A stretch of 64,000 bases of DNA, from NCBI RefSeq assembly GCF_032118995.1, contig NC_092649.1, positions 29,278,927-29,342,926 of the forward strand. The letters are read 5' to 3'. Origin of the DNA: Asterias amurensis. Taxonomy: Eukaryota; Echinodermata; Asteroidea; Forcipulatida; Asteriidae. The notes below the pieces were generated by a model that did not search any database, was not told the DNA's origin, and saw only the letters and a list, made by a program, of their open reading frames with translations. This document shows positions 1 through 64,000 of this stretch, in pieces. Position 1 is the first letter of the stretch. The number at the start of each line of letters is the position of its first letter. The translations under genes and the position numbers were made by a program.

Positions 1-692
1 TAAATTCCAAGTGGCTGTTGATGAGGCATGACCGAATTAGAGAGAGTTTTATTTGAGATTGGAACCACAGTATTTGGTATTGGTGGAAACGTTGTGGCAG
101 GAGATTGTCCCTCCCCCCCCCCCCCCATACCCAGAGTTGTGTATAAATTACTTCTGATAGCGCCCTCTTTCGAATCAACCTCATTCAGCCTGTGAGTTTC
201 CCATTGGGACCGAATCTTCATAAAACACCGTCATTTTGTGCTATTAATTGCTGAAGTTGCACCCTCTCAAAGCAATAATGCACTAAGCCCCAGTCGACTC
301 ATACAAAAAAATATCCTACCAACCAAGGAGGTAGAAATCTACCTCCATGTACCAACCAAGTGAATACTGAATACCTAGCACTGTAATTAATATGCAATCA
401 AGAAGGCACCTATCTGAAAAGGAAGATGATAAAGAGATCTCAGTTTCAAACATGGGAGGAAAACCCCAACTGGGGGAAGACACACACAACCAAGTAGAGG
501 GACTGAAAACCTCATCCAAATACAAGGCTCCCTCTGGGGTTTGAGCCAGGAGTCCACAGAGGAAGGCAATGTAGCATATACCACCAAAAGCCAATTCTGA
601 ATATATTTATAACCATACAGCATGACAAATTCGACCAATCAGTCATAACAATGAAAATCTGTCTTTTTATTCCTTGAATACCTCAACAACAG

Positions 693-3287
693 AGCGTCAT
701 CCAAGAGTATGTTGACAACATGTTCCAGACCATTCTCTCCGTGGAGAGCGCCCCCAAGGCAATCAAGTTCCTCTTTGACTTCTTTGATGACCAGGCAGAC
801 ATGTATGACTTGAAGTCCAAAGACCCCGAAATTAAATGCGCCTGGAAGAATAACATGTGAGTAAAGAATGGCAGAGTGGAAGAGGGAGGCCCCATGTTCC
901 CATATTTTAAGACATTCTTTCCCTCTTGTACAGAAGTATCCCCTACCCCCAAACAAACAAAAGTCTTCTACAGAATTCCTGAGATTCCCAGAACACAAAG
1001 AAGACACAATAGGAAAGGGAGTACACCTTGTTACATATCAAGCACCAAGTGCCCCCAATTCATTGTTAAAATGACCCCTACATAAGATTCAGCTCACATT
1101 ATTAACAAACTCAAGAGTATAAAACCTCAAAGTTTCACCAAAATACTAAACAGCATTGTAGAAACTAAACCATAGACATTGATCAACCTCATTTTTTATA
1201 AATATTCACATCACTATTCACAAGTTCATGTCAAGTATTAAAGATACAAGTTCCAACTATCTTGAAATGAGACGAACTGGGGCTTGCATGCCTCCCTCAT
1301 AATCCATTGCAGTTTGTGAAAGATGCTTAAGACTAAACACCACTTTCTGCTTGGATACATAATTTTGCTTAGCTGTAAGCTTTATAACACTTATAGTCTA
1401 AGATGTTTTTATAAATTATTTCAAACAGTTTGCCTCTGCGTTTCTGGTCCAACGCCATCAAGCATCCAGACTACATCTTTGACATCCAACCTACTCCATC
1501 CGTTGAGGCAAGCATGGATGTGATTGGTCAGTTATTCCATGATGCACACGACACCAAGACTGATAAACTTGGACAGGTAAAGAGAAACTGACGACAGAAA
1601 GGGTGGTTGTCTTAAAGGGTGGCTGTCTTAAAGGGTGGCTGTCTTAAATCACAGAAAAGCCAGATTGCATTCCCTTAGTGTCTGGTATAATACACTTGAG
1701 ACAATTTTCATCAGTGCCATTCTGCAAGATACAGACTGTGTATTCAATGCTGTAAAATTATTATTATTATATATTTCTGGTAATGAAACTAAAGAATTCT
1801 CATGAGTGAACTTAAAATCACTCTAGCTTGCAAGCCTGAGGAGCCAAACACAATTTCTAACAGAGGAAGATTTTGCATTGATTGGATAACAATGGGGGAG
1901 CGGGTAGGGAAGCCCTATGAGTTCAACACCCAACAAAGTAAAACAATAAACAAAGTAATAAAACAAGATCAAACCACTTGAATGTTCTCCTTCAACCACT
2001 TTAGATCTTACTTCCAAGTTTCTGGACTTACTTATACCTTTGTGGTTTACTTTTGATCTGAATTGTTAACATTGACAGGAATCTTCCATCAACAAGTTCC
2101 TGTACAGCAGAGAGAAAACCAAGTACCAGCGTCTTGTCCGACAGTACTATAAAGGTGTGGAGGAGTCTACACCGGTAACCACACAAGACCTCAACACTGA
2201 ACTACAAAAAGCAAGTCAGGTAAAAGGACATTTCACAATCCAAATTTTTTCAAAAACAATTATCAAAAATTCAAGTTAAATTCTCAAAACGTATTCAATT
2301 TGGTTAAATTATAAGATTCCTTCACACAGCACCATTAAATCCTTTTATTCCAAAGTCAAAACTTGAATACAATACTTATTTAGTTATATTTGGATTCACA
2401 CTCGATGAATTTAATTGTATTTGTTTTCTCTGTAGAATTTCACAGGATTGTTCAGCAAGCTTAGCACCTTAATGCAACTATGGGATCTTGTAAGTTGACT
2501 GATTTTTATTTGGGAGAAAAAATTATATCATAAAACATACAATTGATACACAAGTTATATTAAAGGGGAGTTGTTCATCCACAAAAACACCTACTCTGTT
2601 CTGTAATTATTAGTTATGTTAAAAAATATAAATTTACCTCTTAAAATACAACCAGTCGAACATTTGATCTGCAATTTCGTGGAGTAAAAAAAACACACAC
2701 AAAACCCCACAGTTTCAACGAGTATTAATGTGAATAATTATTGTCTTCTTTTACAACCACATTTATTTCAAAACAAACCCTTTTTGTACAGCCAGAAGTG
2801 CCCAATCAGAACGCAATGTGTCCCTCGAATGTTTTTAGGTACATCATGCTCTAGCCTAAGTAAGTTTGATGGTGGACACATCATTAGTTAGATACTTCTG
2901 TATACACCCGAGCCAAACAGTGCACTCCTATACAGTGTCTACCACGCCTCAAAAATAGTTACAGGAACACCCTAAACATAAAATCCCATCAGGTCTATTC
3001 CCTCTTCAGTCTCCTGATAAAGACTAGAGCACCTTCTAGTTGAAATGTCTGGAATAAACCAACAGTTTCAGAGGCACTACTTCTTCATAGAATGGATTAA
3101 TGCATGGCATGACCCCCAGAAATTAATAAACATCTCAATCATGAAAATTATTAACTTCTCTTTCTCTCTTTCAATCTGAAAACAGCTTCTTGTGGTGTTG
3201 AAGACAAAAGATCAAAGTGATCAGAAGCATCTTGGATGCTTGCTGCAGGAGGTGAAAGAAACACTCTCCAGAGGCAATGCTTTGTAA
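693..3287 (+). CDS. Upstream plexin paralog, last five coding exons (C-terminal GAP segment)
   Basis: Exons 693-856, 1429-1576, 2079-2219, 2436-2489 and 3186-3287 (TAA stop) join in frame and encode the second half of the plexin intracellular Ras/Rap-GAP domain plus the C-terminal tail. Diagnostic stretches are [25 protein letters not shown] and [19 protein letters not shown], which match the corresponding region of animal plexins; the LPLRFW arginine belongs to the GAP active-site region. Junctions have ag acceptors and gt donors (gtgagt, gtaaag, gtaaaa, gtaagt). The 5' part of the gene lies before the window. Compared with the second plexin's final exons I find only synonymous changes (two in the last exon), so the products should be identical here. 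The two genes are in direct tandem. Confidence 0.92.
1603..1652. repeat. 17-bp tandem repeat, three units
   Basis: Unit AAGGGTGGCTGTCTTAA lies in the intron after the second visible exon. The right copy of the segmental duplication (33863-33932) has four units, so the array has changed length since duplication. Confidence 0.85.
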
Positions 3288-4996
3288 AATTTTCCTGATG
3301 TTTAATACTGGTTTTCCAGGTCAACTTCTGCCGTTCAAATTCACACCTCAAGTTCGATCAATCAAGGTTCATTTAAGCTACTATTGCATTCAGTTTCGTT
3401 TTGGTGAACTCATTATTTTGTTCTGCTCATTCAGATTCATTTCAGTCATTGCTATTCATTTGTTGGCATTAAACACTACATGTTCGCTATTCAGGTGATT
3501 GTCCACCACCCATAAACACTTGATGTAATTAAATGGTTGACAAGCCTCTTGCTGCTGGCTCTTATGAAGTTGAATGAAATGTTTGATATAATGAAGTTGA
3601 ATGATCTTATACTTGAATAGTGAATACTTAACTGTTGAAGTTGAATGACTGTTGAATGCTTAAAATGTGAATTTTCAAATGATTAGTATTTGAATGAGCT
3701 GTGTGTTAAATAACCAAGGGTTCTTTGTTGACATTGGCCAGGAAAACATACAAGAAAGTAAGAGATAATCATTAAATGAGATGAGACTTGAATAATGTAA
3801 TGTGTAAGAAATGTTGCTTCCCTTAGCCAGGTTTCTGTTTTGATTTGCCTGAGACAAAAATATACAAATGTCTGTGCATAGACTTAAAATAATATTACAA
3901 AAAATGAGGAATGAAAATAATAATGTCTGTCTGATCAGTTTTGAGGTTTATGTATTTTTCATGGTAACATTTTATTATTTTTATTCTTCTATTTTATTAG
4001 CTGAAATGTTTTTCAAAGTAATAGGTTTTCCAGCACATTTTGGACAAAATACTTCACATTAGTTTCTAACAGTGTAGAGTTTGTTGTGGGTTTTTTAGGC
4101 AGTAAATCATGAACATTAATGGAAACTCCCAGTCAGAACCATACCCAATCAGGCTAAAAGATATTTAAATAATGGAATTTTGTACTAAATTTTTACATCA
4201 TTTTGACCCAGTTTGCGGTGATTTTTACACAGATTCTTGGACATGTTCACCCAGAAATTGGTCAATAAATTAATAGTGGTTTCTAATTTTGTTACCACTT
4301 ATAGTAAACAATGAAAATGTGATTTTTTTTTTGCAAGACTGTGACGGTTAATTTGTATTTTTGAGGAAATATTTAACTTGTATACCATTTCAGTTTGTCT
4401 ATTAATATTTGTTTAAATGACAGTTCATAAATGCACGATTGTACAATACTCAGATAAATGTATGTTATTAAAGACATTTAATTATCATGTTCAAGATGTT
4501 TATAAGTTGAAAGCTGTCATGCTACGTTGAAAATATGACATAAAGTATGAGGAAGTGAGACTTCAGGTGAAGTTTAAACACTCTTGTCCACAACATCACA
4601 AGCTGGAACATTGCCCTCACTGAAGTAAGTTGAAGCCATTCATTGGCTAAGAGTTTTACCCCAGGATGAATGCAGGTTCTATTCCATGAATGTTATACTT
4701 ATAGGGTCAATTTTGAGGAAGAATATTTAATTTAAGCCAATAGTTAAAACTTTTTCTTTGTACAATTGTTTATTATTTTGAATATTTTAAAAGTGTGTTA
4801 TCAATTTAGCTTATTTTTTTAACAATTAAGAATTGTAAGCAGTGCCATAAAATTGATCAACTTAATAAACAATAAAATATACAGAAGAGAATAATGCAGC
4901 TATGATCTATTATTATTTATCTTGCCAAGTTTTCAACTAAAAGGACTATGCAACAATACATTTGTTCTGTTTAAAATGAGGATATGGAGCAATAGC

Positions 4997-5233
4997 TTAA
5001 AGGAACACGTTGGCTTGGATCGGTCGAGTTGGTCTTTGAAAAGCATTTGTGACCGTTTGTTATAAAATGCATATGGTTAGAAAGATGTTTTAAAAGTAGA
5101 ATACAATGATCCACACACATTTGCCTCAAAATTGCGTGGTTTTCCTTTTATTGACTCCCATAAATGGCCGACCGTGTTTGTGGACGCTTTTCAAAGACCA
5201 ACTCGACCGATCCAAGGCAAGGTGTTCCTTTAA
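4997..5233. mobile_element. TTAA-bounded foldback element (MITE family 2)
   Basis: The ends are inverted repeats of about 45 bp: TTAAAGGAACACGTTG... at the left and ...GTGTTCCTTTAA at the right, with TTGGATCGGTCGAGTTGG in one arm and its complement in the other. There is no coding capacity. The orthologous insertion is at 37273-37540, so it predates the segmental duplication. TTAA at both ends suggests a piggyBac-like target preference (inference). Confidence 0.85.
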
Positions 5234-5296
5234 AGGAATATAAAACTTTCAACTATTGGAATCAGATGACAAGACAACCTCATTTTAAAATGGTCA

Positions 5297-5410
5297 GGGG
5301 TCGATTTCACAAAGATAGTCCTCACTTAGGACTATAGGCCTTGTCCTAGGAGTTATTAAAAATTTAGGGCTGGTCCTAAGTTAGGAGGAGCAACTTGGGA
5401 TAAAACTAGT
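5297..5410. repeat. Hairpin repeat with 'GTCGATTTCACAAAG' end (family 3)
   Basis: Contains inverted copies of TAGTCCT...AGGACTA and CCTAAGTTAGGA. Related copies occur at 37606-37740, 51075-51232 and 58799-58966. The usual terminal GTGAAA arm is partly deleted here compared with the right-hand duplicate. Confidence 0.65.
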
Positions 5411-6184
5411 CTGAAACCAAAGTGGACCAAACCACTGTGGTTCAAAAGGCTATTATTCTAATCTTAAAATAAATTTAAAACAAAATCTGAATTATTGCTT
5501 TATAACATTGGGCGGGGAGGATAGTGCTTATTGTCAGGTGGCCAAAGCATTTCGGCTGTGATTGTTGATTCCAACTGAGCCTGTTTGAGATTGCTGGTCA
5601 AGTTCTATTTTAGAGGGACTTGTCGTGGTTAATATTGCCTCCCTGTGCTTCGTCTTTCTATAAAATGATCCGGCTTCCTCTCACTTTCACCAAACTTACA
5701 GCAGATTGGTTTGAGTAATGGTGTTTACTGAAAGACACAGGACTCTCTTTACCAAACCAACGAGTTTGAGGTCTTTTTCGAGAAAAACAAACCAAACAAA
5801 CCAAACGAACCAAACAAACTAGACTTGGGGGTCTAGGGCTCCATTCGACTGTTTGAAGCCTCATGAAGGAAATAGTACTTGCTCTACCTAATGGAAACCA
5901 CGGCAAATCCGAAAGCCAAAGCTATGTCAAAAGGGTCCGCATATAGTAATGTGCACTCAAATCTAAATAACTCAAAATAATTTTTAGCATAAAAACATAC
6001 TTGGTACAACAATGAAGAGCTAATGTTGATTGTGTATTTTAAGAAACAGCTCCCTTCAATATGCAATGATGTGTGACAAAAGCCTGCCCTCACTCCTGAC
6101 CCTTTCTTCCACTGAGTTGGGTGCATGGTGAACAACATAGGGCTTACTCGCCGGTGTGTATCAAAAGGCTGTAAACAATTGATG

Positions 6185-6560
6185 TTTTTTTTTTTGCGAC
6201 GTTATTTCCTTCTCGATAGTCGTTATTTCCACTGCTTGTGCTATAGTTATTTATGGCTGTCTAAAATCGCTCATTTTGTTGCCACCATCTTCAATAGTGT
6301 TGTTTTGTGGCTTCTGCAGAAAGCCCGCCCACCACTATTCTGATTCTGACTCAAATAAGTCTGGAATCGCGGGAGCCATACATCGTCCCAATCAAAACGA
6401 GTTTTATCACTTTTTAGTTTCCTGCAGACGTTTTGTGAATGTTGGAGGGCCTTCTCAAATTAAAAGCAACAAAACTACTCGTTCTGAAAAAGTAAGAGAT
6501 CTTTATCCAGCCACGTGTTTGTCATCCTGTGCCTGAAGCATTGTACGTCAGTAAAAGACA
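6185..6560 (+). promoter_or_regulatory. Putative promoter block of plexin first exon 1a
   Basis: This block resembles the regions upstream of exons 1b and 1c. It contains GCCCGCCCA (6323-6331, GC/Sp-KLF-type box), TGACTCA (6347-6353, the AP-1 consensus) 264 bp before the ATG, followed by CTGGAATCGCGG and then a GAGATCTTT..CCAGCC block nearer the start codon. No clear TATA box was found. Promoter function is inferred from conservation between the three units. Confidence 0.55.
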
Positions 6561-6610
6561 GAAGAAGAGAAGTCAACAACTTATTTCTATTGAGTTCGTC
6601 AATTGACACT

Positions 6611-7777
6611 ATGGAGGCCCAGAGGATCCATGTAATCATCTTGTTGGCTGTATGTTTGATCCTGCTGGGATTATTAAGTAGTGTTGTATCAGCTGAATGG
6701 CAAGGAGATCTGTCATCTTATCACATTGCTTCATTCAGTAATCCTCATCCTCCTAGACCTCTCAATGATCCATCTGGTAACCACAATGCTAAATTCAATC
6801 ATTTCACTCTATCTGGCCCTGATGGAGCTGTGTATGTTGGAGCTGTCAACTACTTATACAGACTGGATAGTTCATTGAATCTGCTACAGAATGTTAGTAC
6901 ATGTCAAGAATTAGGAGAGGATAAATGTGATATATTCACCAACTACAATAAAATCCTGATATTAGATAATCAGAATCGGTTGATTACATGTGGAAGTGAG
7001 AATGGAGGAAAGTGTCAGTTCAGGAATCCAGATGATTTGACTGATGTGTTGTTTCACCCAGGGCCTAATGTTGCTGGTTTTGGAGAGTTGTCTACTGTGA
7101 GTTTGATTGCACCAGGAACTGATGGACCAATGGGAGATGGTCCAGATGGAGGAGACTGGTTGTATGTAGCTGTGGCTTATTCTGCTGAGGTTGGCTATAT
7201 AAGAATTCCACCAGTCAGCAGAAGAATCCTTAGTACAGACGGGTTGTTGATATCTCCATCAGGCACAGGGTTTTCTTCATTTACTGCATTTGATACTTCC
7301 AATCTTAAGACTCCAATCCATATTACATATGTAACTGGTTTCTCATACGATGGGTTCACTTACTTTGTCACTTCTCAACAAGATGTTCTCGGTTCCAATG
7401 TCTTTGTTTCTAAAATGAACAGAGTCTGTCAGACCAGTCCAACATTTGACTCTTACACAGAAATCACCCTACAATGCCAAGGATCAGATGGTAGTGTGTA
7501 CAGTTTGGTACAAGCTGCTCATATTGGCCCGGCAGGTCAGGATCTTGCTGTATCATTAGGTTTGAATGCTGAGGACACGGTGTTGTATGCTGTGTTTGCT
7601 AAGAATGAAGGAGCTGATGGGACTAGTGATGTACCTATTGATCAGTCAGCATTGTGTGTGTATAAGATGAGTGATATTTTAGATGCCTTCAAGGAAGCAG
7701 TAAGGGGATGTATTCAAGATGGAGATGACTACTCAGTGCAGTACTTGCAAGGATCCTTCTGTCCATCCTTCCTGATG
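6611..7777 (+). CDS. Plexin alternative first exon 1a (signal peptide + sema)
   Basis: 389 codons ending in phase 0 at donor ATG|GTGAGT (7778). The start MEAQR is preferred over an in-frame ATG at 6515 because all three copies share it and it directly precedes a hydrophobic signal sequence ending VSA|EWQGD. Sema hallmarks include [16 protein letters not shown], the cysteine-rich stretch around residues 95-140, NRVCQTSP and [10 protein letters not shown]. Reading through the donor would add 22 residues before a stop at 7844-7846, so intronic polyadenylation could give a secreted sema fragment (speculative). No internal stop or frameshift. Confidence 0.9.
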
Positions 7778-10700
7778 GTGAGTTTTCGTTTGCTGGTTCA
7801 GTTTAAACCCACATATATGTATGCAATGCAATGTGTATGTTTATGATCATTAATAATAATATAGATGCCATCAGGGATGATCATTTTTTTCAACTTGAAA
7901 ACCGATACTTTAAGTCATGTTTAAATTTTGTTGTCAGTGATAAACATTTAGTTTTGGTACAGGTATTTAGCTGTAAAGACAAGCATTACAGTCCTTTGAT
8001 TGAATAATAGACGATTGTCTAATGAACGGGCCTGGTCGCCCCCATACCCTCCACACGCATGTGCACAAAGATGACGGAGTTTGCAAATTGCGTGACCCCT
8101 TAGATTAGTCTTGAAGTCAAGACGGTAATTGTTAAGCGCGGTGTGTAGTTACAGCGGTGTAGCTACGGGGACGATACACACACCCTTGATCCCAGTATGT
8201 GTATGTGAGCAGAGCTGCCTCGCGCTACCTACGACTGTTGCATGTGTAACATCGCACTGTGACTGTTGCATGAAAGGCAGACAAATAGGCAGCGCCTAAC
8301 GACTTGTCATCAAGTCTACCCCTCGATATGCAATGTGCCAAAATGTAGTTGTCAAAAGTTTGTTCAAATAAAATATATAATTATTGTTGTCGCAATAAAA
8401 ACGAACATTATGCCTGCTCTCATGCCTGACCTTTGCTTCCAGTTGGGTGAACAACAAAGGGCCTACCTGTCATTGTGTGCATAGACTGTTTCTATTCCTT
8501 TCGTTAATTTGTCTTTAAGGCCTACTAAGCATGGTACGCTATTTCCGTCTCGTATCTTTTCTCGACTGCCGAGTATTCTGGCTCTCTTTCGCTGAAGTTT
8601 TTAGGCCGCCATCATCAACAAAGTGTTGTTTACGGTTATTGCAGGAAGCCCGCCCATCACGAATTCTAATTATGACTCAAATAACTCTGGAATCGCGGAA
8701 ACAACATTATCCCACCAAAAGCCAGTTTAATCACTTTAGTTTCTGGCAGACATTTCGTGAATGTTATGCTTTTATTTGTGCTTGTTTTGTATAATTTAAA
8801 GTTAACAAAGCTACTGCAAAGGAGTTCTGAAAAAGTTTGAGAGATCTTTCCCCAGCCTTGCGTTAGTCACCATGTGCCTGAAACTTTGTACGTAGCCTTG
8901 GAAGAAACAAAAGAGAACAAGTAACTTATGTTACACTATGGAGGCCCAGAGGAGCCACGTAACCATCTTGTTGGTTGTATGTTTGATCCTGCTGGCATTA
9001 TTAAGTAGTGTTGTATCAGCTGAATGGCAAGGAGATCTGTCATCTTATCACATTGCTTCATTCAGTAATCCTCATCCTCCTAGACCTCTCAATGATCCAT
9101 CTGGTAACCACAATGCTAAATTCAATCATTTCACTCTATCTGGCCCTGATGGAGCTGTGTATGTTGGAGCTGTCAACTACTTATACAGACTGGATAGTTC
9201 ATTGAATCTGCTACAGAATGTTAGTACATGTCAAGAACTAGGAGAGGATAGATGTGATACATTCACCAACTACAATAAAATCCTGATATTAGATAATCAG
9301 AATCGGTTGATTTCATGTGGAAGTGAGAATGGAGGAAAGTGTCAGTTCAGAAATCCAGATGATTTGACTGATGTGTTGTTTAAACCAGGGCCTAATGTTG
9401 CTGGTTTTGGAGAGTTGTCTACGGTGAGTTTGATTGCACCAGGAACTGATGGACCAATGGGACCAGGGCCAGATGGAGGAGACTGGTTATATGTAGCTGT
9501 GACGTATACGTATAAAGATGTGTACACAATTATCCCACCAGTCAGCAGAAGAATCCTTATTAGTGCAGGCAGTTTGTTGATATCCCCAGCAGGCACAGGG
9601 TATTCTTCATATACTGCATTTGATGTTTCCAATCTTAAGACTCCAATCCCTATTGCCTATGTAACTTGTTTCTCATATGATGGATTCATATACTTCATCA
9701 CTTCTCAGAAGGAGGATTTTGGTTCGAACGTCTTTGTTTCTAAAATGAACAGAGTCTGTCAGACCAGTCCATACTTTGACTCTTACACAGAAATCACCCT
9801 ACAATGCCAAGGATCAGATGGCAGTGTGTACAGTTTGGTACAAGCTGCTCATATTGGCCCAGCAGGTCAGGATCTTGCTATATCATTAGGTTTGAATGCT
9901 GAGGACATGGTGTTGTATGCTGTGTTTGCTAAGAATGAAGGAGCTGATGGGACTAGTGATGTACCTTTTGATCAGACAGCATTGTGTATGTATAAGATGA
10001 GTGATATTTTAGATGCCTTCAAGGAAGCAGTCAGGGGATGTATTCAAGATGGAGATGACTACTCAGTGCAGTACTTGGAAGGATCCATCTGTCCATCATT
10101 ACCAGTGAGTATGAGTATGGTCAACTTCACTCAGTTTAAATGCAATTTATGTGTATGTTTATGTTAATGAATATTAGTATAGATACCATCAGGGGTGATA
10201 ATGTTTTCAACTTAAAAACCAACACATTCAGTCTTTTTTAAATAATGTATGGGACAAGTTTATAAAGATGTTGTTCTAATGCTTTTATTTAGCGTCAGTC
10301 TGGAAAGAGGTTGTAAAATAATCATATTAACATTTTGTTTAAACTTAATCATTTACCCGTAGAGCAACAACGTTTATACTTTTCAATGCATGTTTTTGTC
10401 TCTTCAATGACATTCTTTTTTGGGGAAGTTGATGCGATCAAAAAGAAGTATACCACCCTCTCGTGTAAAGCATGTGCTTATGGCAAACGAAATCAAATCT
10501 AAATTGATCTCTGACCATGGAGGAAAAATAGATATGCTCTGACCGTCAAATAATATTATTGCATGCATGCATATTGCTACGTTTTTAGGAAAAAAACGCA
10601 TGAAGCACATGTCCATTTGGTTGTCAGTGATAAACATTGATTTATTGGTACATGTGTCGTAACTGTTAAGACGAGCATTACATTTTGTTTGAAATGGACT

Positions 10701-13700
10701 CTGATTGTCTAATCAACGGGCACCGTCACTACCTACATGTACATGCCACCATGGAGGAATTGCACGCCAAAAAGATCACGGTGTTTGCAAATTGCGTGAC
10801 CCCTCGATATGCAATGTGCCAAAATGAAGGAGTCAAAATTTTGTTCAAATAAAACATTGTTGTGTCAAAAAGTGAACATTATGCCTGCTCCCATGCATGA
10901 CCTTTTCTTCCAGTTGGGTGAACAACAAATGGCCTACGAAGCCACTTGGTAAAAAGGCTGTATTTGTTAAAGTTCTTTTATGCCAGAGTATTTCCGTCTC
11001 GTATGGTTGTCGAGTATTCTGGCTCTCTTCGCTAAAGTATTTAGGCCGTCACCTTCACCAGAGTGTTGTTTTACTGTTACTGCAGGAAGCCCGCCCATCT
11101 GACTCAAATGACTCTGGAATCGCGGAACCAACATTATCCCAACCAAAGAAAGGGTAACATCTCTTAAGTTTCTTGCAGACACTTTCGTGAATGTTCTGCT
11201 TTCGCTTTTGTGTGTTTAAGGAGAGCCTCATACTATATTTAAAGTAACAAAGCTACTGCAAAAGTGTTCTAAAAAAGTTTGAGAGATCTTTCTCCAGCCT
11301 TGCATTCGTCATCCTGTTCCTGAAGCTTTGTACAGCTTCAGAAGAAACGGAAGAAAAAAGTTACTTCTGTTACACTATGGAGGCCCAGAGGAGCCACGTA
11401 ACCATCTTGGTTGTATGTTTGATCCTGCTGGGATTATTAAGTAGTATTGTATCAGCTGAATGGCAAGGAGATCTGTCATCTTATCAAATTGCTTCATTCA
11501 GTAATCCTCATCCTCCTAGACCTCTCAATGATCCATCTGGCAACCACAATGCTAAATTCAATCATTTCTTTCTATCTGGCCCTGATGGAGCTGTGTATGT
11601 TGGAGCTGTCAACTACTTATACAGACTGGATAGTTCATTGAATCTGCTACAAAATGTTAGTACATGTCAAGAACTAGGAGAGGATAGATGTGATATATTC
11701 ACCAACTACAATAAAATCCTGATATTAGATAATCAGAATCGGTTGATTACATGTGGAAGTGAGAATGGAGGAAAGTGTCAGTTCAGGAATCCAGATGACT
11801 TGACTGATGTGTTGTTTCAACCAGAGCCTAATGTTGCTGGTTTTGGAGAGTTGTTTACTGTAAGTTTGATTGCACCAGGAACTGATGGACCAAATGGCGC
11901 AGGGCCAGATGGAGGTGACTGGTTGTATGTAGCTGTGGCTTATTCTGCTGAGGTTGGCTATATAAGAATTCCACCAGTCAGCAGAAGACTCCTTAGTACA
12001 GACGGGTTGTTGATATCTCCATCAGGCACAGAGTCTTCGTCATTTACTGCATTTGATACTTCCAATCTTTATACTCCAATCCGTATTGCATATGTAACTG
12101 GTTTCTCATATGATGGATTCACATACTTCATCACTTCTCAAGAGGAGGATTTTGATTCCAACGTCTTTGTTTCTAAAATGAACAGAGTCTGTCAGACCAG
12201 TCCAACATTTGACTCTTACACAGAAATCACCCTACAATGCCAAGGATCAGATGGTAGTGTGTACAGTTTGGTACAAGTTGCTCATATTGGCCCAGCAGGT
12301 CAGGATCTTGCTGTATCATTAGGTTTGAATGCTGAGGACATGGTGTTGTTTGCTGTGTTTGCTAAGAATGAAGGAGCTGATCGGACTAGTGATGTACCTA
12401 TTGATCAGTCAGCATTGTGTATGTATAAGATGAGTGATATTTTAGATGCCTTCATTGAAACAGTCAGGGGATGTATTCAAGATGGAGATGACCATTCAGT
12501 GAAGTACTTGCAAGGATCCAAATGTACTACATTACCAGTAAGTGTATGGTTCGCTACATTACAGGTGTATCCCAGGTTATTTTGCTAACATAAGATACCT
12601 TCAGGGAAGCCAAGGGAGGTTTTTCTTTAAAAGGCATTGTATAAAAAGAGATTTAAAAATGTTAAAGGCAGTGGACACTATTGGTAATTGTCAAAGACTA
12701 GCCTTCACAGTTGGTGAATCTCAACATATGCATAAAATAACAAACCTGTGAAAATTTGAACTCAATCTGTCATCGAATTTGCAAGATAATAATGAAAGAA
12801 AAAAACACCCTTGTCACACGAATTTGTGTGCGTTTAGATGGTTGATTTCGAGACCTCAAGTTCTAAACCTGAGGTCTCGAAATCAAATTCGTGGAAAATT
12901 ACTTCTTTCTCGAAAACTATGGCACTTCAGAGGGAGCCGTTTCTCACAATGTTTTATACCATCAACCTTTCCCCATTACTCGTCACCAAGAAAGGTTTTA
13001 TGCTAATAATTAGTGTCTAACCAATAGTGTCTACTGCCTTAAAGCTACACATGTTTTAGGACTTTATTCAAATCAAACTGTTTTCTTTGGTTTTGGTCTA
13101 TTTTATCATTCTTTCTACAAATACAGGAAAACAGAATCACAATATTACTGATATTCATTGTTTTCTATATGATAAAGCAATTATGTTTGTAAAATTTATT
13201 GCTACCACTTGTATGCTCCCTCTCATTGAAACTGTTCTCTGGTAAAAGAAAAAAGAATTAAAAAACAACCTAACATTTTGTTGTTTTTTATGTTCAAGTA
13301 AAACAACTCTGTCGATTGTAATGGTTTGCTGTGTTGCACACAAATTAAAAAGATTTTTTCCCCACAATGTTTTTCCGCTCTCTTTGAAATCACTGGACTG
13401 GATGTCACATTCATAACTAACTATTTTTATTGTGTTGTTAAATTACCCACCTGGTGCTTGTATGTAAAACCAAGTTGAAGTTGTGGATTGAGGCTAAAAT
13501 ATTTATCTTATTTTATTGTCTAGATTGGTCCAGATATGTTTTTGTGTCATCCTTTTGAAGCGGACACTACAATATACAGGAATGCTAAAGGCATCAGTGT
13601 AACGGCATCCAATGCTGTACTGGAACTATCAGGTACATCAAATGAGACATCCAATTTTCTGTTCTTCTATTTCTAGGTCAGTCCAGATATGTTTCTGTGT

Positions 13701-16700
13701 CATCCTTTTGAAGGTAGCAACGAAGTTTACAAGTATGCTAAAGGAATTTATGTAACTTCATCAAATGCTGCACTGGAACTTTCAGGTATTAAAAAGATAC
13801 TGCATTACCTAAACAATCAAAATGTTCTGGTTTCAATTTAAAAGGGCAGTTAAACATCAACTCTCATCTCAATCAAATTTTTAACAGTCTTAAATGCTTG
13901 TTTTATTTTGACTGCTCACTTTCCTCTGTGCAATTGTATTTGATTGTAGTCTTCTTGATAAAAATTGTCAGTAAGTAAATTTTTAAAATATTTAAAGGCA
14001 GTGGACACTATTGGTAATTACCCAAACTAGCATAAAAACTAGCATAAAACCTTACTTGATAACGAGAGGCTGAGAGTATAAAACGGCTTCCTCGGAAGTA
14101 ACGTAGTTTTTGAGAAAGAAGTAACTTTCCACGAATTTGATTTCAAGACCTCAGAATTAGATTTTGAGGTCTTGAAATCAAGCATCTGAAAGCACACAAC
14201 TTCGTGTGACAAGGGTGTTTTTTCTCTCATAGTTATTTCGCAACTCAAATGACCAATTGAGTTCAATTTATCACAGGCTTGTTATTTTATGCATATGTTG
14301 AGATACACCAAGTGAGAAGACTGTTCTTTGACAATTACCAATAGTGTCCAGTGTCTTTAAAGTGTTGCCCCCTGTGTTGTTTGCAAGTTAAATGTTTTTG
14401 TGATAGTTTTAACTTGTTCTCTTTTTTACAGGACCATAAAGCTGTTGAGCTGATATTAAGTATCCTTTAAAAATATGGTTTTTTAAAATAAATTAATGTA
14501 CATTTTTTTAATATTGTCATTTCAAGACACTCTGATGTCCTCCATCATTACAACTACTGAGATGAACCACACTGTAGCTATCATTGGAACTTACTACAGT
14601 GGGGAACTTTTAAAGGTAAGTATATTAATTTTGTTAATGTATATTTCTTTCATTTGTTTCTTGGATCAATAAGAGGATGCTTCCATCTTGGCTTTTGTGC
14701 AATTGGCAGCTTCCAGACCAAATCAAATCAACGAAACTGAAATTTTTATCATCCATCACCTTTAGAAGTAATTCATTATTCTTTCCTTGAAAGGATACTT
14801 AGGCGGGTAAATACATTTAACGCAATTCCAAATATACATAGAAAGTAACACAAACAAATCAAAACTTGGGTTGGTTAAAAATATGAAACTTTAAAGCACT
14901 GCTAATTATTGACTGTTGTGGGTCTCAAGACCGGTCTCCCCCTCGGACCTTCAGGTCTTGGTCTCGGATTTCGACTACAACACTGAACGTCTAACCACTC
15001 CTTATTTACAAGTGTTTGACCATAAATTATTATTGAAAATCAACCTGCTTACAACCACAAAAGGAATATATTAAAAAAATTACACAAAAACATACACACG
15101 CAGCAATGTTTCTGTCTTCTGTTACACAAAAACATTGATTATATATGGAGCAAAAAAGGGAGGAGCAGAAAACAAGCAAAAGATGAAAGCATTGAACAAA
15201 GGAAAGTCAAATTCAAAAGGACAAAGGAAGGGTGGGGACCAAGGACCTTGCAAGTGTCAAACACAAACTTTACAATGATGACCTGTAACTTTGGTATAAC
15301 AAATGACAGCACAAATCCATGATTCAAAATTAAACATTATCCCAGGTTAACTATTCATATATTGTTGTGTTACAGGTTCACATCCAGAGCAAGACCACAG
15401 CCAGACTGTATGAAAGAGTAGACCTTGATATTACTGGATCAGTTCTTAAAGATGTCAAGATTAATGATGCAACAAGAGAGATGTACATACTCACTGAACA
15501 AAAGGTACAATATATAAAGATGGAAGGACCATGCAAATGTTATTTTTTAATTTACCCCAAGCATATAATTTGACTTCATCTTTTTAAATATGTTTTGATT
15601 TGGACTGTATAGTTTCTGAAGATGCGTGTTGAGAATTGTGGTCAGTATACAACGTGTGAGACGTGTATTGGTACGGATGCAGAGATGGATGGAGACCCAT
15701 ACTGTGGCTGGTGTACTCTGCAAAGACAGTAAGTATTGTATCTTGATTGGTTAACAATGCATGTTGAGAGTTATTACATATGCAGGGAGGGATGGAAACG
15801 TCAGCTGAATTAACAAATTTGGATCGCCTAAAAAATAACTCTGTATGTGTTTTGTTAATACCTGTTTAGGTGCACCCTGTATTCTGAATGCAAGATGCCT
15901 GATGTGTCTACCCGCTGGTTAGCCTATAATACTGCTCAGTGTATTGAGATAACCAATGTGGATCCTTATAACAATCTACCAATCACTGTCACTGAACAAC
16001 AGGTAAGAGTAACTGGTTACTGACTTTGCGCATTTCCATATAGCTGGTTGGCACACAAAATTGTTTAACAAAGGAAGTATTGCTTAGCAGAAGTGGACAT
16101 CCCAAAACGCTATTAAGATTACATTAGTGTGACTCGGTGGCTTTATGTTCTGAATATCCCCTTTGCCCTTCCCTTTTTCCCCCTCTCCAATCCACCTGTA
16201 TCTGTGCCACTAGCTTACTAACTACCAATTGTATTATTACCTAGATTACTGTGAGTGTGGAGCAGTTACCAGACTTACTGACCAACATGACATATGAGTG
16301 TTGGTTTGGATCCTACGTATCTCAAGCTACAAAGACTAATGAGGATCTTAGATGTGTCTCCCCACCTGGTAATAGGATACCACCAATTCAACAAGGAGGT
16401 AAGTCAAACACTAAACTAGGGCCATTTGTTGCTATTGTTGTTAAAATAAAATAAACATACAACTTTTTATGAATGTTCCATTTTCCAGATGATGCTGTTC
16501 AGGTTACACTGAGCATCCATTCCAGTGAAACATCAGTCAGTTTTGTGGATACAAGTTTCTACTTCTATGAATGCTCCACTCATACTTCGTAAGAATATTT
16601 TATGTTCGCTCTAGCTTTAACTTTGATACTTCAGAAGAATATTGTCTGTTCGCTCTAGCTTTTCATATGACACTCCATTTATGGTACGCAAAATGTCTTC

Positions 16701-19700
16701 ATTGACTTTGGTAATGATAAAGTTTATTGAGTTCCAAATTACTGAGTTCCAAATTCTTTGATGTGGTTCAAATTGTTGATACTTTGTCCATACCTCTCTA
16801 ATCCATAAACCCAATCATCAGCTTAAATTATTTTGTTGTTTTGTATTTGTGTTTGCTATAGTTGTGTATCTTGCGTTGGTAGTCGATGGGCCTGTGATTG
16901 GTGTGTCTTTGAGAATAGATGCACTCATGTTAGTTCTACTTGCTCAGGAGACAATGAAATCATCATTACAGGACAAAACGTAAGATCAAACTCTATCACA
17001 AATGTAGTCTTTTCCAAATACTGATATCTAACAGTTAAACAAACTGAAGATCAAGGTGTTGTAAATAAAGACATGAAACCATACATGAAATATGTTTTCA
17101 ATAACATATATGAGGTGTTATTGAGTTGTTCTGAAACATTTGAAGATCAATGAAAAAATGTATGTTATTCAATGATTTGATATTTTTTCTTTAGAATCCA
17201 GCTTTGTCTTCACCCAAGGGTCCGGGTTCCTGCCCTCAGCTGCTGGCTCAGAATACTGAAGTCCTTCTTCCCAATGGAATTGAAAGAAGTTTACAAGTCA
17301 TGACTACAAACCTACCTGATCAGACCAAGGTTAGTTAATATCTTTATTGGTCAACCAGCGTTCAAAGGCAAAATGAGTTAAATTAAATAAAGGCAAAAAG
17401 TGATTTTAGCACTTCGAAAGTAGCAGCAATTTTAGGGTAAGAAACAGTACAAATGCTGGTCTGAGACAAAAAAAAGGTTATGGGAAAAAAAGAATTGCAG
17501 AAAAAAAAGACCACATGAAAAAAGAACATTTGAAGAGTGTTTTATCAATAGTTTCCTTAATTATGTTGTTTTTATTGATTCTTTTAAAATTCCCCAGAAC
17601 AAAATACCAAACTACCTGTCACACTGTCTCTCTTTCTGAAAATTACAAAATGGTCTGCCATTAAACACAAATTATGCTGCAGAAAGTATATTAGGCTGCC
17701 TGTTCAAACAGAATTGGTTTGACTCCTTTGAAGATCAAAACAAACAGCACAAACCTTGTTAAACTGAGATTGTTTAAACGCCTTCTAATAACTAACATTT
17801 TTCTATTCATCTCTTAGATTACTAGCTTTGAATGTAGCTTTGATATAGAGGGAATACGTCAGAGTACAACTGCACAACGTAATGATGATACCATCATGTG
17901 TGACATGAAAGCTGTAAGTATCTATTCATTTTCTTGAAGTTGTTAACCAACTTTGTATTTAAAAAGAAAGCCAAGATTTGAGTTGAACTTTGTTTGATAT
18001 CAACCCATTTTAACTCCACAGTATACCTACACTTCCACTGATCAAGCAGAGCTGATTGTGAAACTGACTATTGAATGGACAGACACCAGTAATAACCCTC
18101 ACATTCTAGATGACTTATTCAGCAATAATGGTGAGTTTGAGTCAAGGATGTGGGGTGGGGATACAGGCACTTCCATACACAAAAGAGTCTAACTTATAGA
18201 ATTTTACCCTAAGTAAGCCGTGGTCAAGTGGTTAGACTGCAGGACTTGCAATCACAAGGTTGTGGGTTCGAACCCCCCAGCTAACCGCTGATTTCACAAT
18301 GACTAGAATAATTATTGTCGTCTAGTTAATGAATCACAATTTCTTGATTTGTGTAATTCATAATCATAGACGTTAAACCAATGTTTGTGAGAGAGAAATT
18401 GGCTGTTGCCAGCTTGGTGTTTATATCCCTTGTGGGAGTTTGCCTTGATGGGAAGATCATTCAAACAAACAAACAAACAAAGACCCTACCATACAGTAGC
18501 TAGGATCCCATAAGGGGTTTGTGCTGACTGAGTTCTCTCTGGACTGTAATGGTTTTGTTTAGTACAAAAAAAATTGAGCCATCTAGCATTACAATATAAA
18601 AAACCTAACAATCGTAAGATAAGTTGATTTTGATCATCAGATGCCTACCAACCCAACCTGTTCCCTCCAGCATTCTAATCGGAGACAAAGGTAACCTTTC
18701 TAAAGCATCTTTCTTTTTATGATTTATAAATAAGACATGCAAAGAAAGATTTTAAACTTGTATTTTTTGCTACAGCAACACTTTACAAGTGTGGAGCATT
18801 GAAGCCAGATTGTAGTCGGTGTGTTACTGCCAGGCCAGAGCTGGAGTGTGTTTGGTGTAATGCTATGTGTGAACTAAGAGAGTCTTGTACAACAGCGGAA
18901 GGAGAGTGGGTTACCCACAATAATAACGCCAGCTGCCCTGATCCAATCCTCCAAGGGGTGAGTAGATTTATAAGTTTCTGATTACAAATATGGAGTAACT
19001 GGCGATGTCAACTGACATGACCCTATCATCCAAGAAGCAAGTAGATACCAAGTACATTGATTATTGACAACTAGGTGAGGGTCTGTACTATTTTGTTAAC
19101 GACACTGTGAGATTGTTAGTGTATTAGTTAAAGAAGGAAACACCTGCAATGAATGTGGAGGAATGTGACCCATACCCGAAACATGTTTCTGTAACTGCAA
19201 GTGACTTGTTGACTTAATTTTGTTTTGATTGTTTAGGTGTATCCATTGAGTGGACCAATAGAAGGTAACACCATAGTATCTGTAATGGGTACAGATATTG
19301 GCAGAGGGTTCCATACTGTACTGAATGTGATGATTGGAGCGGATCAAGAATGCCATCTGGATGGACTGGAAGCCTATTATGAAATAGGCCACAGGTAAGA
19401 AGTTTTACAAAACCATCTTAGATGGACTAGAGGCTTACTTTGTACTCAGTTGGAGGTAAGTGTTTGATCACACTGTTGAACAGCTGAGTTTGTGTAATCT
19501 GTTTGTTTGTTTATTGGTTTATAGGGGTGTAGATGTTTGTTTGTTTGTTGTTTGTTTGTTTGTTTGTTTGTTTGTGTGTTTGTTTGTTTGTTTGTTTGTT
19601 TGTTTGTTTTTTAGAGAGGGGTGTCTTCACAGCCACAGCTTAGCCATTTTATTTTACCAATGTGATCACTTTGTTCTTAAAAAGTTCATATATTTATTAT

Positions 19701-22700
19701 TGTGGATTAGCGGGATTTGAAACCTCACATTGTCCTTTTTGTTCGGCTCGAGCTGCACCAGCATTGTAAACAAAATAATTATGGTATAACAAACAAAAGA
19801 TATTTCTAACAAGATGTTATAAAGATTCTTCAGTTATGTAAAAAAGAAATATAATCTTACCTTATTCCACAGTGTAAGTTGCCTAACTCAGTCAAGAGTT
19901 GAAAGTGTTGTGCAGATATCTCTGACAGTCAGGGGAGGTGATGGGACAACACTACAGGAAAGCAAAGGAAATGTCAACTTTCAATATAGGGTAAGTTTGA
20001 TTACAACTCTGATGGGGTCTGAGTGTCTGTAAAACTTGGAACTGTTGAAAATAAATCAACATTAAATTTTGAAATAAAAGTCCATTCCACATGGGATCTA
20101 TTTTCTATTTTCTAGTCCAGATTGCATTTCAATCAATCGCTCAAGATTATTTGAAGACAAGATACAAAAAATAATTGTTTCTTTTCCAACGAGATCAAGA
20201 TAACAATTGATTGCTGACAACTAGAAGGACACATGATCTGCTTGATGTTTAGTGTCTACTTTATTTGTTTTTCTGATTCTGATTTTCCTGCCAGGTTCCA
20301 TCTATTACAAGTTTCAGTCCTCGTTTTGGACCAGCAGCTGGTGGGACTCTTATAACAATCAATGGAATGGCTCTAAATACAGGACGGAATATTCAGGCAT
20401 TCATTGGTGATAAAGCTTGCATTATAACAAGGCAAGTAAAGACATAACAATTAAGTCATTGAGGTAGAGCCTGTTAATCAGAGATTTGTTTTGATTAGTC
20501 TTTTAAATTGAGGTCTGATCAGAATCACACCATTAGTCAGTTGGTTAAGAAAAGTCTTTTATAGTGATGTGTCATTGGTTGTATATCTTTGATTTACTTC
20601 ACAGCCCAGTGACAGAAACTGAAGCAGTGTGCACAAGCTCTGAGGGGTCTGTTGGGCAGACAGAAGTTCTCAAGATGTCTTTTGATGGAGCAGATAAAAC
20701 AAGCGAGGTGTACACTTTCAGCGACAACCCTGTCATTACTGAAGTCAGTCCAACCACCAGTATATATTCGTGAGTACATCTACAAACAATAGTTGTTAAT
20801 GACACTATATTTTTCTGTTGAAATTTCTCAATTGACCACAATCTTCAATTTGTGTCTTATAAGGCTGCAGTTTCACAAGTAAGTTGAAGCTAAATGGGTC
20901 AACAAATTGGAAATCTCATTGAAAGCGCTTAAAAATTTAAATGTAAAAATAACCGCATTATTTCCTGATCAGACTAGCTTAGCTACTTTTATCCTGCGTT
21001 TTTTTACTCTTTGATTTTATTGTCAATACTCAGTGGTGGTCGGGAGATGGTTGTCAGAGGGACTCATCTAGACACTGCCCAGATGGCTTCACTTGTTGTT
21101 ACAATTGCTTCTCAAATCACTAAGAGATCTGTCCGCAGTGAGGGACCCAACGATATTGAGTTTGTGGAGGTGAGTCAACATAAAAATTATACTATAACAT
21201 TTTCCCATCTTACATCATGACAATTTCAAAGATTAAATGTTAATCACAACAGGACTTTTAACAAATAATTGTTTTACAAATTTAGTTTTTCAAGAGTTGT
21301 GCTGTGGAAGGCTCAGAGTTTATGCGTTGCAAGACGCCGAATATAACATCAGCCATAAGCAGCTCTTTATCTCAACTTAACGTGACATTTGGCTTCATTA
21401 TGGACGGTGTGAGTGACCTCTTAACGTGGTCAGAAGACAACGACGTTGACTTGGAGTTCTTTCCTGATCCAGAGTATGACGAATTTGAAAACGGCTTGTT
21501 TGAGAAGAAGGGAGAGTTGATGACGATAATGGTGAGGTTTTATCAATTTAAAGCTGTACGATTCGGGTGTCAATGTCTGAGTCTGTACCGACTCTCTGTT
21601 TCTGTGTAGACTTGATTCAAGTCCCGTTCTCGTGCAAGAGGTCCCTAAGTATATCCGCTGTTAAAATGTAGCTATTGTGGTTGTCCCGAAAATGGGACTT
21701 GACAGGGACGTTTCTTACTTCTGCACGTCGTTATCGAAAAAATCACCCCGAATGGGGAGGAGTACAAAACCAAAAGGAGCTTGGAAGCCCTGCCCCATCG
21801 GTAAAATAGTCATTATACTCTGTGACATCACGGTGCAAGACACTTAAGTGCATGCGTCTAAACGCGGCGACATATGGGGGCGGGCAAACTCAGCGGCAGG
21901 CAAGGGGGTGTTGGTACAATTTATATGACAAGATGGAAAATTTGTTGAAAATCAAGGTAAAGTAATGCTCACTGATTCTAAAACTGGAAAGTATAGTTTC
22001 CTTATACCTAGTGGTTTAAGATCTACAAAATAACTTTAAACTGCGTTGCTGTCATATTGTTAAGGGTTTCATATTTGTTTGTTTTTCTTCCAAATTTGTA
22101 CAATGTGTTTATGATTTAAGTTTACAGCCAAAAGAGTTGTGTGTTTTTTCCAACGAAGACCGGTTCCCCCAGCCATTTCAATTATCAGTGCAAGGATTTC
22201 TTTGGTTTTCTTTTTTTTGTCATGTAAATGAATCCCTTGCCATTTTTATTGTTGTCTTGAAAAAATAGTGTTCTATCTTCATTTATTGATATACTCTTTA
22301 TTTGAAGGGTAAGCTTATCAACAATGCAATCACTGAATCAGAAATCATCATTTATGTTGGACCAGTGAGAAGTGACGTAACCTTCATTGAAGAAACAGCC
22401 CTTGGTTGTATTTTACCCAAGGAGCAACCACCTGCTGGGGACTTCACCGGCCAAGACAAAGAGAGAGGTCTTCCTGTGGTCTGGGTAAGTCTTAAGAGAA
22501 ACCTCTGTTGCCATAAAGAAACAACCATCTGAACTAGAATTCATGAGCCAAGACAAAGAGAGAGCGCTCCAGAAGAAACCTCTTTATTGCTATTTATTCA
22601 TGAAACAACCATCTGCCTAGAACTTCAAGGGTCAAAAAAAATAAAGAGGGCTTCTTGTAGTCTGGGTAAGTCTTAAAATAAATCTCAGTTGTGATCTACC

Positions 22701-25700
22701 AAATAAGAAACAACCATCTGACAATTAGTTCTTGCATTAAGACACATAGACAGGGCTTTCTTAAGTCTGGGCAAGTCATAACACAAATCATAGTTTTAAG
22801 TTCACTTTGTAGAATGGAAGAACCATGACAGAGCGCTTCCTGCGGTCTTGTAAGACAAAATTTCCTTGGAACTCACTTAAGAAACAACCTCCTCATAAAA
22901 TGGCTTTATGAAGTAAGAAAAAGGGGTGAGATGACCCAATTCTCAGTGGTACTTATTTTGTATGATTCTTAAAGTACTCAAATTTTCTTCTTTTCAGGTG
23001 GTACACAGCAACCTTGAGTTCCGCATTGGTTACATATCATATCCTTCAGCCAATGCAACTATTGCTGTTCTAGCGGTTATCGGGGCATTGATTTTCATTA
23101 TCTTAGTCTGCACGGTGATATACCTGACGATACGGCTGAAGAGAGCCAGGCGAGATGCTGATCTTCTGGTCTTAAAGAAAGACCTTCTTGAAGATGTTAA
23201 GAAAGGTCAGAATTAGAGGTCACAGAATTTACTTTATTGATTATATGACCAGGGGACAATTCTTCAGTTGAAGCTGATATTATGCAGAAAATTTGTTCTC
23301 AGCTAGGTTTCTCTGCTAAAAAGCATAAACAAGTTGTAAATCAGTGACAAACATCAGCCCAAAAGCCGTTAAGCAGTTTTCCCTGCTAAGCAAAATGAGC
23401 AATAAAAACAAAGATTGGGGCACCAGTTGCCGTAATGTAAAGTTTATGAAATGTTGGCTGGCTACCTGTTTCTATACTGAGCAGTTTTTTGTTCCAAGTA
23501 AGTTACAGTTCCAAAGCGGCTGTGCCTCACAGGGCAAATGAAGCTTTTGATAAAGATTGACCTAAGATAATCACAGTTTATCACATCCACATTGAACAAG
23601 ATCATACTTTAATATCAATTTGAAAAACAGGACTCTCCCAGAGAAAATTTGACATTCTCCGATTGACGAGTGACGTTGAAGAGAGTGGGATGCCATTTGT
23701 GAGTCACCGTGACTACGCTACTAACATGCTGTTCATTGGACTAGAGGTTCAACCAACCACAACAGATGAAGAGGTAACAGTGATCAACACAAGAGACTGC
23801 AAGATCCTCTGAATCAGAGTTGTCATTAAGTCCAGTGGAATTTTGAGTATATCTCAAGTCTAGACTCCCAAGGGTTTGGTTTCTAGCAGGGCCCAATTTC
23901 ACAGAGCTGCTTAAGCACACTGCTAACAAAATCCCTGCTTATGCGTTGATGAGCAGGAAACCAGGCACAAATTGTATGCGATTTTGGCTGGTAACCTTGT
24001 TCTGGTAAGCATAATTTAGTTTTGCTCAGCCTATTTTTGTGCTAAAGTAGCTCTATAAAAATGGGCCCTGTTTCTAGAGTCCTTAATAAAAGTGAATCTG
24101 AAGTCAGGTTGCCAGACCACGTGACTTATTTATAAACTCTTTCTCAAGAACCACAGTTGTCAACAAACCATCACATGCTTAATTTAACTTTTGCTGCAAA
24201 TCTTTATCCTGACCAGTAATTCTACTCAGTAAGTAAGTTCTTTGAATTCCTGTTTCGAAAATCATTAAAAGTTGTGACACCAAACACCAAGGGCCAATTT
24301 CACAAAAAAGCTTTGTGTCTGAGAATCTTATTTTAAAATTACTCAGGACAGTGTAATGATACTATTCAATTCACACCTAGAGGTAGTGTTTTGTGAAATT
24401 GAATGCAAGGACACAACAAAAGGGACTCAACACCAAATCCAAAGTATTTACTATATAACCCCTTCCAAAGAAACAGTTCAGTTACAGCAAAATTAAAACA
24501 GCAAACCAACCTCACCAAAAAATCATTTATTTTACATTCTGTGCATAGTACGCTGAATATGCTATGGTTGAAGAAGCTATGATGATGTTCTCTGAGTTGC
24601 TAGGCAACAAGAACTTCTTATTAATTTTCATCCAGACCCTAGATACAAGGAGCCGCTCAAAGATTTCAGTCAAAGAAAGGTGAGAAGTTTGAGACAAGAT
24701 TTTCTGTCTGATTCCCCCTCCCCAAAGAATGAGGTTGTTTAACACTTTATATTTAAAATTTCTTTCTCTTGCTGGATATTCATAGCATAGTACATGTAAT
24801 TACTTTCTCAAGGTTTATTTTTGTCAATTAAAAAATTCTGTACATATTTTTTGAAATTTATGCTAGGATTAAGATCAGTGATGTTATATTATATATACGT
24901 CCATTGTTTTGTGAAAAAGTAGAATGTATATACAACATTTTTGTTTACATCCTGATAGGAACAACCAGGTTGGACACACTGGTGGCTCATTTACCAATGT
25001 ACAACATTACTACAATTGGTTTTGTTTTTGCACAATTCCATATTTCTAGACAATCGATAGCATCTTTACTGACTGTTACCATGGTACTGAATGACACCCT
25101 GGATATCCTAACAGAGTAAGTCAAACTCTAGGGACTATGACGATTGCCTATATTTTAAGTTGCTTCAGACTACAAAGAGCAAACTTGGAGAAGGTAATTT
25201 GGAATACATATCAGATGGAACAGACAATGGCAAACTAAAGACATATAGCAAGAAAACTCAAGACTGGGATAAAAGGTCACAAGTATTTAAAACAGAATTT
25301 TCTTGATTTTTTTATTTTGTACTGAAAGAAAAGCCATCAAGTGAGGCTTGCAGAGACACAAATGATTTTCTTAATGAGCTGTGTTGGTTCTCTGAAGAAC
25401 CACTGGTTAACAGTGAGACGTTTCAACAAGTATTCTTCGACTGTCCTTATCAGGAGAAAACTGGACTCTATTGCTGAGTGATGCTTAAAATCTGCTCAAG
25501 AGGTTCAGCTTGCAAGAAGGCTTCAAGCTAAACCTCTTCGGCAGCACACAGCAACATAGTCCAGCGTCCTCTTAAAGACAATCAGAGTACCTTTGTGGAA
25601 ATGTTGAGTTGTTTACCACTGGTTCATAGTCTATAGCGAGAATTATTGGCATAGTGTCACCGCAATTATCTCTTAATATTTCCACCATGCGAAGTTTCAA

Positions 25701-28700
25701 GACCGACTTAAAAGGAAAGCCAGTGGTATCCTCCTCATATGGGTTTCAAGATTCTTGTATTTTTAATATCTTTTTAAATTGTTTAGTTATAGCCTACTGA
25801 ACATTCTTGTTATTTTTAGCGTCTTGTTAACGTTGATGTCACAGAAGATTAAAGATGCTCAAGCCACCAATCAGAAACTCCTACTTTTCAGCAAGTAAGT
25901 ACATGTATATTACCTAATTGTTTCATTACACTCTAAACTTCTCTAAGGGGAGAATTGACCAGGATTCTAATGCGGCCTGACCTATTTGGGATGAAGATAC
26001 TGATCTTTGGCATTTACCAAAAATATACTCGGCCTGAAAGGGCTTTAAACCACCTGTTCATTGCGAAACCCCCTACAACTAAAAAAAATAATAACAATAG
26101 TATTTTGCTCGTGCAAACCTTAAGTGTCTGAATTGAAACAAATGTACATATTCATATTTATTATCCAGGACAGACAGTGTTTTTGAGAAGCTTCTTTCAA
26201 ACTGGGTCTCCCTATGTCTGTATGACCAACTGAAGGTAGGTCAACATTTGAAAACATTGTCCGAATAGTATTGTGATAATTAAGAATAATTGGAATTATT
26301 AAATTACAAATGATAGTAGCGCATGTATAACAATTATAAACTACAGCATTTATAAGGCGCACTTTACTGAAAATAATCAATGGTGCCGGTCTGGAAGAAG
26401 TTAAAGTTAGTTGCAGTGTTGCCAAGATAATAGAAAGCAAGCATGAACAAGTGTGTTTTAAGTTTTTGCTGGAAGAGAGTGATGTTGTGCATTTGTCTGC
26501 AGTGTTCTGGAAGTGAATTCCAGAGTCTCACAGTCTATTGCATGATTTCTACTATTGTTATCTCTTTCCTTTTCTGTTGTTTTTGTCTATTTGTTTTTGT
26601 ATGTGTAGTGCATGCTAGAGGGCCTGCATGCCTGTTCGGGGTTTCCCCTTTGCACCACTTTGTATTTCGATGTTTGAACATTTGAACTAACCATGGTTCC
26701 TTTGTTATTATGTTTGATATAGAATCACACCGCCTACCCTCTGTTTGTGTTGTACCGTGCCATCAAATACCGCACTGAACAAGGTCCTATTGATGCCGTC
26801 ACTGGCCAGGCAGAGTTTTCTCTTAACTTTGAGAATTTACTGCAAGAAACTGTAAACTTCAACATCTTGGTAAGTATAAGATATCCAATAATCTGATTCT
26901 CTGAGACCTACTAAAGACGGTGCAATTCTTGCGCATATTCAAACATTTTGAGAGCACTATGATCCCATGTACATAGCTTTAATGCATGAACGAAACAAAC
27001 TCACACACACTTTACTTTAAAACCACCTTTTTCTGCCACTAACATCAGTAAGAACCCGACTAAAATCCGACAAATGAATCATACAATTATTTGTTTTTGT
27101 GGGTTTTAGACACTGGTAGTTCTCAACAGAGAGGGAAATGTCATCAAGGAAGTCAAGGTGCTAGACGTAGACACCATCTCCCAAGTCAAGGAGAAGATCT
27201 TAGATGCCCTCCATCTCAACAAACCCTACTCCAGCAGACCCAATGCCAACCAAGTCAGTCTTGGTAAGTTACTCTTAAATTGCTCTGTAAAGAAAAGACA
27301 CTGTCTCCCTCTGTTTGACATTCATCAATTTGGGGATTCTGTGTCCCAAACAATTTTCAAAAAGGGATATTTATTCTCAAATTTTAGTTGACTCCATTTA
27401 ATGTTTCACACACAACCTTAATTTTTTACCAGAGGGCTTTCTGGTTCGACACTCCAGCAGAAAATAATCAGTTATAAAACCTGATCGCTGATTACTCACA
27501 AAATCTTGCATACTTAAACACAATATTATCCTAAGTGAGCAAAGAAGTAACCCCTAAAATTTTCTAAAGAATTCCCGAGATTCCAAGCACACATGGGTGG
27601 GGGGGGGGGGGTCACAATTCCCCTTATTGAACACCAATATAGTCTGACTAAGGCACAGTTTCCCTTCCTTTAAAACAAACAAATATTTCTCAAAATAAGA
27701 AGGTTATCTTTAACATCATTATGGCTTTATTGGTGACAGTTTGGCATCAAAGAAAGAACGAGCGTCTGATCTTGACAGACAAGAGCATCAGACCTCTCAC
27801 TAACAAGCCAAGTCCACTCAAGACCCTGAAAGATTTCCAAGTGAGTAAAACACAGGCAAACTTTATCAAAAAATAACATGGTTTCAAAATATTTATCTGA
27901 AGTTTAAGACACTTATAACATTATTAAAATGCAAAAAGCAGCCATTGACCAAGTGCAAATTCACAACTATGTTTTCCCATATCCTGTATTTCAAAACTGT
28001 CAAAGCAAAGTTCGAAGTCTAGTCTTGGTGCAAGACGTTTCTCGTTCCCTTTTCACGCACACCGCGGCCAATTCACCGACAGCGCGCGCACCGACTCACC
28101 TGACTTATAGTCCACTCACCGCCCCGGAATTGCGGTGAGTGGACTAAGTCAGGTGAGTCGGTGCGCGCGCTGTCGGTGAATTGGCCGCAGTGTGCGTGAA
28201 AAGGGAACGAGAAACGTCTTGCACCAAGACTATAAGAAGTCCTGTCACAGTGCTGTTTGGATAAGAGCACTGAAATCAAGCTCTGGTGCTTCTGTTCAGC
28301 AGAGTGTGGGTTCGATTCTAGGTCGTGACACTTGTGTCCCTGAGCAAGACACTTGTATAATTTCTTGGGTAAATGGCTACCTGTGAGGGCAGAGATGGTT
28401 CTTGTGATTGGTTTAGACGAGTAGCGCATAGTCACACATGCTGTACACTCCCCAGGGAGCTGAAATTGTTTAAGAAATGATATAAGACCCAGTGACCAGG
28501 GGTAATAATGTTTGAAATGCTTACTTTGAGAAGCCCTTGGGTGTGAAAAGTGCTATATAAAAACTGGTTATTATTATGATTTCTATTACAACACCTTCGT
28601 TTTGGGTGTGCGTGTGTGTGTACATTGTTTTGTGTGTGTAAAAGTAGTAAAGACAACTGAGCATGCTTTCACACTGTATTTGTACATCAGAATACAATGA

Positions 28701-30387
28701 CTGCAAAAGGATTGCAGAGGTTGCAATGATATTGCAGGTGATGAAAACAAAGTTTTTTAAAGATGATACAATTAGGTAAGAGTTTTCACTGGTTCCCTGG
28801 TATTGCCTATAATAGGTACCTGACAGAGCACCAGTTACCCTAGTGGATGAAGGCACAGGACAAGCTGAAAGTTGCTGCGGACCAGTGCATCAAGATCAGG
28901 AAAAAATTACACATGGTAAACAATCTTTTAAAAGAAGTAACAAATAAAAGTCTAAGAAGCTAATAAAAAACTCAAAGTTTGGCTGGTATATTTTGGAGAG
29001 AAATCAAGTCTCAAAAAGTATACTTCAATTAGCACAAACTTAAGGTCAAGTACCTTTTTTTATTTCAAACATTCCTATTAACCCCCCCCCCCAATTTAAA
29101 CAACAAACCAAAACTTGTTGACAACAAATTTGACAATTGAATTTCTTTACTAGATCAATGTAGTTGAGCTGAGTTCTAAACTTTGTTTTTTAAATCATTG
29201 TTGGTAATTTTACAATAAAGAAACAAAGTTTTTTGTAAGTGTATCAAAACTGTCATAAATAATATCAAAGTGTTATATAGCACAAGTATCTACCAAACAA
29301 ACAAGGTTAGGTACTCAACGCGCTGCGTATATACAAACTTTCAGAATGATAGGTAATTGCATTTATGAATTTTGAGACCCAATTGTTTATCCATAACTCA
29401 AAGTATTCTAAGACGGTGATGTTTCCTTGTTTTGTTTCATCCTCTACAGAGTATTTTACCATCCAAGTTGAAAACCGCTATGGAGGACATCAAGATCAAC
29501 ATATGGTAAAACTCTAAAGTTACATCAATATGACTAGGAAAAAACTATAAATAAATAGTAAATTTAAGGGTTCAACCGAGTGTAAATCTCTTTTGTTAGA
29601 GTGTTGGCTCTGAGAAGAGTCGGTTCTTTTCAGAGCCAACACTCTAACAAAAGAGATTTACACTCGGTTGAACCCTTAAATTTACTATTTATTTACTCCA
29701 AAATCACACTTTCATACAACAGTTTACTTTCATCAGTACTCTTGCCATAGGATAACGATTGATCAATAAGATTCTCCGCTCTTTTTGTTGTTGAAAATAG
29801 CGATAAATAACCATGGTAACAATTGTCTTTTAGGCTATGGAAGTGGATTCCATATTCACCGAGGAAGGTGGTTACTGCATCCCAACAAAAGGTAGCATCC
29901 AGCATAAGATCCCTCCTGACAAACCTCAACCAGAGTTAACATCAAAAGTAAGAAACATTTACCAATTTTATGTCAACAATCCAACAAAGAAACTAAATCT
30001 CATCCTCCAATTATACCAACATGAGATTTAGCCAGCAAGCTTTGAAATTAAATTTCAGATCATTGCACTGGTGCTCTGTCTGGACTTGGTAGCAATTAGA
30101 TAAATATTTCACAAGTACTTTAATTGCCTCCATTTGCTAACATCAATGTGACTGTTCAGGATATTTCTTGGGTTCCAATATGTTTCTCCCCCCCCCCAAA
30201 AAAAAAGAAGATATTCCTTTTATGGCACTTTGGAAGTGCACACAAACTTATTGAGATCCAGAGATAATTGACTGCAGGAAAATGCTGCCAACCTCCAAAC
30301 TTACACCAAAATCACATAATAAAAACACAGTTTACTTTCATCAGTACTCTTGCCATAGGATAACGATTGAGCAATAAGATTCACCAC

Positions 30388-30448
<61 letters not shown>

Positions 30449-33400
30449 AAAGTAACGATTAGTAACCATGGTAACAATTGTCTCCTAGGCTGTGGAAGCT
30501 GAGTCCACATTCACTGAGGAAGGTGGTTACTGCATCCCAACAAAAGGTAGCATCCAGCAGAAGATCTCTCATAATGAACCCCAACTAGAGTTAACAACAA
30601 ATGTAAGAAACATTTACCAATTGTATGTCAACAATCCAACAAAGAAACTAAATCTCATCCTCCAAATATACCAACATGAGATTAAGTCTAACTAATATTT
30701 ACAACAATTGCCAGCAAGCTTTGAAGTTAAATTTCAGATCATTGGACTGCTTTAACATTTTCACTGCTGCCCATTACAAGAAAATCAAAATAATTTTGTC
30801 CATGCTAAGCCATTAAATAATTTCATTTGATGAAATATTATTTCACAATAACTTTGCCTGCATTTATTAACAATTAAGAGATGAATTTGTGGAGTGTTTG
30901 ATTGGTCAAGAGTTTTCATTGGTACCCTTCTTGTTGCTGGTTACCTGTAGGTCACTGACAGTGCACAGCAGAAGCAGTATGAAAGGGAGACTGCTTATGG
31001 TAAATATTGATTCTGAAACACAAATTTGCTTAGGTTTTCTTTGAAAGTGTAACCATTAATCAAGAAAACAACTTCCATTCATGAACAGAATGCCAGCTGT
31101 TTATATTTACACAGTCTGAATATCACTCAATAAAAACACAAACAGCCATTTTTATGAGAACAAAATCACAATAATACCAAAAGTTGTCAAAACATCTCCT
31201 TAAAAGTATTCAGCACCCTTACAACATAAAGAGATTAATCTTGAATTTTCTTCCCAGAACATATGTATCTAGATAACGCTGGTTTGGAAGATGAAGAACA
31301 AGACCAGGAAGGGTTCAGAGATTGGCATCTGGTAAGTAAAATAAATAAATAAATAACAATTTTAGTGAAATATTGTTGCAAAAAAATCAGTTGATAAATA
31401 AAGGAGCCTTGCCCGGCGATGGCAGAGTGGCAGAGAATTGGAGGGCAATTCGGGTAAATTGGAATCTCAACCCATAATTTTAAATGGAACTGGGGGCAAC
31501 CGGGTTTGGGGGCCTGGGGGGCACGGAAATAAATTTGGGGAAAGTGTCAAGAAGTGTTCACGCTTACTAGAGAAGGTTTGTAATTACGGTTACCGTTTTC
31601 CCCAATAGACTCAAAAGAAGGAGTCTTTCACGATTGAGGAACACCGCCCCGAGCAACAAGGAAGCAAATTGTGCTGTATTTCTCTCAATAAACAGAGTCA
31701 GTGGGCTGCTAACAAGGTCCCATTCCAGAGAGTTCTCTCATCAAAGGTAACTTTTTTATCAAACAAAAACAAGTAGTTTCTGAAATGCCACGATGGATTG
31801 TTTACTTCCTCTTCAAGTTTAATAAACTGCCTTAGTAACTTATGTCTTGGGAGAAGTTTGGGTTCTCAGAAGAGCTGGTGTGGTCTCCACATTTCAAACA
31901 GTTCACTCTGCTCGTTTTCAGGAATGTAGCTGCGCAAAGTATAATATTTAAAATCCCAAGACCACACCAGCTCTTCTCAGAGCCAACACTTCTCACAAAA
32001 GAATGTTTTTACCGGTACATGTTTGCACCTACAAGTTTACTACTACAGTTTTCCTTTTGTCTCAGTAATACTTCCTGTATTTTGATTGCATCATTGATAA
32101 TGAATTAAGAAAGTCTTGCCAATAATAACGATATCTAGACGCTCGTGACTCCGCAGCCAACCAACATAAACATGGTACGAGAGTACACTCAAAACAAGCA
32201 AAGACAGTACAAAAACAGGAAATCAAGTATATTCAAAATCAAAACAGCGATTGAATTTGCAGACTCTAAATGCCAAGTGGCTGTTGGTGAGGCATGACCC
32301 AATTAGAGAGTGTTTTATTTGAGATTTGAACCACAGTATTTGGTATTGGTGGAAACGTTGTAGGAGGAGATTCTGTCCCTTCCCCCCCCCCCCCCATACC
32401 CAGAATTGTGTATAAATTACTTCTGATAGCACCCTCTTTTTAATCAACCTCCTTCAGCCTGTGAGTTTCCCATTGGGGCCGAATCTTCATAAAATACCAT
32501 CATTTTGTGCTATTTATTGCTGAAGTTGCACCCTCTCAAAGCAATAATGCATTAAGCCCCAGTCGACTCATACAAAAAATATCCTACCAACCAAGGAGGT
32601 AGAAATCTACCCTCCATGTACCAACCAAGTGAATACTGAATACCTAGCACTGTAATTAATATGCAATCAAGAAGGCACCTCTCTTAAAGGGAAGATGATG
32701 CAGAGATCTCAGTTTCAAATTTGGGAGGAAAACCCCAACTGGGGGAAGTCACACACAACCAAGTAGAGGGACTGAAAACCCCATCCAAATACAAGGCTCC
32801 CTCTGGGGTTTGAGCCAGGAGTCCACAGAAGAAGGCAATGTAGCATATACCACCAAAAGCCAATTCTGAATATATTTGTAACCATACAGCATGACAAATT
32901 CGACCAGTCAGTCATAACAATGAAAATCTGTCTTTTTATTCCTTGAATACCTCGACAACAGAGCGTCATCCAAGAGTATGTTGACAACATGTTCCAGACC
33001 ATTCTCTCCGTGGAGAGCGCCCCCAAGGCAATCAAGTTCCTCTTTGACTTCTTTGATGACCAGGCAGACATGTATGACTTGAAGTCCAAAGACCCCGAAA
33101 TTAAATGCGCCTGGAAGAATAACATGTGAGTAAAGAATGGCAGAGTGGAAGAGGAAGGCCCCATGTTTCCATATTTTAAGACATTCTTTCCCTCTTGTAC
33201 AGAAGTATCCCCTACCCCCAAACAAACAAAAGTCTTCTACAGAATTCCTGAGATTCCCAGAACACAAAGAAGACACAATAGGAAAGGGAGTACACCTTGT
33301 TACATATCAAGCACCAAGTGCCCCCAATTCATTGTTAAAATGACCCCTACATAAGATTCAGCTCACATTATTAACAAACTCAAGAGTATAAAACCTCAAA

Positions 33401-35567
33401 GTTTCACCAAAATACTAAACAGCATTGTAGAAACTAAACCATAGACATTGATCAACCTCATTTATAAATATTCACATCACTATTCACAAGTTCATGTCAA
33501 GTATTAAAGATACAAGTTCCAACTATCTTGAAATGAGACGAACTGGGGCTTGCATGCCTCCCTCATAATCCATTGCAGTTTGTGAAAGATGCTTAAGACT
33601 AAACACCACTTTCTGCTTGGATACATAATTTTGCTTAGCTGTAAGCTTTATAACACTTATAGTCTAAGATGTTTTTATAAATTATTTCAAACAGTTTGCC
33701 TCTGCGTTTCTGGTCCAACGCCATCAAGCATCCAGACTACATCTTTGACATCCAACCTACTCCATCCGTTGAGGCAAGCATGGATGTGATTGGTCAGTTA
33801 TTCCATGATGCACACGACACCAAGACTGATAAACTTGGACAGGTAAAGAGAAACTGATGACAGAAAGGGTGGCTGTCTTAAAGGGTGGCTGTCTTAAAGG
33901 GTGGCTGTCTTAAAGGGTGGCTGTCTTAAATCACAGAAAAGCCAGATTGCATTCCCTTAGTGTCTGGTATAATACACTTGAGACAATTTTCATCAGTGCC
34001 ATTCTGCAAGATACAGACTGTGTATTCAATGCTGTAAAATTATTATTATTATATATTTCTGGTAATGAAACTAAAGAATTCTCATGAGTGAACTTAAAAT
34101 CACTCTAGCTTGCAAGCCTGAGGAGCCAAACACAATTTCTAACAGAGGAAGATTTTGCATTGATTGGATAACAATGGGGGAGCGGGTAGGGAAGCCCTAT
34201 GAGTTCAACATCCAACAAAGTAAAACAATAAACAAAGTAATATAACAAGATCAAACCACTTGAATGTTCTCCTTCAACCACTTTAGATCTTACTTCCAAG
34301 TTTCTGGACTTACTTATACCTTTGTGCTTTACTTTTGATCTGAATTGTTAACATTGACAGGAATCTTCCATCAACAAGTTCCTGTACAGCAGAGAGAAAA
34401 CCAAGTACCAGCGTCTTGTCCGACAGTACTATAAAGGTGTGGAGGAGTCTACACCGGTAACCACACAAGACCTCAACACTGAACTACAAAAAGCAAGTCA
34501 GGTAAAAGGACATTTCACAATCCAAATTTTTCAAAAACAATTATCAAAAATTCAAGTTAAATTCTCAAAACGTATTCAATTTGGTTAAATTATAAGATTC
34601 CTTCACACAGCACCATTGAATCCTTTTACTCCAAAGTCAAAACTTGAATAAAATGCTTATTTAGTTATATTTGGATTCACACTCGATGAATTCAATTGTA
34701 TTTGTTTTCTCTGTAGAATTTCACAGGATTGTTCAGCAAGCTTAGCACCTTAATGCAACTATGGGATCTTGTAAGTTGATTGATTTTATTTGTGAGAAAA
34801 AATGATATCATAAAACATACAATTGACACACAAGTTATATTAAAGGGGAGTTGTTCATCCACAAAAACACCTACTCTGTTCTGTAATTATTAGTTATGTT
34901 AAAAAATATAAATTTACCTCTTAAAATACAACCAGCCGAACATTTGATCTGCAATTTTGTGGAGTAAAAAAAACACACACAAAACCCCACAGTTTCAACG
35001 AGTATTAATGTGAATAATTGTTGTCTTCTTTTACAACCACATTTATTTCAAAACAAACCCTTTTTGTACAGCCAGAAGTGCCCAATCAGAACGCAACGTG
35101 TCCCTGGAATGTTTTTAGGTACATCATGCTCTAGCCTAAGTAAGTTTGATGGTGGACACATCATTAGTTAGATACTTCTGTATACACCAGAGCCAAACAG
35201 TGCACTCCTATACAGTGTCTACCACGCCTCAAAAATAGTTACAGGAACACCCTAAACATAAAATCCCATCAGCTCTATTCCCTCTTCAGTCTCCTGATAA
35301 AGACTAGAGCACCTTCTAGTTGAAATGTCTGGAATAAACCAACAGTTTCAGAGGCACTACTTCTTCATAGAATGGATTAATGCATGGCATGACCCCCAGA
35401 AATTAATAAACATCTCAATCATGAAAATTATTAACTTCTCTTTCTCTCTTTCAATCTGAAAACAGCTTCTTGTGGTGTTGAAGACAAAAGATCAAAGTGA
35501 TCAGAAGCATCTGGGATGCTTGCTGCAGGAAGTGAAAGAAACACTCTCCAGAGGCAATGCTTTGTAA
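6611..35567 (+). CDS. Plexin receptor with alternative first exons and duplicated internal exons
   Basis: Single-pass semaphorin receptor at the plasma membrane, predicted 2,039 aa with exon 1a or 1b, one exon 2 and both 114-nt cassettes (2,001 aa with one cassette). Order: signal peptide 1-28, sema ~40-500, PSI domains near 503-550, 660-705 and 822-875, four IPT/TIG repeats ~876-1260, transmembrane helix ~1279-1303, GAP segment 1, Rho-GTPase-binding domain ~1538-1660, a variable cytoplasmic linker, and GAP segment 2 to the C-terminus. About 41 coding exons join with consistent phases, and the total is a multiple of three. The plexin family is certain; the A/B class is not assigned. Oddities: three alternative first exons, a mutually exclusive second-exon pair, one GC-AG intron, a duplicated cytoplasmic exon and a missing arginine-finger pair. 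It lies between a tandem paralog upstream and a GAREM-like gene downstream. Confidence 0.93.
8545..8900 (+). promoter_or_regulatory. Putative promoter block of plexin first exon 1b
   Basis: Homologous to the block upstream of 1a. GCCCGCCCA lies at 8648-8656 and TGACTCA at 8673-8679, 265 bp before the ATG. CTCTGGAATCGCGG and the downstream GAGAGATCTTT..CCAGCCTTG block are also conserved. Function is inferred. Confidence 0.55.
8938..10104 (+). CDS. Plexin alternative first exon 1b (signal peptide + sema)
   Basis: 389 codons, intact, ending at donor CCA|GTGAGT in phase 0. It is almost identical to 1a and 1c in residues 30-188 and 262-380. It is the most divergent copy between residues ~189 and 261, where it has [13 protein letters not shown] and [10 protein letters not shown] and gains an extra cysteine (YVTC versus YVTG in 1a and 1c). 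Read-through past the donor would add 20 residues and a stop. It lies 2,327 bp after the 1a ATG, in the same orientation. Confidence 0.9.
10985..11340 (+). promoter_or_regulatory. Putative promoter block of plexin first exon 1c
   Basis: Third copy of the block: GCCCGCCCA at 11089-11097, TGACTCA at 11100-11106 (277 bp before the ATG), TCTGGAATCGCGG, and the proximal GAGAGATCTTTCTCCAGCC block. Similarity between units begins about 200 bp further upstream (near 10700) and includes TTTGCAAATTGCGTGACCCC, also seen near 8080. Confidence 0.55.
11377..12537 (+). CDS. Plexin alternative first exon 1c (signal peptide + sema)
   Basis: 387 codons, intact, with donor CCA|GTAAGT in phase 0. It is two residues shorter than the others: one leucine fewer in the signal peptide and one residue fewer at the 3' end. 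It shares [13 protein letters not shown] with 1a but differs at [16 protein letters not shown] and EEDFDSN. It lies 2,439 bp after the 1b ATG. All three copies feed the same downstream exons by phase, and none shows pseudogene damage. Confidence 0.9.
12662..13042. mobile_element. TTAA-bounded foldback element (MITE family 1)
   Basis: Starts TTAAAGGCAGTGGACACTA and ends with the inverted TAGTGTCTACTGCCTTAA. The centre is a near-palindrome built on GAGACCTCAAGTTC / GAGGTCTCGAAATC. ~380 bp, non-coding, located in the intron between exon 1c and exon 2a. Other copies: 13992-14361, ~38260-38620, 45221-45551, 49980-50356, 54443-54823 and 62578-62961. Confidence 0.88.
13524..13632 (+). CDS. Plexin mutually exclusive exon 2a
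   Basis: 109 nt between gtctag and gtacat, entering in phase 0 and leaving in phase 1. It encodes the end of the sema propeller, starting [18 protein letters not shown] and ending ASNAVLELS, corresponding to the segment just before the last propeller strands in plexins. Exon 2b, 44 nt downstream, is a homologous alternative (about two thirds identical in protein). Inclusion of both would add 218 nt and break the frame. Confidence 0.88.
13677..13785 (+). CDS. Plexin mutually exclusive exon 2b
   Basis: 109 nt between ttctag and gtatta, with the same phases as 2a. It encodes [18 protein letters not shown] ... SSNAALELS. The core [10 protein letters not shown] is conserved; the following loop (ADTT in 2a, GSNE in 2b) differs. 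Its acceptor is only 44 nt after the 2a donor, shorter than normal animal introns, which would block 2a-to-2b splicing sterically. Confidence 0.88.
13992..14361. mobile_element. TTAA-bounded foldback element (MITE family 1)
   Basis: Starts TTAAAGGCAGTGGACACTA and ends ...GTGTCCAGTGTCTTTAA, with a central GACCTCAGAATTAG palindrome. It lies in the intron between exon 2b and exon 3, in the opposite internal orientation to the copy at 12662, so the two flank the exon 2 pair as inverted copies. Confidence 0.88.
14527..22484 (+). CDS. Plexin constant ectodomain exons 3-20 (end of sema, PSI and IPT repeats)
   Basis: Exons 14527-14615, 15376-15504, 15613-15728, 15870-16002, 16245-16398, 16489-16588, 16862-16979, 17195-17329, 17818-17913, 18022-18130, 18776-18957, 19237-19394, 19873-19990, 20295-20431, 20605-20769, 21034-21169, 21286-21531 and 22308-22484. 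Exon 3 ([12 protein letters not shown]) closes the propeller. PSI 1 ([17 protein letters not shown]) is in exons 5-6, PSI 2 ([14 protein letters not shown]) in exon 9, and PSI 3 ([17 protein letters not shown]) in exon 13. IPT repeats begin at [52 protein letters not shown] and the exon 19-20 region. The 20431 junction needs a GC donor. All junction phases agree. Confidence 0.9.
18216..18485 (+). mobile_element. tRNA-derived SINE with (AAAC)n tail
   Basis: The head GTGGTCAAGTGGTTAGACTG and GGTTCGAACCC resemble pol III A and B boxes of a tRNA. A unique body and an (AAAC)n tail follow at 18464-18481. It sits in the intron between plexin exons 12 and 13. Confidence 0.7.
19413..19460 (+). repeat. 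Decayed echo of the 3' end of plexin exon 14
   Basis: CCATCTTAGATGGACTAGAGG... copies the exon end CCATCTGGATGGACTGGAAGC... and retains a gt donor (GTAAGT at 19455). The frame-breaking change indicates a non-functional relic of local tandem duplication. Confidence 0.7.
19495..19612. repeat. (GTTT)n microsatellite
   Basis: Long run of GTTT units with minor interruptions in the intron after exon 14. Confidence 0.9.
22441..22896 (+). repeat. Tandem array of decayed exon 20 end/donor units
   Basis: About five ~65-110-bp units starting at ~22441, 22538, 22621, 22729 and 22831. They repeat the coding end of exon 20, the donor and the beginning of the intron. Shared marks are CCAAGACAAAGAGAGAG, GTCTGGGTAAGTCTTAA and GAAACAACCATCTG. 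Unit 3 retains an exact GTCTGG|GTAAGT donor; unit 4 has a GC version. Confidence 0.75.
22998..23205 (+). CDS. Plexin exon 21 (transmembrane segment)
   Basis: 208 nt, phase 0 to 1. It encodes the membrane-proximal residues, a hydrophobic helix ([18 protein letters not shown] ...) and the basic stop-transfer stretch RLKRARR followed by the start of the juxtamembrane coil. The donor AAAG|GTCAGA is weak. Reading through it meets TAG at 23214-23216 after three codons, so intron retention would give a membrane-anchored receptor without a signalling domain. Confidence 0.88.
23631..26869 (+). CDS. Plexin exons 22-27 (juxtamembrane and GAP segment 1)
   Basis: Exons 23631-23773, 24549-24679, 25050-25115, 25820-25894, 26169-26235 and 26723-26869. 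Landmarks matching plexins are [75 protein letters not shown] and [10 protein letters not shown]. The usual LLLRRTESV arginine finger is replaced by LLLFSKTDSV across the exon 25/26 junction (25894|26169). The substitution lies in unambiguous exon sequence, and no alternative donor in exon 25 restores it. Confidence 0.88.
23884..24072. repeat. Foldback repeat with GGGCCCA ends
   Basis: Begins CAGGGCCCAATTTCACAGAG and ends with the inverted AAAAATGGGCCCTG; it contains GCTTAAGC-like internal pairs. Non-coding, intronic. Similar hairpin debris occurs near 47940-48130 and 57002-57092. Confidence 0.6.
26270..26540. repeat. Probable dispersed repeat fragment in plexin intron
   Basis: AT-rich stretch including GCATTTATAAGGCGCACTTTACTG and CAGTGTTCTGGAAGTGAATTC, which resembles a repeat I recognise as common in echinoderm introns. 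Recognition is from memory, so confidence is low. No coding exon seen. Confidence 0.35.
27110..29505 (+). CDS. Plexin exons 28-31 (Rho-GTPase-binding domain and linker)
   Basis: Exons 27110-27263, 27740-27840, 28816-28915 and 29450-29505. They encode the ubiquitin-fold Rho-GTPase-binding domain inserted in the plexin [36 protein letters not shown] and [16 protein letters not shown] match the plexin pattern (VKGLDCDTVTQAKEKLLDA in vertebrates). A less conserved linker with [16 protein letters not shown] follows. The intron between 27840 and 28816 carries a ~100-bp-arm palindrome and a SINE. Confidence 0.85.
28021..28231. repeat. Long GC-rich palindrome in plexin intron
   Basis: Arms 28021-28122 and 28132-28231 are reverse complements apart from a few mismatches, with a ~9-bp loop (CCCGGAATT). 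The arms contain GACAGCGCGCGCACCGACTC and are much more GC-rich than the surrounding intron. An RNA copy would form a very stable stem. Confidence 0.93.
28240..28580 (+). mobile_element. tRNA-derived SINE
   Basis: GATAAGAGCACTGAA ... CAGCAGAGTGTGGGTTCGATTC ... GACACTTGTGTCCCTGAGC is a tRNA-like head plus family body. The 3' end is GTGCTATATAAAAACTGG followed by a TTATTATTAT tail. Shares its head with elements at 58728, 61845 and (reverse) 41690. Directly abuts the palindrome. Confidence 0.75.
29549..29694. repeat. Perfect 65-bp-arm inverted repeat in plexin intron
   Basis: Arms 29549-29613 and 29630-29694 are exact reverse complements separated by 16 nt. The inner tips carry GTGTTGGCTCTGA / TCAGAGCCAACAC; the same motif occurs as single arms near 44879-44890 and 52639-52650 and in a hairpin at 31848-31998, so this is a foldback family. 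It ends 139 nt before the first duplicated cassette exon. Confidence 0.95.
29834..29947 (+). CDS. Plexin duplicated cytoplasmic cassette exon, copy 1
   Basis: 114 nt, 38 codons, phase 0/0: [20 protein letters not shown] then [18 protein letters not shown]. Flanks ttttag and gtaaga. It lies in the linker between the Rho-binding domain and GAP segment 2. Skipping or including it keeps the frame. The second copy is 541 nt downstream. Confidence 0.82.
30389..30445. repeat. (CT)n microsatellite
   Basis: Nearly uninterrupted TC dinucleotides just upstream of the second cassette exon acceptor. Absent from the equivalent position before copy 1. As a long pyrimidine tract 44-100 nt before the acceptor it could affect splicing (inference). 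Confidence 0.93.
30489..30602 (+). CDS. Plexin duplicated cytoplasmic cassette exon, copy 2
   Basis: 114 nt, phase 0/0: [20 protein letters not shown] then [18 protein letters not shown]. The core [16 protein letters not shown] is identical to copy 1; both ends differ. Intron sequence on both sides is also duplicated (unit about 655 bp). Inclusion may be joint, alternative or mutually exclusive; the sequence does not decide. Confidence 0.82.
30951..31331 (+). CDS. Plexin exons 34-35 (linker before GAP segment 2)
   Basis: Exons 30951-30999 ([16 protein letters not shown], phase 0 to 1) and 31258-31331 ([19 protein letters not shown] then RDWHL, phase 1 to 0). The acidic stretch and the WHL motif correspond to the plexin WHLVK segment that re-enters the GAP fold. 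Confidence 0.82.
31609..35567 (+). CDS. Plexin exons 36-41 (GAP segment 2 and C-terminus)
   Basis: Exons 31609-31746, 32962-33125, 33695-33842, 34361-34501, 34717-34770 and 35466-35567 (TAA). The first encodes [16 protein letters not shown] and [11 protein letters not shown]. The remaining five are near-identical at DNA level to the upstream paralog's exons at 693-3287. The LPLRFW motif, which contains the conserved GAP arginine of the second segment, is intact. The protein ends [10 protein letters not shown], without the PDZ-binding C-terminus typical of B-type plexins. Confidence 0.92.
31848..31998. repeat. Hairpin repeat (AGAAGAGCTGGTGTGGTCT arms)
   Basis: Left arm at 31848-31890 and right arm at 31958-31998 are largely complementary (AGAAGAGCTGGTGTGGTCT / AGACCACACCAGCTCTTCT). 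The inner spacer is unrelated AT-rich sequence. Related to the element at 29549. Confidence 0.75.
33863..33932. repeat. 17-bp tandem repeat, four units
   Basis: Four consecutive AAGGGTGGCTGTCTTAA units, against three at the paralogous position 1603-1652. Confidence 0.85.
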
Positions 35568-37272
35568 AATGTTCCTGATGTTTAATACTGGTTTTCCAGG
35601 TCAATTTCTGCCATTCAAATTCACACCTCAAGTTCGATCAATCAAGGTTCATTTAAGCTACTATTGCATTCAGTTTTGTTTTGGTGAACTCATTATTTTG
35701 TTCTGCTCATTCAGATTCATTTCAGTCATTGCTATTCATTTGTTGGCATTAAACACTACATGTTCGCTATTCAGTTGATTGTCCACCACCCATAAGCACT
35801 TGATGTAATTAAATGGTTAAAAAGCCTCTTGCTGTTGGCTCTTATGAAATTGAATGAAATGTTTGATATAATGAAGTTGAATGATCTTATACTTGAATTG
35901 TAAATACTTAACTGTTGAAGTTGAATGACTGTTGAATGCTTAAAATGTGAATTTTCAAATGATTAGTATTTGAATGAGCTGTGTGTTAAATAACCAAGGG
36001 TTCTTTGTTGACATTGGCCAGGAAAACATACAAGAAAGTAAGAGATAATCATTAAATGAGATGAGACTTGAATAATGTAATGTGTAAGAAATGTTGCTTC
36101 CCTTAGCCAGGTTTCTGTTTTGATTTGCCTGAGACAAAAGTATACAAATGTCTGTGCATAGACTTAAAATAATATTACAAAAAATGAGGAATGAAAATAA
36201 TAATGTCTGTCTGATCAGTTTTGAGGTTTATGTATTTTTCATGGTAACATTTTATTATTTTTATTCTTCTATTTTATTAGCTGAAATGTTTTTCAAAGTA
36301 ATAGGTTTTCCAGCACATGTTGGACAAAATACTTCACATTAGTTTCTAACAGTGTAGAGTTTGTTGTGGGTTTTTTAGGCAGTAAATCCTGAACGTTTAT
36401 GGAAACTCCCAGTCAGAACCATACCCAATCAGACTAAAAGATATTTAAATAATGGAATTTTGTACTCAATTTTTATATAATTTTGACCCAGTTTGCGGTG
36501 ATTTTTACACAGATTCTTGGACATGTTCACCCAGAAATTTGTCAATAAATTAACAGTGGTTTTTAATTTTGTTACCACCTATAGTAAACAATGAAAATGT
36601 GATTTTATTTTGCAAGACTGTGACGGTTAATTTGTATTTCTGAAGAAATATTTAACTTGTATACCATTTCAGTTTGTCTATTAATATTTGTTTAAATGAC
36701 AGTTCATAAATGCATGATTGTATAATACTCAGATAAATGTATGTTATTAAAGACATTTAATTATCATCTTCAAGATGTTTGTAAGTTGAAAGCTGTCATG
36801 CTACGTTGAAAATATGACATAAAGTATGAGGAAGTGAGACTTCAGGTGAAGTTGAAACACTCTTGTCCACAACATCACAAGCTGGAACATTGCCCTCACT
36901 GAAGTAAGTTGAAGCCATTCATTGGCTAAGAGTTTTACCCCAGGATGAATGCAGGTTCTATTCCATGAATGTTATACTTATAGGGTCAATTTTGAGGAAG
37001 AATATTTAATTTAAACCAATAGTTAAAACTTTTTCTTTGTACAATTGTTTATTATTCTGAATATTTTAAAATTGTGTTATCAATTTAGCTTATTTTGTTA
37101 ACAATTAAGAATTGTAAGCAGTGCCATAAAGTTGATCAACTTAATAAACAAAATATACAGAAGAGAATAATGCAGCTTTGATCTATTATTATTTATCTTG
37201 CCAAGTTTTCAACTAAAAGGACTATGCAACAATACATTTGTTCTGTTTAAAATGAGGATATGGAGCAATAGC

Positions 37273-37540
37273 TTAAAGGAATTCACGTTGCCTTGTATCG
37301 GTCGAGTTGGTCTTTTAAAAGCGTTTGTGACCATTTGTTATAAAATGCATATGGTTAGAAAGATGTTTTTAAAGTAGAATACAATAATCCACACACATTT
37401 GCCTCGAAATTGCGTGGTTTTCCTTTTACTTTTTGAACTAACACGGTAGGCCATATATTGACTCCCATAAATGGCCGACCGTGTTTGTGGACGCTTTTCA
37501 AAGACCAACTCGACCGATCCAAGGCAACATGTTCCTTTAA
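37273..37540. mobile_element. TTAA-bounded foldback element (MITE family 2), duplicate copy
   Basis: Same insertion as 4997-5233, with ~30 bp more in the centre, showing that the left copy is internally deleted. Confidence 0.85.
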
Positions 37541-38259
37541 AGGAATATAAAACTTTCAACTAATGGAATCAGATGACAAGACAACCTCATTCTAAAATGG
37601 TCAGGGGTCGATTTCGCAAAGATAGTCCTCACTTAATAGGACTATAGGCCTTGTCCTAGGAGTTATTAAAAATTTAGGGCTGGTCCTAAGTTAGGACAAG
37701 CAACTCGGGATAAGACTAGTCTTAACTCTTTGTGAAACCAAAGTGGACCAAACCACTGTGGCTCCAAATGCTATTGTTCTAATCTTAAAATAAATTTAAA
37801 ACAAAATCTGAATTATTGCTTTATAACATTGGGCGGGGAGGATGTGCTTATTGTCAGGTGGCCTAAGTATTTCGGCTGTGATTGTTGATTCCAACTGAGC
37901 CTGTTTGAGATTGCTGGTCAAGTTCTATTTTAGAGGGACTTGTCGTGGTTAATATTGCTTCCCTGTGCTTCGTCTTTCTATAAAATGATCCGGCTTCCTC
38001 TCACTTTCACCAAACTTACAGCAGATTGGTTTCAGTAATGGTGTTTACTGAAAGACACAGGACTCTCTTTACCAAACCATCGAGTTTGAGGTCTTTTTCG
38101 AGAAAAACAAACCAAACAAACCAAACAAACTAGGCTTGGGGTCTAGGGCTCCATTCAACTGTTTGAAGCCTCATGAAGGAAATAGTACTTGCTCTACCTA
38201 ATGGAAACCACGGCAAATCCGAAAGCCAAAGCTATGTCAAAAGGGTCCGCATATAGTAA

Positions 38260-38620
38260 TGTGCACTCAAAAGTAAATTACTCAAAATAATTTTAGCATA
38301 AAAACATACTTGGTACAACAATGAAGAGCTAATTTTGATTGTGTATTGTGAGACACAGCTCCCTCTGAAATAATAATGTAGTTTTTGAGAAAGAGTTAAT
38401 TTCCTACTCAAATACTCCAGCCTTTTATTATGCATCTAAAGCATACAAATTTGTACAACAATTAGGGTAGTTTTTTCTTTTAATATTCTCTGGCAAGTAC
38501 GAAGACAAATCAAATTGAGGCAAAACTTTCGCAGATTTGTTTTTTTATGCATACATGTTGGAATACACCAAGTTAAAATACTGGTCTTTGACAATTACAA
38601 AAGGTATTCAGTGCCTTTAA
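38260..38620. mobile_element. Family 1 foldback element at the duplication border
   Basis: Contains the family marks TAGCATAAAAACATACTTGG, GCTCCCTCTGAAATAATAAT, GTAGTTTTTGAGAAAGAG and an end at ...GTGCCTTTAA. The 5' end is degenerate. The left segmental copy contains only its first part (to ~6055). Confidence 0.65.
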
Positions 38621-38951
38621 TTGAAACTGCATGATCATGACATGGTTGGACCAAAAATAGACAAGAAAGGGGAATTCCCCCTGAGAGGGCAATTGTCACC
38701 TGGGAGGGTTGCGCTTGAATAAACAGGACAGCTCACTATCAAGGTCTGGCTGTGGCCGGCGGTACAAAGTACACCAGGAACATTAGAAGAGAGTAGTGTA
38801 ACAACAACATAGGAACTAGTGAATCTATGCTGCTGCAGTACATTCAGCAGGAAGACATCCAAACAGTTTGTGGACCAACCGGATTAGGAAGATAACTTAT
38901 TTGTTTGTTTTCTTTGTCTCTCACACGTCACATCCTCAGTGCATACTCACA

Positions 38952-41900
38952 ATGAGCTTTGGTACACCACCAGTTCCAGTAAGGAAGCCAAACGCAGTCC
39001 GGAGCATAAGCATGAGTAGTGGAATGTATCGGCCTCGGACCGTACTTCCCCCGGCACCGTGGGTGAAGCAAAAGAAACAGAAACCACCGGCCCAGCCCCC
39101 AGCCTACGAGCCCAAACCCCCGGAGGATTTCCCCATGAAGTTGACTCTGAAGCTAGAGGATGAGGATAGAGACACCGATATCGCGAAGCTCTGCAGCGAT
39201 GCCTTGACGGAGTTACCTCTACTAGTGCAAGTGAAGGAGGCATTTGAGGTGGAAGGGAGCCCAGTGAAACTGGAGAAGGGTGAAATGTTGATGCTGCACT
39301 TCATTGGGGAGATACCAAGGGTACACGCTGTGGACTCATCGAATGGCAGCGAGATGTGGCTACCGGTCCAAGCTGAACAGGAGTACGAACGCCTCCCGTT
39401 AGGTAAAGTAAAAATGCAATTTATTTATTGAGACTGACGTCGCATAACTCATACAAGTACAAATTTGTAGGTGTTTAGACTCCACAGTTGTTGGCAATCA
39501 ATGGGACCATGGAGCTCAAAGTTACAGAACACCATGTATTTGTCCCCGTACCCTCCAATTCCTTCATGTTCTTCATGTTCTTCAGCCCTACAAGTGTTTT
39601 CAAAAACACATTTTTAAAACCAAGTATACCATAATAGTACAAAATTGTATTTTTCTTTCATTTGTTATTTATTGCAATTCTTCCTCATACAAAAAGGAAG
39701 TTACATGCTACAATATGCAGTGGGAATATATGATGGTTTTTATTATGGTGCTATGACATAATGTACAAGGGTCAGATGAGGCTCATGGTGTTGCTTTCAG
39801 AACTCTTTTACAAATGTTGCTTTCAGAACTCTTTTACAAATGTTGCTTTCAGAACTCTTTTAAAAATCAATTAAAAAATGTAGTTTCCTGAACAACTTAG
39901 CCAGGAGTAATTTACTTTTTAGTTCCGTATAGTCGAGTGATGTTTCCACATTAAAGAGCCAATTCAGAGGGGAAAAAACAAGGAACTTTATGAGGAGCTT
40001 AATTTGCCACCACCACCCTGTGTTTGCTTCATTCTGTGTCATGACCAATACCCTTAGGTGAAGGAAAAAAGGAGAAAGGGAATAAAGGAAGGAGAAATCA
40101 TTGGAAAGATTACTGATTATATTACTTTTAAATTGGACAAGGGTACACCCAGATGTATTTTGTTAAATGCCTTTCTTTCAAACTGATTATAATTGTTTAA
40201 AGCGGTATCTAACATTCCTTTAAATACCATTGCATAAAATTTTCCCTCATTCAAAAATAAAAAATCTCGCTTATAAATATAAGTGTTTTAGTTCTCAAAG
40301 ATTCCAACTTGATCAGTATTCAGCAGATTCACAATGTATCTACAGAGCTAACCATGTACAACAACCAGTAGACTTGTGACAAGTCTACTGCACAATTTCT
40401 TTTTTTTAAAGTAAGGTCAGAAATAATTCCTAAAAACAGATGAACAATAAAACTGCAATCTATGCTTGGTAAATATATCATTTTAAAAACTGTTGAGCTA
40501 TTCTATGCACTATGAACATAATGTTCTTCAATACTGATGAAAAGACTGTGTAGACTTGAAGTCTTTGTTAATGAGTGGATAGTTTTCTCATATGTCCACA
40601 CTTTGTATTTAATGGCCCAAAAAATGAAATAAATAACCTGTAACTTTAGAGTTAGTTGATTACTCCATTCCAACCAGGACTCAGTTTTAAGCTTTCCAAA
40701 CTCTGTTTTGTTTTAATTTTTAAATGTCTAGATCCAAGGCTGGATGATAAGTTAATCATGGGGGTGACTGCTTTAATGCAATCCAAGCCGATGCCATCTG
40801 TTGTTCGTGCAGTGGAGGGCTATGGCTCAGATGACTGCTCAGAATGTGTGGATACGGAGGATATTATCCAGATCAGCCACGTGGAGGAGTCCGTCAGGCG
40901 GGATGGCAGCCAAAAAGTATGGAATTACTAAGAATTATTAAAATAAATATGGTTTGCTTTAAAGCTGACAGCTGATTGACTACAACCATAGAGCATCTAC
41001 ATAGCTCTATGACTACATCGCTTCTACCATTGCCTCCTGCTCCAATAACAAACACATATGATAGCCAAGAACGCATTAGAAGACACTGCAAATAATCAAA
41101 TTAAAATATAATATGAGCATGCCCCAAATCAATGAAAAACCCAAACAAACACCACAACAAACAAATAAACAAACACACGACCAAACCAATACAAACCAAC
41201 GCAGTACTAAGCCTGATTTAATAAAATGTTTATCAATGGTTCCTTTGTGCGTTTCAAAAACTAGAGGAAGTCAATCATTTCATGAACCAATGTACCTGAT
41301 AATATTTTAATGTTTTTTTTTATTATTATAGATTTTGATCGCCACAAACCAGGTCGGACATAACCTTCGCCTTCATAAGGACATGGAATGTGCATACTTC
41401 ACCACCATGCTCTCAGCCTTGTTCCTTCATATGTCACAGCTGGTTGAATTAGACTTCCCACAAGTAAGTGGCCCCTCTCCAGTTAATAATAAAGCTTTCT
41501 TTGAAACCATTAAAGGCAAAGGATACCTTTGGAATTTTCAACGGGTCGATTGTTTTAATCAGGATTTATAGGAATAATATAATAACAACAATAATATCCA
41601 AGTCGTATAAAGCGTGCGTATCTACTAAACAAGGTACTCAAGGCAAACAGAAAGATAGGTAATTGCAATGATGAATTTGAAATCCAATTATTTAGTACCT
41701 TATGAGGGTTTACACGGTGCTATATGGCGCATACAGCAGCCACAGCCAGGAACACCGGGGTGAACCCCTTCTCTTTTCGAAAAGTGCACTGTGTTCTTTT
41801 ACATGCATTACACAACTCTTAACGTCCCATCCAAAGGACGAAGCAATGGTTTAAAGTGTCTTGCTTAAGGACACAAGTGTTATGGCTGGGGATTCGAACC

Positions 41901-44900
41901 CACACTCTGCTGATCACATGGAGCTACACAATAAAACTAACCTATGGATTTTTTTTTTCTTCAAACGGTGGTAGCGTTTGAGATATCGCCAACAATTGGA
42001 GGGGTAATTGGAATGCAAATTATGAGAACCTTTCATGCAGCAAAGTTTCCCAAATTGAAATTTTGTTCCCACTCTAAACCACATTACTTTAAAGGGAATT
42101 TGTTTTATTAAAATGTTACAATTGTCAAAAGCAGCAGTGAAGTTCTACCAAGGAATTTTTTCTGATCCTCATTTCTTGGGAGGAATAATTACCAAAGCAG
42201 GAATAATCCCAGGACTTACAAATGAAAGAATATTAACAATCGAACGGTTCCAAAAAACAAGGTACACAATACCTTAAACAACAGCATCGGGGAATTCAAT
42301 AAAAACAAAATGGGAAAGTTTGTTCTTTCATCTAATTTGAGTTTAAAAAAACTGTGAAAGCAATTAATATTTTCCTTCTCTTTTTTTCTACCAAAGCGTG
42401 TTCGTGTCGTTGAGGAAAAAGCAATGGAAATCCGTCGACCAAAGGAGGAAAAAATCCTGAAACTTCTGTCCTACAAGAAGGAGTTTCAAGTGATTGCAAC
42501 GAGGGCCAAGTCACCGAGTCTATTGACAATTCCACTGACTGTTCCACTCAGAATTACTGTTATTCCCTTCAAGGTAAGGGCTAGATTTTAAGGCAGGGTT
42601 GGTTGCAATGAGGGCAAAGTTACCAATGGTTTGGGTAAACCTGTATAGCCCAATTTGTGTCCAACTAACTCTGCTAGAATACAGAGTGGATTGGACCCAA
42701 AATTCCGGCCATATCTCGTTGGGCCCCCCTGCCCCCTTTCAATGTGGGTTCTCATTGTTAAACAGTCGTCTTTTGCGTTCCAGTCAACATTGAGCGTGAA
42801 CAGGGGGGACAGGGGAGAGAATGTTTATTGTCCGGGGAAGTGGACAGGGGGTGTCCCAAGCATTTTGGCCGGGATTGAAGCCCCATTGGGTAAAATGCTG
42901 TGCACATTGGCTTGGTACAGTTCCCTTGCAAGTAGGGGAGACACGTGTGGTTAGTCTCAGGTAGCTTGGTTTGGAGGCGGGGGCAGGGGGGGGGGCATCT
43001 GTGGGTGAAAAATGAAGGATAATCAGGGTCTCCAAATGTCCCCTTTCTACTTTGAAATTGTTTAAATTTGTCTTGAGGTTGGCGCTTGTATAACCTTTTC
43101 AATCAGTGAACTCTAGTTTGTAAATATCAATCACTTGTCTGGTTGTAAAGAAAGGCAACAACAAAAGGTATGGATTGCTGTAAAACGGGCCTACCATGCA
43201 CTAGAGAATATAGTGGCATTGCCAAATGTACAAGCGATAAAAATGAGCATTGTCTGGATACTTCATAAAAGAACTATTCCAGGGCTGGTTTCTTTTACAT
43301 GTATTTTCCATAACATTGTTCCTTTGAAACCTGATTGGAGGGTCAAAGGACAAGGGCATGTTGCCAATAAACACACCCCTGCCTTTTGTACTACAAGTAG
43401 TAGAGGGGTAATGCTTTTGTTGTTTATGCCGTGTGACCCTGGCTTTGGGAAAGTGATTCTAAATCTCCTACGTACTTTCCATTGGTGAACTTTTAGATTT
43501 GGGACTCAGTTTTTATGTTAAGGAACAAATCACACACAAATTTTTTTTAAATGTTTGTAATAATAAAACGAAAACCCCCCAAAATAATTGGTGGTCCATT
43601 TTTATTATTCATTAAGATAGGTTGTTTTCAATTGCCAGTAAACGTGTGATGAGTTACATTATGACTTTAAGGAACTATTACAGAATCATTACAGAGCTGA
43701 CAAAATAGTCATGGACAGAGTTTATGGTTTGTGTGATTCTCGTGTTTAGGACAAATCATACAATTAAATAAATAAATCATACTTATAATAAAAATGAAAA
43801 ATTAACAATGTACAATTATAGGAGTCATTATGATAGGTTGTTTTCCAGTAAACAGGTGATTTGAATTATCACTGTTTAAAGGTATTTCTACAGAAACAGA
43901 GTTTACAAAATAGTCATAGACATCATTTATGTTTTGTGTGAATAACCATTACATGACACAACAAGTCTGTAAATATTATTTTAGGCTAAATCAGTTGTTT
44001 GAGTCATGAGCTAGTTTCAGAAACCATGCACAATTTCCAGCATGCAAACAAATTGTCATTTAACTTTGTTGCAGCAATCGAAACCAATTTTTTTTCTCTC
44101 GAGTATGACTTTGTTTCAGAAGGAAATATCTCACTGGAAAAATTATTCTCGTGTAAACTTCACAATCAGTACAAGCTTTAGTTTTTTATTAATCATTTTC
44201 ATTGCCTGTTGTCAGTGTTTTATTAATTAATTTCTCTGGATTTGGTTAATTGTGTATATTGTTCTTCAGTGCGCTCGTTTGGGGACTGGTAGTATCTTGA
44301 ATAAATTAAGCTAGCTTTAAATCAAAAGAAAAAACCCAAACTATTATAACAAATAAATGGATAAATTCCAGAAAAAATTAGAAAATTGCTCCTATAGTTT
44401 GTTTCAGGTAATTTTTGTGAAAGTTCCAACTGACAACACAGAGCTAGATTATGTGGAATTTACCAAAATCAAAATACAAAACAAACAAAGACAAAAAAAA
44501 TAATTGAATAATGTAAGACAACACACTTCAATCTATAATGCTTTTGATTTAAGAGTCAAGAGAGTAAAGTGGAAGGGCTATTGAGATATCAGTTTTGGTT
44601 TTGTATTTTTTCAGTTCTCTAACAATTATTTTCTTTGCTAAACTTGGTTTTGTTTATTTCATACTTTTCTATCTTCTTGTGGACTGAATTGGAGGATTTC
44701 AGAAAATAAGAGTTTCAAGTATCGTTTGAAGTTTTGCATGGTGTGGACAAAAAGGAACAGGCTATAAATAGTAAACTTGCAGTACAATCGTGTGTAAATC
44801 TATACGAACAGTATACTCATGCTTGTCCTTAGGAGAATGAAGATTATACTGTTTGAAATTTCGAGACCACACTCGGCTCTTTTCAGAGCCAACATCTCCC

Positions 44901-47900
44901 ATAGAAGGGAACCAATACCCCCACTAAAGAGATTACTTTTTTAAATATTTCTTTATATTTGTTAAGTTTCTTCTTTTTTAAGTATGCACTAGTACCTAGA
45001 TGTAATTTATGATCTGCTTTTTTTGTTAAGGAGAAACACACGAAGAGGTGCCTCCCGCCCCTGTTCCTGACCCTTAACCTAACCTGGGGATATACAGAGG
45101 TGGGTCGACCAGAGCTGCCTACCAAAATGAAAGGCATAACTCAACCATTACCAGAAGTCATTCATGCATGGCTGGACAGCTATGAAGGTATGGAATGGAA
45201 TGAGGGACAGAGGGGTGACTTTAAAGGCACTGGACACTATTAGTAACTACTCAATATAATTGTTAGCATAAAACTTTACTTGGTAACAAGCAATGGAGAT
45301 CTGTTGATAGTATAAAACATTGTGAGAAACGGCTCCCTCTGAAGTAATGTAGTTTTCCAGACAGAATTATTTTTCTGCAACTTTGATTTTGAGACCTAAG
45401 AATTAGATTTGTCTTCCATTTTTTATCTCGGAACTTCGACATCCAGTTGATTTCAAATTTTCAAAATGTTTATTATTTTGTGTATATGTTGAGATACACC
45501 AAGTGAGAATACTGGTCATTGACAATTACCAATAGGTTCCAGTGCCTTCAAGACAAAAAATGTACAATCTCTGTATCCGTGAACATTTGATAAAATTACA
45601 AAATCATAAGCCGTTAGGAAATGATGTGCATAGTGAATGAGAAGAAAGAAATTGCACAAAAAGCCTACAGGAGAGCTACCAAACTGGTACCACAATTGAA
45701 AGAATCTACCCTACACTTAAACTAGTACCCATTAGATTGAAGAAGATTAAGAGGCCACTTGATTGTCTAAGCTGCTCAAGGGATTAGATTAAGTAGACGT
45801 CAGCACATTTTCAAGATACCCAAGAACAAAAGCACAAGGGGTCATAAAAGCTATTAGCCAACTTTCAACAAGAAAATTGAATGTAAACGTTTTCTCTCAG
45901 CCATCACAAAGACTTGAACAGTCTACCGCAGAAAATTGTAAATGAAAACAGTAAGAAAGATATTAGAAGCCTACTGGAAGAACACATATGATGATAAGGG
46001 GTCTTAAAGGCAGTAGAAGCAACATCTCACATTGGAAGTTGAACAAATTTCATAAAACTGCTGTTAGCACAACGAATATGCTTACTTTAATAAGGTTAAT
46101 AAAATAAAACACAGAGTCGCAACATCTTTGACTGGTATGCTGATTATTTTTGCTAAGCAGATAGCAGAAAATTTTTCAGTATTATTTTCTGCCTAAGCAA
46201 ATTGCCCCTGGGCGTAGGAATATTCTGTTAAAAAATCACTATTTTGATACTTGATTTTTTTCTCTGTTTATTGCTAGGGAAAGAGCATTGTTGCGCTACT
46301 GCTAAGGTCTCCAAAACAGACATGGAGAGAGAGCTGAAAGAATTGAATTATTACAACAAGGATCTGTCGGATAGACTGTCTAACTTGAACAGCACCATGA
46401 AACCCTCTGTCCCATCTCGTGAAAGTACATTGCCTGCCCCACCTCGCCCACCCAAGCCCAAACCAACTACGCCCAAGCCAGCCACACGTAAAAAACCAAC
46501 CATGGGCCAACAGGTGCTCCCATCACCTACTGAGAAACCTAAGTCTGCACCTCCCATCATTGCCAAGAAACACGTTAAAAAGTTTGTGATGCCAGATAAG
46601 AGCGGTGGTGATGGATATGAAGTACCAAAAATTTTTCCTGAGAGGTAAGTAATGCAAGCCTAGACAAATAATACAACAAAATAAAAACTAACATCAGACA
46701 TTGCAAATGGACAAACGTAAAGTCAAATTACCAACAAATCGTCAACAAAGCATAACTACTGTTGAAGCTGTACCTCATCTAGATTCACAGACTGTGAGGC
46801 TACCAACAGTAGTGCCAGGCTTTTTAAGTAGCTTCTTATACAAAGAATGTAAGCAAAACCAGCATTTTACCTTATCTTGATTCAAAGAAAGTATTTGAGC
46901 AAACCAACATCAAAACATTGCCAACATCAACACATTATACCTTGATTCAAAGAGAGTAAACATGAAATTCCAAAATCACACAATCAAAAATCGCTAGAGC
47001 TAAACAGTGATTGAAATGGGAAAATGCCATTCCTCTGAGTTTCCAATGTTAATTACACTATTAGACCTCATCTTTACAATTTAGTTTGATTTCTTCTTTG
47101 CAGTGGCGATGAGGAACAAGAGGATGATTACGAAGAGGTTCCAGACCTCACGTCCACCTCCAATAACCTGGAAAAAAGCACCGTCAGTGAACTCAAGAAA
47201 ATACTGCAACAAAAAGAGAAGGTAAATGCTCTCTCCCTTAGTGAATGGCTGTGGATAATAGTTATGGCTGTGACTGGAACTGCTCAACAGACTGTGGTAG
47301 TCTTACACTTGTATAGAAAACGAGAACAGCTCAAATAAAGACTGTATTTTTGTATGAAATCAATGTTCTTTTCACACTAAACTTGTACCAAGTTCTTGAA
47401 AATGCAAATGTCCGTAGCAATTTGTTTAGCCCTCACATTGTAGTGGCCTTCCGGCCAATTGTGATGTTGAATTTTTTTTAATGCTATAATTTGTATTAGC
47501 CATAAAATTAGCTATGTTAAAATCCAAAGAATTCACACCCAAGTAAAACTCAATGGTTGGGATCAACTAGGTCCAGGAAGTTCAATGTGCGTGAGACTTA
47601 CACAGTCTATTACAACGAGGAAGTTGTTGAAAACATCACGTTGTAGAATGCCTGATTTTAACCAAACTTGCATTTCCGCAAGGCAAAATAAACAAACTGA
47701 ATGCAAGCTTTTACAATAGAGTAAGGACAAATTTTAACAAGGAAGCATTTCTAAACAAAACATAATACAAAATTAGAATGTTTTTTGATAGCTTGGATTA
47801 GGCTCAGGGAAATTACTGAAGGCTATCTTCTTAATGGCTTGTACACCTTTCAATGTCCAAGTCAGACTTGCCAACAGCCCAACACAACTGTGATTTTATT

Positions 47901-49662
47901 TCAATTTTAAAGCATTAAATCTCCTCATCACACCAGTACCCAATTTCATGGAGCTGCTTAGGCAAACAAACAAGTACAAAAAATAAAGTTAACCGGAATA
48001 AGGTTTACAGACCAAAATACCACGTCTGGTCACATGTACACATTTGTGACTGGTGCTCAATATGGCTAAGCAGGGATTTTTAAAGCAGGGATTTTTAAAG
48101 CAGTATTTTGTGTTTAAGCAGCTCATGGGTCCAGATTGTTTGGATGATAAGATTGGAATGGCTTACCCAGTGATAAGCAGTAGTTATTTTTGGCATACCA
48201 GCCATACCAAGTCTTTCAGAGTTCTTCACTTCGGGTAGTTGAAAGGAATTTTTGGACTGGAAGGTTTAAATCTTTCGTCTTTTGTCTTACAGGTGATTGG
48301 AAATTTAAGGGACCAAAATGAAAACCTCATGGACACCTGCAAGGTTTGTAGAAACCAATGATAAGTAGGGTAGGGTGATATGATTGCTAGGGACAATGAT
48401 CATAAGAAATACCTCATAGAAAAATACTAGACTGGCCAAAGGTCTAGAAGTATTTCAAGACCTGGGGCGGATTGCAATAAAACGGTCTTAGTCAACAGTC
48501 TAAGACCAGTCAGTTATAGCCGGCTATCTGCCTTAGACGGTCTTAGCTTGGTCAGTAATTAAGTCTGTTGCAATAAGCAGGTCTTAGATAAGTCGGTGAA
48601 AGTAATGAAATACGAACAAATGTCCCATAATACTTAGCACTTTGCAGGCACTGGTGGTACGGCATTGTTCTTATTGCTTTGGTTTAAATCACCGGATATC
48701 AAATCTGTGAGTTGTATCATTTTTACTTTTGGGAACATACATTTACGATACAATCACCTTGATCATCATCATAATGCCTCCCTGGGTGTAATCTATTTCT
48801 AAAATAAAATCTAATCCTAGAGCTCTTTGTATCAAATCATCTACAACCAACAAATGCAGCGCCATCTCTAAAAACCAAAACAAAGACCGATTGTAGCCAG
48901 CTCAGAACAGGCTTAAGATTTAAGACTGGCTATAATTATAGACCGCGCTATTGCAATCAGTCTATAATTAAAGACTTTCTAAACGCGTCTCAAGTTAGCC
49001 GGCTATATGCATAGACTGGTTTAAGACCGCTTGGTGCAATCCGCCCCTGGTGTCTAAGGCCCATTTTGAAAGCCTTGTACCCAAACGCACACTGAAAAAG
49101 CTGAGCTGGAGTCCAAACCGAAGCCTCCGGTTGGAAAAAGGTCAAAGTCATGTTAATATTTCCAAATGTGATCCCCACACACCACTATCACCAGACGCAT
49201 ACTTTTCATGTGGCTTTTTCACACTTTTTTGCCCCGTGCTTTTTACAGAACCTCGAAGAAGAAAAGGAGAAAATACGACAGACTAGTCTACAACATGTTG
49301 AAGAAATCAACCGCCTCCAGTGTGAAATCGACCGCCTACTGTCCGTGGCCGACCAAGACATTTACGACACCATAGCCCCATCAGAGCGCCCGCTACCCAG
49401 CCTCCCACAGGGCTCGAGCATCTACACCACTCCAGACACGCTGATGATACAGAGGGCGTGCCTGTCCCGCACTGACATCGAAGGTGTGGCTGATGTTTTA
49501 CGGTCCCTGAACCTCAGCCGCTACATCGAAAAGTTCAAGGAGGAAAGTGTCGACGGTCCATTGCTGGTGACTTTGGAAGATGGAGAACTGAAGGATGACT
49601 TGGGGATGACAGGGCTTCATGCTCGCAAGTTGTTATTAGAAATAAAGAAACGAATCAAATAA
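38952..49662 (+). CDS. CABIT-coiled coil-SAM adaptor (GAREM-like)
   Basis: Nine exons: 38952-39402, 40732-40916, 41332-41463, 42397-42573, 45031-45187, 46278-46644, 47104-47221, 48293-48343 and 49249-49662 (TAA). Phases agree; predicted 683 aa. An N-terminal proline-rich leader precedes a CABIT-type region (~75-345) with LPLLVQVKEAFEVEG, KLEKGEMLMLHF, EMWLPVQ, ATNQVGHNLRL and KKEFQVIATRA. A proline/lysine-rich segment (APPRPPKPKPTTPKP), tyrosine motifs (GYEVPK, DDYEEVPD, DIYDTIAPS), a coiled coil (~510-580) and a C-terminal SAM domain (~615-683) follow. GAREM family members are cytoplasmic adaptors coupling growth-factor receptors to Grb2/SHP2; CABIT plus terminal SAM fits that family better than THEMIS. 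Start chosen at MSFGTPPVPVRK because the upstream in-frame sequence looks like intron and UTR. Confidence 0.82.
41690..41936 (-). mobile_element. tRNA-derived SINE, reverse orientation
   Basis: On the minus strand it reads ATCAGCAGAGTGTGGGTTCG, CACTTGTGTCCTTAAGCAAG, AGAGAAGGGGTTCACCCC and ends near GGTACTAAATAATTGG. Same family as 58728-59165. Located in an intron of the GAREM-like gene. Confidence 0.75.
42574..45030. other. Longest intron of GAREM-like gene
   Basis: Contains a G-rich stretch (42780-43000) and an imperfect direct duplication (about 43616-43750 and 43832-43960, sharing GATAGGTTGTTTTC and AAAATAGTCAT). A single arm of the GAGCCAACA foldback family lies near 44866-44900. No extra exon was found; open frames here lack splice support and similarity. 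Confidence 0.6.
45221..45551. mobile_element. TTAA-bounded foldback element (MITE family 1)
   Basis: Begins TTAAAGGCACTGGACACTA and ends GGTTCCAGTGCCTTCAA (right TTAA decayed). Intronic in the GAREM-like gene. Confidence 0.8.
48461..49048. mobile_element. Foldback element with GGGGCGGATTGCA ends
   Basis: Left end GGGGCGGATTGCAATAAAAC and right end GGTGCAATCCGCCCC are inverted. Internal subterminal repeats of GGTCTTAG / TAAGACC and AGCCGGCTAT recur on both sides. ~590 bp, no coding capacity, in the last intron of the GAREM-like gene. Confidence 0.8.
49249..49662 (+). CDS. GAREM-like last exon with SAM domain
   Basis: 137 codons plus stop. It starts in coiled coil (EEEKEKIRQTSLQHVEEINR), crosses a flexible segment with DIYDTIAPSERPLPSLP, and ends with a SAM fold: DIEGVADVLRSLNLSRYIEK then FKEESVDGPLLVTLEDGELK, DDLGMTGLHARKLLLEIKKR. 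The hydrophobic pattern and the L.LED..L...LG....G.R..LL signature are typical of SAM. Confidence 0.88.
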   Translation, partial: NLEEEKEKIRQTSLQHVEEINRLQCEIDRLLSVADQDIYDTIAPSERPLPSLPQGSSIYTTPDTLMIQRACLSRTDIEGVADVLRSLNLSRYIEKFKEESVDGPLLVTLEDGELKDDLGMTGLHARKLLLEIKKRIK

Positions 49663-49979
49663 GAAGAGAGACGGCTACTGTTATGGTTTTCCCCAACAAA
49701 TTTCAAAGTAAACTTTTTGCAAATTACAGATGTTTTTAACCACTGTTGTATTTAAGGGAATCACATGATTCGAGTCATGTCAGGAAATGAGACTTGACTC
49801 AATGGTTTACATTATGGGAACATTTTATCCATATATCAGTACCCAAGCCATTATTCAATACAACATGTATGTAGAAAACTTTGTTAGCATGCGATACATT
49901 TACTAACAGAAAACATGGGCTTTCTCAAACATCGACTTAATATCTCCAACATTGACTTAGGTATATCTCGAACAGTGAC

Positions 49980-50356
49980 TTAAAGCCATTGGACCCTTTC
50001 GGTACATAAACAAAATAAAAGTTCACAAATTTACAAATAACTTGCAGGGTTTACAGAAGGTAGTGATGGAAGACTTTTCTTGAAATATTATTCCATGAAA
50101 TGCTTTACTTTTTGAGAAAACAGTAAAACAATATCAATTCTCGATATCGAGAATTACGGATATATTTTAAACACATATCACTTAGGACACAGCGAAATGT
50201 GCGGATACACGGGTGGGTTTTCCCGTTATTTTCTCCCGACTCCGATGACCGATTGAGCCTAAATTTTCACAGGTTTGTTATTTTATATAGAAGTTGTGAT
50301 TTACGAAGTGTGGGCCTTGGACAATACCGTTTCCAAAAAAGGTCCAATGGCTTTAA
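49980..50356. mobile_element. Divergent family 1 foldback element
   Basis: TTAAAGCCATTGGACCCTTT at the left is matched by AAAGGTCCAATGGCTTTAA at the right. The centre includes TCTCGATATCGAGA. Likely a sister family of the GGCAGTGGACACT elements. Confidence 0.75.
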
Positions 50357-51074
50357 CTATCTCAAACAGTGTTTCACTATCTCAAATGGTGTCTTACTAT
50401 TTCAAAAAGTGACTTAGTATCTCAACAGTGACTTGTACTATTGTCTTTGTGAGTCCATGACATGGCCAAAGACTACAGGTTTTTCTGTTTTTATAATTGA
50501 ACATAACTTGGTGAATTAGAGTTGTACATTTCATTGGAGACATTAAAGTTAAGTGTTTGATATTTTTGCTGTACATATTAATGGCAACTTGCTATAAAGC
50601 AATGTACAATCCAGGACTTCCTAAAAAATTGTATCCTGTTTTGATTTAATTTTTTTTTTACATAGTTACTCAGAAGAGATTAATATTCAGCAATGACTTT
50701 TGGAAGTGGGGGGGGGTATACAGAAAATAAATTAGTGTAAGATGACAGTGTTTTAGCAGTGTGACATACATGTTTTTAAACATGTCAGTAACTGTTGGGC
50801 AAGACTGTTTTTAGTCAAGGTAAACCGCAGATATTCATCTTTACGAATAAACACAGGTTTCCTGTCGGACCATAATGTAAAACAATTTAGCAGGGGAAAA
50901 GCCAACAATGAAGTCTTGCAGATAAGGTAAATAGAAAGTAACTCTGTATCTATTAATGTACATTGTTTTATTATTTGGGTCAAACCTCTAGTGTTTTATT
51001 CAGATTTGCTGCTACATACAATGGTGTAAAGTGAAAGTGACATTTTTAGGGTTGCATGTTTGTTTATCTACACT

Positions 51075-51232
51075 ACCTTCGATTTCACGAAACGCTAGGA
51101 TTAATCCCAACTCAAGTTAGGACAAGTTACTCGTCCTAACTAACGATGGTTCAATGCGTCCTAACATCTACTGATATGGAACTTAACTTGTCCTAAGTCC
51201 TAAGATTAATCCTAAGTTAGAATTCGATGGCA
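51075..51232. repeat. Family 3 hairpin repeat
   Basis: TCGATTTCACGAAACGCTAG ... CCTAAGTTAGAATTCGA with inner GTCCTAA / TTAGGAC pairs. Confidence 0.6.
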
Positions 51233-54200
51233 GAACACTTGTGTAAACTTTTTCAGATAAGTATGTTTGGAACATAGCCTCAAGACAATTACATTGCGTT
51301 AATTTAAATTGGTGATAATATTATGCATTTCAACAACAGACTGCATTTAGTTAAGGCTGAACACAAACTTTATTACAGCAAAAACCATTAAATAATGAAT
51401 TATGTTTTGTTTATGTACACAGAATTCTGTTCATTACAAGAACAGTGGGTTTGGTTGTCAGTTTAACAATAGTTATTGAGGTTCCAGCACAGAGAATGTT
51501 TTCCAGAAATAAAAGCTAAAGCAATAACAAGACTTGGGAGACTTTAAACTACCCGGAATATAAATAAAATTAAAATAAACAAAAACAGAAACTCAATGTG
51601 AAACTGAAGTTTATTATCTGTATTAGCTTTAGTCACAAACCGAGTCTTAGAACAGTACAGTTCATTCAAAAATAAAATTATGGACAATTGTTAACTAACA
51701 GTAAACACCAGGTGTTTAAAAAGAAGCTTCTAATCTCTTCTGGCAAACTACTGAATTTTATCATAATAGCATTAAGAAGCATGGAAATAGTCTGTTGGTG
51801 TGTATTGCTATCAACCAGGAAGTTGAAACGAGAAAAGGAAATTTAAGAAAATTAGCAGCCTAAGTAAATAAAGAGGGTACAAATATATTGTATTCCACAA
51901 TTGAGTTCCCTATCGGTGGTGAACTTTTGAACATGTTGAGGACAAAATAACTATGACCTTTGAAATAACAGCTTGTGAAGATCGCTAAATTGGTTTGTTG
52001 TTGTTGCCACAGGCAGAAACTAGGCATATCTTTCGCATATGAAGCATGTTCTTTAGGCAAGGATACATGTCTATCAAAAGGGTAACGGAATTGCCACAGT
52101 GTGTTTCCAGACTACACCATGTTGTTTCACTTACAGTGTGCCATCACATTTCCGCGCATTACAATTGCATGGTCAGTCAACCAAAAACCTGTATGTGTAC
52201 CCAAACAAAAGGTGACGGATTCATGCTGCGTTTAATTCATATTTTTGTCAGAACGAAAACATGCAGGCCTTACAAGAACGGTTTTGTTTTCAAACAATGT
52301 GATTTTACTGAGCTATAGTCCTACTAGCTTAAAACTGGTAAACAACATTGACTTTCATAATCCAAAATATCAATTTTGTGTTTAACCACACACTGATGTG
52401 CATTAAGCACTATATGGTAACCCCCCCCCCCCTCCCCACTTGAGTCCAGTAAAAGTAAAAAAAAAAAAAAAAATACATACTCAGTAAGCCCATGAAGTAC
52501 TGTGGGGAAACCAGTAAACACAGACTATAATTGACACGACATTTGACTCGTTGCATATTTTCAGTAAGCAAGGTTTGTAAGTGATTAAGCACATTTACAA
52601 ATCCTTGAGCAGGGTATCTTTGAAACTTCAAACGTTTTCAGAGCCAACACTCCTCCCAATAGACCAGGCAAGTCTCGCGCATATCCGACCGAGAAAGCAC
52701 ATCAAACAAGAAACTTTATTCTTTCTGAAAGCTTTGCTTTAAATAATATTTGATGACAAAATCTGAACGACAATAATACTCATTACAACTTGTATAAATT
52801 CATTATATAATTTGAATTTTAGCTTTTATAACAAATACACAAACAATTTGTTAAAAATAGTGTACGTAAAGCTCCGCCCAAAATCTACGCCCAAATGTGA
52901 AATTACTAAAAGCTGGTTAAATACGCGGACACGCGACGGTCGCGAGGGCGTCAAATTAACAATTTGATTTGGTTCTTACAGACTAGTGTTAGTACATGTA
53001 GTGTCAGTTACGGTCGTACCCTCTTCGGGTACCTGTCCATGTTGAAGTACAATTTCTTTGATTTGTTCGTATCTGAAGATCTTATGAGATTACCGAGGTA
53101 TTTTGCTTGTTGTTTTTTATTGTATACATAGGTGAAGTCAAGTGAATAAAAAACTATTACTATCACTAGTAATAGTTGAAGCACACATTTATTGTGTCTA
53201 AAACTTGCTAAGGAGGTGAAGCATTCACTCTTACTCTGTACCAATACATTTTTTTTCTGAAGAAAATAAACACATAAACAGTTCTTTTGATTTTTTGTGG
53301 GAGACATTCAAAAATATGCCAATTCCATTTTTTTTTTTTTTTTTTTTTTTTTTACCATTGACAAATCCACATTTACTTAAAGTAAATATGGGTCAATAAT
53401 CTGCAACAGGTGGAGTTTGCAGTGATTTATTTCAACAATAGCTGGCGAGGTACATCACAAAATTTACAATAATTTGCATAATGAATTTGTTTAAAACACC
53501 CCTAAATTTCTACGATTATGTAAAGTATTTGGTAGACAACAGTCAAACAAAAACTGCCTGGTCCGATTTATTGATATTTCACTTAGTAAAATGTTTGAGA
53601 TGACAATATTTATATAATAGGCCTACATCAGGGTTGTTATTTATTCAAAAGAAGTTCTGAATTTCACTTTGTCCTCCCCCCCCTAAAATAAATACTTGTT
53701 ATCGGCAAATACTGATGCAAATGAGAGTTAGGAGGCCCAGAAAAGGGCAGCATACTAACTGGATAACTAATTCTTTCTCAGAAATAATTTGTGGGCCCCA
53801 CAACAATGGTCTTTTCAAGACCACACCTTTGTAATGTTGAAGCCTGCGCCAAACCGCAGCCATTATTGAAATGGGCCACAATGGAAAATCACTAAGCATG
53901 TCTACCGCCATTACCTAGCGCCCTCAATAGTACCCCAACTGCAAGAGAAGCAGTGATTTGCCACAAACTTTCAAAGTTGATTGTGTTTTATGCATCTTCA
54001 AAATCAGAAGAGTTTGGTAGCAACTTTTCTGCCATAAACAGTTCCCTACCCTACCATGAAGAATTCAAATTACACGCATTATACAGCGGGTGGTTGGAAA
54101 TAAATTGCACAAATCTCTGAATATACGAGTCGCTGGTCTAAAATTTAACCCATTTTATTGGATTTTATTGGACCTAGAATGTATGTCTAACCCATCAACT

Positions 54201-54442
54201 ACAGTTACAATGTATACTCAGTTTGCGAAAACACCATGTGTATATAATCTACTTTGCTGTGTAGATTTGTTTCTTCAGAACTTATCTCATCTTGCTACTT
54301 GTTCTACATGGCAAGACAGTTCTCAAAGCACATATCAAACCAGCAAAATAGATATATCCGCATGGTGTTAGCGCAAACTGAACATACATTGATACCTCAC
54401 CTTGCAGTGCCTTAAGCACATAACTCTAGTTTCCCAATTAAT

Positions 54443-54823
54443 TTAAAGGCAGGGTATACTTTTGGTAATTACTCCACAAGTTAATTACCATAAATACTTC
54501 TTCGGTAAGGAGCACTGAAGAGCTGTTCATGATATAATAAACACTAACAGAAATGACTCCCTTTGAAGCAGTGTAGTTTTAGAGAAAGAGGTAATTTCCT
54601 CCCTAAAAATTTGAGCCTGTGGTTGCTCCAGGCATGAAGCCTTTCTCTAGCATCAGACAAACCATCAGACATATGGTGTTTTTTTTCTTTTCTTTTATCT
54701 TGCAACTTTGACCAATTGAGCACAAATTTTACAGTTTATTTTTTTATTTTTGGCATTAGTTAGGATGCACCAAGTGAGGATACTCGTTACCAAAAATTAC
54801 CAAAAGTGTGCCCTTCCTTTAAA
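54443..54823. mobile_element. Divergent family 1 foldback element
   Basis: TTAAAGGCAGGGTATACTTT at the left and AAAAGTGTGCCCTTCCTTTAA at the right; it contains CTCCCTTTGAAGCAGTGTAG like other members. Confidence 0.7.
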
Positions 54824-55146
54824 GATAAAAATATATAAAAACTCTTCGTTGGAGACAAAGCTGTTCCCATTTTGTTTTGATACATGCTCAAAAAATCTTA
54901 GCATTCCGGCATCTTTCACATTCACATCATGCAGACCTGTCAATCATTAATATCTTGTGCTCTGATTGGTGCATTTCGCATGACCTTTGACATGCTTAAG
55001 GCACCCCCTTCCCAGTCCATGAACTCAAATGCAACAAAGTGTAGTTTCAGGACCATTCTCTTCTGATGGAACTTTTCAGCGTTTGCGTCTAATTAAATGG
55101 TCTTATATAAAAATTGTATGACCCATGCCCTGTAAAGTTTATATAG

Positions 55147-55218
55147 GGCTAGATAGCTCAGTTGGTAGAGCGCCGGCACGTTAATCCGGAGGTCGTTGGT
55201 TCGAATCCCACTCTAGTC
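55147..55218 (+). tRNA. tRNA-like sequence (pseudogene or SINE head)
   Basis: Folds as a cloverleaf: acceptor GGCTAGA/TCTAGTC, D arm GCTCAGTTGGTAGAGC, and a T arm with TTCGAAT. A and B boxes (TAGCTCAGTTGG, GGTTCGAATCC) are intact. The anticodon loop ACGTTAA would read GTT, but position 33 is C instead of the universal T, and both the anticodon and T stems carry a mismatch. A functional tRNA is therefore unlikely; it is probably a tRNA-derived repeat. Confidence 0.5.
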
Positions 55219-55374
55219 AATTCTTTGTTCAACCAAAAATCATTTTCAAATTTGTTTTCTTCTAATACCCTGAAACCTGTCTGTTTGTCAAAAAAAAAAA
55301 AAACCTGATTGTGCGTTAAATTGGCTATAATAAAACAATTGATTTCAATAGGTACAAAATCACAGTCAGAAGAG

Positions 55375-55380
55375 TTTATT
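55375..55380 (-). terminator. Candidate polyadenylation signal of SLC25A20
   Basis: AATAAA on the minus strand, about 125 nt beyond the stop codon. Confidence 0.5.
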
Positions 55381-55505
55381 CACAATTTTTCCATTGTTTC
55401 ATGTACACACAAACTCAACTGTGTGTACTTTCACTTCGCAAATATTTCGGACTCCATCAAATGGTCAAATTGCTTTGGTCTTACCACCAACGTTGACAAC
55501 TTCAG

Positions 55506-58500
55506 TTATAAATTTGGCGTGGCCCACTGCAGGAATTTCATTGCCATCTCGTAACCGAGGAAGCATGCCTGTGAAGAATGTCAATAATTAGAAGAAAAAT
55601 TAATAACATATTTTTATTTTACTGACATACTGCATTTAACTTAAAGATTCAGCAAGTTATAGAATGAACAAGAAAAACCATAGACCGTTTATTAACTAAA
55701 ATTCAATATCATTAATTTTATAAATGGTTTTGTATGATAAATAGACTATGCCTGCCTGAAATATATCATGTGGTAATAACCCTCCTACTATCTGACTGAT
55801 CAATATCATCCACTTTTTGAATAATAGATAACCTATAAAATCTGCAATATCATTTCATATGGTGAATGCATCTAATAATAGTAATTAAACAATGATAAGA
55901 TTTGAGTAGCAATTGTATGTCAACTTAATAACACTAAAGGCACTCTACAAATAACCACATTGGAAACAACCAAATGCAGAGCAAGATTAAAATATAAGTT
56001 CATAAATATAGTTCATAGCATCTTTGTAACAAGAATGTTTTTCATGGTACTCAACCAAGATGAAGAAAATACATAAAAATGGAGAAAGATACACAGTCAA
56101 CCCTCCTACTGTATGATCATGTAATATCATCCAATGTGGTTTTGAATGATAGATAACCAATTTGCAATATCATATTATGTGGTGAATGAATAAGGATAAT
56201 AATAATCAAATTTGAAAAGTGGCGGAAACCATCAACTTAATACCACTTAGAGCACTCTGCAAATACAATCCACATTTGAATCAAATGCAAAGCAAGATAA
56301 CAATCCATATCATAATTATGTGGTCATGGTAAAGTTAATAGCATCCTTGAACAAGAATTAAAAAAAAAATTAAGTTCTTTTTGAAAATTTAAAAAGATGG
56401 AGAATTATGAAAAGGTGGAGAAATAGATAAAGATGAAAAAATGTATTAAGATGAAAAAATATACAAAAATGAAGAAATATACAAAGATGGAGAAATATAC
56501 CAAAATGAAGAAACAATATACCAAGATGGAGAAATAATAAATATACACAATTCATAATCAACCTTCCTACTGGCTGACCATCCAATATCATTTACTGTGG
56601 TTTGGAATGTAATACACAGCAATATGACAATATAAAAACCAATGCAGTAAATATCAATACAGATCAATTTGTAATGATAGCATCACATTCAAACATTATA
56701 TCACACAAAATTGCCCAAGGATAGGCAGCACTGGTAAATAAATGCAATGGCAATCTTGAAAATAATATCACAAACATAAGACATTTATAAATGCTTTACA
56801 CCAAATAAAGCACCTAACAAATGTGTGGCTGAACAAGTCAGACCACAAAACAAATAAAAAGGAGAGAAACAGTTCAAGCAAAGATGGTTAATAATGATTC
56901 ATGAAACAATGCATTCCATTTTATAAAACATGTTGAAATAGACACAAGGTGAGGAGGCAGAAATGACTGCCGGACCAATCCAAGAACACCAGGACGATCT
57001 TGGTCCAATTTCATGGCTCGGCTCACCACAGAACTCTGCGCTTAGCAAGCGCAGAATTCTGCGGTAAGCAGAGTCATAAAGTTGGACCCTTATCAATAAA
57101 CATCCTGGGTTCCTTGTAATTTGCAATACACAATCAATAGAAACACATTGTTGTTTATTTATGGGAGAGCGGGTAAATTAATACCCGCCCCTCTCTCCCC
57201 CGATAGGCAATGCAATTCCTGAAATATTTTAGCAGAACTACAAAGTCAAAGATTATGTTGAAAATATGTCAATTTTCATGGTTTCTCACTTCACAATGAA
57301 TGGTTACTTTGTTGATTTGATCATTTATATACCATGGATACTCTTGTTACATTGAGCACATGGTACTAACGTTAAATGAAGATTATAATATGTGGTACTC
57401 ATGTTACCTATATTTCATGGTACATTATTTCACATTAAATTGATCCCGTAATCCATGGTACTCATGTAACACGGTCAACCTGTTTCACAGTAACTCAAAA
57501 TAATGACCATAAAATATATGGTTACCCACACTACATCGAGCACAGGTAATATAATTCACACTTTCTGAATGGCCTTTTCAAATAGCATTAGTATTTGTTT
57601 CAACAATACAATTTGAAAATATTATAACCCAAATTGCTCCCTGAATTTAACGTGCGTAGCAAGAGTCACAATTTTGTCAACATACCGCATTTGCTGGGAA
57701 AGCTCTGAGCATGACTGGCGTGATTCCCTTAAACAGAGCGAAGAATCCTTCGCTCTTTATTAGTCTCGGGAAGACGTCACGGACACCACGAGGGTAGGTT
57801 CCCTCAGGGGCTGCATTGACAAGAGGAAAATAAAACAATGATGATGGATTAAAGTGACCATGTGAGTTTCAAGGTTCATTTCAATTGCAATCTGTTTGGA
57901 AAGGGCTGAGGGAAAGAAGCAGTATAAAAAGTATAAAAGAAAGAAAGAAATACCCAAAACAATTGGTGTTCTGCTGAGGTCTGAACACCTAACAATTGAT
58001 AACATTTCTAATGCACCATCTTCATCTAAAAATGTTCTAGGCGCAAAATACAATAAAAATCCATTAAAAACTACATTGAAATACAAACAATAAAAGTTAC
58101 AACGAAATACATACAATACAGCCTAAAAATACATACATGTACCATCTACTTTGTGACATAGAATGACACAATTTTTGTAAAAGCAGACACCCTCACCCCT
58201 ATATCAGGGGGAAAACATTGTAATAAACACAGTATTTAATGAAAAGAGATTAAAATCTGGCAATGCACACTAATCCACATAGGAAACACCATACAAAAAA
58301 AGGAGGAAATATGAAACAACTGTTTGATTCTGCCACTATACCTGTCTGTAATCGGGACTTGAGTGTGTCTGGTGCAATGCCTACACACCAGTTCAGAACA
58401 CCAGCCATTCCACCGGCAAACAGTACGCGAAGAACACTCAATTCTCCTGGTCTGCAATACAAACAAAACATCAAACTAGTGAGTGGTGTTCAAAGCTTTG

Positions 58501-61500
58501 AATGGTGTGGGAAAAAAATATGAAGTAGGTATAACAAGTAAACTTGCTGATCAACCATGTGATCAACCATTCTCAGCTGCTAGTAAGGATGATTAGCCAC
58601 ATAAATTATTCTTACTCATGTGGCCCTAGCCGGGAATTGAACCAGGGCCACAGTGATGAGAAGTGAGAGCTTAATGCACTAGCCACCCATGCCACCCCTG
58701 ATGAAGCAATGTTTCATCTGGTATCAGGCAGTGTAGATAAGAGCACTAGACTCAATCTCAGGTGTATCTGATTAGCAGAGTGTGGGTTCTAGTCCTGCCG
58801 TCGATTTCACAAAACTCTTCCTAACTTAAGACTAATCTTAGGACGTTGGGCGAGTCCCAACCATGCACCGTAGCATGCAGACCTTAAGATTAATCCTAAG
58901 TTAGGACGAGTTACTAGTCCTATCTCGAGATAAGACGAGTCCTAACTCTTTGTGAAATCGACCCCAGTGCACTTATAAAAAAGAGAAGGGGTTCACGTTC
59001 CTGGTTTGATCAGCAGCATATTGCGCCACAGCACCCTGTAAACAATTACATGGTGCTAGGTAAGAGAAAAGGGTTTTACACTTCAAAAACGTAGCTCCAC
59101 AATACCTAGCAAGAATATACTGAAGTGCCTTGAGCATCGAGGGACGGATAAGAGCACTATATTATTATTTATTATTATTTACATATTGACAAGTAAACAG
59201 ACAACTTAAAATTAATGAACCAATAACAAAGCAGTTTAAAAATAATCAGAAATGTAATTTTACAAAGATGAAACACTTGCATATTTTAAAAGCAAGACGG
59301 AGCAACATAAAAAAACAAGCAAGCAAATAGGACGTACTTTTGGTCAGCCGGTGTGATCGCTATTTTAAGCCATTCATATACCATGAAATACATGCCACTA
59401 GCGGGAACGTCTGCAACAAGAAGGAATAATACAAAATAATAAAAGCAGGAAGAAACAGAGAGCTTGAAGGAGGGATGTTGTCTGAAAGCAGTTTCAAAAA
59501 TAAGCAGGAAATTCCAAACTGTACAAGTGACATGGTGTTTTGCTTGGTAACGTTTTTCTGGTACTCACCAATGTTTCTGTTTTGCCAAAAATAAGTGGAC
59601 AGCCTGTTCAAACTGTACATAGGACATGGGCCGATATTGTGAAATAAAACATAATTTGCTTAGCAGTGATATACATTGAACATTGTAGGATTCAAAACTT
59701 AACATGGTTGAAATACAATTTTGTTAGTTAGGTTTGGGAAAAACCATATACAGAAGTGGGTTGTGAAACTTTGCATGGTGGAGATACAATCTAGTATGGT
59801 TTGCAGTAACACCATGCACATGAGTAGGATTTGAAACGTTGCATGGTGGAGATACAATCTAGTAAGGTTTGCAGTAACACCATGTACATGAGTAGGATTT
59901 GAAACGTTGCATGGTGGAGATACAATCTAGTATGGTTTGCAGTAACACCATGCACATGAGTAGGATTTGAAACTTTGCATAGTGGGGATACAATCTAGTT
60001 TGGTTTGCAGTAACACTATTTACATGAGTAGGATTTGAAACTTTACATAGTGAAAATTAAATCTACTAAGGTTTGCAGTAACACCATGCACATGAGTAGG
60101 ATTCGAAACTTTACATAGTAAAAACTAATTCTACTAAGGTTTGCAGTAACACCATGCACATGAGGAGGATTTGAAACGTTGCATGGTGGAGATACAATCT
60201 AGTATGGTTTGCAGTAACACCATGCACATGAGTAGGATTTGAAACTTTGCATAGTGGGGATACAATCTAGTTTGGTTTGCAGTAACACTATTTACATGAG
60301 TAGGATTTGAAACTTTACATAGTGAAAATTAAATCTACTAAGGTTTGCAGTAACACCATGCACATGAGTCAGAGTAGGATTCGAAACTTTACATAGTAAA
60401 AACTAATTCTACTAAGGTTTGCAGTAACACCATGCACATGAGGAGGATTTGAAACGTTGCATGGTTTACACCAGCCTTGGCACTTGGTGTTTGTTCGTCC
60501 TTGCAAAATGTTAATTTTGTTAATGTAACAACCCTTTGATCAATACAGTAATGATATTGCATATAATGGCATTATAGCACTGAGCCGGCAACATGCAAAA
60601 CACTGCTACATGCAGCCAATTGCAACAGAGTACGGGATATTACATGATTGCGAATTGCAACAAAATACAGCAACGTTTACCGCTTGAAGTTTCTGTTTGG
60701 CTGGGATAGGGTTAAATACTCACCTCTTAGAAGTGTTGCACCAGTTCCTTTATAGAGCCCCTTAAAGAGTCCTGATTCTCGATAAATTTGCTTAGCACAG
60801 TCAGCTGGTCCAGCATACTTGGGTTTACCGCTAGACGCTGCTTGAATCTAAAAAACAATAATAAAGTACAAAACTGATTATACAACACCCTATGAACACT
60901 CAAACCACATATTTTGCCCTATGACAAAGTTAGCAGGGTTTGCCTACAAAGCTAACCCAAGGTCTTTTTCAAGGCTATTTAACCACTTGATGTCTTTTGC
61001 AGCCAAAGCTTTTCAAACTGGATAATGGTGGACATTTACGAACGCCTGGAACAAATTTGAAACATCCTCATTAATCAATTGATCACTGATGTATAATGAC
61101 ACTCCCTTGTGTAGCTTAAACACGAAAGCACCTACTGTGCTGCACTTTGTTTCTAGCACTAAGAGGAATACAGGCTCCTGGAAACCATGCTTGAAACCTC
61201 TCTTTATTAATGTCTTCCTGTATGGGTACCAATCAGAAGCCGTTCAACCTGTAAATGCCGTATAGACCGTATTGAATATGATGTCACGCTGCTCAAATAT
61301 CTGACCTACAAGATGGCGTCTGTGCGTGCGTGTGTGTGCCGTAGAAATCAAACCGGGAATGGTGCATGCTGCGTGCTTCGATGATGTGCGCGTTTGGACG
61401 AGCATACAGTTTGCCCTACAAGATGGCGACTTTTCATAGCAAAAAAGGGTTATTCAATACGGTCTATAGCCAGGAATCACATCTTGTAAGCAGCAGCAGA

Positions 61501-62510
61501 GAGATCACAAGAATTAATTAAAATAGAACAGACATTTGTGCCATTCATTACAATACATGTCATGTAAAGGTAATATTTGGAGAAACTTTTTCGCACCGAC
61601 TCGATGAGATATAAGTTTTTTATTTATATCTTACCTGTAGGAGGCATTTGATTCGTTCACCTGGGGCCATAATGACAGTTGTGAAGACACCGGCAAGCAT
61701 TCCTGCTTTGAAGAGTTGTTGCAAACTAGAAACGGAAAGGAAGAAAATTAATACAAATTACACTCAAAAATGGTTTTTAAAAGAGCAGTCATTTAAGTTA
61801 TCTTGATCCAAGACATTTCTTTTGTATACTATTGTTGGAGCACCAAGGCTGAACTGCCTAGTGCACTAGATTGAAGCTCTAGTGTTTCTGATCAGCAGAG
61901 TGTGGGTTCGAGTACCGGTCTTTACATTTATGTCATTAAGCAGGGCTGCGTCCTTTGGAATCAGGGGAACCAAGGCCAAAATGAAGGCAATGTCCTCCTT
62001 GATACAACACAAGTCCATGAGTGTCTGTTTCAGTCCTAAAACTTACTTGTAATTTCCATTTTCAGCTGGCGTTTGAAGTTTTTTACCGATACTGAAACCT
62101 AAGAAGCAAGTTGCATACATTGGAGTGACTCCTAATATGGGTGCAAACATTCCCTTGTACAGACCAAAGAACCCCTATGGAGATAAAGAATAAAACAAGA
62201 CATGTTGAAGTCAAAACATCACAGTCACTGCTCTTTCTGAATGTCAATTGTGGAAAGTAAAGAACAAATACAAAAAAAACAACACCCAAAACTAGATATT
62301 TCTTGAGAAACTCAATGATGTTCATCTCTACTCAATACAGCAAATGTTTTGTTATGTAAAATTCACTCTACAGAGAATTTTCTTTATATTTTCAGGGCAT
62401 TTCCCTTTAATCATTACCTCTTTTGACACTGTTTTCTTCGCACAGTCCCATGTTCCCCTGTAAAGGGGCGTGGCCCCTGTGGCAACTGAAGGTTGAGTCT
62501 GCAACCGGAC
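55506..62510 (-). CDS. SLC25A20: Mitochondrial carnitine/acylcarnitine carrier, N-terminal exon missing
   Basis: Exons in transcript order: 62418-62510, 62047-62174, 61635-61725, 60724-60847, 59338-59410, 58342-58451, 57686-57810 and 55506-55568 (TAA). They give 268 residues with consistent phases; the family is ~300 aa, so only ~30 N-terminal residues (first helix with the first P-x-D-x-x-K motif) are missing beyond 62510. Matches to the acylcarnitine carrier: [108 protein letters not shown], ending ATPNL. Motifs PGERIK and PDTLKSR are the second and third carrier signatures. The protein exchanges acylcarnitine for carnitine across the inner mitochondrial membrane for beta-oxidation. Confidence 0.93.
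55569..57685. repeat. Last SLC25A20 intron: degenerate tandem repeats
   Basis: A unit with CCCTCCTACT, ATATCATCCA, GATAGATAACC, GGTGAATG and GCAAATAC recurs near 55775-56000, 56095-56300 and (partly) 56560-56620. Between the last two lies an ~18-bp minisatellite (56390-56540) of AAATATACAAAGATGGAG-type units. The rest is AT-rich with TCATGGTACT-like repeats near 57330-57470. Confidence 0.6.
58728..59165 (+). mobile_element. tRNA-derived SINE interrupted by a hairpin element
   Basis: Head GTAGATAAGAGCACTAGACT ... GCAGAGTGTGGGTTCTAGTC is separated from the body CAGTGCACTTATAAAAAAG ... GAGAAGGGGTTCACG by a family 3 element (58799-58966) bounded by TCGATTTCACAAA and TTTGTGAAATCGA. It ends in a TTATTATTTATTATTA tail. 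Confidence 0.75.
59735..60470. repeat. 68-bp minisatellite
   Basis: About eleven head-to-tail units marked by GGTTTGCAGTAACACCATG, GAGTAGGATTTGAAAC and GATACAATCTAGT; unit starts fall 68 bp apart (59798, 59866, 59934, 60002, 60070). Multi-unit blocks recur in the same order, indicating higher-order duplication. Located in an SLC25A20 intron. Confidence 0.93.
61845..61950 (+). mobile_element. SINE fragment
   Basis: GTGCACTAGATTGAAGCTCTAG ... CAGCAGAGTGTGGGTTCGAG matches the tRNA-like head of the elements at 28240 and 58728; the body is truncated. Confidence 0.65.
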
Positions 62511-62577
62511 CTGTTCAACAACAGAAGTTAAAAATTAAAAAATATTCAAAATGTACATATAATTGTCAGTAACAGTA

Positions 62578-62961
62578 TTAAAGACTGTGGACACTATTGG
62601 TAATTACTCAAAACAATTATTAGCATAAAACCCTACTTGGTAACGACTAATGGGGAGCTGTTGATAGTATAAAACATTGAGAGAAACGGCTCCCCCTGAA
62701 GTAACATAGTTTTCGAGAAAGAAGTAAGTTTACACAAATTTTATTTCGAAACCTCAGATTTAGAATATGAGGTCTTGAAATCAAGCATCTGAAAGCACAT
62801 ACTTTGTGTGACAAGGGTATTTTTTTGTTCATTATTATCTCGCAACTTCGACAATCGATTGAGCTCAAATTTTCACAGGTTTGTCATTTTATGCATATGT
62901 TGAGTTACACCAAGTGAGAAGACTTGTCTTTGACAATTACCAACAGTGTCCAGTGTCTTTA
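62578..62961. mobile_element. TTAA-bounded foldback element (MITE family 1)
   Basis: Left TTAAAGACTGTGGACACTAT, right CAACAGTGTCCAGTGTCTTTA. Contains the central ACCTCAGATTTAGAATATGA palindrome. Confidence 0.85.
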
Positions 62962-63441
62962 TTAAGACAACTTTTGGCTTTAATGTAAATGTACATGTAA
63001 TGTAAAAGGAAAGTTCAAGTGCACATTTCATCACATGAACTGAATTCTTGCACATTCATTCCCATTCCAAAGGAACTAAAATGGAAGTTGTCATGAGCAG
63101 CGTTGTCAAAACAACCATAGACCCAAATGTTTTTTTGTTTTTTTGAAAGATGTGTTAGTATTTCCCAATGATATTCTTCCTACTTTAGTCTGACTTCCAA
63201 TTTTGTTTGCCCTTGAAAAACGTGAAAAGATTGTGAGTAAATTGCCTGAAATGTCTATTAAAGCATAAACCATTAATTTGATTTTTACACTGTCTGCTAA
63301 TTATTACTAGATGAAGTATTTAAAGCTCAAAGTGGGCGGTGCCTCTATTTCCATAATCTGAATCAGTCAAACCTCTGTGACTGTGAGTCTGTGTCTGGAC
63401 AGATGCAAGGATTTAATTTGCCTTAAATTAAGGCAGATAAA

Positions 63442-63917
63442 GTGTAGTGCTGGGCGAATAGTGAAATTTTGTTATTCGGATACCGCTGGCCAACTATCCG
63501 AAATTAACCGGATATTCGAATAGTTTTTTCACCGCTAGAGGGCGCTTTAAAAAAAAACAAAAAAAAAAAAACTTTTGTAATCTTTGAACAAATTACGTCA
63601 GAAATGTCATTGTTTTAACTCTTCACGGAGGTGAGCATAGTTTAATACTTAATTTATGCTGTTTTATGCTGTCTTAATAGAAGTTTCATAAGGATTCAGA
63701 CAAATCATTCATATCAGTTGTCGCCCGACGTCCGCGGATATTCGGATATTAAAGAATATCCGGTTACTCGGTTGTAATTACAGAACTATCCGGTTTATAA
63801 ATAGCTATTCGCGCCCTATGCGGATATCCGGTTAAGAAAAAAAAGGCATTCGCGGTTACGGATAGGAAAACCTATTCGCCATTAACCGGATATTCAAATA
63901 ATTCGCCCAGGCCTAAT
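63442..63917. mobile_element. Foldback element with GGGCGAAT ends
   Basis: Left TAGTGCTGGGCGAATAGTGA and right TTCGCCCAGGCCTAA are inverted. Many internal copies of CCGGATATTCG / CGGATATCCGG occur. A TAGAGGGCGCTTT motif and an A-rich run lie inside. No coding capacity. Confidence 0.75.
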
Positions 63918-64000
63918 AAAGTGGTGGTCGGATGGCAAGCAGAATTTTAGCCCCAAGTCCGATCTTGAAAAATTGTGCATTTCCTGCCACCACTTTTACA

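Follow-up and report, generated by a model that had tools for sequence, protein, structure and literature searches.

Plexins, a conserved family of receptors for axon and cell guidance, usually owe their different specificities to separate genes. The closest described systems to the plexin locus reported here lie mostly outside this family. In the clustered alpha and gamma protocadherins, large first exons stand in tandem upstream of a shared 3' body and each has its own promoter, a variable-first-exon layout stated in a passage of PMC4835542. For chelicerate sDscam, excerpts of the same source describe clustered gene copies in which tandem 5' cassettes lead into a constant part, with individual cassette promoters and with intron retention behind the cassettes. 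Drosophila Gr39a has several large exons, each with its own start codon and donor, and because no acceptor comes before those of the shared small exons, the large exons are mutually exclusive (PMC2204066). UGT1 and GCNT2 likewise carry a tandem array of variable first exons (PMC1885805). Within the receptor family itself, plexins and plexin-ectodomain kinases have expanded in Acanthaster planci, where they are treated as Plexin-B and Met-LP (parts of PMC6374515).

The window, meaning the whole 64-kb stretch of Asterias amurensis DNA analysed, contains a plexin locus that resembles these systems and differs from each. Like the protocadherins it has tandem large first exons and a common 3' body, but these exons number three and carry a plexin sema domain, a mutually exclusive exon pair follows them, and the promoters are putative. 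The sDscam genes encode Ig domains in cassettes of two or four exons, with at least 40 copies in one gene, and their transcripts and promoter activity have been demonstrated (excerpts of PMC4835542), whereas the plexin cluster is known from sequence and annotated models. Gr39a is a chemoreceptor gene with a small shared part and no sema domain (PMC2204066), and UGT1 and GCNT2 encode enzymes (PMC1885805).

An earlier note on this DNA, made from the sequence alone, recognized the layout from protocadherins and knew of none in plexins. UGT1, sDscam and Gr39a share the layout, and among the open-licence papers listed in our searches we found no report of it in a plexin. The main text of PMC6374515, as far as available, never uses the terms "first exon" or "alternative" and does not describe variable first exons, and the word "plexin" occurs 0 times in both A. 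amurensis genome papers (PMC10625585, PMC11090083). If a plexin locus is organised as protocadherin and sDscam clusters are, with its variation directed at the semaphorin-binding face, it would add another independent route to single-locus receptor diversity. We consider it probable that the locus is a single plexin gene in which three first exons form a variable cluster and the two second exons an exclusive pair, and that the choices among these exons swap the semaphorin-binding face.

Three intact first exons and an exclusive exon-2 pair

The three first exons all begin with the start sequence ATGGAGGCCCAGAGG (at 6611, 8938 and 11377), are free of stops over lengths of 1167, 1167 and 1161 nt (389, 389 and 387 codons for 1a, 1b and 1c), and end at a phase-0 GTRAGT donor (Table 1). 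Three tandem, intact first exons with phase-0 donors had been proposed in the earlier note, and both the coordinates and the codon counts proved exact. With as many differences as each pair shows scattered at random over one copy, 49, 31 and 82 of 2000 trials produced no stop. The encoded proteins are 87-90% identical. Each has an N-terminal hydrophobic signal-like segment, judged by eye, and scores above the Pfam Sema cut-off of 23.7 bits (31.3 bits for 1a, 26.2 for 1b and 28.1 for 1c). Against solved plexin sema domains the top match of 1a is 6fkm, Plexin A (E=6.4e-41, residues 59-372), and by alignment exon 1 takes in about three quarters of the domain from its N-terminal end. The further proposal of a signal peptide plus most of a plexin sema domain is borne out to this extent, the domain being N-terminal and of plexin type. 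Exon 2 adjoins 1c only and neither 1a nor 1b, again as the note had it, and a chain of phase-consistent exons runs from 1c through 2b into most of the body. The cluster consists of tandem homologous first exons, each with a start, an intact frame and a compatible donor, located 5' of shared exons; a tblastn search with 1a as the query found no fourth exon-1 copy in the window.

Exons 2a and 2b are tandem homologous exons with 84 of 109 nt identical, and the 44-nt gap between them is short for an intron. The two cannot be joined together in frame, so they exclude each other. Three first exons and two second exons would give six possible forms of the sema domain. The body that follows was delimited with P0001, an A. 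amurensis database protein in which Pfam finds sema, PSI, TIG, RhoGTPase-binding and RasGAP domains and in which a transmembrane segment is seen by eye, the composition of a plexin.

Table 1. Features of the plexin locus in the window.
Feature	Coordinates	Strand	Description
Preceding tandem plexin gene copy, 3' end	1..6055	+	96.5% identical to 32267-38364; carries the last plexin exons
Presumed promoter/5'UTR of 1a	6082..6610	+	Homologous to those of 1b and 1c; shares TGACTCAAAT and TCTGGAATCGCGG; putative function
Exon 1a	6611..7777	+	Start, signal-like segment, N-terminal ~3/4 of the sema domain (plexin type); donor ATG|GTGAGT, phase 0; residues 1-389 of P0001
Hypervariable patch of exon 1a	7166..7396	+	Residues 186-262; counterparts in 1b and 1c
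Presumed promoter/5'UTR of 1b	8412..8937	+	Upstream homology; putative function
Exon 1b	8938..10104	+	Built as 1a; donor CCA|GTGAGT, phase 0; read-through ORF 8938-10167 is P0058
Presumed promoter/5'UTR of 1c	10868..11376	+	Upstream homology; putative function
Exon 1c	11377..12537	+	Built as 1a; adjoins exon 2; donor CCA|GTAAGT, phase 0
Exon 2a	13524..13632	+	109 nt, phase 0 in, phase 1 out; spliced to 1a in P0001
Exon 2b	13677..13785	+	109 nt, phases as 2a; alternative to 2a; splice sites present
Shared plexin body	14527..35564	+	Rest of sema, PSI/TIG, transmembrane segment, RhoGTPase-binding, RasGAP, then TAA; from P0001 exact blocks and Pfam, with the start (exon 3) from the phase-consistent exon chain

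Database models and splicing

P0001, named "plexin-A4-like isoform X2", was found by a protein search with a spliced model and matches the window in 41 ordered exact blocks that account for 2037 of its 2039 residues, from 6611 to 35564. Its first junction joins 1a (389/389 residues) to 2a (36/36) over 1b and 1c, which therefore fall within its first intron. P0001 is an annotated database model and is the strongest evidence for alternative first exons; alternative isoforms in such annotation normally rest on transcripts. It represents one of the six possible joins (1a-2a-body). No model joining 1b, 1c or 2b to the body was found among the proteins listed in the searches, including for 1c, from which exon 2 can be reached with no exon skipping; a search with the 1c+2b protein gave no close 1c match, the best being 85% (among the 7995 candidates sharing most words). 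The protein database was clustered at 90% identity, and isoforms that differ in exons 1 and 2 alone could sit inside the P0001 cluster, which has 3 members.

The sole database protein found with 1b is P0058, an unspliced 409-residue model identical to the 1b ORF that continues across the donor and stops after 20 further residues. Other short exon-1 models are P0062 and P0063 from A. amurensis, P0059, P0060 and P0064 from A. rubens, P0067 and P0068 from Patiria miniata, and P0061. Of these nine short relatives (P0058-P0064, P0067, P0068), seven have V-S directly past the exon end, as read-through of GTRAGT would give, and the other two have M-A (P0060) and V-M (P0062). The count excludes named sea-star proteins that continue into exon 2 (P0065, P0066, P0070, P0073), that are partial or stop before the exon end (P0072, P0081, P0087) or that end otherwise (P0069, P0075, P0085), and other unnamed matches likewise lie outside it. 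Orphan first exons with a retained donor recur in sea-star plexin loci, or in their annotation.

These models bear on the statement in the earlier note that 1a and 1b make sense only as alternative promoters. For 1a the statement is supported by the 1a-2a-body structure of P0001, and a spliced model was not found for 1b, which occurs as the read-through ORF P0058. "Only" was too strong: short single-exon-like models are present in A. amurensis, A. rubens and Patiria, so such exons may yield short products of their own or act as a store of sequence for gene conversion.

Upstream regions and proposed exon choice

Conserved blocks that include TCTGGAATCGCGG and TGACTCAAAT lie at about -250 to -380 in all three copies, and near -500 the upstream identity is just 29-50% (60-column slide). 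The homology is in keeping with each first exon having its own putative promoter. We take the TGACTCA within TGACTCAAAT to be an AP-1-like motif; TGACTCA/TGAGTCA occurs 9 times across the whole window, so the presence of the motif alone means little. AATAAA is found behind 1a (at 8367 and 8394) and behind 1b (at 10848), which makes short polyadenylated transcripts possible.

In the arrangement we propose, the upstream region of each first-exon copy would most likely act as its promoter, and a transcript begun at 1a, 1b or 1c would use that exon's own donor. The next acceptors would be those of 2a or 2b, because 1b and 1c start with their own ATG and have no obvious acceptor in the preceding 60 nt (by eye). 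One of 2a and 2b would be taken, never both, and the shared body would add the remaining receptor, such that the signalling end stays constant while the semaphorin-binding face is swapped. Of this scheme, the exon anatomy and phases are established, as is an annotated model for 1a-2a-body; 1b, 1c and 2b presumably join the body in the same way.

Divergence between the copies

Coding identity between pairs of first exons is 92.8-94.0%, with 1, 1 and 2 indels per pair, all multiples of three. The flanks are 41-81% identical (60-81% upstream, 41-68% in the 120 nt downstream) and have 20-47 indels per kb. Over the whole exon dS is 0.095-0.131 and dN 0.053-0.068 (Nei-Gojobori), for dN/dS of 0.46-0.61. 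In the conserved blocks (codons 1-185 and 263-373) every one of the three pairs has dS of 0.063-0.067. The variable patch plus tail has dS of 0.19-0.37 and dN of 0.12-0.18, and Jukes-Cantor (JC) distances reach 0.21-0.57 in the upstream flanks and 0.42-1.15 in the short downstream flank. Synonymous sites of the conserved blocks are far more alike than the adjacent non-coding DNA. That the exons are near identical outside the variable patches (dS ~0.065) while their upstream flanks have diverged suggests gene conversion in those parts, with codon constraint as the alternative. Which copy stands apart differs by segment. Over nt 501-700, 1b is singled out by 29 sites, 1c by 8 and 1a by 3; over nt 701-800, 1a is singled out by 12, 1b by 5 and 1c by 2. 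The closest pair in the upstream flank is 1b and 1c.

In the variable patch, codons 186-262, dN/dS stays below 1 in all three pairs (0.44, 0.59 and 0.66). The sole value above 1 is 1.11, for 1b versus 1c in codons 263-373, and comes from ~3 synonymous and 11 other changes. A dN/dS argument for positive selection on the patch was dropped, the patch being high in both dS and dN, and escape from homogenisation combined with weaker constraint would fit better.

Variable residues and semaphorin contacts

Differences between the copies cluster in two places, residues ~186-262 and the exon 1/2 junction. When the paralogs P0002-P0005 are compared with P0001, identity is 94-96% in the exon-1 blocks and 90-93% in the rest of the ectodomain, but 57-78% in residues 186-262 and 55-71% over the tail of exon 1 together with exon 2; in the cytoplasmic part it is 53-54% for P0002-P0004 and 98% for P0005.

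Mouse plexin-A2 (3al8) was aligned to 1a by HMMER. One of the 35 numbering offsets tried places D, F and A at 193, 221 and 396; at that offset 1a residues 195 and 221 are the counterparts of D193 and F221, and A396 corresponds to a one-residue gap after 1a residue 388, by the exon 1/2 junction at 389/390 (read from the alignment). We take D193 and F221 of mouse plexin-A2 to be semaphorin-contact mutants. According to a passage of PMC4308982, A396E in plexin-A2 removes essentially all Sema6A binding, and the A396 contact is also confirmed in PMC4938514. D193 and F221 occur 0 times in PMC8155012, and the passages of PMC10206189 on blades and the binding site contain no residues of this type.

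In a set of 13 sequences the mean entropy within 10 residues of the three contact positions (A396 and the putative contacts D193 and F221) is 0.936 versus 0.374 overall, a value matched by 45 of 5000 random triplets and 26 of 409 circular shifts. In a Patiria miniata set of 24 proteins the values are 1.252 versus 0.595, matched by 191 of 5000 triplets and 30 of 409 shifts. The contact-site match is less well supported by circular shifts than by random triplets. The 13 sequences are 1a, 1b, 1c, four A. amurensis paralogs, two short A. amurensis proteins, three from A. rubens, and P0061; the distant paralogs P0033, P0034, P0037 and P0085, P0046 (which lacks exon 1) and P0058 (identical to 1b) were left out, and read-through tails were masked in the alignment. 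Of 25 Patiria proteins listed for a single 46.65-Mb sequence, 24 were used; P0081, which is partial, was omitted. Sites that vary in Asterias exon 1 also vary in the Patiria array (Spearman 0.447 for site entropy, 421 sites), a correlation to which general fold constraint contributes. What appears to be new here is that variation is concentrated where plexin-A2 semaphorin contacts map (A396, confirmed in print, and the putative D193 and F221), and exon choice may change ligand specificity.

Alternative explanations

It is possible, though we consider it unlikely, that 1b, and perhaps also 1a, is a single-exon gene in its own right, encoding a soluble, truncated sema protein that ends a few codons past an unused donor. 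P0058, the similar short named proteins (P0062, P0063, P0059, P0060, P0067, P0068), two of which (P0060 and P0062) lack the donor-like V-S, and the AATAAA motifs behind 1a and 1b are all in keeping with such genes. Retention of V-S in seven of nine short proteins is not expected of a useless donor, however, the product would be missing about a quarter of the propeller, and P0001 splices 1a to 2a. Single-exon models can also arise by automatic annotation or by intron retention, which is reported behind sDscam cassettes (excerpts of PMC4835542). Truncated sema proteins of this kind could act as semaphorin decoys, and could coexist with variable first exons of one plexin gene. Somewhat less likely still is that 1a or 1b is a silent copy serving only as a gene-conversion donor for the expressed first exon. 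The low dS of the conserved blocks relative to the patch, tail and upstream flanks would be accounted for, as would the switch of the odd copy from 1b to 1a between nt 501-700 and nt 701-800 even though 1b and 1c are closest upstream, but frames, starts and donors are intact in all three copies, diverged patches included, and 1a has a spliced model.

An assembly artefact, either unpurged haplotypes or a mis-join, seems very improbable. A 6-kb segment is present twice in the window at 96.5% identity, and a published A. amurensis assembly required purge_dups (PMC10625585). Against this, the first-exon flanks differ by 19-59% with many indels, far above the heterozygosity of 0.96% given for an A. 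amurensis sample in a passage of PMC11090083, and haplotype duplication was rejected on this ground. HiFi libraries of about 15 kb, as used for that published assembly (PMC10625585), could moreover span the 6-kb cluster. P0001 may share the assembly of the window and so provides no independent check on this point.

A possible recognition repertoire

Beyond the preferred reading of one plexin gene with variable first exons, sea-star plexin arrays might form a recognition repertoire, a suggestion we regard as tentative and on balance doubtful. A uniform sema framework would be maintained by gene conversion, with diverse ligand-binding loops that are read out by gene copies and by the 3 x 2 exons, placing different faces on one signalling body. 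Such a repertoire, if real, could serve immune-cell or cell-identity recognition, and it raises the question of whether each sea-star cell displays one face and each face binds a different semaphorin. Coelomocyte proteomics of A. rubens (PMC13409769) lists a plexin-A4, which may or may not belong to this array, together with semaphorin-1A, so that a role in immune cells can be asked about directly.

A tandem array of plexin genes

Two 6-kb segments of the window, one at its left end and the other covering the 3' part of the plexin gene and sequence beyond it, share 96.5% identity. The first segment is the 3' end of another plexin gene, upstream of the one studied here, which therefore sits in a tandem array. 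This first copy has its right edge within a dispersed element that is also found at two places further downstream. Beyond the plexin gene lies an ORF with a SAM domain, which belongs to a downstream gene that may be GAREM-like.

Positions of repeated segments, exons and neighboring features in the window
Feature	Position
6-kb segment, first copy	1-6055
6-kb segment, second copy	32267-38364
Right edge of first copy, in dispersed element	5970-6055
Dispersed element, further occurrences	near 45.2 and 62.6 kb
Internal exon	22308-22484
Two partial copies of internal exon	22421-22795
Inverted repeat, 88-nt arms	28020-28232
Inverted repeat, 71-nt arms	29548-29695
Small cytoplasmic exons	29834-29947, 30489-30605
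SAM-domain ORF	49105-49662

Repeats within the plexin gene

One internal exon is followed by two partial copies, which by eye contain in-frame stops. Two similar small exons encode cytoplasmic sequence, and both are used in P0001 (the database model plexin-A4-like isoform X2); its paralog P0005 has three units of this type. Two near-perfect inverted repeats, with arms 99% complementary, are perhaps small mobile elements within introns.

Related proteins in sea stars

Proteins P0006-P0015 and others, all from one Patiria miniata sequence, carry the same plexin-type ectodomain fused to a tyrosine kinase domain. They share ~52% identity with the query region from Asterias and vary at the same sites. 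These proteins correspond to Met-LP, the sea star plexin-ectodomain kinases of PMC6374515.

P0046, an A. amurensis plexin named isoform X2, begins in exon 3 and lacks exons 1 and 2, and is a further alternative 5' end within the same plexin family. The short exon-1 model P0064 from Asterias rubens lacks approximately residues 58-150 through an in-frame join, representing either an annotation artefact or a genuine splice variant.
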